64,000 nt of DNA, from assembly GCA_015178975.1 (NCBI GenBank), contig WHVD01000072.1, forward strand, positions 186,001-250,000, written 5' to 3'. The notes beneath the pieces were generated by a model. The model had not been told where the DNA came from, searched no databases, and saw nothing but the letters and a program-made list of their open reading frames with translations. A program made the position numbers and the translations under genes. The stretch is from Hysterangium stoloniferum (lineage: Eukaryota; Basidiomycota; Agaricomycetes; Hysterangiales; Hysterangiaceae). Shown here one piece after another: positions 1 through 64,000 of this stretch. Every line of letters starts with the position of its first letter. The first letter of the stretch is position 1.

Positions 1-105
1 ATGGAGTCTGGGTGGGAATTCCTGTAAACTGACATTTGGTGCATCTAGGGCTTTGGTGCGTATGAGTTAGTGCCTGGAGTCCAGCGGGATTGTCCAGTCG
101 TAACA
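1..105 (+). repeat. Ty3-type LTR, 3' end, cut by window edge
   Basis: The sequence matches the last ~105 bases of the solo LTR at 35873-36690 and ends in the same TCGTAACA/TTGTAACA terminus. Only the terminal part is present because the window begins inside it. The neighbouring bases show no verifiable target duplication. It belongs to the LTR family used by Ty3 element B. Confidence 0.75.
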
Positions 106-183
106 TGTCATGTGAATGTGAAATGGCTTGAAAGACCATTCACAGCCACACAATGACAATCATGTGACAATCATGTGATATAC

Positions 184-413
184 ATGTGTCAAATGTAAAA
201 CTTAACTTTATTTTAATTTTCCCTTTAGTATACTGTAAATACCCTAAGATGTACATAGTTAGACCCCAGTTTCAATCTCTTAGGATTTCCACTAAATACA
301 AGTGTGATATTCTTAAGTCATTATATGTAACTTCTATTCTCCTACTCTTTATCTTGCTCTCTCTCTCTTGTTTCTTTTTGTGTTTTGGTAGGCAGGTTAG
401 TGTTGTCCTAACA
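184..413 (+). repeat. LTR remnant related to chromovirus C
   Basis: From the GTACATAG block to the terminus GTTGTCCTAACA this segment aligns with the end of the chromovirus C LTRs (17950-18095 and 26890-27030), including the run ending in AAGTGTGAT. It lacks the CpG-dense middle module of those LTRs and is clearly diverged, so it is an older relative. Confidence 0.65.
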
Positions 414-469
414 GAGATGGCCAAACTGAATGAGTAAATCAAACTCTTGAACAATATTTATGAATATAT

Positions 470-2150
470 TGCAACTGTCAACAAGATAATTGGGCATAGT
501 TACTTCCTCTTACAGAATTCACTTATAACAATGTGGTGAAACACCATTTTTTGTGAACAGAGGTTATCATCCATTACTTGAAATTTGTAAGGCTGTGGGT
601 ATCAGCCTCACTCAGTCAGCAACAGAGTCTCGTGTTTCATGTGGCACTTCTCTACTTTTACAGATGTATGTATGTGGTGTAGCTATTATATAGAATATGG
701 AACCATTGTGTGATCATGACAACAGAGATAGAAACAGGAACAAGGGGTCTGGAATTGTGTAGTCAAGACAAGAAAGCAAAACAGGATCTTGATCCGGTTC
801 AACCAGGAGGATGACCATTAGGGGAGTGGGCCCATGATTGATTCCAATAGCAGGTTGGCACTTGATCGGGGGAATAGTGGAAAGGTGGCCAGGGGTTGCC
901 AGTGGTCAGAGCTGTGGCTTTGTATGTGTGGTAAGGTGGCCAGGATTACAAAATTCACCCTGAAAAATATTTAGCTTCCACTCTCACTGACAATGATGTG
1001 ATAGATCTCAAAGCTATATATATGTAAACATCTCAAATCAAATATCCAGAAAGCTCAAACACATTATCAAAATATATGGACTTGAAATTATTGCTCAACC
1101 AACCAAGAACTTATTTATATACATTGAAACTCCCCAATCATCTTAAAGGAATCCATCTCATATTTCATGTTTTGATGTTGGGACCATTCCATCCCAATAC
1201 TTTTTCAAATTGAAAACAACCACCACTGCCAATTTATATTAAAGAAGAACCTGAATATGAAATTTGAGAAATATTGGACTCAAAATTCAACAAAATATAG
1301 GAGGATAGTCACAATTCATTGAATATACAAAATTTTATGGAAAAGTCCTTATATTTTTAAGTGGGACTATTTCCTCTGGCTATGACTACATGTTTTAGGG
1401 ATTTATATTTCATTACCCCAAAATTTCATCTTTAAGAGTTGTATGCTCTTTTAAAATATGCACAAATGTCATGGTTATACAAGATTATCTGGGTTGTTAC
1501 CTAATCTTTGGGATAAAATACATTCTCTAGTATCTCTGTGACTTTTAAAATATGCACAAATGTTATAGTTAAACAAGATTATCTGGGTTATGACTTAATC
1601 TTTGGGATGAGATGCATTCTCTAGTATCTCTGTGACTTTTAAAATATCCACAAACATCATGGTTAAACAAGATTATTTGGGTTATGATGTAATCTTTGGG
1701 ATAAGATGCATTCTCTTGTATACATGTGAACTTTCAAATGTAGTTCATATAATTTAAATTTATTTGATTTAGAAAGGTAACCAGAACTATCTGGCCAACC
1801 AATCCATGTTGTGGAATTTATCCCCAAAAGGATAATCTATATATGTTTGTTTGACTAACTTTTGTCAGATACAAGATTAATATTAATATTTCCTTATTCT
1901 CCAGAGTATCACCTGATAGACTGAATTTGATTAAATATTAATTCTACAACAAACAATATAAATATATATACTTTAGTGGACAAATAACTTTTAAAGTTTT
2001 GAGTTATCCTCCATATAAAGACTCTTTACAATACATATTTGGTAGCATGGTTAGGTTATGAAGGGACAGATGAAGAAACTTCTTGGTTAGGCTCTCAGGA
2101 TCTTGAACACACTTCCTACCTTATCAAGGAATTTTATTAAAGATATCCAT
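470..2150 (+). pseudogene. pol: Degenerate Ty3/gypsy pol 3' end (integrase C-terminus and chromodomain), split by a MITE
   Basis: Plus-strand remains of a Ty3 pol. Around 475-535 it reads NCQQDNWA-stop-LLPLTEF, the usual integrase segment before the C-terminal extension. Around 1050-1110 it resembles the GPFEIIAQ segment. At 1210-1290 it gives EEPEYEI and a DSKFNK-like stretch, and after the inserted element at 2040-2120 it continues as YLVAWLGYEGTDEETSW, a chromodomain. The closest relative visible here is the end of element B pol (28521-28800, minus). Stops and frame changes are numerous, so the copy is dead. Most of 570-950 cannot be assigned. Confidence 0.6.
1301..2012 (+). mobile_element. 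712-bp TIR element (MITE, copy 1)
   Basis: The element begins GGAGGATAGTCAC and ends TGAGTTATCCTCC, giving short imperfect terminal inverted repeats, and is flanked on both sides by ATATA (1296-1300, 2013-2017). It contains no ORF of note. Internally it holds three imperfect copies of a ~90-bp block (ATCTTTGGGAT...GCACAAA) between 1440 and 1720. It sits inside the chromodomain-coding part of a degraded Ty3 pol, which continues on both sides. Related copies lie at 7496-7918 (inverted) and 10196-10395. The superfamily is not clear: TIRs are short and the TSD could be read as TA-based. Confidence 0.75.
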
Positions 2151-2915
2151 GACTACCAAAACCATAAAAAAATCACATCAAGCTACAATTCAACATTTCT
2201 TTTAACATATCAAAAAATCCAATAACAAACAAAAAAATCAATTAAAATCAAAAATTCTTAATAATCACATATCCTCAATTCCCTTCTCTCTCAATTCCAC
2301 TATTTTCTCATGCCAAGTATTCTCAAAACTTCTGCTATGAATACTAACATCAGTCATTTCACTTATGTCACCATATTTGACTAGTTTTTTTGACATCATC
2401 AAATAATCCCATTTTTATAATGAATAAGTGTGGACAATACACTGCATGTCACATGATGTAAATTCCTTCCACAGTGACAGCTACATTTTAATTGCTTTTG
2501 AATACCAGCATCTCTGGTCTGAGTTCAAATGACAATATCACAGTCAGGATTTTTGCAATGTATGTACCCAAACATTTACACTTTGTATGCTTTCCACCAT
2601 CTAAAGTTATAGAATTTATATCATGGTGTTTATCCCCACCTAGTACTATGGTTGCCCAGTGAACAGATAATTTTTGAGGGGTTCATATTCAGAATATGTA
2701 AACTGATATGACCATTCACTGTTGGGCCATCCATCCCAGTCTTTAACTTTTCTATTTTCCATTGGTCCAATAGATGATTATAGAGCCTTGAGATGGTGAT
2801 AATTGCTCTAATTTTGGAAAAGGAGCTGAGGGAGTAGTAATAGTAATGTTGGGCTTTGGTGGTAATTTTGGTAAAGGAACTGAGGGAGTAATGTTGGGCA
2901 TCGGTGGCTTGGAAG
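2151..2915. other. No confident gene; short Cys/His-rich remnant on the minus strand
   Basis: AT-rich sequence without a usable ORF. On the minus strand 2425-2558 reads as a Cys/His-rich stretch: CKNPDC, then a TGA, then CSCHCG followed by HHVTC. This spacing suggests a decayed zinc-binding domain, but I cannot name the family. From 2770 to 2910 there are two imperfect copies of a TTGGTAATTTTGG/GGAGTAATG block. Confidence 0.3.
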
Positions 2916-3638
2916 TGTTAAGAACTAGAAACTGACTAATGTCGGTGGCCGACGGGGACCGATCGGAAGGACTTGGCTTCAGCTTATATGCTGCGCCCTC
3001 GCAAATATCCGTAGGTTGTCCTTAAATTTCGGACAGGCGAAGACTAAATCCTAAGAAGAACTTTTCGGTAAGATACCGATCGGAACCGAAGGACAAGTCA
3101 GGTGTCGGGCCAAGGGGTCGGGGCCGAGAGTGGGCGAGCGCACGCGAAGGCGGAAGAGAGATTCTCCTAGTATGAGACTGCTACAGACGTATGAGGGTAT
3201 TCTGAGTCGATATTCTGATTGCTTCGTAACTACAATTACAGCGAGTTCATATACAAGTAACAGGTGTCTAGAAAGTACTAATGGGGAGGAGGGCGGAAAA
3301 CGGCATTAACAATAAGCTTGACTAGGAACAGGAAGTTTATGATTAGTTCGGAGGCCGATGATAACCGAGAATGGAAATTACGATAAAAGGAAATAGTTCG
3401 AGGACTACAAATATAGTTAGACATATGTGGAACATAAGATGAGACGGATCAACATGATGAAAGGGACATATCAAAACATAACCAGACAGAAAGGCGTAGT
3501 CGGGTTTGATTGACCGGAGAGCATACGTCAGCGTCGGGGGTCCGACGGCTTCCGAGGTGTTGTATTGTCGGAGACGTATAACGAGGGTATTCCATCGGGG
3601 GCCGTCGGTTTGCGAAGGGTTACGACACAGTCGTAACA
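2916..3638 (+). repeat. Solo LTR, 723 bp, TSD GGAAG
   Basis: The LTR starts TGTTAAGAAC and ends GTCGTAACA, flanked by perfect 5-bp duplications GGAAG (2911-2915 and 3639-3643). It is CpG-rich, unlike the CpG-poor DNA on either side, which indicates a comparatively recent insertion. It shares the block ACTTGGCTTCAGCTTATATG (2971-2990) with all other Ty3 LTRs in the window but is otherwise a separate subfamily. No internal element remains, so it is a recombination product. Confidence 0.9.
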
Positions 3639-3643
3639 GGAAG

Positions 3644-4554
3644 TAATATCATCAGGAAGAGTGTGAGTGAGTTTGGGCTTGGGAATTGAATATAGATGGA
3701 TTGATATAATGTGGATTTAAAAAATAACCAAAAGAATTTCCTGTTCAATAATGGATTCATTATTCTGTAGTAAATAATTGAGTATAGCTTGTACATTCTT
3801 CCAGGTCATAACCAGGTAACATCCTAGGCAGATAAGGTCTATGATGGCACAGTCCAACAACTACATATATAATTTGTAAAATAAAGAAATCATTAAGGGA
3901 AACTTGGCATACCTTTTCCAGGAATAGATATTTTTGTTCATTGTCTTTGGTATTGACAATATCAGGCCTAGAATGAAATCCAAATAGTTTGTGAAAATGA
4001 TGGAACAGAAACTATATAAATAATACATAAGAATCAGTTTAAAAAGGTATTATGGTAATATACCATTAGAGAAATATGTAAGACAGACAATTCCAAAATA
4101 AGAGGAATGACTGAATACTGTAAATTTCAGGAAGTCCAGTAAGCAGTTTAAGTGATCCAGTAAGCCAAGAATTCCAAAGTACACATCCACAGGGATCCAA
4201 AATGTCCACATATAGTCCTTCTTGACTAATATGAGACTTGACCAGCAGGGAGTTAACCAGAAGACAGTACAAGAATTTAGAGCTTGTACATATATTTCCC
4301 TGACTGGTATAATGTAATCTGTCACTGTGGGAGTGACCAAAGCAGATAAACACTAAACCTATACCTTAGAGTCTAGATTTTAAGCCACTCACACTGTATA
4401 AGTGAAAGAGGTACAAGACTACAGTAAACTAGGACCTTGCAGGTGTACTTCTCACTGTCTTAATCTATCAGCTAGGTACTCCCAACCTAATCAAAGAGCA
4501 AACTATAAAAAATAAGAAAAATAGACAACTATCTAGGAAGGACCTTCCAAAGTA
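3644..4554. other. No recognised gene
   Basis: AT-rich sequence with CpG depletion. Two overlapping minus-strand ORFs of ~95 codons occur at 4050-4353, but they match no family I recognise and have no splice or promoter context. I treat them as chance or as unrecognisable debris. Confidence 0.4.
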
Positions 4555-5588
4555 CAGTGACTCCAAAAACCTTTTCCATACTAATCCCAAATGTGGTGTG
4601 TGAAGTACACCACCTTACAGTGTGGGAATTCCACTAAGCTTTGGTGGAGTCATACATAGTACATACCCTTAGCTACAGGATTGCTCCCTGGGTTATGTGA
4701 TTTGGGCCACAGGGTGTAGAGATATGATCAATTTAAAACAGCAATACTATAGAAAGGGTTTTTTCACATTTGAACTGATGACTAGGATCTCCGTCAAATC
4801 ATAGAATAATGGCCATTATTTGTTGGTACAAACAAATATATACATGTAAATAGTTTGTCTGAGTTTAAAAAAGTTCCCACACTTCTTGATTCCTAACCAC
4901 CATCATGGTCAGATCCCTCTCTCTTACTCAACAAAACACCATCCTCTCCTTGCTTCATTCTGGCCACTCTGGTGAAGCCATTGCCAAGAGAATTGGTGTT
5001 AGCCCATCTGCCATATCCAAACTTCACTCCAAACAATGTTCTCTCCTTCCCAAAGCTGTTGGGGGTCATCCCTCAAAGCTTTCTCCTACCAATATCTGAC
5101 ATGCTCAACATCTCATCACCTCTGTCAAAGCTGAAAATGCCATCCAAGTGACCAAAGCCCTCACCAACATTATCAACCAGCCCCTCTCTGCCAATATGGT
5201 CTGCCTCCACTTGAAGAAAGCTGGTATGAAGGCTGTGGTCAAGTCAAAATGCCCCCTTCTTTCTGCCAGGCATTGCACAGCTCACTTGGACTTTGCCTGT
5301 GCTCACAAGGAATGGACTATGGAGAACTGGAAGAAGGTCATATGGTCTGATGACACCAAAATAAATTGCCTAGGGTCAGATGGACATAAATGGGCATGGA
5401 AAAGGTGAAGGCCTTAATGATAGGCTGGTAGAGGGAACTCTGAAGTTTGGAGGAGATTCTCTCATGATGTGGGGCTATATGACTTGGGAGGGAGTTGGCT
5501 TTGTTAGCAAGATTGATGGTAGGATGGATCGGGACCTCTATCTTCAAATTTTGAAGGATGAGTTCCAGCAAACCCTGGAGTATTATGG
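4555..5588 (+). pseudogene. Tc1/mariner transposase, 5' two-thirds, truncated
   Basis: The element starts CAGTGACTCC after TA (4553-4554); a foldback copy of the terminal motif lies at about 4750-4772. The transposase ATG is at 4905. It shows the N-terminal helix-turn-helix (GVSPSAISKLHS), the GGHPSKL linker, and the first catalytic aspartate in VIWSDDTKIN at ~5338-5365. Stops occur near 5097 (TGA) and 5406 (TGA), with no frameshift between, so the reading frame is otherwise continuous. After ...TLEYYG (5588) the reading switches to an inverted Ty3 LTR fragment, so the second Asp and the Glu of the DD34E triad are missing. Compare the complete copy at 41726-43328. Confidence 0.85.
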
Positions 5589-5945
5589 GACCCACACATA
5601 TCAACCTGTCTATATCCCACTCTGTCCCAAGTACCAGTTCACCAGACTCTGTCCAGACAACCTGTGAGCTCTCTAACTGAGCTCCATTCCTGTTATGGTC
5701 AAATGACCTGTCATGTTTCAAACCCTGCTCCCATTCTGTTCCATCCCTAACACCTAGTTTGGTATTTACTACTCTCATTTCATGATTACCTGTTTTGTCT
5801 TTGATTATTACTGGATTTGGTATTGCATACATTCCACAGTCTATATATCCTAGCAATGTTTGTACATACAATCCAGTCAGGAAATCAACTTAGTTCTCCC
5901 CCAGTAACTTAGCATACATAAGAGACTCCCAAACTCATACAGAAG
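5589..5945 (-). repeat. Ty3 LTR fragment, inverted
   Basis: Read on the minus strand it matches the middle of the element B LTR (compare 16900-17290): the GATTGTATGTAC, CCAAATCCAGTAAT, and TGACAGGTCATTTGAC blocks occur in the same order. It is truncated at both ends and has lost nearly all CpG. It interrupts the Tc1 copy to its left. Confidence 0.75.
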
Positions 5946-7495
5946 TGTAGAATAACTGGAAAGAAACAATGCTCAATAACAATGGATGAGTAGAAAAGCT
6001 GATCAGTGTCAACAAATGATATAGTGTGTGTAAGGTATCCAGCTATTTACTCTCTCAAATGCTTAACAAATGTTGACATGGCAAGGGATTCAAGAACTAA
6101 ACAAATAAAGGTGCAGTAATTTAAATATTGATAGATTAATTAGCTGCGCTATTAAGCTTAAACAACTAAAGTCAATATTTGTTTGGTCTCTTGACAAATT
6201 CAGATGAACTTGTAGTGATGTGCTCTACAAAAGTTAAGTTCTTCTTGAGAATAAAGGTTCGGGAGCTGAATGTATGTGCAATAAGTCAGCAGAAACTTGT
6301 TGTAAGCCTTCACTTTCTTGTAGCCTTTTAGTTTACTATTTATAAAGCTGTTAAATAATTTATAAATAGAGAGATTGTCCGAGAGTCAAATATCCAAGCG
6401 TTTGTTTAAAGATCGATTAACTGTGCTGTTAAAGTGGGCTCTTGAATAACCTAAACAGGCAGGGATTTCAGTAATAAGAACTTAGATTTACTTAAGTGAT
6501 TAGTAAGCCTAAAGGTTTCTGGGAAGCTGAGGGAACTTAGATGAATTAGCTAAGTTCAAGAGTTGCTGAGAAAGAGTTCAAGATGCTGCAAGTGTAGGTG
6601 CTTGCAGTTAGTATATCAGACTAAGGCTATTTTTGTCCTTAGGATGACTAGATAAGCATATGAGCTGGTGCTGTTGATAGTAGTAAAGTAAAGTGATTTA
6701 TTCAGTGATTTAGGCCTCCTTTTATACATGTAGAGAGTTCTGCTTAATAATATCTAAATAACTAATTAGGAAACTTTTAGAAGCTTCTAAGAAGTTTCCA
6801 TAATTCTGCTATGATATCATACTCCTCACCTGACTCGAAGATCCGAACCAGTCGAGCCAGAAAATAAGTCTGGGATGGCCGATGGTGGAAGCAAAACAGG
6901 CCAGGTGGCCGAAATGGAAATAAATCCAGCTGGGTGGCTGCAAAAACTACTTGCAATGATTTGTAAATGTGTCGCCATGTCGTCACATGATGTCACGTGA
7001 TTGTGTGATAATAATGTGCATATATGTAGTAATATAATATAATAAAAAGGGCCATCCAAAATTAGATAACCTGGCTTTATTATAATTATATTTCGACCGC
7101 TCTAGGCTTCAATTACATAATGTGACATCATTTGAAGCCTCGAGTATGTGAAGTTAAAAGGAAATAGCCATATTCTTTGAATAATAAATAAAATAAAATA
7201 AATTTGGGAAAATTAAGGGAAAATTTGTGAAAATCAACTGGATACATCACAGTGTGCTTTGGGTCAGGACTTGCAGATATTGACTGTCAAGGCTCAGAAT
7301 GTTTTTCAAACTCTGACATTGAATCTCACTGTAGGTGCCACAAAAAGTGGACAATTGCCATGAATATACATTTTGGCTTCAAACTAAAACATAGCTATAT
7401 TTTGACTGTTAATACTCAAAATACCATTTTAAATAATATATACTCTTAAAAGAGTGGCTAATTTCACAATTTTAAACATTAAAACCCAGTCTTAA
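5946..7495. other. No recognised gene
   Basis: AT-rich DNA. Minus-strand ORFs at 6777-7059 overlap in two frames and carry no family signature. A TATA-like stretch and CATGTGA/CACGTGA repeats occur at 6975-7010. I cannot assign this stretch; it may be old LTR or other repeat material. Confidence 0.4.
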
Positions 7496-7918
7496 GGAGG
7501 ATAACCCAAAACTTTAAAAGTTATTTGTCCACTAAAGTATATATATTTATATTGTTTGTTGTAGAATTAATATTTAATCAAATTCAGTCTATCAGGTGAT
7601 ACTCTGGAGAATAAGGAAATATTAATATTTATCTTGTATGTATCTGACAAATGTTAGTCAAACAAACATATATAGATTATCCTTTTGGGGATAAATTCCA
7701 CAACATGGATTGGTTGGCCAGATAGTTCTGGTTAATTTTCTAAACCAAATAAATTTAAATTATATGAACTACATTTGAAAGTTTGCATAATATACAAGAG
7801 AATACATCTCATCCCAAAGATTAAGTCATAACCAAATAATTTTGGTTAACTATAATACTTGTGGTCATTTCAAAGTCACAGAGATACTAGAGAATGCATC
7901 TTATCCCAAAGATTATGT
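7496..7918 (-). mobile_element. MITE copy 2, inverted and truncated
   Basis: Begins GGAGGATAAC and follows, in reverse complement, the right half of the element at 1301-2012 almost throughout. It stops near 7918 in the internal repeated block and lacks the GGAGGATAGTCAC terminus, so about 40 percent of the element is missing. Confidence 0.8.
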
Positions 7919-8167
7919 TGGCAAGTGAAATCAATGGATCAACACAAGGCTCAGAACAGGAATGCAACTGTTCTGATTATTCACTAATATCAAAAGTTTC
8001 ATCAATCACTGGATTCTCATGGACAATTCACCCTATAGTGTAGATATGGGCAAGAGACAAATTAGTTACTGAGAAACAGTCATACATCTGGCAGCAGTGC
8101 AAGCTTTAATTGTAAACTCAATCAATGGGAATGAAGATTTAGTAGAGAATCCTACCACTTTCATAGA

Positions 8168-8690
8168 ATGATATTACCCCATATGATGGTATATTATCAT
8201 TATAATGCAGATTTTGGATTATCATACTGTGATGATGAACACAGTGCTCAGACAGAAGAGTTTATTAAAAATGGATACTGGGACTATGCTAACAAATTTT
8301 GTCAACAGGCATTGGCCCTCAGAAAATGGATCTTGGGGCCAGAGCATTATTATTTGATGGCTATGATGTTGAAGTTGGCATACATATGGAAACAGCAGGG
8401 AAAATATGGCAAAGCTCAGGAGTTGGAAGTTCAGGTCCTGGATGCAAGCAAGGAACTGCTTGGCCCAAAGCATCCATCTTGAAGCATCTGGGATGGTATA
8501 CTGAAGCTCAGGAGCTGGAAGTGCAGGTCCTGGAGGCAAGCAAGCAACTCAACTCCTTGGCTCAGAGCATCCATCTACATTAACATCCATGGGAAACCTG
8601 GTATACACATTGTCAAATGTATGGGAAGGTATACTGAAGCTCAGGGGCTGGAAGTGCAGGTCCTGGAGGCACACAAGCAACTACTTGGCT
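8168..8690 (+). pseudogene. Kinesin-light-chain-type TPR repeats, decayed
   Basis: At 8290-8480 the translation ALALRKWILGPEHYYLMAMM followed by LAYIWKQQGKYGKAQELEVQ and VLDASKELLGPKHPS is a typical TPR unit of the kinesin-light-chain type. Further partial units follow in other frames: YTEAQELEVQVLEASKQL at ~8500-8550 and YTEAQGLEVQVLEAHKQLLG at ~8630-8690. In fungi such arrays are usually the C-terminal part of STAND/NLR proteins with NB-ARC or NACHT domains (family knowledge); no such domain is visible upstream. Stops and frameshifts show it is dead. It is cut on the right by Ty3 gag debris at ~8697. Confidence 0.7.
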
Positions 8691-8696
8691 GAACAC

Positions 8697-9953
8697 AACC
8701 CTCAACCTGTGTGGAGTCCAGAGAGTTGCTTACTTTTTCTTTGGTTGGAGCCACTTTCTCCTTCAATGGAGATTCCATGGAGGAAGTTGCAGCTGCATGA
8801 CCTTTAGCAGCATAGTTTTCACTACCAGGCATTCCAGGACATGATGACCAGGTTTAATGCACACGAGACAGAGGTTGTTGTCCATACAACACTGTCTTTC
8901 TTGTGGGGTAAGTTTACTGTCAGGTCTGAGTTTATGTGAGGTTGGGTTTTCTGGTTGATTGTTGTTCACCAGATTGCTGACCCTTGCCAGAGTTGTTGTT
9001 GATGATGTTGGAAGACTCCTTGTTGCTCTGCTGGTCAGATTGCATGGGGTTCTGATTGCTGGTAGACAGGTTATTATTGTTGGTTTTGTTTGCTGTGGAC
9101 TTATTGGACTTGTCCATGGGTGCCTTGCAGGTAATTTCCACTCAACATTCCCAATAGCATGAGTCTGCATTCTGAGCTTTGAGGCACATATGGGAGAGTG
9201 TCTTGGGCTTTCCATCTTCACCTTTTGAGACTTCATCCTTGAGGCAGGAAGGCAAACCAGAGTAGAATTGATGACAGAGTGTGGAAATGCCCCATTGACA
9301 ATGCACTGTAAGATTATTGAATTGGACAATATAGTTTGTGATGCCCTGGTTGTCCTTCATGTGAAGATTCATGGGGCTGTTCTCAGCTTCTCCAGTCAGG
9401 TCATATGGGCCAAAATTTGTTTCCAGTTCTTCAACAAACACATTCCAATCTTCAAGCCAGATAAGCTCTTCCTCAGTAAGTCTGCTAAATGCCAGTTTGA
9501 ACCATTTCAATGTGGATCCTGAGAGGTAAAAGAGTGCATAGTTGACTTTTTGGGAGTCCATGGAAAGGATTGGAGTCTGTGAAGAGTTCTGGAGCATTGA
9601 CTTTTGACTGTGGGGGTTCTTGAGCTTTCTTCTTTCTTTCTTTGAGCAGATGAGCCATAAATTTATCTATAGTACCTGCTAACAATTCAGAAGTAGGATC
9701 TTCAAGATGCAGTTGTTCCATGGTTTGGGGGTTTTTCAACACCTTTACCATTGTTGGGGGCTGTGGGTTTGTCCACATTCTTGGAATCATCTGAATTCTC
9801 CAGTACTTCTTCAATATGGGATTTGTCCATGGTGCCCAGGTTGTTTCTGTGTGTCTGGGTGGTATACAAAATGAGTGGTGACCAGAGAGTGGAAGCCTTT
9901 GGTACATTCAGTTTTTTGGATGGTTGTTCTGATGGCTTCTTTCTTGGAGGCAT
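8697..9953 (-). pseudogene. gag: Ty3 gag pseudogene of the element B family
   Basis: Reads from an ATG at 9953 (MPPRKKPSEQ) toward lower coordinates and is a close relative of element B gag (32316-33525). Shared landmarks in order: the LYTTQ segment, DPTSELLAGTIDKFM, SKVNAPELF, MDSQKVNYALFYLSGS, FVEELETNFGPYDLTGEAEN, and MDNNLCLVCIKPGHHVLEC, a zinc-knuckle remnant. It is split over at least three frames. CpG is almost absent where the element B copy still has many. The 5' LTR follows at 9990. Pol is missing. Confidence 0.85.
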
Positions 9954-9989
9954 GATTGAGACAATCTGTGGGATCTGATCAGAAAATAC

Positions 9990-10195
9990 TGTTAAGCATG
10001 GGGCTTATGGGTAGGTCTCTGGAGAAACCTGCAGAAGTTCTGGGGAAGGATGTGACTTCAGCTTATGTGCTGTGCCCTTGCAAGATTGTATTGTCCACCT
10101 TCAGATGGGAGTGGATGGGAAACCCATGAGTTCTGAGAATGCATTGAGGCAAATTACTAGGGGGTTACTTAGTTGATTTTCTGATTGGATTGTAT
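9990..10195 (+). repeat. Ty3 LTR, first ~205 bp
   Basis: Starts TGTTAAGCAT directly after the leader of the gag pseudogene at 8697-9953 and contains the shared LTR block CTTCAGCTTATGTGCTG (10056-10072). It ends at GATTGGATTGTAT where a MITE fragment begins. Confidence 0.75.
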
Positions 10196-10395
10196 GGAGG
10201 ATAGTCACAATTCATTGAATGTACAAAATTTTATGGAAAAGTCCTCATATTTTTAAGTGAGACTATTTCCTTTGGCTATGACTACATGTTTTAGGGTGCA
10301 TATTTCATTACCCAAAAATTTCATATTTAAGACTTGTATGCTCTTTTAAAATATGCACAAATGTCATGGTTATACAAAATTATCTGGGTTGTTAC
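10196..10395 (+). mobile_element. MITE copy 3, left 200 bp only
   Basis: Aligns base for base, with few differences, to 1301-1500 of the complete element and stops at GGGTTGTTAC. The junction on the right is an inverted copy of the LTR sequence that also borders it on the left. Confidence 0.8.
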
Positions 10396-10785
10396 ATACA
10401 ATCTGGTCAGAAAATCAACTAAGTTTTCAGACTAAATCCTCCCCCACTTACTTATTACATACCCACTCCATCCCCATCTCACAAACACTATTGACCTCAT
10501 CAGAGCCCATGGGCTTTCCAACTCGCCTTCTGACCTATCAACCTTCAACCTATCAACCTCCAACCTATCAACCTCCAACCTATCAACCTCCAACCTATCA
10601 ACCTCCAACCTATCAACCTCCAACCTATCAACTACACCTGGACTTCCCAGGTTTCCCATCCACCTGTCTGAAATTGGACATGATGATCTCGCAAGGGTTC
10701 AGCCTATAAGCTGAAGCCAAGTCCTACCAGATTATCCACAGGTTTCTCCAGAAACCCTCTGCTAAGCTTTGCATGACCCTTAACA
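10396..10785 (-). repeat. Ty3 LTR segment, inverted, with 15-bp minisatellite
   Basis: Reverse complement of an LTR start: read on the minus strand from 10785 it begins TGTTAAGG and carries the shared TTGGCTTCAGCTTATAGGCT block. At ~10540-10632 there are about six copies of a 15-bp unit, CAACCTATCAACCTC. The same LTR position in other copies (16775-16800, 33715-33760) holds a short GTCGTAGGTC-type tandem, so this site is a repeat-prone part of the LTR. Confidence 0.8.
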
Positions 10786-12322
10786 CCTGCCAGCTTTCAA
10801 CAATGGGGATTGGATGCAGGTAATCATCAGAATAAATGGAGTCCATATCCATTTATTCCCTACTCTTGGAATGAATGTAATATTCCTGAACCAGAGGAGA
10901 CTGAATATCAGGTATTTTAGTATCAATTTCAAAATATGATATAGATTAATGCTCATACTTTCATGTAGCATGCATCAAAATTTAGTGAAGACAGTGAAGC
11001 AGACATTCAAGAGCCCTACATTTTCCCTCTAAATAGACCAAACCCCAACCAGTTCAGAGGTGCAAAGGAGAGGGACTGTGTGAGGAAGCTTTGTTTGAGA
11101 AGCAGTCTGAAAGAATACTCAGAAAACAACCCAGGTGGGAATTATATAAGAGACTTAGAGTATGAAATGTTTTAATGCAAATAAAAAGGTTTTCTGTACA
11201 TAATATTCATTTTTAAGAATACATATAATACAGTATAGAACTTCTAAGACATAATATTTGAAATTGTTTTGAGCCTTGGCCCCCTGACATATGTAGAGCC
11301 TCCTTTTCCCCCTTTACTTAGATCTTAACAATATCCTGAAACAGTCCTACATCCAATTATCCCCTGATGATCTACCTTTAAACATACACAACTTTTTCAA
11401 AACCTACTGAAGCACTTGTAGCATATACAGTAAAGCCAGGTACCACCATTCTCTGCCATAGATGTTGACAAAGAAGCCATTAGATTAATTGAATATGAAA
11501 TGTTTGATACTTCAAAAGCAGCAGGGTGTGCCAGCTTTCAATAATGGGGATTGGATGCAGGTAATCATCAGAAGAAATAGAGTCCATATTTTTTGTTCCC
11601 TGCTCTTAGAATGAAACCCTAAACCCTAACCCTTATGTGTTTTCTGTATATAATCATTTTTAAGAGTATATAACACAGTATAGAACTTCTAAGACATAAT
11701 TTTTAACATTTTTTTGAGCCTCTGTCATCCACAGGTAAAGTTATTTCACCTAATGGACCCACCATACCTTACCTGAGTAGCATGGACTGATACCCCAGCT
11801 GACCCACATAACTGGCTATGTCTCACAGTGAGAGACATATACCATGAATAATACTACAAATATCTCTGGGCTTACCTGAAAAAAATTAGCTCACCCCTCA
11901 CCATCCTCCCAGTTACACCCCTGCACTGGCTTTGTGACCATGGTCCAATGTAACTGTCAGCCACATATCAAAACCCCAGCGCTCATCATTGCACATCATC
12001 ATTGTCACTGATGGTGATGTGATGGCAGCTGCACTTCCTAAATGTCTGCAAAAAGTTCCATTGTTTTTTCCTACCATTGTGTAAACATTTTCTAGTACTA
12101 TTACTTGTTTATTATGTCCATTTTCAATAAATAAAGACAAGCTTGCAGACCGAGGATCCCAAAAGAAAATTGGTTGAGATTTAGTGTGTGAAAAACTTAT
12201 TACCAAAGCAGGGAAGTGTTGAACTGCACCAACAAATGCATGACATGATATTACTTCACGTGAGTCCTCCACACTGCTGATATCACTCATCCCTCTTTTC
12301 ATCACTCCCTATCCCTTTTACA
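10786..12322. repeat. Direct repeats in otherwise unassigned DNA
   Basis: A ~85-bp segment at 10788-10870 (GCCAGCTTTCAACAATGGGG) recurs at 11528-11612, and a ~75-bp segment at 11192-11265 recurs at 11632-11705, in the same order. This suggests tandem duplication of a ~440-740-bp unit. Between the repeats, 11615-11634 reads as three CCCTAA-like units. The minus-strand ORF 11913-12305 has no recognisable domain. The DNA may be the 5' flank of the KDZ element that follows. Confidence 0.45.
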
Positions 12323-14258
12323 ATGCCCAAGGCTTCCAAGACCAAATCCACTTCATGTAAGGTAATGTCATTTGAGGTTGATAATGAAACTGGACAGGTA
12401 GTGCAGACCACTTGAGGTCCCTGCAATATAGTTCAAGCACAGGCTGACCTTAGGGTTTGATGCAAAGCTATGATAGAAAGTATGTATCTTTTTAGCTATA
12501 TTAACTCTTGCTTACCTCCATCTATCCAGGTTTGACTGTGATTGAACAAGAAGTATTGCAAGAGCATGGGGTCAGTGTGCCAACCCTTTCACCTCCCCTC
12601 CACCAACTTCTCAGAGTGGTGCAGTTGGTATGGATGCTGTGGACTCTATGGATGTAGTAGAGAATGACAGTGATGGGGATTGGGTTACTGATGTGGGTGA
12701 TAAACTGGATGAGATTTATTGTGAGTTAGAAGATAGTATATGTGATATGGAATCCAATTATGTCCATTATATTAAGTTAGTATGTTTTACTCCTTCAAAT
12801 TTTCTCTAACTTATTGCTTGGCCTGTTATGTAGAACATCTGATATCTGTGATCACCATGATCATCTCAAACATCAAAATGCAGCATGAGCATTAATACTC
12901 CCTTTGCTCATGGGTGCTCACCTTCAGTGGGAGCATACTGGACCTCCCAAAGTCATACCAGAAGTTGAGGTGCATAGTCCTATTCTTGTTATTGACCTTT
13001 TTGGTATGCTTTTTGATCTATTTGCATTGTTGATCTGTGTTGACATTGTGTTTTTAGAGAGTCAAGATGTCATGTTCCCTCTAGATGACCAAACACCCCT
13101 TAATGTAACCATGGCACATCATGGTTACTTTGGAACCCCTCACCATCCTTCAATTGCCATATTGACATCCACATTAGAATTACTCCATGTTCTGATGGCA
13201 CAATACCCTCAGCTTAGTATTCAGGTGTTTGTCAAAGGAGTTTGTGATCTGCATTGAGTAAGTCTTTAAATCTATATATCAGCTGATCTAATTACTCTGC
13301 TAGGTTCCTTATAAGTCTAGTCTTAGAACTCAAATATCCAGCACATTTGATGTTTACCTTGAAGTTTGCTGATGTATTGACATCACAATTAATGAAGCAC
13401 TCAAATGTGATACCCCTCACTGGAGAGTGCAAATTGCATGTGTCCCATGTACATATATAGTTGAAGATGAACAGCCTCTTGAATTCAGTATGCAACTTAC
13501 AGTGGATGGTAATGAATCTCTCAAAAGCTGTGAATGGAACCATGGACAAAAGGATGAGCAAGGCCATATGATCAATTCTCCAAGTATTGAATGCATGAAC
13601 AGCTATCAAATAAACTGTATCTTTGCTGGCAGGATGTTAACATATTCAAGAATGAGGTCAAACATCATAGGATATCTACTTCCACTTCAATGGTGGGGCT
13701 AATTTTGCCCTTTAATCTCTGTTATTATCTTACTTATATCCTTTCAGTCAAATAAAATAGCCCCCATGGAGCCTGCACAGCATTTAGTCTTTTTGGCTGA
13801 TGACCTGGAAGGATGGCCCATTGATGGAGTAGAAGAGGTTACCCCCTGTGTTCAACCATGGGCCAACCTCACTGATGAGAGGAAGAAGAATCAATTAGGC
13901 CTCTTTGATGAGACTGGCCTCTTCCTTTCAGTATGCTGACATGGAGTTGCACTAGTTATGTGTGATATGGTACACAGTGGTGAGCTGTAAGTGTGGTTTC
14001 CATTCTTGTGAATGAGTCATTGATACTCTGGCATTCTATTACAGAGCCAAGTATGCTCTAGCAGTCTCCAATGAGGTAATAGACACATTTGGTGACCATC
14101 TAATGATAGGATATGACATTGGATGCAGATTTTCAAAGACAGCCAACAGCAGTCCACTGCTTGGACCCAAGATCTGCAAGCATAAGACTAGGTTCTGTGT
14201 TGGATCCGTTCATGGTCATGCACACTGTTGCCTTTGTCAAATTGACTGGCATCCATCA
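12323..14258 (+). pseudogene. KDZ-superfamily transposase pseudogene (5' part)
   Basis: Spliced gene remains of a Kyakuja-Dileera-Zisupton transposase. A likely start is MPKASKTKSTS at 12323. Landmarks follow in family order: GYFGTPHHPSIAILTSTLEL and LSIQVFVKGVCDLH (13110-13255), then CVPCTYIVEDEQPLEFSMQL and TVDGNESLK (13437-13535), then GLFDETGLFLSVC-stop-HGVAL (13900-13950), and AKYALAVSNEV, GYDIGCRFS, GSVHGHAHCCLCQ (14045-14240). A clean intron (GTAAGT...TTACAG, 13987-14044) rejoins SGEL with AKYAL. The TGA at 13937 stands where the family has Arg (CRHG). The gene ends abruptly at a Tc1 insertion (TA at 14259). Its 3' half was not found in this window. Confidence 0.85.
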
Positions 14259-14260
14259 TA

Positions 14261-14680
14261 CAGTAGGCAACAAAACCGTTCAGATGTTTCTTTGTTTTGA
14301 AAAGATCCTTTAGCATTAGCCCAAAATAAATTCTAGAAATTCTGAATAAATTATGATAGATACTCTAATACCACTGAATGTTGATTACATAACCATGATG
14401 TCATATGTCCATTTATGGTGATGTAATAATAGGATTAATGAAGCTTGTGCATCCAAATGGTTTTGTTGCCTGTATTTTATAAACCCTATATACTAAACTA
14501 GTACTTGGTATACCCTCCCTTGGCCTTAATTACAGCTTCTACTCTTCTAGGCATACTCTCTATCAAGTTCTGACACACCTCCTTTGGTATCTTTTCCCAT
14601 TCCACTTGACAGCACTCCCAAAGCTCCTCCACTCCACTAGGTGGTGTTTCATAGTCAGCTAACCTCCTTTTCAAGAGTTT
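14261..14680 (-). mobile_element. Tc1-like element, transposase 3' end and terminal foldback
   Basis: Begins CAGTAGGCAACAAAACC after TA, with an inverted copy of that motif at 14455-14472. The minus strand then gives the C-terminal transposase remnant: the KEVCQNLIESMPRRVEAVIK-like stretch ending at GGYTKY can be followed across frames at 14500-14650. It is cut at 14680 by an LTR starting TGTTACAACC. It lies inside the KDZ pseudogene. Confidence 0.8.
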
Positions 14681-15245
14681 TGTTACAACCTGTTCCCAGA
14701 TGTTTCAATATCTGACTTCTGATCTCCGACTTCCGACTTCTGACCTCCGACTACGGAACATCATAGTTACCGTATCATCTGTATTCTTCCCTTGTTCCGC
14801 ATTTGGTAATTTGTCCGTTGACAAGTATTCACTCATTTGTTTATTATATTCCCGTTTCGGAATATTGTGTTCCCAATATGTCTTATTGTATTTCCATTTT
14901 AAGATTACTTCTGTTTCCGTCTTATTATGGTCTTAGTTTGTAGTACAATAACGAGAAGACTTATATTAGTTTCCGCGAATTTGTACTTTACCTTAGATCT
15001 GATATCGACTTAGTTTCTTATTCCTTCTCCCGTCTTTCTGTACACTCGATATTCGGAACTCTTTGGAACTCTGAATATCCGTATCTTCCATCATAAATCT
15101 CACCTCCAAAATTAAGGACATTGAGCGTTTGCATAGAGGTGCAGCACATAAGCTGAAGCCAACGTCCTGACCCTATCTGATAGTTTCCGACTTCCCAGTG
15201 ACTTTCCGATAGTTCCGGAATAAGTTCCTGACATGGCACTTAACA
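14681..15245 (+). repeat. 5' LTR of Ty3 element A (565 bp)
   Basis: Starts TGTTACAACC and ends GGCACTTAACA. It includes a CTTCCGACTTCTGACCTC tandem (14715-14755) and, in inverted sense, the LTR block shared by all Ty3 LTRs here (15141-15165). The leader GTATATCAGATC and the gag ATG at 15280 follow directly. A matching 3' LTR is not in the window. Confidence 0.8.
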
Positions 15246-15279
15246 GTATATCAGATCTCAACTCTGCGACTCGCTCATC

Positions 15280-16617
15280 ATGGGTCCCAAATGCAAAGCT
15301 GCCAAAGGACCATCCTAACTTCAATCCCCGTTGCAACTTTATACAACCCAACCTGAAACCCCAATTCAGCCGACAACATCAGCTTCAGTCGAAGAAGTTA
15401 CTGAGGAGGTTACCGAGGTAACAAAGGATCCCAATGTTCCCCACACTTCTGACATCGAAGCAGAAGATCAGCCGGAATCATCAAAAAAGAAATCTTCCGA
15501 TGAACCGACTGAAATGTTGTTTATCAACTCCATTGTGAAATTCGCTGACAATTTGAAATCCGCTGAGGATAGTAAAGAATCATCCCGCACCGGAGTCAAA
15601 GAACCCGAACCATTTACCAGCAAGGATCCGAAAAAATTGAAGAATTTCCTTCTCCAATGCCATTTCTTTCAGTTTCCATGATTGACCCGCTGCATTTAAA
15701 TCCGACAGTCGAAAAGTCAATTTCGTGCTCTCTTATCTCAAGGATACCGCTCAGGATTGGTTCGAACCCAGACTATCCGGAATATCCGACGAGACACCCA
15801 TATGGCTCGACGACTGGGATGCTTTTGTGGAAGAACTGGAAACTAATTTTGGACCTTACGATCAATCCGGCGAAGTGGAAAATGAATTAATGACGCTTAA
15901 GATGAAGGAAAATCAATGAGTTTCTGATTATCTCATCAAGTTCAATACCCTCGCTGCAAGATGTGGATGGGACGATTCCGCCCTCAGGCACCATTTCTAT
16001 ATGGGACTTCCGTCACGCCTTAAAGACGAAATCTGCAAAGATGGGAAGCCTAAAACTCTCCAACTCATGCGGATTAAAGCTCAAACATCCAATGCCCATT
16101 ATTGGGAATGAAAAGCCGAGGTCTCTCGAGAGAACCTGACGGAACGTTCTCAGAACAACAAAGCGTCGACTAGCAAGTCTTCCGGCAACAACTCAGGCAA
16201 TAACACCGGCAACTCTGGCACTAATACTGGCAAATCAAATTCCGACCGGAAGAAAGACAAGAAATCCAACAAGAATAAACAGTCAACTTCTGACAAACCC
16301 GACATTTCCCATTTGTTGGGTACCGACGGTAAACTCACCCTGAAGGAGAAACAACGACGTATGGACAACGACCTCTGCCTTTTTTGTGGGAAAGGCAGAC
16401 ACAAGGTTTCCAACTGTACCATTAAATCTAAATCTAACTCTTCCAAGGCTCGCACGGCAACTTCCACTACAACTACAACATCTAAGGAAAAACCCACCAC
16501 GGAGTCGAAAAAAGAGTAAGCAACCCTCCAGAATTTGCATGGACAGAGGGTTGCATTGACTCTCTCCGTGTTTCCGAGGTTATCCATCTCAACGCGTCCG
16601 CTCTCTCTAATCCCAAT
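15280..16617 (+). pseudogene. gag: Ty3 element A gag, disrupted and cut by element B
   Basis: Starts MGPKCKAAKGPS, then an early TAA. The capsid-like region aligns with element B gag: DWFEPRLSGISDETPIW, DWDAFVEELETNFGPYD, AALRHHF-type and YMGLPSRLKDE segments, then the CCHC-type knuckle NDLCLFCGKGRHKVSNC at ~16365-16415 and the end TTESKKE-stop at 16519. There is a frame change near 15670. TGA codons at 15683 and 15917 lie where element B has Arg (HDR, TQR). After 16519 the start of pol (RLSISTRPLS-like) is reached, then the LTR of element B begins at 16618 and removes the rest from view. Confidence 0.85.
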
Positions 16618-17389
16618 TGTTAGGATACACAGGGTGGGTCTCCAGAGAAACCCACGGGATATCCAGTAGGACTTGGCTTCAGCTTATAGGCTGCACCCTC
16701 GCTACATCGTGTCGTCCAATTTCGAACAGGCAGACGGGAATCCCGGGGAGTCTGGGTGGGGTTCGTGGGTCGTAGGTCGTAGGTTGTAGGTCATGAGTTG
16801 TGAGTCGAGATCATTGAGAGAGATAGATGTGCTGGAGCCTGTGGGCTCTGACTAGTGTGAGCGGTCTGATAAGAGTAGGGTTTTAGGGCGGAAAATATAT
16901 TAGATTACTGGGGGGAATCTAAGCTAATTTTCTGACTGGATTGTATGTACAACATCTGCCAGTTTAAATAGACCGTGGAGTGAATAACATACCAAATCCA
17001 GTAATGACGAAACGAAACTAACAAAACATAAAACGGGAATAATAAACACCAAGTTTGGTGTTAGGAATGGGACGGAACGGAGTGGAGTCCAAATCGTGAC
17101 AAAGCATAACCCATAACGGGAAATGGAGCGGGAGCGGAGTCCTAAATCGTGACAGGTCATTTGACTAAAACGGGAATGGGGCTCAATTAGAGCGGTGATG
17201 GGATTCTGAGCGGGATCTGGTGACTGATGCGTGGGACGAAGACGGACATAGACAGAGACGGAGTCCAGGGGAAGTCCGGTGACTGATATGTGTCGTAATG
17301 AGGTCGAACTAACGAGTCTTGATGTAACGGAGTCCGGGCAGGAAATCCTATAAACAGACGATTGGTGCTTGTAGCACGTGGGGGCGTAC
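16618..17389 (-). repeat. 3' LTR of element B, major part
   Basis: Starts (plus sense) TGTTTAGGATACACAGGG, matching the TGTTAGGATACACACA start at 33562, and runs collinear with the solo LTR 35873-36690. At CGTAC (17385-17389) it is broken by element C; the LTR resumes after a second CGTAC at 27031 and ends TTGTAACA at 27076. Confidence 0.9.
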
Positions 17390-18095
17390 TGTCAGGGCAA
17401 TATATATAATATATATTTTTGCCATTTATTTTGATTTTAGTTTATTTTAACTAAATCTACATGTAGCAGTACAAGCATGGTACGAAAGCGATTACGTAAT
17501 CGCGTTGCCACCCGCACGAAAAGCAGCGCGGTGCAGTAGCACCGCAACATAACGAAGCGGTGGCACGACGCGAATGACGGCGTTGACATAATGCCGACGC
17601 TGCCACCCAAGACCCAATGGTCATACAGAGGCGGCCGCGCAGCAACACAGCGACACGGCACAATAGCACCGCGATGCGATGTAATGGCGGCACGGCGCAA
17701 ACGACGGTGCCGCCTACGCCCCGACAGACACACAGTGCGAAGCACTGTGTGTCCATGGAGGATTCCCTGTGCGCCATCACTGCAACAGCAGTTGGACCTA
17801 CACAGCGCCACACAGAATTACACAGCACCGCGCGGGATTACATAAGCGCCGAAGCGCAGCTATGCAATGTAAGGTGCATACATGACATTTTTAGTATTCT
17901 TCTTAGATTTTTCATAAATAAAAAATATTAAATAAATAGTATAAATAGGGGGCATGTACATAGTTGATCTTTAGTTTCAATCTTAGGAATCCCACTAAAA
18001 CAAGTGTGATCTCCCCTGTCATTGAGCTATCTCCTTTTCACTTTATTTTTGTGTTTTATCTTGTGTTTGGTAGCCTTGTTAGTGTTGCCCTAACA
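17390..18095 (+). repeat. 5' LTR of chromovirus C (706 bp)
   Basis: Comprises an AT-rich U3-like start, a CpG-dense module at ~17480-17860, a TATAAATA box at 17941-17948 followed by ATAGGGGGCATG, and a T-rich end. Only about two units of the ATTACACAGC-containing 20-bp repeat occur (17798-17845). The TATA placement suggests transcription starts downstream of ~17970 (inference). Confidence 0.9.
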
Positions 18096-18545
18096 GAAGA
18101 TTGAAACTCTCTAAACAACTCTACCATCTATCTCTCAAATCTATTCTCCTTTTCCTCTCCCTTATAACTCCCCACATCCAATTCCCCATTCCTCCATCTA
18201 TCAACCTCTCAGGCTCTGGGCACTGTCAAACAAATCTTCCTTATAGTGTGTTGTGACCTTTTTACTTAGGAACACCAACTGTTGGGGCTGGTTCTCTTTT
18301 GAGACAGCTTTTAGTTCTCCAGAAAATATCCAGGTAGTCAATCCTGTGATTCTGGGATCAAGCTCAAAAAGCTGACAACTGGGTGTTCAGTGAAATGATT
18401 AAATAGTCCTTTTAGTTTAAGTAGATAAGTGTGATCAAGGGCACTTTTGTAGTTAATTTTCTTTTACACACACACTCCTGAGGAAAGATCAGTGCACAAC
18501 CTACCCTATTGGACCCCACCTCTTTTTTCCCTTTTAACAGATACC

Positions 18546-19477
18546 ATGGATACCTCTTCCTCTCCCACATCCTCTACTCCTTCTATTCAAGAGTTGCTGC
18601 AAAAGATACTTCAGATGCAACAGCTTTTGAAAGAACTTCAGCCATCTCTAACCACCTCATCAGCTAAAACCTTGAAAGTAGCTACTCCAGATCCTTTTGA
18701 TGGATCTCAGAAAAAAACAGAAACTTTTATTTCCCAACTCATGCTCTATTTTCATGGGAAGAAGGTAAAGGATGACTCTGACAAGATAATCTTTGCCCTA
18801 TCTTACATGAAAGGAGGCACTGCTGAACCTTGGGCCAAACTCAAAGTCAAAGAGTATAACAACAAGGGTGTTGACTCTTGGGAGAACTTTGTAGAGGAGT
18901 TCAATCAGACTTTTGGAGACCCCAACCTGCCAGTACAGCTAGGCATAAGCTGAATCAACTCAGACAAGGATCACAGAGTGCTGAGGAGTACATTTCTCAG
19001 TTCAAACAATTCAAAGAGGATACATTGTACAATGATGCAGCCCTCATTGAGAAATTTGAACAGGGACTCAACTCTGCCTTGGTTGATAAGATATATGCTC
19101 TCCCAGAAATGCCTACTACCTTGAAAGAATGGTTTGAATGGGCCACCAGATTAGATAGACACTGGAGACAAAGGGAGGCTAGTAGAAGAAACTTTGGCCA
19201 GTCTTCCAAATCCCATAAACCAGCCATACTCCAGAAAAATATCCTGCCCAGCCAAACAGCCCAGACTGCTAAACCATCTAAGGCTGTACCTATGGAAGTA
19301 GATTCAGGATGGAAGGCTGTCAGACCTCTCATATGTTTCAAGTGCAGAAAGCCAGGACATAAGGCCACTCAATGCAACTCAAAGATGGATATTAATAGTA
19401 TGGACTTTGATGCTCTGAAGGCCTATATGAAGGAAGAATTGCAGAAAGAGCAGGGTGGACAGAAAGAGGATTTTTAA
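18546..19477 (+). pseudogene. gag: Chromovirus C gag, one frameshift
   Basis: Structural protein of the retrotransposon particle. ATG at 18546 (MDTSSSPTSST); the longer upstream reading lacks an ATG. Residues 15-40 are a Q/L-rich predicted coiled coil. Then comes a retrotransposon gag core (TPDPFDGSQKKTETFISQL, WAKLKVKEYNNKG), which changes frame at ~18938, where one base appears to be missing between CAG and CTAGG. It continues in the other frame as KLNQLRQGSQSAEEYISQFK and a CCHC knuckle CFKCRKPGHKATQC at ~19340-19380. Stop TAA at 19475-19477. No CpG occurs anywhere in it; Arg is always AGA/AGG. Total length about 310 codons, normal for this class. Confidence 0.9.
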
Positions 19478-19497
19478 AGGCACCATTGGTGAAGGAC

Positions 19498-22400
19498 ATG
19501 TCCCAATGGAGTAATAGATTTAGTATATTAGAGGATCCCAAAGAAATTATCTCAAATCAATCAGAAACTCTAGACACTAATTCAGAACCCATGTCAGCCC
19601 CACCCTCTCCAGAAAATCCCCCTCAAAGAATTTATATCAGAAGTCTTAACCCCAAAACCTCTACCCAGCTTCCTATTGTTCTCAGGTCTTTGGACACAGG
19701 AGTTAGAATGTCAGTAACTGTACTATTAGACAGTGGAGCTACTGGTTCCTTTTTGGACAAAAGATTTGTGGAATACCACAATCTCAATACAATTAAACTC
19801 CCCAGACCTATCCCTGTCTACAATGTTGATGGGACATTAAACCAAGGAGGCTCTATCCATGAAGAAGTAGAATTGACAATGATCTTCAAAGATCATACAG
19901 AAAAGGCACTCTTTGCTGTATGTGACCTTGGAGACAAATCTTCAATTATTGGACATACTTGGCTCTTTCACCATAACCCTGAAATCAATTGGAGAACTGG
20001 ACAAGTAGATTTGACTAGGTGTCCACCTGAATGTTCTCTCCAGATTAGGAAAATCAAGAAAGGTAGACAAAGGAAGGCAGCAGAGTCTAGAAGGAAACTT
20101 CCTAGTATCATTGAGGATGCAGATGAAAATGATGAGGAAGATGATCAGCTAGGAGTTGAAGACAGTGACAGGATCTGGATTACAACTATCTATCCTCAGT
20201 CTAATATCAATGCTACTTCTACTGTATCACAGAAGTTGGCAGAGGAATCTCATAAACAAGACCAGAAGAAAACCTTTGAGGAACTAGTTCCAAAATGTTA
20301 TCACCAGTTCAAGGGAATATTTTCCAAAGAGTTTTTTGACAGATTGCCAGATAAGAAACCCTGGGATCATGCCATTGAATTGAAGCCTGGATCAGAACCT
20401 TTTAGAAGCAAGCTCTATCCTTTAGCACCACATGAGCAGAAGGAACTGGATGAATTCTTAGGAGAGAACCTTAAAAGTGGAAGGATCCAACCCTCCAAGT
20501 CTCCTATGGCATCTCCAGTGTTCTTTATAAAGAAGAAGGATGGCTCTTTAAGATTGGTCCAGGATTACAGAAAGCTAAATGACATCACAATCAAAAACTC
20601 CTATCCTCTACCACTCATCTCTGACATTATCAGCAAGTTGAAGGGAGCCAAATACTTCACTAAGTTGGATGTCAGATGGGGCTATAACAATGTCAGAATA
20701 AAAGAAGGAGATGAATGGAAAGCAGCTTTCAGAACCAATAGAGGACTGTTTGAACCATTGGTCATGTCATGTTCTTTGGTCTTACCAATAGTCCTGCTAC
20801 ATTTCAGACCATGATGAATGACTTGTTCATAGAGTTGATTGATGGTCAAGTTGTCATTGTCTACATGGATGATATTCTTATCTTCACAAACACTTTGGAA
20901 CAACATAGAGAAGTGGTCAAAAGGGTCTTTGAAATATTGGAGAAAAATAAGCTTTATTTGAAAGCAGAAAAATGTGAATTTGAAAAGGAAAAGATTGAAT
21001 ATCTTGGACTTATTATTTCACATGGCTGCATCTCCATGGATCCAGTGAAGATAGAGGGTGTCTCCAAATGGCCAGAACCTACCACAGTCAAGGAGATTCA
21101 ATCTTTCCTAGGCTTTGTCAACTTCTACAGAAGGTTTATCCAGGACTTTGCAAAAATAGCCAGACCCCTTCATAATCTAACAAGGAAAGATACAGCATGG
21201 AAGTGGACTATGGAAGAAAAGGCAGCCTTTCAAGGCTTGAAGGACAAGGTCACTTCATCTCCAATTCTTGTCTTTCCTGATGACAGCAAACCCTACAAGT
21301 TAGAGGCAGACAGTTCTGACTTTGCAACAGGTGCTGTCTTGTCTCAGGAAGGACCAGATGGAAAGTGGCACCCTGTAGCCTTTTTATCTAAGAGTCTGAA
21401 TGAAGTGGAAAGAAATTATGAAATCCATGATAAAGAAATGCTGGCTATCATTAGAGCTCTGGATGAATGGAGGCACTATCTTGAAGGGAGTAGTCATACC
21501 TTTCAAATCTGGACAGACCATAAAAATCTGGAGTACTTTATGTCTGCCAAAAAACTAAATAGGAGGCAGGCTAGATGGTCCCTGTTTTTGTCCAGATTTG
21601 ACTTCACCTTACATCATAGGCCTGGTAAAAGTTCCCTGAAACCAGATGCTCTATCCAGAAGACCTGATCATGGGAAAGGAGAGAGGGATAATGAAGATAT
21701 TACCCTTCTCAAACCTTCTTATTTCAGGATCCAAGCTCTTAAACAGGGTCATGCTATATTAGTAGGACAGGAGACAGATCTGCTGAAGAAAATCAGACAG
21801 GCCAAAGATATGGAGGAAGTGGTAGTCAAGGCAGTAGAAGAACTGAAAAAATCAGGGAGTAAAAGAATTGAAGGCACAGAGTGGGCAGAAGAACAGGGTC
21901 TCATTCTCTTCAAAGGGAAAGTCTATGTGCCAAAGGATATGGAGCTTAGAAGGCAGATTGTTGAACTGCATCATGATGTTCATACCAGTGGCCACCCAGG
22001 CAGATGGAAGACCTTAGAATTGGTCTCCAGGAATTACTGGTGGCCAGGAATCTCCAGATTTGTTGCATCTTATACCAAAGGATGTGATAGGTGCAATAGA
22101 ACTAAGACATATCCTGCCAGTCCTGTTGGAAAGGTTGTACCAACCCAGATTCCTAAGGACATTTGGGAAATCATCACTGTGGATCTGATTACTGGACTAC
22201 CAGAAAGCCAAGGATACAATGCCATCATGGTAGTAGTGGATAGACTTAGTAAAATGATTCATATCATACCCACTACAGACCAGATTACTTCAGAAGGCAT
22301 TGCTAGGCTCTATAGGGACAATGTATGGAAACTCCATGGTCTCCCTTCACAGATCATCAGTGACAGAGGACCCCAGTTTGTCTCAAAATTCACAAGAGAG

Positions 22401-23250
22401 CTGAATTCAATCCTAGGGATCAAAGTTGCAGCTTCTACAGCCTATCATCCTCAAACAGATGGCCAGACAGAAAGAGTAAATCAGGAGGTAGAACAATACC
22501 TTAGACTCTTTGTGAATCACAGACAGGATGATTGCAGAATGGTTGTCTTTAGCAGAATTCTGCCATAACAACAGAGTTCAAGCATCTACTAGGCAGACAC
22601 CTTTTATTTTGAATAATGGCAGGCATCCTAGATTGGGGACTGAGCCTTTTAGAAGCAGCCAAATAAAATCTGTGGAGCAGTTTATTAAAGACATGCAGGA
22701 GGCAAGGAAAGAAGCAGAAGCTGCACTTCATAGGGCTGCTGATGATATGGCTAGATACTATGACCAGTCTAGAAAAGAGGCAGACATCTATAAGCCAGGA
22801 GATAAAGTATGGTTAGAAGGCAGAGACATTCAGACAGACAGGCCATCTAAAAAACTAGAAGACAAGCGATATGGACCCTTTGAAATCACCAAAGTTATTG
22901 GTCCAAATGCTTATGAGTTGAAATTGCCTTCTTCCATGAAAATCCATCCAGTCTTCAATGTAGCCAAGCTCAGGCCTTTCCATGAGGACACAATTCAAGG
23001 GAGGATACCTCCAGTTAGGCCTCCTCCAGTTGTAAAAGGAGATACTCTTGAATGGGAGGTTGAATATATCAAAGATAGCAGATTGGCAAGGGGAAAACTA
23101 CAATACCTGGTGAAATGGAAAGGGTACCCTCAAGAAGAATGCACATGGGAACCTGCTGACAATCTTGGAAACTCCAAAAAATTAGTGGATAAATTCCATA
23201 GCCAACACCCCTTTGCGCCCAGAAGAATCTCTGCTTTAACCTTCAATTGA
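19498..23250 (+). pseudogene. pol: Chromovirus C pol: PR-RT-RH-IN-chromodomain, two small lesions
   Basis: Polyprotein for reverse transcription and integration. First ATG in frame is 19498; the pol frame is offset from gag, consistent with frameshift or re-initiation. Protease LLDSGATGSFLDK (~19728-19765); RT with [19 protein letters not shown] and YMDDILIF (~20862); RNase H with EADSSDFATGAVLSQEG (~21303), WTDHKNLEYF; integrase with zinc finger (HTSGHPGRWKT, CDRCNRTK), catalytic D in TVDLITGLP, D in ISDRGPQFVSKF, E in GQTERVNQEVEQ; chromodomain YLVKWKGYPQEECTWEPADN at ~23100. Lesions: a 5-bp tandem duplication TCATG (20762-20771) inside RT, and an apparent 2-base loss near 22533 in integrase. 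No nonsense codons and no CpG until 22867. Confidence 0.93.
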
Positions 23251-24046
23251 CTCCCTTTTCAAGAATATATCAAATTTACAGAGACTGTGACTCAAACTGA
23301 AACCCTTTAACCTCCAAGCAAGCTTTATTATCAACTTATAGTTATCAAGTGATTAATGAAGTGAAACCTTTGCAGTGGGATTGACCCCTTCACTGGCATG
23401 CTTGGGTGGATAATTCATTTTTGTGGTGTTCCTGAACGGAGTTCGGGCAACAGTGAAGTTGTTAGCTCTGGTGCATACACTTACAATTGAGTTATGGTTT
23501 AATTGGATGAGTACATTCATCCGGGAAACAGATGTCAGGGGTAACACAATTAGCAAGTGTTATGACATCTCAAAGATGAACTTAATGTCAGATATGCAAC
23601 CAGAATCCCCTTCATTATCTCCTTTATGAGATAAAAGCCCGCCTTACTGCCTGATCGGATTGTATACAATTCGACAAGGTAGCTTAAGGTTAAGTTAAGA
23701 TTACAGGTGGATATTACATTCTTTGGAACTTGATGGTATTTGTCCCCTAAAGTGGTGTGGCCGTCTCTTGGCTTCTTTCTTATCATCCTATTCCCCCTGA
23801 GAAGCTTCCAAATTGAGGAAGTTTTCAAAGCCAATGATGATATGGATTACGACATAGAAGCGCTGATTAAATAGAAGTCATGGACATGTGACCAATGGGA
23901 AAACCATAATCAAAGGGAAATTAAAAGAATTTAATTTGACTCAAGGTTTTAGAAAGTTCAATCGGAAAGCTACCAATAGGGCTAAAAGCTTCAAGTTATG
24001 GTCACAGTCACAAGCTCAAATTCTTATATTTACTTTGGCACTCGAG
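23251..24046 (+). other. Post-pol spacer of chromovirus C
   Basis: Between the pol stop and the downstream ORF. CpG reappears here abruptly (from ~23436). Open reading continues without an ATG from 23867 into the ORF at 24047 (LNRSHGHV...), so an upstream exon or a readthrough start is possible. I see no other feature. Confidence 0.4.
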
Positions 24047-24565
24047 ATGACTTTTACACAACCCAATCAGTTCAATCAGATGTACGAATATTCCACTATG
24101 TTCAATACTGCTTCATCATCTAAAGTGACCCTTGACCACTACTCAAAGTCAACTCCTCCCTCTTTTATCGAACTTAAACCAATGCCCTCGACCTTCTCAC
24201 TACGTTCAGAATTCATACCTGAACCCAAACCACTCCTCTCATACGAATCCAAGGAATATCGTCATTATCTCCATCAAATAGGCCTTCGACTCCCATATGC
24301 TCCAGACGATCCTGTCTTCATTCTTATACACCACAATGATGGCACCTCTGAATTCCTCCAATATCGATTCGATAGTGTAATCTATCGACAACACCCCTCA
24401 CCATCACAGGAATTTTATTACGACGCAAGGTTCACTCCGATAGGAGATCACAGAGGACCAAATGTGTACAGGCTCCAGATCCCTAAAGGAAGTTACATAG
24501 AGCCCCATCCAGGTCGTCGTCGATTTGTGTTCCTTGCGTGGTTGAGGAGTGTGCTCCGCTTATGA
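24047..24565 (+). CDS. Unknown 172-aa ORF between pol and the 3' LTR of chromovirus C
   Basis: Intact ORF from the first ATG in a longer open frame (open since 23867). The N-terminal 20 residues are Q/N/Y-rich (MTFTQPNQFNQMYEYSTMFN), the middle is Ser/Pro-rich, and the C-terminal half reads like a compact domain: EYRHYLHQIGLRLPYAPDD, VFILIHHNDGTSEFLQYRF, YRLQIPKGSYIEPHPGRRR. No signal peptide, membrane span or zinc motif is visible, so it does not resemble an envelope protein. Arg codons include CGA and CGT, unlike the CpG-free gag-pol upstream, which suggests a different origin. I do not recognise the family. It lies in the same orientation as pol and inside the element by LTR boundaries. 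Confidence 0.6.
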   Translation: MTFTQPNQFNQMYEYSTMFNTASSSKVTLDHYSKSTPPSFIELKPMPSTFSLRSEFIPEPKPLLSYESKEYRHYLHQIGLRLPYAPDDPVFILIHHNDGTSEFLQYRFDSVIYRQHPSPSQEFYYDARFTPIGDHRGPNVYRLQIPKGSYIEPHPGRRRFVFLAWLRSVLRL

Positions 24566-24973
24566 ATTCAGCATAGGTATGAGTTGCACTCCTTATACTG
24601 CAAGATTAGGGTCCAAGCACGTCCAATCTTGGTCCTGAAGAGGAGTATTGTTAGGATTTCTAAATCAAGCATAGCGTTTGAAGCCATCACTTCTATCATT
24701 CATATCATTCCATCTCATCCTTGTTTGTCCTTCACCATGTGGTTTAGCGCAGCCTCCCCCTTTATTAGTCACAGCATTACAAACATTCTTACTATGATGA
24801 CTCAGATGTGCCTCACACCTCACACCATATTGCGTCATTATTGTATGTCATTGTAGATGCTTGTTTTCACCTGTGCTTTCTCATACATATATGGATACAT
24901 ATCTGAGTGGACAATGTTAGGATTAGGGACACATATTGGAGTGTCGGAATGCCACTCCTTAAAGAGGGGGTGA

Positions 24974-27030
24974 TGTCAGGGCAATATATATAATATATAT
25001 TTTTGCCATTTATTTTGATTTTAGTTTATTTTAACTAAATCTACATGTAGCAGTACAAGCATGGTACGAAAGCGATTACGTAATCGTGTTGCTGCCCGCA
25101 CGAAAAGCAGCGCGGTGCAGTAGCACCGCGACATAACGAAGTGGTGGCATGACGCGAATGACGGCGTCGATATAACGCCAACGCTGCCACCCAAGACCTG
25201 ATGGTCATACAGAGGTGGCCGCGCAGCAACACAGCAACGCGGCGCAATAGCACCGCGATGCGATGTAATGGCGGCACGGCGCAAATGACGGCGCCGACAT
25301 AACGCCGATGGCGCCGCCTACACCCCGACAGACACACAGTGCGAAGCACTGTGTGTCCATGGAGGATTCCCTGTGCGCCGTCACTGCAACAGCAGTCGGA
25401 CCTACACAGTGCCACACGGAATTACACAGCACCGCGCGGAATTACACAGCACCGCGCGGAATTACACAGCACCGCGTGGAATTACACAGCACCGCGCGGA
25501 ATTACACAGCACCGCGCGGAATTACACAGCACCGCGCGGAATTACACAGCACCGCGCGGAATTACACAGCACCGCGCGGAATTACACAGCACCGCGTGGA
25601 ATTACACAGCACCGCGCGGAATTACACAGCACCGCGCGGAATTACACAGCACCGCGCGGAATTACACAGCACCGCGCGGAATTACACAGCACGCGCGGAA
25701 TTACACAGCACCGCGCGGAATTACACAGCACCGCGCGGAATTACACAGCATTACACAGCACCGCGCGGAATTACACAGCACCGCGCGGAATTACACAGCA
25801 CCACGTGGAATTACACAGCGCCGCGCGGAATTACACAGCGCCGCGAGGAATTACACAGCGCCGCGCGGATTACACAGCACGCGCGGAATTACACAGCGCG
25901 GAATTACACAGCGCCGCGCGGAATTACACAGCGCCGAATTACACAGAATTACACAGCGCCGCGTGGAATTACACAGCGCCGTGCGGAATGGAATTACACA
26001 GAATTACACAGCGCCGCGTGGAATTACACAGCGCCGCGCGGAATTACACAGGAATTACACACCGCGCGGAATTACACAGCACCGCGCGGAATTACACAGC
26101 GCCGCGCGGAATTACACAGCGCCGCGTGGAATTACACAGCGCCGCGCGGAATTACACAGCGCCGCGCGAATTACACAGCGCCGCGCGGAATTACACAGCG
26201 CCGCGCGGAATTACACAGCGCCGCGCGGAATTACACAGCGCCGCGCGGAATTACACAGCGCCGCGCGGAATTACACAGCGCCGCGCGGAATTACACAGCG
26301 CCGCGCGGAATTACACAGCGCCGCGCGGAATTACACAGCGCCGCGCGGAATTACACAGCGCCGCGCGGAATTACACAGCGCCGCGCGGAATTACACAGCG
26401 CCGCGCGGAATTACACAGCGCCGCGCGGAATTACACAGCGCCGCGCGGAATTACACAGCGCCGCGCGGAATTACACAGCGCCGCGCGGAATTACACAGCG
26501 CCGCGCGGAATTACACAGCGCCGCGTGGAATTACACAGCGCCGCGCGGAATTACACAGTGCCGCGCGGAATTACACAGCGCCGCGCGGAATTACACAGCG
26601 CCGCGTGGAATTACACAGCGCCGCGCGGAATTACACAGCGCCGCGCGGAATTACACAGCGCCGCGCGGAATTACACAGCGCCGCACGGAATTACACAGTG
26701 CCGCGTGGGATTACACAGTGCCGCGTGGGATTACACAGTGCCGCGTGGGATTACACAGTGCCGCGTGGGATTACATAAGTGCCGAAGCGCAGCTATGCAA
26801 TGTAAGGTGCATACATGACATTTTTAGTATTCTTCTTAGATTTTTCATAAATAAAAAATATTAAATAAATAGTATAAATAGGGGGCATGTACATAGTTGA
26901 TCTTTAGTTTCAATCTCTTAGGAATCCCACTAAAACAAGTGTGATCTCCCCTGTCATTGAGCTATCTCCTTTTCACTTTATTTTTGTGTTTTATCTTGTG
27001 TTTGGTAGCCTTGTTAGTGTTGCCCTAACA
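24974..27030 (+). repeat. 3' LTR of chromovirus C (2057 bp, expanded)
   Basis: Collinear with the 5' LTR (17390-18095) on both flanks but ~1351 bp longer because of the minisatellite at 25412-26775. Outside the array the two LTRs differ mainly by transitions, many at CpG. Since both LTRs are copied from one template at integration, the length difference arose during or after insertion. Confidence 0.95.
25412..26775 (+). repeat. 20-bp minisatellite, about 68 units, inside the 3' LTR
   Basis: Unit CGCGGAATTACACAGCGCCG (20 bp), near-perfect in long stretches and scrambled by partial units at 25690-26160. Each unit contains the 8-bp palindrome CCGCGCGG. Variants are zoned: CAGCACC units on the left (to ~25800), CAGCGCC units in the middle, CAGTGCCGCGTGGG units at the right end (26690-26775). 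Most other variants are CGCG to CGTG. All three plus-strand frames stay open because the unit has no stop in any frame, so the long ORFs across it are not evidence of coding. Confidence 0.97.
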
Positions 27031-27076
27031 CGTACGGGTTAGTGCCCGGAGTCTGGCGGGATTGTCCAGTTGTAAC
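27031..27076 (-). repeat. Element B 3' LTR, terminal part after the element C insertion
   Basis: Begins with the second CGTAC copy and completes the LTR split at 17389, ending TCCAGTTGTAACA as in the solo LTR at 36690. Confidence 0.9.
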
Positions 27077-27227
27077 AGTATCCTCCCTTTATGCCGAAGT
27101 CCCAAAGAGGCTCTAGACCTAGATAAGGTTCTTGTCGGCTACGCGCATGTGTCAAAAGTCATGTTGGTTACACGTATGTGTCAAAGAGTCATGTGATCTG
27201 GAAGGTAAGGTTCAAATGTGACAAGCC

Positions 27228-27236
27228 TATATAAAA
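27228..27236 (+). promoter_or_regulatory. TATA box of the antisense Zn2Cys6 gene
   Basis: TATATAAAA, 51 bp upstream of the ATG, followed by a pyrimidine-rich TTTCTTCTTCTTTATT stretch and CATCATCAACACCATGG, a typical fungal start context. It lies just inside element B next to the 3' LTR. Confidence 0.6.
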
Positions 27237-27286
27237 ATTGAAAAAATAGAAATTTCTTCTTCTTTATTACCCCCATCATCAACACC

Positions 27287-28325
27287 ATGGGACCAAAGCC
27301 CATGCCGCGCAAGCCTATGCCAACCACTGGGCCCTCCACAGGCAATCAGTACCGGGTGCCACTCACCGCTGCCCAAATTTTGGTGCAGCGGGATGAGCAA
27401 CGTCGACAGCGAGAGGAGGCAGAGCGAGAAGCCCGAGAGGTGGAGGAGGCCCTGAATAGGGAGTACCAGGTGGCAGTGGCTGCAGAGGAAGAGGCTGTGA
27501 GGCAGAAACAGAGGGATGAGGAGGAGGCTGCGCGGGTGGCCACGGAGAAGGCCAAGGTAGCGGCAGAGAAAGCCTGGGTTCCCGCGGAGAGAGCCACGAT
27601 TGTTGCAGGGAAGGTAAGTCCCATCATTCGACTTGTTGTGTTTTTTTTTGACTTGGTGTTTTCAGCGCAAGGCAGCGGAAGTCAAGTCGGAGTCCGAGGG
27701 AGAGGCAGAGAGCCCCAACAAGGTAAGTCTTGTGTCCGTGGGAATACCGTGGAGCTAACCGTATCAACAGAAAGCAAGGAAGGTGGTGCCAGTCCACCTG
27801 CCGACTCGGAACGACCCACGGTGTTCCGGTTGTAATGACCGGAACACTGAGTGTAATTGGAAGTCCAGCCGGGGCCCGGGATGCTACCAGTGTGCGCACC
27901 TCAAGGCAAGGTGCTCACTTGTTCACGAGCAGGCCACAGGGTCCGGTAGTACATGGGAAAGTGGCGGGTCAGACGGGTACTCCGGTCTGGAGGAGGTTTT
28001 GGGACGGATCGCTGACGGGATAGAAGCCCAAAATGAGTTGCTCCGGAAGGGCAACAAGGTCAGTGTGGTCATGGCCACTGATCTCCATGCAATCCACGGG
28101 GACCATTTTACATTCCTGAGGGACTATGCAGGTTTTGTAAGTGAGAAGCTAGAGGACGGGAGTTCCGAGGTGGCCGGTTCAGATGAGGAGGGGGTGCCCG
28201 CGGAGGTCACGGAACTAACCAAGGAGATGAATGCCATGGGAAAGGCTGAGGTGGAAAAAGCTGAGGTGGAAAGACAGGAGGCGGGGAAAAAACATAGCCC
28301 TATCAATGTAGATGAAGAAGAGTAG
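27287..28325 (+). CDS. Zn2Cys6 zinc-cluster protein, spliced, antisense within element B
   Basis: Three exons: 27287-27613, 27666-27722, 27771-28325; introns of 52 and 48 bp both start GTAAGT and end CAG, and the second has a CTAAC branch site. The product is 312 aa. Residues ~35-105 form a charged, Ala/Glu/Arg-rich coiled coil (EEAEREAREVEEALNREYQ). Residues ~145-175 hold CSGCNDRNTEC...CYQCAHLKARC, which fits the C-X2-C-X6-C-X9-C-X2-C-X6-C Zn(II)2Cys6 pattern. The C-terminus is acidic and ends INVDEEE. Zn2Cys6 proteins are usually DNA-binding regulators; function here is unknown. It has no stop or frameshift although pol on the other strand is broken. Its stop lies ~195 bp from the pol stop, tail to tail. 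Confidence 0.75.
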
Positions 28326-28520
28326 AATAGTAATAATAATTTTTTGAGTATAAAGTAAAACGTGAAAAACATAAAAATAAAAGTCAAAGTCAAAGTCCGC
28401 GGGTAATCCGCTTGAGGACTTGACAAGACATATCAGAACCTGTAAAAGCAAAGAGAGACATAGGGCGACAGGGAATAATGAAAATGAGTCCAAACGTAAC
28501 ACGGGGTCTGCAGAGTGCAG

Positions 28521-31500
28521 TCAGAGAGACGATAATGGTCCAGGTTTGAGTGGGTAAGCTGAATGAAAGTCAGTAACGATTTCTGTGGCATTACCGAGTT
28601 CCATGGCCAAAATCCATGAGGTCTCTTCATCGGTGCCCTTGTAACCCGCCCACTTGACCAAGTAAAGCAGTTTACAAGTGCATCGATGCTTGTCAATTTT
28701 TGAATCTAAAATCTGTGAGATTTCAAACTCGGGTTCTCCGTCAATGATGACCGGAGGGGGCTGAGATTGCACACGATCCGGGATAGTGTTAGCAGTACAA
28801 GGTTCTAGCATAGAAACATGAAATACCAGGTGTACCGCGCGCATGCTATCCAGAAGCCATAGGGTCCAAGAAACTGAACCTACTTGTGCGATTATTTCAA
28901 ATGGACCTAAATATTTTTCAGCAAGCTTTTTTGATGGACGGGTAGTCCTAAAGAATTGAGCTTTGACATAAACACGGTCGCCTATCTTGAAGTTGGGTGG
29001 TGGGATCCGGTGTCTGTCCACTGAAAGTTGGTATTGCTCTTGGGCAGACAATATTGCAGTCTGGAGTTCCTCATGGAGCTCATGGAGGTCCGTGGTGAAC
29101 TCTTGAGCGCGAGCAGAGGTGAGATTTTGTTCTGGATGTACTGTAATATTTGGATTATATCCTTTATTTGCAAAGAACAGGGAAACGCCAGTAGTGGCCG
29201 AAGGTGCATTGTTGTAAGCAAACTCTGCAAGTGGTAGCAAGGATTTCCAATTGTCCTGTTGGTAATTGCAATATATGCGGAGATATTGTTCCAAGGTCTG
29301 GTTGACATGTTCGGTTTGTCCGTCGCCTTCCGGGTGATGTCCGGACGTGAAATGTAAGGTCATGTCCAAGGATTTTCTGAGGGATCTAAAGAAGTGAGAC
29401 ACAAACTCTGATCCTCTGTCGGAAGTCATGTGGGACGGAACTCCATGCTTGGAAAATATGTGGATGATGAAAAGCTCCACTAACTGCACGGATGTAATTG
29501 TATCATGTGTAGGGATGAATATACCTTGTTTTGAGAATCTGTCAACAATGACTAGAATAGCGGAAAAGCCTTCGGAATCCGGTAGGTGTTCAATGAAATC
29601 CATAGAGATAGAATTCCACGGATGTTCCAGTACCGGGAGTTGTTTCAAAAGGCCATATGGCTCGTGTCGCTGAGATTTCGAGCGGGGACAAGTAGTGCAA
29701 GATTTACAATAGTGCTTAACGAATCCACGGAGTCCGGGCCAAGTATATTCTCTTCTTATTAATGATAGAGTTTTGTTGTACCCGAAATGTCCTGAGAGTG
29801 GATGATCATGTTTGTATTGAAGGATCCTGAGGCGGAGGCTGTCGGAGTCCAGTACATAGATGTGATCGTCAAGTCTAATGAAACCATGCTGATCAAGAGA
29901 CCACCGAGGTTGATCGGGGTCCACGGGATTGTCAAGGTGAGCTTTAGTTATCGGGTCTAGCGGAATTGCTGATAGAATATCTTGATGTAGCTTCTCAATA
30001 TCCATAATGACAATTCCACGGACAATGGGATTGATGAGGAAAGTTGCACAGACCGATGCGGTAAGTTGTTGATTCGTGAAAATAGGTTTCAGGTTGTGCA
30101 GATTTACTGTTACATAGTCGTTGCTCCCCTCTTTAGGATAGACGTCCCATCGTCTAGTTAAAGCGTCGGGTTTGCTGCTGAGATGGCCGGGTTGAAAACA
30201 GATAATCATGTTGAAGGCAGAAAGATATTCAGACCAGCAGGCCTGCCGGCGAGTCAAAAGTTTTGTGGTAGAAAAGTATTCCAGGTTTTTGTGATCTGTT
30301 ACAACATCAATAGGAGCTCCTGAACCTTCCAAATAATGTCGCCACGCTTTGAAAGCTGAAAAGATTGCCAGAAGTTCTTTATCATGAACGTCATAGTTGA
30401 GCTCTGCTCTGGTAAAAGTCTGGGACAGAAAAGCCACGGGGTGGACTTCTCCGTCGGAGTCCTGGATAGACAGAATGGCTCCAAGTGCATAATCCAAGGC
30501 GTCCGTTTCAACAATGAGCGGGAAGTCCGGTTTCCAATGTGACAGAATAGGAGCTGTAGAAAAAGAATTTTTTAAAAGATTGAAAGCTTTGTGACACTTA
30601 TCGTTGAAATTCCACAGAGTACCCTTGCGCATAAGACAGGTAAGGGGTACCGTGATGTCGGAATATCCACGGATAAACTGTCGGTAAAAATTGGCAAAGC
30701 CGAGGAAGGATTGTATATCTTTGACTTTTCAGGGTTCAGGCCAATCTTTGATGACTTGCACTTTAGTTTCATCCATGTGGAGTCCGTTGGGTCCCATCAA
30801 GAAACCCAGGTATTCCACGGAGTCCGTGTCAAAAGTACATTTTTTACCATTTGCAAATAAACCATGTTTTCTAAGCCTCCGGAGAACTTCACGGACTTGT
30901 TTGTCGTGTTCTGCGGGATTCTCGGAGTAGATAAGAATGTCGTCCAAGTAAACAATGACGCATACATCGAGCATGTCAGAGAAAATGTCGTTGATAAAAT
31001 GCTGAAAAACAGAAGGAGCATTGGTGAGTCCAAAGGGGATCACCAGCCACTCAAAAGCCCCATAACGGGTTCTAAAAGTGGTTTTCCATTCATCGCCTGC
31101 GGCGATCTGGACCAAATGATAGGCATGCTTGAGATCTATTTTGGTGTAAATCTGGGCATTCCACGGAGCATCGAGCAGATCAAATATCAGTGGGAGTGGA
31201 TATTTATCCTTTTTGGTGACAGCATTGAGGCCTCTGAAATCAACACATAGTCTAAGGGATCCATCCTTTTTTCTGACAAACAGAACAGGTGCTCCAAAAG
31301 GAGATTTTGAGGGTCAAATAAAACCTATGGACAAATGTTCATCCAGGAAGTCACGGATTACTGAAAGTTCCGTGGACGAGAGCGGGTAAATATGTCCTAG
31401 GGGTGGCTGGGCGCCATCTTCAAGATCGATTTTTAAGTCGTAGTCTCTGTGAGGCAGAAGCCGGTCAGCTTTCCACTTGCTAAAAACATCCATGAAGTCA

Positions 31501-32319
31501 TAATATTTCTCCAGGATGCCTTCTAGGTCAGCGGCTTGCTCAGATTCGGATACTGGTGTTGAAAAATGTCCAGTTGCTTCATCAATTTTTAAGTTGATAG
31601 TGAACGCCTGGGATCCATCCATTTTTGAAGCCCTAATAAAAGCTGCAGCATTAATCAGAGAAATAGACGGAGGTGCCGTGGGTTCTGGGGAAGCTATAGG
31701 TGCCGTAGGGATCACAGGAGTCCTCGAGACTGCAGGTGCCAGGAAGGCCATGGGTGCCATGGAGGCCGGGTCAGGTGCAGTTTCCTCGGCTGCCGCGGGA
31801 GTCCGGAATGTTATACTGTTAGCTATCCAGTCAATCAACGGATTGTAGCGGGTAAGCCAGTTATGTATCTCCTAGGACCACCAAGCAACTTGAGTCTAAC
31901 TGGGTCACATAGAAAGTGACCAATTGAGATGTTCCACATGGGAAACTGATGGGTAAATCACAAGCTTGGGTAACAACCAAATTACTTGTGCCATCAAAAA
32001 GGCAGAGGCCGACGGGATTTATCGAATAGGTTGACAAAGAATTTTTTTGCGTGAATTTTGTATCTAAAAAACAATGAGTAGAGCCGGAATCTATGAGAGC
32101 TGAGAAAATGAATTTCGGGATCATATTAGACATAAGTTTAACGAAAAATGAATCAGAATGTGAGAGAGTGGATGCGTTGAGACGAGTAAACTCTTGAATG
32201 CGCGGAGAGGCAATGCAACCCCCAACCCACGTGGAGTCCGCGGGGTTGCTCACTCTTTTTTCGAGTCGGAAGCCGGTTTGTCCTTCGACGGGGTTTCCGT
32301 GGAGGCCTTGGCTGTTCAT
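28521..32319 (-). pseudogene. pol: Element B pol: PR-RT-RH-IN-chromodomain with two CGA-type stops
   Basis: Protease FSALIDSGSTHCFLDTKF (~32080); a frame break near 31850, where extra bases follow VVLG. From 31838 to 28521 there is one frame, broken only by TGA at 31314-31316 ([16 protein letters not shown]) and TGA at 30729-30731 (WPEP-stop-KVKDIQSFLGF), both positions where the family has Arg. [17 protein letters not shown] and YLDDILIYS (~30935). RNase H: ETDALDYALGAILS. Integrase: HPLSGHFGYNKTLSL, CTTCPRSKSQ, SMDFIEHLPD, TSDRGSEFVSHFFRS, GQTEHVNQTLEQYL. Chromodomain: LLYLVKWAGYKGTDEETSW (~28640), of normal position and length. Coding DNA retains many CpG, unlike element C. Confidence 0.93.
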
Positions 32320-33525
32320 CCCTTAGAAGAGTTTGCTTTTGCCAGCAGACATTCCGGGACTCGATGACTGGGTTTCCCACACAATAGACAGAGGTTGTTG
32401 TCCATACAACGTTGTCTTTCTTGTGGGGTCAATTTGCCATCAGGTCTGAGTTTGCCTGAGAGGTCGGGTTTTCCAGCTTGCTTGCCGGACTGTTGACCTT
32501 TGTTGTTGTCCTTGTCCTTGTTGTTGTTGTTGTTGTTTGAAGACTTCTTGTTGTTCTTCTTGTCCAGATTGCGTGGAGTTGCTGGTTGACGAGTTGTTGT
32601 TGTTGTTTTTATTGGCCGTGGACTTGTTCACTTTGTCCACGGAGGTCTCATGGGCAACTTCCACACAATGTTCCCAATAACGTGCATCCGCATTTTGAGC
32701 TTTGAGGTGCATACGGGACAGGGTTTTTGGCTTGCCATCTTCTCCTTTTGAGACTTCGTCTTTAAGGTGGGAAGGCAGACCGGCATAGAATTGGTGGCGG
32801 AGAGCGGGATCGCCCCACTGACAACGAGCTGCAAGATTATTGAATTGGACGATGTAGTCCATGATGCGCTGCGTGTCCTTCATACAAAGATTTGTGAGAC
32901 TATTCTCGGCTTCTCCTGTCAGGTCATATGGGCCAAAGTTGGTTTCAAGCTCCTCAACAAAAGCATTCCAATCTTTGAGCCAAAGCAGCTCTTCCTCGGA
33001 AATCCCGCTAAAAGCCGGTTCGAACCATTTCAACACGGATCCCGACAAATATGAAAGTGTGTAGTTGACTTTTTGGGAGTCCATGGAGAATGCAGTGGCA
33101 CGATCGTGGAAATTGAAGCGACATTGCATGAGGAAAGTGGAGAGTTTGTTTGGGTTGGAACCCGTGAAGGGTTCCGGAGCATTGACTTTTGACCGTGGAG
33201 GTTCTTGTTCCTTTTTCTTTCGTTCTTCAAGCAGGTGCATCATAAATTTATCTATACTGCCTGCTAGAACCTCAGAAGTAGGATCCTCTACATCCGGTCG
33301 TTCATTAGGCGGAGGATTTTCGACACCTTTGCCCTTGTCGGGGCCCACGGATTCTTCCTCGTGCTCGGATCCGCCCTGGTTTTCTGGGACTTCTTCGATA
33401 CTGGCTTCTTCCATGGGTTCCGACTGGTTCGCAAGCATCTGGCTGGTATACAGAGTTAATGGGGAATGAAGAGTCGACGGTCCAGGTAATGATGCCTGTG
33501 CGCATGTATTTCTTCTTGGTGGCAT
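32195..33525 (-). pseudogene. gag: Element B gag
   Basis: ATG at 33525 (MPPRRNTCAQ) directly after the leader next to the 5' LTR. N-terminal acidic/Pro-rich region; core DKFMMHLLEERKKKEQEPPR, SKVNAPEPFTGSNPNKLSTF, DWNAFVEELETNFGPYDLTG, HQFYAGLPSHLKDEVSKGED. In the N/Q-rich stretch (~32500-32580) the frame shifts, and the CCHC knuckle NLCLLCGKPSHRVPEC (~32345-32395) is read in another frame, followed by a TGA (~32318) where element A has Arg, and the end SDSKKE. The homopolymer-like CAA/AAC repeats probably caused the frameshift. Confidence 0.9.
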
Positions 33526-33561
33526 AATGAAAACAATCTGCGAGTATTAGTCAGAAAATAC

Positions 33562-33773
33562 TGTTAGGATACACACACAGGGCGGGTCTCCGGAGAAACC
33601 CGTGGGATATCCAGTAGGACTTGGCTTCAGCTTATAGGCTGCGCCCTCGCTAGATCGTGTTGTCCAATTTCAAACAGGCAGACAGGAATCCCGGGGAGTC
33701 TGGGTGGGGTTCGTGGGTCGTAGGTCGTAGGCCATAGGTCGTGAGTCGTGAGTCGAGATCATTGAGAGAGATA
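33562..33773 (-). repeat. 5' LTR of element B, truncated
   Basis: Starts TGTTAGGATACACACACAGG immediately beside the leader GTATTTTCTGACTAATACTC (minus sense) and follows the solo LTR 35873-36690 as far as GAGAGATA, where a Tc1-like end begins. The remaining ~600 bp of LTR are not present next to it. Confidence 0.9.
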
Positions 33774-34175
33774 CAGTAAGCAAAAAAAGGGTTGCAATGT
33801 TTAGTAAATTTTGACTCGAATGCTTATAACTCCAGAAATAAATTAGCTAAAATTAGGAGAAAATATAGGTTAGAAAGCCCTGTTTCTGAAATTTAATATG
33901 ATAACCAGGTTTGTTCAAAAATACTCACTCATTGTTGAGATATTAAATATTTTGTACAGGAGTATCATTGCAACCCTTTTTTTGCTTTCATTTTATAAAC
34001 ATAAAGCTATGTATTCTAGTACTTGGTATGACCTCCATTAGCCTTCACTACTGCTGCAACCCTCCTAGGCATACTTTCAATCAAATTCTGGCACACCTCT
34101 GGCATTATTTTGTCCCACTCTACTTGTACCCTCTCCCACAACTCTAATATCCCTCCTGGGGCCCTCTCATGCTCT
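33774..34175 (-). mobile_element. Tc1-like element, terminal foldback and transposase C-terminus
   Basis: Starts CAGTAAGCAAAAAAAGGGTT after TA (33772-33773), with the inverted motif at 33966-33988. The minus strand 34175-34024 gives an uninterrupted C-terminal segment: ELWERVQVEWDKIMPEVCQN, LIESMPRRVAAVVKANGGHT, KY-stop. The rest of the element is missing; sequence changes at ~34176. Confidence 0.85.
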
Positions 34176-34342
34176 CCCACCATTTGGATGGATCATCCCC
34201 AGCCCCATCAATGCGCACTTGCCATAAATTGTCAGTTGAGAACTCGTTTATCGTCTTGTTGAGTATAGTCAGTTCATCCTGTGAAAGGGGCAGTGAGGAA
34301 GGAGGGTCGACCTCCATGGCATCGTTGTCCATTGTAGAGAGC
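34176..34342 (-). pseudogene. Unrecognised gene fragment next to Tc1
   Basis: From an ATG at 34342 the minus strand reads MDNDAMEVDPPSSLPLSQDE, LTILNKTINEFSTDNLWQVR, IDGAGDDPSKWW before it runs into Tc1 sequence. It looks like the start of a real acidic N-terminus, but I cannot assign a family. It is truncated by the Tc1 fragment. Confidence 0.35.
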
Positions 34343-34433
34343 ACAGTCACAGCAGTCACAGCAGTCGTGACTAAAGTTACAGTAAGGGCTTCCTAGTTAG
34401 TCAGCATCGTTTATGATTGTGCGGCTGAGAACT

Positions 34434-35809
34434 AGAGTGCCGCACGATCCCTGGCTTACCGGGAGTAGTTCGGCACTCAACGTCCAGCCGAGCGTAGAAA
34501 GAACTCCCACGCCTTTGTTCTCTTACGACGACTCGATCGACGCACATTCTTGAGGATTTCACTCCCTATCATTTCACCAATCCTTTTTATCTGTACTAAT
34601 TATTTTACCCACCCACCCATCCCCATTGGGTTAATTGAAATCACAGAAAGCAGTCATATATCCGTAATAATACAGTCAACATTCCATAATATAACAATTG
34701 ATTCAGGATACCAATTTATTAATAGCGAGAGTTGTAAATGTACAGGGAAGACCCGCCCTCGGCGAGTCTTACCAAGCATACCCGAAGAGCTAACGCTCTT
34801 CCCCTACCCAACCATACAGCTCCTCGTTACGATCAGTTCGATATCGACAAAGCTGGATGTAGAGTACTAAGTTCAAATGGGAAAAGATTAATAGAGATCA
34901 TGACACCCAGACCATTGGCGTCGTAGTGACACTGGAGGCACCCCAAGATTTTTGGAGTTGGAAAACCTTCAGAAAATCTTGCTATTTGGCTAAATTTGCT
35001 AAGCATTCTTTGAACTGAAAAACTGTTGGAAAATCTTGAGTTTTAGTAGGTTTTTCTGAGGACAAAAATTGTATCTGAAAACCCTAAAAATGTTGATCAG
35101 GAAATTCTAAGGAAACATTGTTGGAAATAGCCTATTTTCTGTGGATTTTCTAAATAGGAAATTTTTTAAAAAACCCTAGATTTTGTTAGGGTTTTTCCAC
35201 CCAACAGAATTCTATGAAAACTGTAATAATGTGCCTAGAGAAATCAATTGAAAACCACATATTTCTACTCAATTTTTCTGCTCAGGGAATTAGGTGAAAA
35301 CTGTAATTTTTTTCCAAGAAAATCTTGTGCCAAGACAATTTTTTTTTAATGTTTTGTCAAGGGGAAAACCATAATGAAATTGACAATTTAATTATATGGG
35401 AATCCAGCTTCATCTACTTGTGATGAATGTGCGAGGAGCTGTATGGTTGGGTAGGGGGAGAGTGTTAGCTCTCCGCGTATGCGTGGGAAGACTCGCCGCT
35501 CGGGAGGGCGGGTCTCACCTTGCGTTACACCTCTCGCTTTATTACGTTTATTACCATGAATCTGTATAGATAAATCTAAAATACTGAAACTATCATTAAT
35601 ACCTTCATCAGTCTAAGGGAAGGGAGGGTGGGTAAAACAGATATAAGTGACTAAAAGAATGATAATATGTAAATAGTGGTGATCTTTGGAATGTAACGAC
35701 AGAGTTGTCGCAGTAGGAAGGAAAGAAAGGCGTGAGACACTTCTGTATGCTCAGCTGGACGTTGAGAGCTGAAACTACTCCCGGCATGCCAGGGATCGTA
35801 CGGCACTCG
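34434..35809. mobile_element. Palindromic element with ~390-bp inverted arms
   Basis: The left arm 34434-34826 (from GAGTGCCGCACGATCCCTGG) is the inverse of the right arm 35809-35432. Matching landmarks include ACTCAACGTCCAGC, TTTTACCCACCC, GGGAAGACCCGCCCTC-like and CCTACCCAACCATACAGCTC. The arms are diverged. The ~600-bp centre is AT-rich and holds a repeat shared with 37222-37693. No transposase is present. It could be a long-TIR non-autonomous DNA element or two oppositely oriented copies of one repeat; target duplication was not found. Confidence 0.6.
34930..35403 (+). repeat. ~470-bp repeat, copy 1 of an inverted pair
   Basis: From CACTGGAGGCACCCCAAG to AATTATATGGGAA. The reverse complement recurs at 37222-37693 with few differences. 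It is AT-rich, with no ORF. Confidence 0.8.
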
Positions 35810-35872
35810 GCACTAATCATTGAATAATTATAGATTTCAAAAAGAATCTATCTGAATCTAAAAGAATCCATA

Positions 35873-36690
35873 TGTTAAGTTACACGTACAGGTGGGTCTC
35901 CGGAGAAACCTGCGGAATATCCAGTAGGACTTGGCTTCAGCTTATAGGCTGCACCCTCATGAGATCGTATTGTCCAATTTCAAACAGGTGGATGGGAATC
36001 CCGGGGAGTCCAAGCAGGGTTTGTGGGTCGAGGGGTCGTAGGTCGGAGGTCATGGGTCAAGAGTTGAGATGGTTGAGAGAGATAGATGCGCCGGAGCCTG
36101 TGGGCTCCGACTAGCATGAGTGGTGTGATTCAAGTAAGGGTTTTAGAGTGGAAAATGTATTAGATTACTGGGGGGAATCTAAGCTAATTTTCTGACTGGA
36201 TTGCATGTACACCATCTGCCAGTTTAAATAGACCGTGGAGTGAATGACATACCAAATCCAGTAATGATGAAACAAAACTAACAAAACATAAAACAGGAAT
36301 AGTAAACACCAAGTTTGGTGTTAGGAACGGGATGGAATGGAGCAGAGTCCAAATTGTGACAAATCATAACCCATAATGGGAAACGGAGTGGGAGCAGAGT
36401 CCTAATCATGACAGGTCATTTGACTAAAACGGGAACGGGGCTCAGTTAGAGTGATGGCGGGATTCTGAGCGGGGTCCAGTGACTGATGTGTGGGATGAAG
36501 ACGGACATAGACAGAGACAGAGTCCAGGGGAAGTCTGGTGACTGATATGTGACGTAATGAGGTTGAACATAACAAGTCTTGACATACGGAGTCCGGACGG
36601 GAATTCCTGTAAACAGACAGTTGGTGCATCTAGGGCGCGGATGCGTATGAGTTACTGCCCGGAGTCTGGCAGGATTTTCCAGTTGTAACA
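35873..36690 (+). repeat. Solo LTR of the element B family, 818 bp, TSD CCATA
   Basis: Starts TGTTAAGTTACACG and ends CCAGTTGTAACA, flanked by CCATA (35868-35872 and 36691-36695). It splits a GAATCTA-type tandem array. It is the only full-length LTR of this family here and the reference for the broken copies at 1, 5589, 9990, 10396, 16618, 33562 and 39243. Confidence 0.95.
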
Positions 36691-36695
36691 CCATA

Positions 36696-37010
36696 TGAAT
36701 CTAAAAGCATCTATGTGAATCTTAAAGAATCTATCTGAATCTATGTGAATCTAAAAGAATCTAAAAGAATCTATCTGAATCTACGTGAATCTAAAAGAAT
36801 CTATCAGAATCTATCAGAATCTAAATAAATCTACCTGAATCTACATGAATGTAAAAGAATATGCCTGAATCTAAAAGAATCTATAAGAATCTATCAGAAT
36901 CTATCAGAATCTATCAGAATCTATCAGAATCTATCAGAATCTAAATGAATCTACCTGAATCTACATGAATGTAAAAGAATATGCCTGAATCTAAAAGAAT
37001 CCTCTTAAAT
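36696..37010 (+). repeat. GAATCTATCA-type 10-bp tandem array
   Basis: Roughly 30 units of a 10-bp motif varying as GAATCTATCA, GAATCTAAAA, GAATCTACCT, GAATCTATGT. The array starts at 35838-35872 on the far side of the solo LTR. No coding potential. Confidence 0.85.
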
Positions 37011-37221
37011 ATTTGTGAATCCCACTGTACCCTTCCAAACAATTGTGAATCATGCTCAATCAGGAAAAATCAGTTCAAGGTTTCTCATCTTGAAAAACCT
37101 TTAAGAAACTCATGTGAAATTGTTAATTTCTTCAAGATTTCACCAACACATTTTTTCAATTTCCATAGTGTTTGTGGCCAAGGAAAATCTTGTTGAAATC
37201 TATACTTATTCAATGATTTCC

Positions 37222-37693
37222 CATATAATCAAATTGTCAATTTCATTATGGTTTTCCCCTTGACAAAACATTAAAAAAAATTTGTCTTGGCACAAGAATT
37301 TCCTGGCAAAAAATTACAGTTTTCACCCAATTCCCTGAGCAGAAAAATTGAGTAGAAATATGTGGTTTTCAATTGATTTCTCTAGGCACATTATTACAGT
37401 TTTCATAGAATTCTGTTGGGTGGAAAAACCCTAACAAAATCTAGAGTTTTTTAAGAATTTTCCTATTTAGAAAATCCACAGAAAATAGGCTATTTCCAAC
37501 AATGTTTCCTTAGAATTTCCTGATCAACATTTTTAGGGTTTTCAGATACAATTTTTGTCCTCAGAAAAACCTACTAAAACTCAAGATTTTCCAACAATTT
37601 TTCAGTTCAAAGAATGCTTAGCAAATTTATCCAAATAGCAAGATTTTCTGAAGGTTTTCCAACTCCAAAAATCTTGGGGTGCCTCCAGTGCAG
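37222..37693 (-). repeat. ~470-bp repeat, copy 2 (inverted)
   Basis: Reverse complement of 34930-35403, ending GGTGCCTCCAGTG. It is followed at 37700 by a diverged copy of the GGCACTCAACGTCCAGC segment of the palindromic element arms. Confidence 0.8.
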
Positions 37694-38551
37694 AGCGGTT
37701 TGGCACTCAACATCCAGCTGAATGTATGAAGATCTCTCCTGCCTTTTTGTTTTCCTGCAATGACATTGTTGTCTCAGTCCTTATAACTTTGCGCTCATTG
37801 AGGCTTTATCATTCTTTGACAAGGCTGTGACCCATGAGGGGTAAGCCCCCACTATGCTACCACCCCACAACTGTACTCAGTTGCTTCGTGAACCTGGGGG
37901 ATCAATAATAATGTGTTTAAACACTACATCAGCAGTCATATCTGTCTTGGAATAGCATTTTCAAATACTTGATCACATAACTTTTGTATTACCATCTGTG
38001 ACCCTGTCATATTGAGGGCTTCTGTGCATTCCAGCTTTCTGTTTATTCTCATTTAGAGACTTATTTTTAAAGTGATTAAAGTTTACAATATTCAGAATTA
38101 TATACATTATATACATTTGTAAATTCACTTAACCTAATAAACATAAGTCAGTCTCCTTTTGGAACTTTGCTGAATACTTACTCATGGATCAATAATAACA
38201 TCCTTCAACACACATACATATTTGGCTTGGAATAGTGTTTTCATTCTTCCTCAATTTGTTTCTCTTGAAGTGTCAAGTGTTTTGTTCCACATTAGACTTC
38301 CAACTTCTCATATGGCTGTGATTGCCCTTCCCACATCATATTGGGGACTTCTGCACATTCTAGCTCACCATTTATTCTCTTTCATACTCATACCCCACTT
38401 TCCTTCCATTCCACTCATCTGTCGGTCATTGAATCTTTTAGCATAAATTATTGTCTTGTATTTTACTAATCTCCAGTTCAAACATTGATTTAGAACCTTT
38501 CTGTTAAGAACCACATTGTTCAGGCCCCTATGTGTGTTTTCAACCTACATA
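37694..38551. repeat. Degenerate direct repeats, no gene
   Basis: Segments 37905-38060 and 38190-38390 share GGATCAATAATAA, CTTGGAATAG, TTGAGGGCTTCTG/TTGGGGACTTCTG and CATTCCAGC/CATTCTAGC in the same order, so an older unit of ~280 bp was duplicated. Nothing else is recognisable. Confidence 0.5.
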
Positions 38552-39242
38552 CAGTGAGGGACAAAACCCTTCCAATGATTTTTAGTTGTACAAAGATTCT
38601 TGAATAACTCAGGAACCACTGTAGATACAGACCTGAAATTTGGTGGTTAGTTAGGTCTACATGTTATCTATATGCCCTTAAAATATTATGACATAAGTAT
38701 TAGTATTTCCCATGCTATAAATAAAATAATAATAAAACCACATTGGAAGGGTTTTGTCCCAGTCACATGATCAGCACAAAACATTATTTATTATATGCAA
38801 AGAAGTGCAAATAAAAATCATGTGACCTGTCAAAATTAGATATATATATAGCTGTTCACTTTTTAGTTCAACAACATCCCCACAACTCAACATTCTACAC
38901 CATGAAAGCTCTTACTCCTCCTCAGGTTAGCCACATTTTCATTTTGCTCAATAAGGGCAAGTCTGCTTCTCAGATCTCTGCAATCACTGGCAGAGGTCAA
39001 TTTACTATATCCAGAATTCACTTTACTCATTGCCCATCACTTGCCAAAGCACCTGGTGGCCATCCATGCAAGCTTTCTCCCTCAGATATTCATTATTCCC
39101 TCTAACAAATCACTTCTCAGAAGGCAGAACATGCCACTGAGGTCACCAAAATCCTTCAAAATATGACTGGAGAGTCCATTTCAGTGAAGACTTTTCATAG
39201 AGCACCCAAGAAAGCTGGAATGAGAGCTGTGGTGAAAACACA
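38552..39242 (+). pseudogene. Tc1-like element, 5' half
   Basis: Starts CAGTGAGGGACAAAACCCTT after TA (38550-38551), with the inverted motif at 38741-38761. Transposase ATG at 38902: MKALTPPQVSHIFILLNKGK, then GRGQFTISRIHFTHCPSLAK, GGHPCKLSPSDI; a TAA follows at 39103, then KAEHATEVTKILQNMTGESI and KKAGMRAVVKTQ in frame. It is cut at 39243 by an inverted LTR fragment. The catalytic domain is absent. Confidence 0.85.
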
Positions 39243-39334
39243 ATCTAGCGAGGGCGCAGCCTATAAGCTGAAGCCAAGTCCTACCGGATATCCCGCAGGT
39301 TTCTCTGGAGACCCACCCTGTGTGTGTATCCTAA
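39243..39334 (-). repeat. Ty3 LTR terminal fragment, inverted
   Basis: Reverse complement of the first ~90 bp of the element B LTR, ending TGTGTGTATCCTAACT where intact copies end in TGTATCCTAACA. It joins Tc1 debris on the left to copia debris on the right. Confidence 0.85.
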
Positions 39335-39787
39335 CTGGCATTACCTACAGGGGTTTATATAGGAATGTCACACCACTTGGGTATGTCGATGCTGACTATG
39401 CATGGGGACACTGACAGACACCAATCCTGTTCTGGGTATGTTTTCATTCAGGCAGGGGGATCAAAATACCAGCTGACAGTAGCTTTATCCACAACAGAGT
39501 CAGAGTACATGGTGCTCACACAAAGTATTAAACAGCTCTTGTGGATGTACACAGTGATGGATGAAGTCAGGTTCCCACAGTCAAAGCCAGCTGTATTGTA
39601 CAACAACTTGGGAGCAGTCCTTTTAACTAAGAACACAAAGGACAACATACATATCAAACACATTGATATATGGTATCACTATATATGGGAGTGGGTTGAG
39701 GAGGAGGACATAGATGATTTTCAACAAGCAATGTATTGCATTGTGACTCTGCAAGAGTGTGCTGAGCCAGGGAAGGTGTTGAATTAA
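39335..39787 (+). pseudogene. pol: Ty1/copia RNase H fragment, plus strand
   Basis: C-terminal copia pol: GYVDADYAWG, frame change near 39410, then SCSGYVFIQAGGSKYQLTVA, LSTTESEYMVLTQSIKQLLW, VLYNNLGAVLLTKNTKDNIH, IKHIDIWYHYI. The canonical Asn-Asn dipeptide and LSTTESEY motif identify RNase H of this class. It is older and distinct from the minus-strand copia that lies next to it. Confidence 0.85.
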
Positions 39788-39986
39788 GCTCACACACTCT
39801 GACTTACCAAGCCTAGATGGCTACACCACACCATACCTGGCTATACCAAGCCACATTGTGCCTGCCCAATATATCACATCTTACTACCATTGTCTCAGCC
39901 TAATATTGATATTTTATATTTAGTCTTCAATACTCGAAGCCTCATACCTCAGTCAAGTCACTACTTGTGTCAACTGAGGTACATTA
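39788..39986 (+). repeat. Remnant of an older copia 3' end/LTR
   Basis: Downstream of the RNase H fragment. The segment AGTCACTACTTGTGTCAACTG recurs as AGTCACTACTTGTGTCGACTG at ~47921-47941, on the far side of the younger copia insertion. The younger element therefore landed in this LTR-like repeat, at CATTA. Confidence 0.5.
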
Positions 39987-40275
39987 TATTGAGAATATTT
40001 GCGCAGTTCTAAATATAACTCTCAGTGAGTGATAAACCTTCACTAAGATATGTATTGTTATCTACCTAAATATAACTGAATTAATAGTAAGCAAACTACT
40101 AATGTAAGATGAGGGAAATATGCATACCTCTCAGTGAGTGATAAACCTTCACTGAGAGGTTACGCGATCAGTCTCCAACCATATATAGTATCCATAATCG
40201 AAGTGCGACTATGCAGTTGCCCAACACTTCATTCCAGCTTACAAATGTAGCTTACATAACATTATTACTTCAACA
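39987..40275 (-). repeat. 3' LTR of the copia element
   Basis: 289 bp, nearly identical to 47555-47843. It contains the paired CTCTCAGTGAGTGATAAACC segments and an ATATATAG box at 40181-40188. Confidence 0.95.
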
Positions 40276-41725
40276 CCCTCCCTTAAGTGGAACATAGTCC
40301 GATGAGGTATGAGAACCTTTCAACCTTCGGTCTGGCTAACGGCTTCGTTAGCATATCGGCAGAATTATCGTCTGTGGATACGTAGTGGATTGATACCAGC
40401 TGCTTATTGGTGACTTCACAAATAAAGTGGTATCGAATATCGATGTGCTTGGTGCATGCGTGGAATTCATCATTTTTGATGATTGATATGGTGGATTGAT
40501 TATTGCAATAGATCGTGATAGGGCGAGTAAGCGAACGAGCGATTTCGGCTATGAATGCCCGAATCCATAGGGCCTCCTTCGTAGCGTGAGTGGCAGCTAT
40601 ATATTCCACCTCCATCATTGATAACGCAACAATAGATTGCTTTTTTGAGCTCCATGAGATGGCACCTCCGTCTATGGTAAAGACATAGCCTGAGATCGAG
40701 TGTCTATGCTCTTGTGAGCCCCAGTCTGCATCGGTGAAACCCTCGAGTGCGTTTTGTGAGTCGTTTCATTTACCTCCGAATACCAGCCATTGGTCTCTTG
40801 TCCCTTTCAGGTATCTCAGGACCCTTTTTACAGCTTCCCAGTGCAGCCGACCAGGGTTTTGCATGACTTGTGCGAGGAAAGATATTGCGAATGCTATGTC
40901 TGGGTGTGTACCGAGTGCCGCATACATAAGAGATCTGATCACCTTGCGATATGGTACATTTCACATTTCTTCAAGCTGATGTGGTGTGCTGGGTGATTGT
41001 GAGAGGGAAAGGTGGTGATGGGGGTCAAGGGGGTTGATAATGGCTTTGCATCCTGTAGGCCAAATCGTGTGACAATCTTGTCAATATATGAATGTTGCGA
41101 GAATGATATTGTTCGAGCTGTGTGATCATGTTTGACTTCAGTCCCCAAGAGCCACTTAAGTTCACCAAGATCCTTTATTTTGAATTCCTGTCGGAGTTTG
41201 TTCTTAAATTTCAAGATAATGGCTTTCGAGTTCCCTGCTATGGTCATATCGTCGACATCAACTGCAACGATTAATGCGGTTTCGTCAGTATACCTATAGA
41301 AGACAGCATGTTCGACTTGGCATCAGGTGAATCCAAACTGGAACATGATCCTGCAAAGGTGTTGATACCACTCGCGACCGGCTTGTTTCAATCCATATAT
41401 TGTGCGTTTGAGCAGGCACACCATGTGCTCTTTTCCTGGAACCTCAAGTCCTTTTGGTTGCCTCATGTAGATCATTTCGGTAAGAGGTGCGTTCAGATAT
41501 GCAGCGTCAATGTCTGTTTGTTCAAGTTCCCAGTCGTTTCGTGTGGCGATGGTGGCGATAATGTGGATAGCGGTCAATTTTGCAGTAGGTGAGAATGTTT
41601 CATTGTAATCTATGCCTTCTTGCTGAGAGAACCCTTGCGCTACGAACCTATACTTGTAAGCCATGATCTCACCATTTGGACTGTGCTTGTATAGCATGAC
41701 GACTTTGCTCCCTATAACATTCATA

Positions 41726-43328
41726 CAGTAGGCAACAAAACCCTTACAATGTTTTGCACTTTTTGAAAGACATGGCTATTCCTCCAGAAATAAATTCTGT
41801 AAATTGCTGAGAATATTATGTAATATACTTCAACATCATACCTTCCAGAAAAGCACAGCCACAAAGCACCGTGTCCTTATTTGGTAAGTCCACATCACAC
41901 ACAAACCAATAGCTCATTGTAAGGGTTTTGTTGCACACTATTTTGAGACTATTAATACAAGAAATTAGTATTTAGTATGGCCCCCCTTTGCTCTAATAAC
42001 TGCTGCAAGTCTTTTAGGCATACTCTCAATAAGCTTCTGACACTCCTCCTTTGGAATCTCTTCCCACACCTTCTGCACCTTCTCCCACAGTTCATAAACA
42101 CTATTTGCAGGCTGTTCATACTCCCCCAGCTTCTTTTTGACATGATTCCACAGATGTTCAATAGGATTCATGTCAGGAGATTGTGCAGGCCAGTTGAGGA
42201 CTGTAACATCATGGTCAGTGAACCATTTCTGGGCCTTTTTGCTGGTATGTTTGGGGTCATTGTCTTGTTGAAACACAATGTCAGCCACTGTTTTGTTGTA
42301 ATATTTGAAGGTTTGCTGGAGTTCATCATCCAGGATCTCCACATAAAGCTCAGCATCTATCCTCCCATCAATTTTGGTTGCAAACCCAACCCCATCCCAG
42401 CCCATGCATCCCCACATCATCAGGTTTCCTCCTCCAAACTTGACTGTTCCCTCTACTAACCTATCATTTAACCCCTCACCCACATTTTTCCACACATATT
42501 TCCTTCCATCTGATCCCAGCCTATTAATCTTAGTGTTATCAGACTATATGACCCTCTTCCAGTCCTCCAGGGTCCATTCCAAATGCCTTTCTGCAAACTC
42601 CAATTGAGATTTCCGATGATGAGGTTTGAGAAGTGGCCTTTTTCTCTTTACCACAGCCCTCATGCCTATGGTTTTGAGGTGGCGATGCACTGTTTGTGAA
42701 GTAATAGGAGTGTTGATGATGTCTATAAGTTTCTTAGTTGCCTGTGTGGCATTATCAACCTTCCCCATGCAAATTATTCTTCTAGCATAGGCAATATTGG
42801 CTGTGGTAAGCTTTGTAGGATGGCCACCAGAGCACTTGGGGAGGTCAGGGTGATGCTCAGAGTGAATACGACTGATGGTGGCACTGCTGATATGAGTTTG
42901 GTAACATATTTGAGCTCCAGAAATGCCAGAGTCAAGTAGAGTAAGAACATGTTGGATTTGGCTGGAGGAGAGCTTTTTCATTGTGAGTAGGGTGATTGTG
43001 GGATTCCAACTGGTTGCTTTCATCTTATATACATTGAGGAAGAGTGGTCACATGACTTTGTTGAACTTTATAAACAAAGTCATGTGACTAGGACCCATTT
43101 TGAACTTTAAAAATGTGTGCAACAAAACCCTTACAATGAGCTATTGGTTTGTGTGTGATGTGGACTTACCAAATAAGAATGTGGTGCCTTGTGGCTGTGC
43201 ATTTCTGGAAGGTATGATGTTGAAGTATATTACATAATATTTTCGGCATTTTACAGAATTTATTTCTGGAGGAATAGCCATGTCTTTCAAAAAGTACAAA
43301 ACATTGTAAGGGGTTTTGTTGCCTACTG
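41726..43328 (-). mobile_element. Full-length Tc1 element, 1603 bp, TA target duplication
   Basis: Bounded by TA (41724-41725, 43329-43330) with outer ends CAGTAGGCAACAAAACCC. Terminal inverted repeats are ~215 bp and closely matching. Each arm contains the motif GCAACAAAACCCTTACAATG at its outer end and an inverted copy at its inner end (41917-41936 and 43119-43138), so each arm can fold on itself. About five CpG in total, far fewer than the copia DNA around it. Confidence 0.97.
41965..42981 (-). pseudogene. Tc1 transposase, complete except for one amber codon
   Basis: Start chosen at 42981 (MKKLSSSQIQHVLTLLDSG) because other copies in the window start at the equivalent residue; an ATG at 43023 would add 14 residues. 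338 codons plus stop, the normal Tc1 length. Helix-turn-helix SSATISRIHSEH; GGHPTKL linker; catalytic triad DD34E: SDNTKIN, FQQDNDPKHTSKKA, and SPDMNPIEHLW with 34 residues between the second Asp and Glu. Codon 146 is TAG (42544-42546) where VIWSD is conserved, so TGG changed to TAG. No frameshift. Ends GGHTKY. Cuts and pastes DNA at TA sites in the nucleus (family knowledge). Confidence 0.93.
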
Positions 43329-45243
43329 TACCTTTTTGTGGTTCAACAAGTTCCCATGTGCCAGCGTCTACATGGTGCTGCATTTCCTTCTCAAGTGACC
43401 TTTTCCACTGTGGCCAATCACTTCGAGACTTCGCTTCTGCAACATTCGCTGGTGGCTCATTGCTATCATGTATGATTGTTGCCATTGCATTCTCGAACGA
43501 TGTTGAGATGGCTGGTAAGTCTTCATTTATCTCGCTCTTCAGCTGATCGTTGATTTTCAGCATCGCTGCGACAGCTGCAACATCTCATGTTAAGTCTTTC
43601 TGAGGTGTTTCGGGGGGTACTGGCATTCCTTTCGGAAATGCTGGACCTTTCAGTTGTCCCTCTGTAGATCCCTGGCCAGTATTGATGTCATGGACATATG
43701 CTGATGGTTTCCATGTTCTTTGTCCTTGTCCAGATGTTTCTGTCTCTTCAAAGTCTTCGAGCGGGTCGATTCGGGCATGCTGGGTATTGTTTGGGATCAG
43801 TGGTTGTTGTTGGAGTATAGGTATGTCGTTTTGCATGGTGTTCTGGCTGTCTGAGATCATATTCCCTCCCTCAGCCTGTACATCATCTAAAATGACAGTG
43901 GTCGATTCGTTGAATCTGACATTACGCTCAACTGTAACGTGGCATTTCCCAGGCCAATAAATATGGTGGCCTTTGCTTTCATCGCTGAATCCGACCCAAC
44001 GTCCTTCATCCGCTTTTGCTTCCAGTTTCCCACATTCTTCCTTGAATACCCAAACTTTCGTGCCCCATTCTGGAACATTTCCCAGATTCAGTTTTTTGTT
44101 TCGCGACACTTCATAGGGGGTATGTCCATCCAGGACACTCATTGAAGTGCAGTTTTTAAGCCAGGTTGCATGTTTTATGGCTTCGGTCCATAAAAACTTC
44201 AGTAAGTTTGTGGCAATTGTCATGGCACGAACATGTTCTAATAACGTGCAGTTTAGTCGCTCAGATACACTGTTCTGTTGAGGTGTGTCATGTACGGTCA
44301 GTCGTCGTTCCGTTCCCTGCAATTTTAGGTATTCGGTGAATATATTTGATAAGTATTCACCACCTCGGTCTGTCTGCAATATTCTTATCTTTCCATTATA
44401 TTGCATGCTAACCCATGCTTCATATTCTTTATAGGCTTGAAATGTGTCGCTTTTCTGTCCTAACATGGCAAGTGACGACCACCGGGTTTTATCATCCATA
44501 TAACTGGCAAAGTACGTTTTCGCATTGTAGCTTTCAGGGTTTGCAGGACCCCATACATCCGAGTGGATCTTGTCGCCAACATTTGCTGCGATTTCACTGG
44601 AGCGCTCCTTTGGTATGGGCAGTCTTGTGATTTTGGCCTGTACACATGCCGTGCAAAATGTTGGCTCACTAGATAAGTCCAAATCTATCCCAAGGATATG
44701 ACCATCTTGAACTGATCTCTTTGCTGCATTGGGCTCAATGTGCCCTAATCATCAGTGTAATTCATCAATCGACATTTTCTGTGAGGTCACATTTGCTGTA
44801 CTATGGTAGGTCTTGTGCTCCATTTTGTATAGACCATCATCAGCAAGGGGAATTTCGCCAACAAGTTTACCATCCAGATCCCTGATCGTACATCTCCGAT
44901 TTTTTAGCAACGCTGAATAGCCTGATTTGTCGCAGCAAGCAAGTGATATTAGTGTGAAAGCTAGGTCTGGTGAGTACAGCACATTGTTCAATGTCACATT
45001 GACCATTGATTTTCCATTTGGCATAGCAACTTTCATACTCCCGATTCCGGTTGCATGAAAAACAGTTTTGTCAGCAGCTTCTATTGGGTGTGGAGTGGTT
45101 TCTCTAAATGTGACAAAATGATGGCGGCTAGGGGACATATGGTTCGATGCTGCTGAATCATATACGTCTATTTCGGTGTGTCGAAGTGGACTCGTTTCCC
45201 GGGATAATGTGGTTCCAGAGAATGTGGTTGTAAATGCGAAGTC

Positions 45244-45355
45244 TGTTAGAAATCATAGTGTTGCATGTCGTTGATGCCCGGCTATTTCGTACTTTACAGT
45301 AGCTTAGTCATCATAAATAAAACCTTGTCCATTTTTGTTACACCATCATTGAACA
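45244..45355 (+). repeat. 5' LTR of the gag-only element (112 bp)
   Basis: Very short LTR with TG/CA ends. Contains the core CTATTTCGTACTTTACAGTA that also occurs, diverged, at 55603-55622. Confidence 0.93.
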
Positions 45356-45413
45356 GGTTATGGGCCCCGCCCCGTTGCTTTAAAAAGTCACACTAATACT
45401 GTCTCATCATCTT

Positions 45414-46211
45414 ATGTCTAATATCAATGCCTTACTTGCAAGTATCCCAAAACTCTCGGGTGATAACTACCATGAATGGAAATTTTCACTGTCAATGGTT
45501 TTGCAGCGTGCTGGATCATGGAGTGTTGTTAATGGTGGAGTAAAGGCACCTAAGGATGAGAATAGCAAGGAGTATTTGGATTGGGCAAAGCATTCAGAGG
45601 ATGGTTACACAGCGATTGGATTGACAATTGCGTCAAGCCAACAATCGTATATTCAGGATTGCACCACTGGACCAGAGGCATGGCAAGCACTTGTGAAAAT
45701 CTATCAGGCAAATAATGGGGCCAATTGGATTTCGTTGAAACGCCAGCTCTATATGTACCAGCATGATGTCAAAAAGCCAGTGATGGAATATGTCCATGGC
45801 ATTTTGACTCTGGCTTCACAGCTTCGAGCAATTGGAGTCGAGTTACATGATGAGGATGTGCCGGATGTCCTCATTTATTGTTTGGCTCCGGAATTTGGTG
45901 CGGTAGCAACTGCTCTTATGCAGCATGTGGGATCACTTACTGTCGAAGAAATTTCTGCGGCGCTGGTAGAAGAAGAAAGTCATCTAAAAGGGCAGAAAGA
46001 AAATGAGGGTCAGATTGCCATGAAAATGAAAGTCTACTCACCAAATGTGTGACAGCTGAAGAATTGCTATAGATGCAACAGCGAAGGTCACATTGCATGT
46101 TTTTGTCCTGCACCGAGGCCAGTTGTTTCGTCTTCAAATGGATTACCTACCAAAAACCAGGAGATCCCCACTGATAGCACAGGGATGAGTGCTTATATTT
46201 TGCACACTTGA
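45414..46211 (+). pseudogene. gag: Gag of the gag-only LTR element
   Basis: ATG at 45414. 265 aa if one TGA at 46050-46052 is ignored; the frame continues unbroken to TGA at 46209. It has the copia-type gag pattern: an N-terminal PKLSGDNYHEWKFSLSMVL motif, WISLKRQLYMYQHDVKKPVM, LASQLRAIGVELHDEDV, LIYCLAPEF; after the TGA comes a knuckle CYRCNSEGHIACFC (C-X2-C-X4-H-X4-C). The premature TGA precedes CAGCTGAAGAAT and is compatible with CGA to TGA. It is not closely similar to the gag of the host copia. A particle protein of this kind could package its own RNA (inference). Confidence 0.85.
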
Positions 46212-46546
46212 AATCATCGTGCAGACTAGGAGTTATGAGTAGGGCTCCAAGGTCCAGCATTTGTTTGCATACTGGGAGGTTGGGGGAACGCGTTCTAGGA
46301 GCAAAGATGCTCTGAGGTTCGGTTCAATGCCAAATGTATCAGACGTATTGCGTCTAGTGGGCGAGTGAGTTTCTCAAAAATTTCGAGTGGATTCTGCGTC
46401 TAGTGGGCACAGCGGGTTTTCGTGTCAACTTTTCAGATGGATTTTGCGTCAAGTGGGTGCATTTTTTTTGTGTTAAAAAGATGTTTAATTTTTTGGATGG
46501 TATGTATGGATCTACTATGGGCTCTCAATGACATGCAAAGTGGGTG

Positions 46547-46658
46547 TGTTAGAAATCATAGTGTTGCATGTCGTTGATGCCCAGCTATTTCATACTTTAC
46601 AGTAGCTTAGTCATCATAAATAAAACCTTGTCCGTTTTCGTTACACTGTCATCGAACA
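46547..46658 (+). repeat. 3' LTR of the gag-only element (112 bp)
   Basis: Second LTR copy, followed by the AAGTC duplication and then by copia gag sequence. Confidence 0.93.
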
Positions 46659-46663
46659 AAGTC

Positions 46664-47550
46664 TGTGCTTGATGTTGTTGCATTTGCTTTTGACTTATCT
46701 CCTTTCTGTTCATGTTTCCCTTTTTCTTCTTAGGTTTCCGGCATTCGGCCGAAATGTGACCCATAATCCCACAATTCCAACACTCCACGTTTTTGAATGA
46801 TTTCTCTGATTTCTGCATATTTTTAGATTTCCCGCGGTGCTTGGATGCTGACATAGCAGTCTCAGAGGCCTTCAGCTTCTTCTCTTCAATAGTGAGTCTT
46901 TCAAATTCTTCGATTATGGCTTCGACCACTTTGTTTGGTTCGAGGGGTGATGCAGTAAATTTCGCAGACATTGATATCATGCTAATGACTGGTCGGTAGG
47001 TTTTCAGCAATGATCCAAGTATGACGGTGACTAGATCATCATTGGATAGACCGGCATCCATGCCCTCGAGTTGGGCCTGCATTTTCATGAGTTCATCGAG
47101 GTGCGTTTTGACTGCTGAGTCATCTTCGCACTTCATCTCATACATGCGACGTCTGATATCAATTTTAACTGACAGTGCTTTACCCTCATGTTTGAGGCAT
47201 AATGCATCCCACACTGCTTTGGCCGTCTTTAGCTTCTGAATTTTGATCTGAAGACTCGGCTCAATGGACGTGAAGATCTGGGCTTTGATATACGCCTCAC
47301 GTTGTTCAAATTCATCCTGTCATTGCTCTGCAGCTTTGACCTTGGCCCAATTGTCTTCCATCATAACATGCTTTGCCCCAAAAGTTGGTGGCGGTGGCAG
47401 CTCCCTCGCAGTTCCCTCAAGGTGTCGTTTTAGACCTCTACCAGCACTGAGTACCATCAGTGTCTGGTTCTTCCAGGTAACCCAGTTCAATCCTTCTTGG
47501 TCAAGTTTTGGGACAACGAAGCTCTTGATACTAGGTTCTGCGGGGCCCAT
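46664..47550 (-). pseudogene. gag: Copia gag with CCHC knuckle
   Basis: ATG at 47550 lies in the sequence that follows the 5' LTR. MGPAEPSIKSFVVPKLDQEG then NWVTWKNQTLMVLSAGRGLK (UBN2/gag-type start); a TGA near 47321; then KTAKAVWDALCLKHEGKALS, RRRMYEMKCEDDSAVKTHLD, and a CCHC knuckle CWNCGIMGHISAEC at ~46740-46785. A Lys-rich tail follows. The frame is cut by the gag-only LTR element at 46658 and continues toward protease beyond 45239. Confidence 0.9.
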
Positions 47551-47554
47551 AACC

Positions 47555-47843
47555 TGTTGAGAATATTTGCACAGTTCTAAATATAACTCTCAGTGAGTGA
47601 TAAACCTTCACTAAGATATGTATTGTTATCTACCTAAATATAACTGAATTAATAGTAAGCAAACTACTAATGTAAGACGAGGGAAATATGCATACCTCTC
47701 AGTGAGTGATAAACCTTCACTGAGAGGTTACGCGATCGGTCTCCAACCATATATAGTATCCATAATCGAAGTGCGACTATGCAGTTGCCCAACACTTCAT
47801 TCCAGCTTACAAATGTAGCTTACATAACATTATTACTTCAACA
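47555..47843 (-). repeat. 5' LTR of the copia element
   Basis: 289 bp with intact ends (plus sense TGTTGAGAAT...TTCAACA). Confidence 0.95.
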
Positions 47844-47848
47844 CATTA

Positions 47849-50800
47849 CCACTACTATTCTTCACATTTACACTTCTAATGTAATGTAGCATATTTGTTA
47901 CAGGTAGTAAATATAGTCGAGTCACTACTTGTGTCGACTGAGCATATTTGTTACAGAGTAGCGGGCTTTTGGCACGCGGAAGCAATATATACTGCGCACT
48001 CCAATTGATGCACTTTTCCTCGGACTTGTTCCCAATATCTGCTCGGCGGATTCCGACATGGCCTTTGGTCACAAGAGTCGGAAGTATCGCCTATTTCATT
48101 TTCGTCTTTTAGGACGACAAATGTAGGATATCTGGAAACTCATGAAACCTGCCATTCAGGAAGAGATACAGCGACTATCCAGATTTGTGGGCTTGTGACA
48201 ATAGTGATATTTCACACTGAAGTCCATGTTTTGAATAATGGGATTCATGTGGGTAGATGGTGCTATGTCAGATAGCCACGTTTCCTGGTATATCGGGAGT
48301 TCCGTGGCAGTCGGTTATCTTGGCTAAGCCCTTTGCCTGTCGAACGAAAAGGTTTGATTCCGAACTTGACTGGCGGTTAACAGACATGAGATATCTCCCA
48401 TTCACCCCGTGATATCTGCTAGTTTGAACGCACTGCGCGATATGACCTCGTACACGTGTTTGAAAAACAGTACTGTATGATTCCGACTTCCGACAATGCG
48501 AAGATATGCAAACCCAACTTAGAGGTCTAGGGAACCGCCCCCTGGCCTTCACGTGCGATTTAGCAAGTTTCTATCCATGACCCCGACCAATATTGATTAT
48601 AGTTGGGAATCATTGAATAGTTATTTACCCAAGAAGTTGTTGTTATGTTGTTACTCACATAGTAGCTAATCTTACTCTTCTCCGTTACAAAGTCATCATT
48701 TCCATCGACGCCATCGATGTCCGTTATCTCGTTACCTCGCAACATTCCGAGCTGTACTGTGCAGGCACCACAGCCTGCCCTCATCTGTACGTCGGCATTA
48801 TCCGTATCCACTCCCATCTTTCCCAGGTCTCCATAACAGTTTCTTTGTTGATTTCTTTTAATTCCTGTGGGAATGCTGTTTGTATTTCGGGTTCTTGCGA
48901 GGGGACTCCATAATACAAAACGACAGTTGAGAGGGAAAGTACATGGTTGCGCCAAATCGCCTCTGAAGTACACTAACCAGTTTTCTTTGCATCAACGTAA
49001 CCGTTTACCCCGTTCCATATGCAAACCTGCCTCGACTCGACAGTATGAACTGCAAAAATAGACAAACGATACTCTCACATAAAATATAACGTCTCAGGGT
49101 CAATCGATAAACCTGAACTGTGTTACCTAACATCGCTCGTTTGAAACATACACAGAACTATTTTTAATGATTTAAGTTGGATCTAAGGTACATATTGCGA
49201 CCCTAGGATTAATTAAACACTACTTTAGTCTCGTGATATCATACATATGCTGTGTTAAGGTCCGGCATATGGAAAGTACGAGAGGACACAACACCGTCTT
49301 TGATCCACGTTCCACATATTTCGAATAGGACGCAATCAAGTGATGCTTGAATATTTATTGTCGCCTTTTATGGACATCTGACACCAACTTCTGGCAATGA
49401 TCTGTCAATCTAGGCCTCCTCCGAAGGCATGACTCGGAACCTTTCATGGAAAGGGCGACGGCCTTTCATCAACTATCTAACCCTTCAACTAAATCCAATA
49501 TACAAATGCGGTACTCTATTCTCATATTGTACATCCTTTGACTGGGCAAAGCCGTTGGCGGATCGAGTCTAGGGAACACAATCTGGACACCCGCATGTTC
49601 CCGTGCTCCGATGTTTTCCGATGCAACACACTAGTAGTGATCTAGATTGATAGTTCTCATTTAAAATGATGATCCACAGTATCTACAATAATCGATGCCT
49701 ATTGTGCAGAACTGCCTTGTTCTAGCTGCTTAGCGAAATACTATACCACAAGAAGACAAAATCGGCTATTACACTAAACACTGCCAAGCAGTGAATAACG
49801 AGTTCGTTAAGTGGGTGACGTCAACCGCCGAAAGAAGCCAGACTAGGTACAGCGATAAACTGGCGGCTACCTGAGCGTATTGAGCAGCCAACTTACCAAC
49901 GCTAACGTCTGCGTCTGTCGGAATCCGAAGGATAAATAGTCTTCATTGGTCTCAGCTATTAATAGAGAGTATTTGCAACTAATATGTGTAATAGTAATCT
50001 AGTAGTAATTTCGCCAACCCCAGCCGAGGACTCATTTACGCGGGGTTAAAAATCCTTTGATAGGCGTTGAAGTCTTGGTGAATTGATGGAATCATGCCCA
50101 ATTCAATGGTAATTAATTATCTAGTACGTAGGACAATCAGTGCTAGATATAGATTTTGGTAAGGAATGAATAGCCTAATAGATCCACACCTTAACTCGGA
50201 GGTGATCGTTGATGTTATCTGGTTGTAAGTCATGAAACATCCCCTAAGAAATGAGATACCCGTAATTTTCTTTTGACTTTGATCGTTATTATTAATTGTC
50301 CCCCTCATAGCCAAAAGACGCCTTGGGTATGAGAAGAAACTTGGCAAATTCTCCGGTGGCCAAGCCTCATAAATACTCATACGTCAGTCTTATGACGCAT
50401 GTTCCCCAGACGGCTGATATCATGCGCTCTGGTTTCGTCCACAACCAAGATGACAGAATGCGTCCAGTTCCACGAGGCTTGGGAAGTCAATTGTATGGTA
50501 ATAACGTCACGATGAAGAGTATTGTAATGGCAAGTCAAAACTAAATCTATGGCTGGAATAAATCTAACCGTGGAAGGTGTTTTAAGATGGGCTACATGAG
50601 GCGTGGAGGGCAATGTCAGTGGTGTTGAAATACGAAGTGAGTCTCGTTACAAACGGATAAGGGCTACAATACATGTATCGTCCTTATATGTATACGTCTA
50701 GTAACTGCTTACTAATATAGGCGTATGGTCCGTGCTTCTTGCTGCTCGCATATCAGATTCCCAAAATCCAACAAGTGGTTGCATTAGATCGTAGGCGACG

Positions 50801-51412
50801 TACCTAAATGTCCAAACTGCGTTCTCTGTCACTAACCTCCGAATTGGGGGATGGATATGCGGGAAGGCTATACATCCTTGTATAGAATGAACCAGCAGAC
50901 ATGCGGAGAAATGCGTAAAGTAAGCAGTCATACGGATTTCTCCAGCGTGAACACGTCCCATATTCGAATAGAAAAGAAGCTAGGAAATAACCCTTGACAT
51001 GCATCGAGAATATTGATGGATGCGCTGACCCAGAAGGGATCACAGTATAAGATGTGTACTACCAGTACTAATAGTGAGAAGGGGGAGAATAGATTATGAC
51101 ATGAGAGATTATGGATTGCCCTTGTGAATTGTAACTTTGAGCTTTAACAAGCTAAACAACGCCAAATGTAGATCGCCCTATATAAGGTATATGAATCTAA
51201 AAGTCCGGGACAGTGCCATCACTCACTTGAGAGCCCGATAAGCGGAGACTAAATTACTTCCTGTTAAGGTTTGTGCGCTACGTTCCCCAGTTTTGCCTAT
51301 ACCCCCTCACCACCACTTCCCCTCCGGCATCCCTGTAACACACTCTCTTCAAACCTACTTCCAAGCGCTAATTTTCAGGGATGCTCTTGTTCCCGGCGCT
51401 AGATTTCCAGGC
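47849..51412. other. No recognised gene; copia LTR remnant at the left edge
   Basis: 47849-47960 resumes the older copia-like repeat. From ~48000 composition changes to normal CpG content. The longest ORF, 48560-48973 minus, contains GCGACTVQLGML and an Asp-rich run but lacks a start context, introns or a signal peptide, so I do not call it. TATA-like and pyrimidine-rich stretches are scattered; none fits a gene. Confidence 0.4.
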
Positions 51413-51420
51413 TATAAAAG
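51413..51420 (+). promoter_or_regulatory. TATA box of Pro/Ser-rich gene 1
   Basis: TATAAAAG 64 bp upstream of the ATG. The following ACTCAGACACATTCTCAT leader is conserved upstream of the second gene copy (63540-63560, minus). Confidence 0.65.
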
Positions 51421-51483
51421 GACCCCCACTTCAGCACCTCACCCATCACAAACAACTCAGACACATTCTCATAGTTGTGCACA

Positions 51484-51934
51484 ATGGCATACTACATCTT
51501 GTCTCCTCGTACTGCTCCCATGCTCGCATCGTCAGGGCCCCCGCCCTCGATGCCACCAACACCCAGATTGCGTCCAATTCCTCTCCCTGACGTCGACAAT
51601 AAGACCAGCAATCGTCCCCCTCGTTTGTATATGTCTCTTAATAGTGCGGTCGTTGCCTGATCTCTCCTCATCAGGCATGCCTACTCCACCGCCTTCACCC
51701 CCGCCTCGTTCACAGCATCCTACCCAAAGTGCACCAGTTCTGCGGGGCGATCCGCGCACTCGCATGCCCTCTGCACCACTGGCACCACCACCACCTGACG
51801 CTCGTCACTACGCCAGCCGTAGCGTACTAACGCCCTCTGCCCCGCCATCGCCCCCCGTTGCTGGCTACTACACGAGTTCGAGTCGTAATGCGCCGCGAAC
51901 GCCTAGAGCGGGAGCATCCAAGACGGGCGAATAA
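51484..51934 (+). CDS. Pro/Ser-rich protein, gene 1 of a homologous inverted pair
   Basis: Two exons, 51484-51622 and 51675-51934, with a 52-bp intron (GTTTGT...CTGAT...CATCAG), give 132 aa. Start MAYYILSPRTAPMLASSGPP; then PPTPRLRPIPLPDVDNKT; exon 2 encodes MPTPPPSPPPRSQ, RTRMPSAP and a tail YYTSSSRNAPRTPRAGASKT-GE. It is low-complexity, probably disordered, with no signal peptide or known domain. The same exon structure, intron position, phase and stop position occur in the minus-strand copy at 62918-63530. That conservation is the main reason to believe in the gene. Function unknown. Confidence 0.7.
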
Positions 51935-54900
51935 TATCGGCCTCATGGCCCACGAGCCATGTACACCGAGTCAGGCATCTCCTACTCCTTTTCATTTATC
52001 GACGTCACTTGCTGCGATTGCCCCCTGCCAACATTGTGAATGCGGTTGTAGAACTTAATACTCCCCACCCCTCAGGTCCGAGCAACTCGCCGTGCGTCGT
52101 CGGCGTTTGGTATCCCTCCCACTGATGACTGATCGCGGACATTTTGCATGGAGTAGCTCCATCGTTGGGACCCCCTTCTCGTTATTGATTCAGCCTGTGT
52201 CATACAACCATGCCATCTGTCACCTCTGTTCTACCTTGTACTACTCTATGTTATCTCATGTGTCTAGTTTCCTACTTTGTCGTACTACTTCATGTTGTTT
52301 TTGTCTAGTTTCCTCCCCGCTTTCTACTTCTTTATCTCGACATTGCCCAGAGCCCGATTGTACTGTTCTAGTGATATATGTACAAATGATATTGATTTTG
52401 TCTTTCTGCCCATTTCGCCGTTTGGACTAAGAGCACAGCATGCCTGTCGCTATTCCTTGGAACTTCACCAGCAAATGTCGCCATATCCCAGACCCCAGAT
52501 ACCCCTCCGACGAGTGCGGACTCCGTCGCAGACGCCATCTTCTCTCACTTCTCAGCGACTGCCGTCCCACAGCGACATCTTGCCCCTCAGCCCTCCCTCC
52601 CAGTCGCCGGAAGTCGCGGGAATGATCGGCGCGCGTACGGCAATCGACGCAAAAGAAGCCACGGATCCGTCACGTTTATATTAGTTATATGAAATGGTAG
52701 ATCACCTCAAAATGCGGCAAATGGCACTCGGTACCATCTGAGCGGAGAGCGCTGCTCAAGACACATGCATCAACGGGCTTTCACGTTTTGCCGATTTCGA
52801 GTCGATAGGGCGCAGTTCCAGAAAGAGGAGTTATTTTGATTGCACAATTGCCACAAAAGGACATATGGAATTGTGGAGAAGGAACGAGGATGTTCGGAGG
52901 GGGGCGGGTGTTGACGCTGGTTGAAGGGGAAAGCCGGCCGACTTAAGCGAGTTGCAGTAAGTAGGCCTTGGCAAAATTAGAACGACAGAAATAAAAGATA
53001 AATAATAAATAATAATAAATCAATTTTCAATTGCCTAAATATGTGCAGGCACTCCGCATGCACCTATTTGAGACCAAATGTCATGAGCTTAAGCCAGATT
53101 GTGCTAAAAAAAAACAACCCGGCCCATGTGTTGATTCCCATGTACATAGCGCTCTACTGGCCTCATTCAAATTTATAGGAAGCACGAAGCATATCTGATC
53201 CATGCCGTAGATTCCGAGGCGGATCATTGCGCTCATCATACATTGTTGTTGGGGAGATGCATTAATTTGGGGTGTTTATAGTCCGTTGGCTGTCTTCAGT
53301 GAGCCTTGGGATCATGCTGACACCCGTTATGGCCATCTGTTACCATATAACCATATACGTAAGGTTCAAACCTATAAGTTGATTACTTGGTATTTTCTTG
53401 ATACGACCGTCTCGGAGCAGACAGTAGGCTTTCTCCCTTGTCATATTCATGATCGGGAGAAGTGATGGTCATGGCTTACTCGCCTGCTTTCGGTCACCGC
53501 ATGACGCCGTAAATATTAGCTACAAACCACGGGACCCAATGACGCCCATAACGCGTCTATTGGAAGGTCCTCTTTTGGACGTTGGATCGAGCTTTCCTTC
53601 CGTGAAGTGAACGTCTTCGTGGTAGAAAGTGTTGGACAACTTTGGGAACACGATCGAAAGCGGATAAAAGGGCGGACGTCATGTGATTTCATTTACACTA
53701 AAGCGAAATTCCAATTCCACTGCCACCACCATAAATGTTTTCTTGTTTTAATACGTCGATTACAGAAAAATGCAGAATAGATTGGGTTATTCCTGTGGCT
53801 ATAATATGATGATATATCATGCATGTCGTTTGAAAAAGTCGTAAGGGTCGGCGGTACTGACAAAAGTCCTACTATGGGTCATTGTTCACCTCTGCAGTGA
53901 TCCGACCATAAAGACGTGAAATCAGATTTGAATTGGCTGCATACATGGCGTGTCATGATGTGTTACCATAATTTCAAATGCAGCATGACAACGTTTTAAC
54001 AGATTCCCTCCCCTTGGCTCTTCCGACACAATCTTCTCGATGGAAGACACACTCAATCACGCTCATTAGAAGAGACTACTTACCAGGACACGGAAATCAC
54101 TTGGTTCTCTGTCATAATAAATCTTCGGCGAGATCCGATCTGATGGAAGGTTAATTGAGTCTAAATTCTTAATTCTGAGACAGCGCCAATCCATTCTTCA
54201 TATAACACACAGTCACCTTCAGAATTCCGATTCATGGTCCTGGAATAGGATCCCCACTGATTCGTGATGGTCGGTTATCAGACCCCGTATTGACAGTGGA
54301 TCCATCTCATATAACTCGACTTCTTGTCATGCTTCTCATCGCGGTTTTATGACGGTGAGATTTTGTACCAAGCAATCGATAGTACGAAGGCAGAGTGTTT
54401 TCAGAGTTTTTTTGAATTGTCCACGGCTCTCTGTACGGTGCCGTATTCGACTCCATTAATGCTCCAATGCCATAACACTGGCAACTCCATCGATGCCCCG
54501 TGGTATACTGTCAAATCTCAACAAATGAAATCTGTGGTACAGCTTAACCCCGATTAGGTCTTAACTCTATGACTTCCGAAATCAACGTGTCTTATACGCT
54601 GACAACTCCACCTGTCCTCAAACAGACCAACGGCATTAATTATTACGGGCTAGCAGTCAGAGCAGAGCAGAATCGAAGTTTTAAAATGATTTTATATAAA
54701 TTACAATTATCCAATTAATGTTCAAATAATTTAATACCAGATTTTGGAAGTGAGTTACGAGATTTTGGAGGTAAGTTACAAGATTTTGGATTAGTACATG
54801 TCACTTAGCTGCCATGCCGATATACGCTTCTATTATATGAGTCATGGTCTGACTCGCAACCCCAAACAAGAGCAGAAAGCCAACAGCGCTAATTATGCTC

Positions 54901-57681
54901 CCCTATCTACATGTTCCTTAATAAGGAACAATCGATCTTATCGATCCGCTTCAAATTTTCAAATTTTCAAAGAGCGGAAACCTAACTAAAGCTTCCTCAC
55001 ATTGAAGAATGGCCATATAGAGCTGGGCTACTTCCAAACAGTACTCCACCATTATTCAAATTATCAGATCTGAACAAAATAGAAATGCGGTAGGTTCAAG
55101 TGACAGCACTACTACCGCCTTCCCACACCCTTCTACACGTGAGCTTACGATGCGATGATGAAGCAAACCCTTATGTTTATGTGTTGGTACCACCACAATG
55201 TTGTTTCTGGCGGAAGATTCTTCGTAGCAATATGGGCGGCCCCATCTGGTCCACTCGCGTTCTTGAGCTTGCGTCCTTCTATCAGAATTGAATTCCTTCT
55301 GATCCATTGCTAGCCTGGCTTTACGTTATTGATCTCCCGGATCCCGGATCATTCTCGCTACATCGTGAGCGTCAACTTCAGCGGATCTGGTCTTGTATCC
55401 CTCAAAGGCTTCGAGAAGTTTATTGCTTCAGATACTTCCATCATTCCGAAGTTCGCAATTGCTTCCCGAATATGTGTTTATGTCAAGTGGGGATTTCGTG
55501 ATATCACTGCAAGCCGTTGAGGACGCTCACGCTTTTGCTGTGTTCTTTGGGGGCTATGCTACGCCATCAGCCGGTATATTTAATCTATTCGATGGACACC
55601 TGGCTATTTGGTACTTTACAGTAGCTTAGTAATCACTTCGGTCTATAATGGACTTGGTCGCCCCCGTGTGGACACGAAAACCTGCCCTGTATTTTCAACA
55701 CATTTTGACCTTGGGAGGGACTTTATATCATCTTTAATCAACCTAACATGGATTTCTTTGCGTCTAGCAGTCAGGAAACTACGCTGCGCTGCATAACTAT
55801 CATATATAGGTAGGCTCTACGTCATAGGATGCTACTTTTATACTACGCCTTACTGGTGCCATGTGCAGTTGCCTCTCAACCTTCCATAATGAGTTTCTCA
55901 ACTTCGGATTGAGGCTGCAGTCGAGGATCTTAAAACCATCAATGTTTACATCTGGTGTCTCCATGCCATGAATGGGGATTGTGTGGTCTTTTAAATATGT
56001 CAAGATGACCTATTGACTTTCGGCGTTCTTGCACGAGGGATATATGATACACCGCGTCGCATATTATGGATACGCGGCCATGAACAGAACCCTCACTACA
56101 TTCTCATTACTCACTCGGTGGAAATGCGGGCTCCGGTTTATCATTAGCGTAATCCATGCTTTACTTGTGTTGTATTCTGATATTTCATTCATGCCCATGC
56201 TCTCAGTGTGCGAAAATTGTGAGACTTAGATGATCTCCCAGTCTTTATGGAGTTTTCAGGAAGGCAATGCAGTACGTATATCCATGTCTCTTCAATCTTC
56301 ACCATTTTAAAAGAACGTCCAGGTGTAAACTGACCGCTTGCGGCGGTATATCCAGCAAGCACCGCTACCAAAGCTCAATGCTTCTTGATCCCCGAGGAAA
56401 AGCTTATACGTTTCCCAAAATGTATCGTACTATCATAGCCCAGCAACTAGACCGATCTTGTTTTCAAATGTATAGGGCTCCGTAACAATCGCGCAGAATG
56501 TTTGGCTCGATATCCACACAATAGCCAAATTCCAGGCACGGTGGTAGAGCTGCCCGCCATAAGCTCAAACTCGGCCTTCCCGGGACCAAACACACCAAGG
56601 GCGCTCTTTCTTGAATTTTTGTAATGAAAATGATGTGAACCCCCGCATTAATATCAGATTCATAGATCATGAACTGGGGTCTGGCGAAGTAACTTCAGGG
56701 TGCATTGATGACTTCAAAGACGAGAGATGACTGCCTTGCGACATGCAGCCTGTGTTTTGTGATGTCCCAAGTTCGTACAATGTAATTTGAAAATGATTGG
56801 CTGTAGATTTTTGCCGGCGAGATATACGTATAGTACCCGATGGCTCCTAATCTCAGTCATGGCCTCATGTTTTCCCTGTTTGATTTAAGTTGCCTAAGAA
56901 CGTCTTGCGAGCTCTGGCGGCTTGCATAAGTATTTTGCATTATTTTGAGCCAAAGACCAATATTATATATTTATATTTGTGGACAGATTGTGACTTCAAC
57001 TTGGTGCAATAACACAATCATCGACCCAATTTTAAATTCGCCCTCCCGACGCCCTCCCGACGCCCCCACCGCCACAATAGAAGTCATCTATCTGGTTGGG
57101 AGAAAGAAGCACAGATTCCGCGCGCTGTTGACTTCTTGGCACCTCATTGTGATTACTGTTGTCGAAATACGAATCTTCGATACCAATGTGACATCCGTGA
57201 ATGCAACTACTTCGTGGGACTGCAAGTGACGGGCGGTATGGTATGTCTTTGAACGGATCGTTACACGTAAGAATTGGGTTTCTTCTGTGTTGTGGCAAAG
57301 TCCAGGATGAAGAAGTGTTGATTGACTGAATTATGGAATTAGAAGCGATACAAACAAGTGTATTTCGTACATAACTGACAAACAAAATCCGACAATACAT
57401 GAGAGAGGGGAGCAAAGACAGGCTAACGGTACAGAACCAATATGCATATGATGTAATAGATGAGGATATCGGACAAGCTTTTGATGGGAAGCCAAACTTG
57501 ACAGTGGGCGGTGATGCATGTGCGAGATGTAGAGGGTGGACAAATTGAAAATGAATTTGATTAAAAAATAAACAGAGGAACCCCATAGTTATGGGCATAA
57601 AACAACACACAAGTTAACAGAAAATGAAAAAATAAGGAGAAATAGTTGCACAGCAACGTCATCATCCTACCTAGCAGCCAA
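51935..57681. other. No recognised gene; possible LTR remnant at 55599-55635
   Basis: 51935-52390 is homologous to the DNA downstream of gene 2 (62450-62917 reversed), so the duplication extends past the coding part; CTACTTCATGTTGT is a shared landmark. From 52700 to 57680 no ORF has a family signature or splice logic. 55599-55635 resembles the core of the 112-bp LTR (CTATTTGGTACTTTACAGTA, 55604-55623). 54720-54790 has two ATTTTGGAGGTAAGTTAC-like repeats. Confidence 0.4.
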
Positions 57682-58397
57682 CTAGTCCCCGTCACAAACG
57701 GCGGTTTCAAGATACCAATGTATCCCGTTCGGATCGTTTTGGTCCCGCGATAACATATCAAATCTGGTCCTATCTTCCAAAAGGTCGATAACTCTTTTGG
57801 CCCCTTTTGGGGGGTTATCGTACTCGGAAGGAAACATGACGCGTCCGGCCTGAGCATTTATTTCCTGGTGAAGGAATCGATGAATGTGGGCCAGAAAATC
57901 GCCAATGGTGATATGACCCCCGCCCTGAAAGATCTCGCAGGTGTAGCGGGCCGAAGAGATCCCAATGATGTCCACTGACATTTGAGAGAGGCTTGGGAAA
58001 GTGGCTTCAGACGCAAGGAATCTTTGGGTTCTTCCACCGGTTATGAATGCTGTCTGTGGGGGCGATTTGAAGTCATAGACCAGTGTCTCAAATGCAGGAT
58101 CAAGGAAGACGGCCCTGTACAGGACTGGATTGAAGATGAGAAGATATACTTCAGGAAGTACGTACGACAGCATTGGCTGTCGGGGAGGCCCAGGAGATGG
58201 AGAAGGCGTCCGAGGAAAAACTATCAATCAATCTGAGGTTAGTACGCCCAACGATGATGTCTACGCATTCGAGGCCCACCACAGTGTTCCCCGCATTCAC
58301 ATCTAAAATCATCCTGCGAAGTTTCATAATTGTCGATCTTGGGAAGGGGGATTGTTCGTCGTCGTGATGGTGCGGGGGGTACGACACACTTGTCCAT
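57682..58397 (-). CDS. DUF6699-like protein
   Basis: Two exons on the minus strand: 58265-58397 and 57682-58220; the 44-bp intron starts GTAGAC and has a perfect TACTAAC branch site. An in-frame TAG lies 15 bp before the ATG, which fixes the start. Product 223 aa: basic N-terminus MDKCVVPPAPSRRRTIPLPK, Pro/Ser linker, then a compact domain VYDFKSPPQTAF, EATFPSLSQMSVDIIG, YTCEIFQGGGHITIGDFLAH, IHRFLHQEI, KRVIDLLEDRTRFDMLSRD. The pattern of a short beta segment, the IT(V/I)xDFLxxIHRFL helix and the R-V-D-x-L-x-x-R-T tail resembles the DUF6699 family, common in agaricomycetes and of unknown function. Family assignment is from memory. Confidence 0.75.
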
Positions 58398-61300
58398 CTC
58401 CGCAGCGAGCTAATCTAGAAACTCGAGCGGAGGACTAGGAGGAGGAGATCAGAGCTCTGAAAAACGATTGAAGTGAGTGCGCGTTGAGATGCATATGAAA
58501 ATAAAACAGACTGATATGAAGCTCAGCCCAGAATTTCCTGGGCTCTGGAAGAGAGTGATTCAATCTCCGTTACGAAGGGGTATGATCTGATTTGCGGATC
58601 TTGATACTTTTCAAGTTTAAAATACGTTTCTGACGAGCTTCTTTCGTTATTTAAAAAAAAAACATATCCGTTTATGGCAGGTTACCAAATAGAATTATTA
58701 TTTTTATTATCCATCATGACATAACGGCGTAAATGTAATCCGGATCAGCTTTCCACGCAGATGAGTTTTTCCTTCTTGATAACCCCACGACCCACTACTA
58801 TTCTCAGTACCCCTTGTTCTCCAGACCTCATTGCTGACGTGACGTTCAACTTGATTATTTCACTTACAAGGCTCAAATTCAAAATTTAGGCACATTCTAG
58901 ACGCCCTATTTATACCGAAAGCAAGTTAACGTAAATAAATAAATATTTCTCATAAGATACTGGCCATGCAGCGCCAGTGGGACGTCTAGACGTAATAGAG
59001 TACCTTCTCTTCTTCAGATGATACGACCCTGACCACCACAGAACGGGAGAAGACGACTCGTCGGATCTTGACACGGGGAGGGTGCAACGATATGACACAT
59101 GGCTTGAAAATGGCTGATAGTGGCTCGATGCAGCTGCAGTGTTCAGCCATAGATCGTAGGACGGCATTCGGGTTACAGGCGAGTAGTAGCATCCATGATT
59201 GGGGCGAACGATGAGTCCCCACAGGCGCACGTCGGGCAGGGATCGATCACGGGCGGCCGGATTGGGAGGCCAGAACCTGGTCCTAATGCAGCAGCATGGG
59301 CGGCTGGATTGGGAGGGTGGAACTTGGTTCTAATGCAGCAGCGTGGGCGGCCGGATTGGGAGGTGGAACGTGGTCCTAATCCAGCAGTATGGGCGGCCGG
59401 ATTGGGAGAAGAAAACTTGGTCCTAATCCAGCGGCATGGGCATCGATCTGTTCTGAGATGTTGAAAGAGGTTGCAAGCTGGCAGCCTGAGGTGCTCCTCT
59501 CAGAAGCCAGGGCCTGCCGCCGTGGAACGCTGCATCCACTGCTGGTGCCCATGAGGCGCCGCGAGCGAATCCTGCAAGCCATTCGTAGGAAAACAACCCC
59601 AAGTAGACATAGTGGCTCATAAAGTCTCGAGCCGAAGCTGAGAAGATCGCTGCGGAAGGTCGAGGGACAACTGCACATGGACCACTAAGGGACAATCAGA
59701 CAAGTAAGCCCATGACGTAGACATTCATGGCTTCCTGCAGGAATTTTCTCACGGCCAGTTGCAGTGAAGTCGCAGAAAGAGAACAAGCACAGAGACCTTC
59801 TCTCTCAAGTCCCTTCCGAAATTGAGATGAACTTGAAACATGTGGAGGGCAATTAGAAATTTCGTAATGATGGTCGTCATGGAAGGGTGGGTGCCGTGCG
59901 GGCGAGGTGTAGACCCGACGCGACATGGATTGGAAGCAATGCAATTCTAACAGAAGGGCGCAAACTCAAGAAACACAGGGGGGTCGGTTCTCGGCCGGCC
60001 ATTCTGCTACCAACATAAGCAAAAAACAAATGCATGACGCTTGGCTTCATCATAGCGGTGGGAATAAACTCACATAAGAAGCGTGCATCGGAATGTGCTG
60101 GTAGCACTGCCACCGGGACTTGAACAATGATAATGCACCGGTTGAAAGAAGGCCATTGATCCTCGTGCATTTGAGGAAGGCTTCGCGGTTGAGTTCCAGT
60201 TAGGTTTCCGCTCGGGAACGGCCTGGAAAGATTCTGAACCAGGCAAATATGATCAATTGTACCTTACCAAGTATCGTGGCGAGAGAAGAAAAAGACTGGA
60301 ATAGACATAGGGGACATATTAGAACACTGCAAGGTCGCCAGAACAGCCGTGTGTACCTGACCCAGCTTTGCGGGTCGTGCGGGCAGCTCCAGTACTATTC
60401 AACCCTGCTTCTTTATAAGTGGTTTTTTTTGTTGAAGTTATACTGCCAACGGGACTAATACCACTTACATACCCCGATATCGGCGGCGTCCCCGACTTTA
60501 AAACATGTAAGTTGGACTTAACTTAAATCCCCAGAATGGGAATATTAAGTTATTATCCGAATAAAAATTCATGGAATAATTATATTTTAATATTTTAAAA
60601 AAGATGTAAATCTCTTTCTTTCTTTCTTCCTTTATTTTGATAAGCAACGTTGTTTACTGGCGGGACCAAATCTCATCATGAAGACGCGGTGAGAAGCATG
60701 ACCATGACAGAGTTATATGAGATGAGTTAGAAATACATGGTCTGCATGATCCCTGTCTTTTCAATTACCGGTTATCGATACACCGACCCCCGGTGGGTAT
60801 CCCAGAGCCAAGATAGGACCTGCATGTTGTACAAGAGAATATATAAGCGCAGTCTGAATATTAAGAACTCAGACTCAGCTCGCCCTCAGCACTTCCATCA
60901 GATCAGATCGTAGCCAAACACTTTAACAAGCACATCATGATTATGCCACTAGGTATCGTCTGATTCCCATATCGGTTGATAAATCTCCCTTCTAATGAAT
61001 GATATCTTCCATTGACTAGAAAGATTGTGTCGAGGAGGATCATGTTAAAAGATAAAGTTAGATTGTTATGTTGCATCATTTGCAATTAGAAGTGGTAAAC
61101 GCATATGACACGTGCAGACACGTATAACACATATTATTCACTCCCTTGTAGTCAGACCACTGCAGAGATAGAACGATGACCCTGGTGGCAGTCCCGCCGA
61201 CCCTGAAGCCGACTTTTCGAATGGCACATTAACGATTTCATGCTGGAGCCATAAGGACATCTTCAATTCACGCTGTGCGTCTCTGCATGACTGACATCAT

Positions 61301-62917
61301 AGTATTAGAAATACTCACGAAGTGCGGGGACGTGTCGATCGAACACAGTCCTTGCCAATTCCGGCGGGCGGCGGAGTGGCATATGAGAGATCGCCGAATA
61401 TAATACACTCCGTCTGTTCGGGGATCTCACGGTCGCATTGCCAGAGGGCGTTCAGTGATCATCAACCTGATAGGCATGGCCTGTCTATATTTAGGCAGTA
61501 TTGCCAACCGGATAAACAAAGCAAAAAGTATCAGCATGTGGATTGCAGTCAGCCAAGGGGGCCGTCGTGAAGTAAAAACTGAATTCCATCTGCCCGGCGG
61601 CCCATTCATGAGCAGCCACGGTGATCTACGTCGGAATCCACGGCTCGGACGAGAGATGATTCGCGCTTCCTTGTAGATGCCGCAAGCGACGCGCAGGCCC
61701 CAGTTACAGGTAGCTTTTTGGAACTTACAATTAGCCTCAGACTCAAAAAAGGAATACCATTTGGGTCCCAAAGTACACCAGTAAGGCATCCTTCGGCATC
61801 TATTATTTAATTTATTATTATTTATTTCTTCGTCTTTTTTGACTTTGACGTAATTCTGCCAAGGCCTCGTTGAACTCGCTTAATTTTAAATCGGTTCAGC
61901 GGGCGCCCCACCACTCAGCGTCCTTACTGAGCCTGAACATTCTCGCTCCTTCTGCGCGATTCCATGTTCTATCCTGCCCTGTCGTGGTTTCAGCCACCCA
62001 ACTCCGCAATCGTGGTGACTCATTTCCACAAGCGCCGACCCACCATCTCGAATCACAGTCCGACAGGAGCTGTTGATGTGGCCGCCGCTCCGCTCAGATA
62101 GATGCTGAGTGTTCATTAGAAGGAGAGATGAATCTTGCGATCTTCATCCAAAATGGCGTGGGTGGGCGGGAACGGCGGGTTGGTGGCTTCCTATTGCATC
62201 CGTTGCCGTACCCACCCACCGATCATGTTAATTCTCTCGGCGACTTGAAGGGGTGGCTGGGCCCGTACGTGTCGGAAGGGTATATAGAAGCATGGTGCCT
62301 TGGTCGTAATCCGCACATGTCGGAAGGGTATCTGGGGTATACCGACGTTACTTGCGCCCGATGTCCTCGGTAGAAGGAGGTAGCATGCGTCCTGGCTTGC
62401 GCTTAGTCTAGATGGCCGGATGGGTGAAATGACAAGGATATCATGTATACCACGTATCATTACAACATAAAACTCAAAACTAGCATGACGTGGAGATAGA
62501 AAATAGGAAATAAGGAGACTAGACAACAAGTGGGCGAGAGAGAACACGAAGTAGCACAAGGGTAGAAAACGAAAATGAGACAAGACAACATGAAGTAGTC
62601 CGAAAGGGTAGAGAAGAGACATAGAGACGACACAGATGATATACTCGTACAGCGGGGGTGGATCAACAACGTGAAGCATGTCCCAACGATAAAGCCACTA
62701 CATGCAATGCGCCCATGAACAGTGATCGCTGGTCGAAGAGCGGTGGGGAGAGGTGAACCAGAAGCCGACAACATCACGATGGAGTATCTGTGAGAGAAGT
62801 GGGGAGCTTTGGCCACAACGTCGACAGACGGCAACCGTAGTAAATAATGTTGATGAAAGAAGAGTCGTCTACATGGCTGACTCGGTATAGGTTCGCTCGT
62901 GGGTCATGTGCTCGATG
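58398..62917. other. No recognised gene apart from a tandem repeat
   Basis: Normal-CpG DNA. A promoter-like stretch with ATATATAAG (60839-60847), a CT-rich tract and AAGCACATCATG occurs near 60938, but only a tiny ORF follows. 61427-61789 minus has a hydrophobic segment without other support. 62250-62345 has two copies of TGTCGGAAGGGTATNTNG. Confidence 0.4.
59250..59445 (+). repeat. ~47-bp tandem repeat, four copies
   Basis: Four imperfect copies of a unit containing GGGCGGCCGGATTGGGAGG and CTTGGTCCTAATCCAGCAG. Unit length varies slightly, so the frame is not maintained; non-coding by that criterion. Confidence 0.85.
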
Positions 62918-63530
62918 TTAGTCACCCGTCTTGGATGACTTGGCTCTGGGCGTTTGTGGTGCGCGGCGACTCGAACTCGTGTAGTAGGGGGTAACAGGAG
63001 TTGGTAGTGGGACAGACGGCGTCGGCGCGCTACGGCTGACGTAGTGACGAGCACCAGAGGGTGGTGCAGAGGGCATGCGAGTTCGAGCGTCGCGGCTGCT
63101 CTGTCCAACTGGTTCATTTCGACTCGAGTACTGCGAGTAAGGCGGTGGTGAAGAGGGCATGCGGGTTCGAGCGTTGCGGCTGCTCTGTCCAACTGGTTCA
63201 CTTCGACTCGAGTACTGTGAGCGAGGCGGTGGTGAAGAGGGCATGCGAGTTCGAGCGTCGCGGCTGCTCTGTCCAACTGGTTCACTTCGACTCGAGTACT
63301 GTGAGCGAGGCGGTGGTGAAGGTGGTGGAGTAGGCATGTGTTCTGAGGAGAGATAAGGAAACGACGGCGCGATTAGGAGACATATACAAACGGGCGAGAG
63401 GATAGAAGGTCTTGTCGTCAACGTCTGGGAGGGGGACGGGACGCAGTCTGGGTGTGTCTGGCATTGGGGGTGGGGGTCCAGACGATGCACGCATGGGGGT
63501 AGGACGATGAGATGAGGTGTAGTAAGACAT
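62918..63530 (-). CDS. Pro/Ser-rich protein, gene 2 of the inverted pair
   Basis: Two exons: 63392-63530 and 62918-63342; 49-bp intron (GTTTGT...CTTAT...CTCAG). Exon 1 has exactly the same length (139 bp) and phase as in gene 1. Product 187 aa: MSYYTSSHRPTPMRASSGPP, PDTPRLRPVPLPDVDDKT, MPTPPPSPPPRSQYSSRSEP, then three 28-residue repeats carrying VGQSSRDARTRMPSSPPPRS, and the tail YYTSSSRRAPQTPRAKSSKT-GD. The extra length relative to gene 1 (132 aa) comes from repeat expansion and is in frame. A TTTAAAAGG TATA-like box lies at ~63600-63608 and the ACTCAGACACATCCTCAT leader matches gene 1. Function unknown. Confidence 0.72.
63069..63320 (-). repeat. 84-bp coding tandem repeat, three copies
   Basis: Units start at 63069, 63153 and 63237 (GAGGGCATGCGNGTTCGAGCG) and encode 28 residues each in gene 2. 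The two right-hand units differ at only a few positions, indicating recent expansion. Confidence 0.92.
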
Positions 63531-64000
63531 TCTGGCTAACGATGAGGATGTGTCTGAGTGGTTGATTGTGGGGATGTTGAAGTGAGAGGGCAAGCTTCCT
63601 CCTTTTAAACTGCTGGAGACGCTTGGAATAAGAAGATATTAGGAATAAGAGCATATCGGGAAAAAGCGCTTGTAAGTAAGTGTTTTTGATAAAGTTACAG
63701 CGATGCCGTGTTTGGGGAAGTGGTAAGAAGAAAGTTGCATGTGCAGTACGTGGCCCAACGGACACAATTTACTCTCCGCTCATTCATCGACTTAGCGTTT
63801 AACCCAATTTAGGGTGATTCTCTTTATTTGGCCTTGTTTAGTGTTAAATAAGTTACAATTCATACAAAGGTGATAAATAATAATTACAATATTCCATATC
63901 AAGGCAGCACGATCATACACCCTTCGTCACTGCGGGCATTAACATTGGTGGGTCGACATCCTACGCAGTCATCCCGGTTCGGCGCATCCACCGGTCGTGT
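63531..64000. other. Upstream region of gene 2, nothing else recognised
   Basis: Contains the gene 2 leader and TATA-like box; beyond 63620 no ORF, repeat or element is recognised before the window ends. Confidence 0.5.

Follow-up and report, generated by a model that had tools for sequence, protein, structure and literature searches.

The coding body of a fungal LTR retrotransposon in the 64,000-nucleotide stretch of Hysterangium stoloniferum DNA analysed here (the window) contains no CpG from its leader to part of the integrase C-terminal region. Very fast CpG mutation, with only CpG-free copies staying usable, is the most likely cause of this loss. Transposons that have lost CpG are commonly taken to bear the mark of past silencing. 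In this element the loss is inherited from the donor lineage and was apparently acquired in two steps that are both still visible, first at synonymous sites (in a sister group) and then at arginine codons (in the clade of the window copy). CpG-rich, half-emptied and CpG-free families coexist in one genome, and the old question of whether a genome's CpG mutator selects transposons beyond its reach is now testable.

The element lies on the plus strand between two copies of the target-site duplication CGTAC, read from the sequence at 17385..17389 and 27031..27035. Its 5' LTR (17390..18095, TGTC...AACA) consists of U3 (17390-17855) and R/U5 (17856-18095), with an inferred U3/R border. Open reading frames and Pfam matches place gag (capsid and CCHC, in two overlapping, broken frames) at 18453..19477, the protease and first part of RT at 19411..20814, the rest of RT with RNase H and integrase at 20754..22568, and the integrase C-terminus (SH3_Tf2-1) with a chromodomain (PF00385, E 1.4e-18) at 22516..23250. 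Sequence matches delimit a CpG-containing 3' module (23315..24973), whose last part, next to the 3' LTR, is a purine-rich tract, and which includes an accessory ORF of 232 aa (23867..24565) with no Pfam match and at least 151 match rows in the genome. The 3' LTR (24974..27030) carries a 20-bp CpG-rich tandem array at 25403-26775. The LTRs, the target-site duplication, the gag-PR-RT-RH-IN order and the chromodomain at the integrase C-terminus identify a chromovirus (Ty3/gypsy). The window copy's own reading frames are broken. Chromoviruses of other Agaricomycetes (Lyophyllum shimeji, Pleurotus cornucopiae, Amanita, Mycena), known here as protein relatives, share the order gag-PR-RT-RNase H-integrase-chromodomain; a body with zero CpG and arginines that are all AGR probably set the window element apart from them.

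Between 18096 and 22866 (4771 bp, GC 41.2%) we counted 0 CpG where 202.5 are expected, in agreement with the original prediction of a CpG-free body that ends at a CpG at 22867, with about 200 expected. That observation was correct and understated, because the gap begins earlier, inside the 5' LTR: the flanking CpGs are at 17855 and 22867, and the intervening 17857..22866, which covers the end of the 5' LTR, the leader, gag, protease, RT, RNase H, integrase and part of the integrase C-terminal region, is the longest CpG-free gap in the window (the runner-up is 2035 bp). Other dinucleotides are not similarly depleted in 18096-22866 (GpC 0.77, TpG 1.18, CpA 1.23), and the TG/CA values of decayed repeats elsewhere in the window (1.44/1.38) are far higher. 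As had also been claimed, all arginines are AGA or AGG (0/79 CGN), and no NCG codon occurs among the 1408 codons of the window copy. At fourfold sites before G, T was observed 49 times, against 94 expected if C had changed to T only or 69 if the losses were shared out, and A 74 times, against 33 or 51, respectively. Thus, the lost C before G has been replaced by A more than by T.

This state is common to the family. Fifty-nine match rows were found, from which 20 family copies (92-98% identity) were fetched; all 20 are depleted, with 0-6 CpG against 57-211 expected. The seven copies with more than 4 kb of the stretch have 1-4 CpG each, and the three zero-CpG copies are all fragments, so that the window copy's zero is only slightly under the family level. 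The six fetched loci of a group of ~78% relatives have 1-8 CpG, at a dS of 0.83-1.04 to the window copy and under purifying selection (omega 0.06-0.12). As CpG poverty is common to the family and these relatives, the donor was CpG-free before insertion, as predicted. Coding constraint was kept in the lineage: omega of the window copy is 0.11-0.14 against L010-L012 and 0.38 against L009 (dS 0.04-0.08) and, over 26 loci, 0.06-0.16 in 15, 0.18-0.51 in 10 and 1.03 in L024 (249 codons). A relic whose body CpGs turned into TpG/CpA after insertion would look different from this element, with its CpG-free donor, AGR arginines and weak TG/CA excess.

CpG sites nevertheless mutate rapidly once an element has inserted. 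In the LTR pair of the window copy, 33 of 52 CpG sites are intact in both LTRs and 19 differ, all as CG/TG or CG/CA, compared with 5/602 differences at other sites. Over four elements, CpG sites in LTR pairs change ~30x faster than others (pooled k ~30). The genome has two DNA-methyltransferase genes, one DNMT1-like and one DNMT5-like. The family 2OG-FeII_Oxy_6 includes TET/JBP-type enzymes; a search of the genome for it gave no match, and the control was likewise without a match.

Other families of this genome were sampled for comparison. We hand-picked 20 RT loci among 150 listed of 3086 candidates, omitting rows recognised as belonging to the element's own family or the 78% group. Fifteen are CpG-normal, with CGN making up 68-89% of arginine codons, and the remaining five form the sister group. 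In the latter, third-position C before G is down to 10/191 and 0/33 (0.60 and 0.66 before other bases) and NCG to 5/138 and 0/22 of NCR, whereas arginine CGN stands at 72/91 and 17/20; the matching counts in the window copy are 0/147, 0/98 and 0/79. The sister group is therefore an intermediate stage, with synonymous CpG nearly gone and arginine CGN kept. Its CpG level corresponds to k ~18 and ~27, near the measured 30, and its pattern is that of mutation plus protein constraint. A midpoint-rooted tree, from which L020, L031 and L032 were left out (match <150 aa) and in which L029 and L033 have long branches, supports the joint clade of the window lineage and the sister group at 100/100 and the window's own clade at 82/93. 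At sister CGN sites, L010 has AGR at 8-9 of 17-20, Cys or Trp never and His or Gln once; of the 15 sites where L010 has AGR, 8 are CGN and none is AGR in L036, which is more distant. Conserved arginines thus passed from CGN to AGR via C-to-A changes, which are impossible by deamination.

The explanation that we put first, with about even confidence, is that a CpG mutator emptied the synonymous sites and that selection among copies for codons that survive the mutator did the rest. The stretch belongs to a low-copy lineage of fungal chromoviruses whose coding body had already lost its CpG ahead of this insertion. The clade would first have gone through a sister-like state driven by CpG hypermutability, probably through deamination of 5-methylcytosine, while purifying selection guarded the proteins. 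Subsequently, copies written with AGA/AGG would have escaped missense and stop mutations at CpG, remained functional longer and so given rise to the copies that followed, until every CGN had gone and the body was largely proof against the mutator. The load involved can be estimated: at 22% CpG loss, each kb of RT would take 3.7-10.4 missense or stop hits from CpG transitions in the 12 loci counted from other groups, whereas the window copy would take none. C-to-T decay of the donor lineage is insufficient by itself, given the arginine recoding, the replacement by A, the weak TG/CA excess and a purge beyond k=30. This last point is quantitative: k=30 predicts 7.9 synonymous CpGs in the window copy and 0 are seen (P 4e-4), so the purge exceeds the pooled measured mutability; k ~100 would fit, and one LTR pair allows such a value (k 137, on one transition).

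Some observations also run against the mutator explanation itself, namely the excess of A over T, the weak TG/CA excess, the purge beyond k=30, the low k in the 3' module and U3, and the support of just 82/93 for the window clade. Within the transmitting lineage, CpG hypermutability is slight or absent in the module (k 4.9, range 0-18) and in U3 (k 0.4, range 0-4.5). Of the 20 fetched copies, L009-L012 have matches to the module; the other 16, many of them fragments, have none. L055, fetched as a possible source of it, gave no match to RT, integrase or chromodomain queries. U3 has a CpG O/E of 1.33 and R/U5 has no CpG. Both of these CpG-bearing regions, U3 and the 3' module, would be modular and were probably acquired from CpG-bearing families.

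New CpGs are also rare in what the lineage transmits. Synonymous changes that create CpG were compared with the window copy at 22 of the 26 loci; there were 0/233 against L010, where 12.5 are expected, and 1/381 and 0/185 against the 78% group. Within the family, 43 of 45 CpG positions are confined to a single copy. In columns with at least six rows, 723 sites yielded 22 CpG-creating changes confined to a single copy and 2 shared ones, both in L010 and L011 only; for the remaining T-to-C or A-to-G changes, 1988 sites yielded 154 in single copies and 57 shared, a borderline difference (Fisher P 0.048). A strict mutational block on CpG is opposed by L010, L011 and L012, which among themselves create body CpG nearly normally (ratio 0.74-0.86, 3-6 events each). 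The comparison of body and module used seven and four rows, and for the largest control group the pairwise figures cover 12 of its 36 pairs. In five sets from other groups, private CpG gains were 5/82, 1/91, 4/106, 17/81 (three rows, hard to polarise) and 7/120, and other T-to-C changes 9/200, 0/229, 4/208, 3/219 and 10/132. That every arginine was recoded and that the transmitted lineage gained almost no new CpG both call for selection, possibly for mutation resistance and not for evasion.

The original prediction had proposed an evolved evasion of genome defence. In the form examined here, copies with CpG in the transcribed unit would be methylated and silenced, and only CpG-free ones transcribed and passed on; methylation 3' of the start site, and not in U3, would be what matters. 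We consider this unlikely. It would account for new CpGs that arise in single copies and nearly never in the transmitted lineage, for an exclusion that spans the stretch after U3 and fails in U3 and the module, and for an arginine recoding that requires selection. However, the probable promoter region, U3, is rich in CpG that mutates once the element has inserted, the sister group retains CGN, 15 of the 20 sampled RT loci belong to CpG-normal families, the single-versus-shared test is borderline, and strong selection would be needed on every single synonymous CpG. With CpG in U3 and in the 3' module, parts of the element stay open to CpG methylation, so that it is not concealed over its whole length. 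Evasion was not borne out and is a weaker reading than the mutator. A fuller version is also rather improbable: a lineage selected copy by copy, its transcription unit purged of CpG and all arginines recoded, would have an unmethylatable body and resident copies transcribable in heterochromatin, with U3 renewed by swaps with other families.

A cause independent of DNA methylation, namely selection at the level of RNA or translation against CpG or CGN/NCG codons (through tRNA supply or RNA decay), has a small probability. That C before G gave way to A and not only to T fits any CpG avoidance, and the stretch is mostly translated, but in the window copy CpG is also missing from R/U5 and the untranslated leader, the presumably transcribed 3' module has CpG, and most sampled RT loci come from CGN-rich families. 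Horizontal transfer of the body from a host with extreme CpG loss, its composition retained, is very unlikely. The composition is sharply unlike that of most other sampled families and the protein relatives are in other fungi; yet the sister group shows a graded state in the same genome, and the CpG-free state lasted over dS ~1, a persistence that requires maintenance wherever the state arose. Simple C-to-T decay after insertion, in the window copy or in each copy separately, is real and fast at CpG but is rejected as the cause, as the original prediction had argued from an older, CpG-bearing element B: the window LTRs share 33 CpG sites and the body has none, family copies are CpG-poor even at low divergence (L010-L012, with 3, 12 and 13 non-CpG LTR differences/~600, carry just 2-4 CpG), element B (31/646 non-CpG LTR differences against 5/602) keeps its CpG, and the arginines are intact as AGR.

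Among the titles and abstract beginnings searched, none was recognised as describing a retrotransposon lineage that is CpG-free or has recoded arginines. Transposable elements of Basidiomycota are described as having lost CpG through deamination of 5mC or through RIP-like CpG mutation (PMC4352252, PMC4014442, PMC12774611); CpG transitions in repeats recur in our LTR pairs, but those elements are decaying copies, whereas the present lineage was CpG-free in the donor and has synonymously recoded arginines. For retrotransposons that carry a DNMT, CG observed/expected ratios were tested as a mark of self-methylation (PMC5890265); unlike these, the window element gave no Pfam match to a methyltransferase domain in the six frames scanned. 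ONSEN is likewise an LTR retrotransposon in which one part lacks methylatable contexts. There the layout is reversed: the LTR of ONSEN is free of them, whereas the present element has a CpG-rich U3 and a CpG-free body.

A direct count found no CpG at 18096-22866, as stated in the original prediction, where 202.5 would be expected from base composition. The flanking CpGs are at 17855 and 22867, so the real gap is longer and runs from the last part of the 5' LTR through the leader and across most of the polyprotein. Relative to expectation, GpC, TpG and CpA in the same stretch were 0.77, 1.18 and 1.23, and therefore the depletion is CpG-specific. The element is delimited by LTRs at 17390-18095 and 24974-27030, with the duplication CGTAC at both flanks. 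It has Pfam matches to Ty3 capsid, zinc knuckle, protease, RT, RNase H, integrase, Tf2-1 SH3 and chromodomain, a domain set that identifies it as a chromovirus, and several of its named protein matches are from Agaricomycetes. In the window copy the reading frame shifts within gag, within RT and within integrase.

The original prediction further held that the donor was already CpG-free and that element B, whose LTR received this copy, is older and still CpG-bearing; both claims were borne out. In the genome assembly searched (111.1 Mb, 554 contigs), the homologous stretch contained 0-6 CpG in each of 20 fetched copies, versus 57-211 expected, and all six fetched relatives of about 78% identity (the 78% group) contained 1-8 CpG per 2.2-3.6 kb. 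In the LTRs of the window copy, which are as old as its body, 33 CpG sites are common to both and 19 differ, all as CG/TG or CG/CA; their non-CpG sites differ at 5/602. The LTR pair of element B has 31/646 non-CpG differences, which makes element B the older of the two, and its CpG O/E is 0.74 (27300-33550). The donor inference therefore holds, given the CpG-poor copies and relatives and the CpG kept in the element's own LTRs and in element B.

Judged from 20 RT loci hand-picked elsewhere in the genome, CpG poverty is not genome-wide: CpG O/E was 0.99-1.60 in 15 loci and 0.31-0.49 in five. These five (the sister group) join the window's clade in the midpoint-rooted tree; support is 100/100 for all 14 rows combined, 98/97 within this for the sister group and 82/93 for the window's clade. 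An AT-rich RT family (L037, L041 and L050; GC 35-38%) has a CpG O/E of 1.1-1.6 and 2-6 in-frame stops per 1 kb.

Compared with the window copy, the fetched copies L010-L012 gave dS 0.07-0.08 and omega 0.11-0.14, L009 gave dS 0.04 and omega 0.38, and the 78% group gave dS 0.83-1.04 and omega 0.06-0.12. Against 26 loci, omega was 0.06-0.16 in 15, 0.18-0.51 in 10 and 1.03 in one (249 codons). L010 has an open frame of 1298 codons spanning RT. The low omega at dS of about 1 indicates that the CpG-poor state persisted for about one synonymous change per site with the proteins in use.

Pooled over four elements and corrected for double losses, the rate of CpG transitions was about 30 times that of other transitions (ratio k; 30, 137, 23 and 30 per element, where 137 rests on one transition and 23 is element B). 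The synonymous CpG level of the sister group equals k values of 18 and 27. L057 is a gene with BAH and DNA_methylase Pfam matches, the BAH match being below Pfam's cut-off, and L056 is a DNA_methylase gene. The best solved-structure match of the latter is 7r76, which we take to be Cryptococcus DNMT5; the database names the molecule Rad8.

In the sister group, CpG persists where its loss would alter the protein. For four loci (L043, L046, L048 and L054) and L044, respectively, third-position C was found in 10/191 and 0/33 codons before G versus fractions of 0.60 and 0.66 when another base follows, NCG among NCR in 5/138 and 0/22, and CGN among arginine codons in 72/91 and 17/20. The matching counts in the window copy are 0/147, 0/98 and 0/79. 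At the sister group's CGN sites (17-20), L010 has AGR at 8-9, Lys at 2-3, His/Gln at 1, Cys/Trp at 0 and others at 4-8. At L010's 15 AGR sites, the more distant L036 and the RT loci L047 and L051 have, respectively, CGN at 8, 6 and 4 and AGR at 0, 2 and 3; therefore, CGN is probably the older state at most conserved arginine sites. The change from CGN to AGR requires a C-to-A step, which deamination cannot supply, and pure CpG decay does not account for the arginine recoding.

In the window copy, fourfold sites followed by G are A 74, C 0, G 13 and T 49, and those followed by another base are A 78, C 108, G 24 and T 109. In the six 78% relatives, the sites followed by G sum to A 175, C 3, G 54 and T 175. 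Decay by C to T would predict 94 T before G, stratified by amino acid, instead of 49. However, CpG-bearing families are also short of T before G (0.21 and 0.25 vs 0.22-0.49), which weakens this argument against decay; the sister group has a larger T rise (75/180). The repeats at 8865-14206, whose CpG O/E of 0.02 and strong TG/CA excess resemble ordinary decay, offer a useful contrast: TG/CA is 1.44/1.38 there, 1.18/1.23 in the body of the window copy and 1.11/1.20 in element B. The body's small excess is a further feature that pure decay leaves unexplained.

CpG-creating synonymous transitions between the window copy and L010 numbered 0/233, versus 12.5 expected without pressure and 6.4 at k=30 (P = 1.6e-3). 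Against the 78% group they were 1/381 and 0/185, with 417/1294 and 518/1319 at other sites. The equilibrium prediction for synonymous CpG in the window copy is 7.9 at k=30 (P of none 4e-4) and 2.4 at k=100. The ratio at CpG-capable sites was 1.4-28 in control groups (18 pairs listed); the sister group gave 0.2-1.0 for nine pairs, with the near pair L043-L054 at 20.5. Between the window copy and L010, k is 4.9 (0-18) in the 3' module (23315-24973) and 0.4 (0-4.5) in U3 (17390-17855; CpG O/E 1.33); resident copies nonetheless lose CpG fast in both. Neither the shortage of CpG-creating changes nor these low k values are accounted for by pure decay.

The arginine recoding, the missing CpG-creating changes and the low k in module and U3 suggest that selection among copies acted alongside a CpG mutator. 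Its cheapest form would be survival: CpG-free copies should remain usable longer and would be likelier to serve as the next source copy. At a CpG loss of 22% per resident copy, 12 loci of other groups would take 3.7-10.4 missense or stop mutations from CpG transitions in each kb of RT, the window copy none. A bolder form, stealth against methylation, is less likely; the CpG-rich U3 tells against it.

Passages of earlier papers describe deamination-driven CpG depletion of fungal TEs (PMC4352252, PMC4014442, PMC12774611) and, for ONSEN, a promoter without CG and CHG (PMC3907296). Our literature search recognised no donor lineage whose body lacks CpG, whose arginines are recoded and whose U3 is rich in CpG.

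U3 and the 3' module look modular because of accessory-ORF matches, U3 relatives elsewhere and the U3 divergence of L012. The accessory ORF (23867-24565) has no Pfam match and at least 151 matches in the genome, own and sister copies included; among the matches listed, the remaining ones are mostly 47-71% identical and many span 47-230 with a 192-aa open frame. U3 relatives of 76-86% identity occur at 22 places besides the four full-length copies. At non-CpG sites, the 3' LTR U3 of L012 is 11-12% diverged from the U3 of its sister copies, with bodies at 1-3%, which points to U3 exchange. At L055, the LTR end, leader, module and LTR of the element are present and the interior gave no match to RT, integrase or chromodomain queries; it is possibly a non-autonomous relative.

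In the 3' LTR a CpG-rich 20-bp unit is repeated about 69 times (25403-26775), and the 5' LTR has just one or two of these units; therefore, the array expanded or contracted after insertion. An inverted repeat (34930-35402 and 37218-37690; 473 nt, 98% complementary, 1815 nt spacing) flanks an element B LTR, and a tandem array with periods of 10, 20 and 30 bp lies at 36695-37001.
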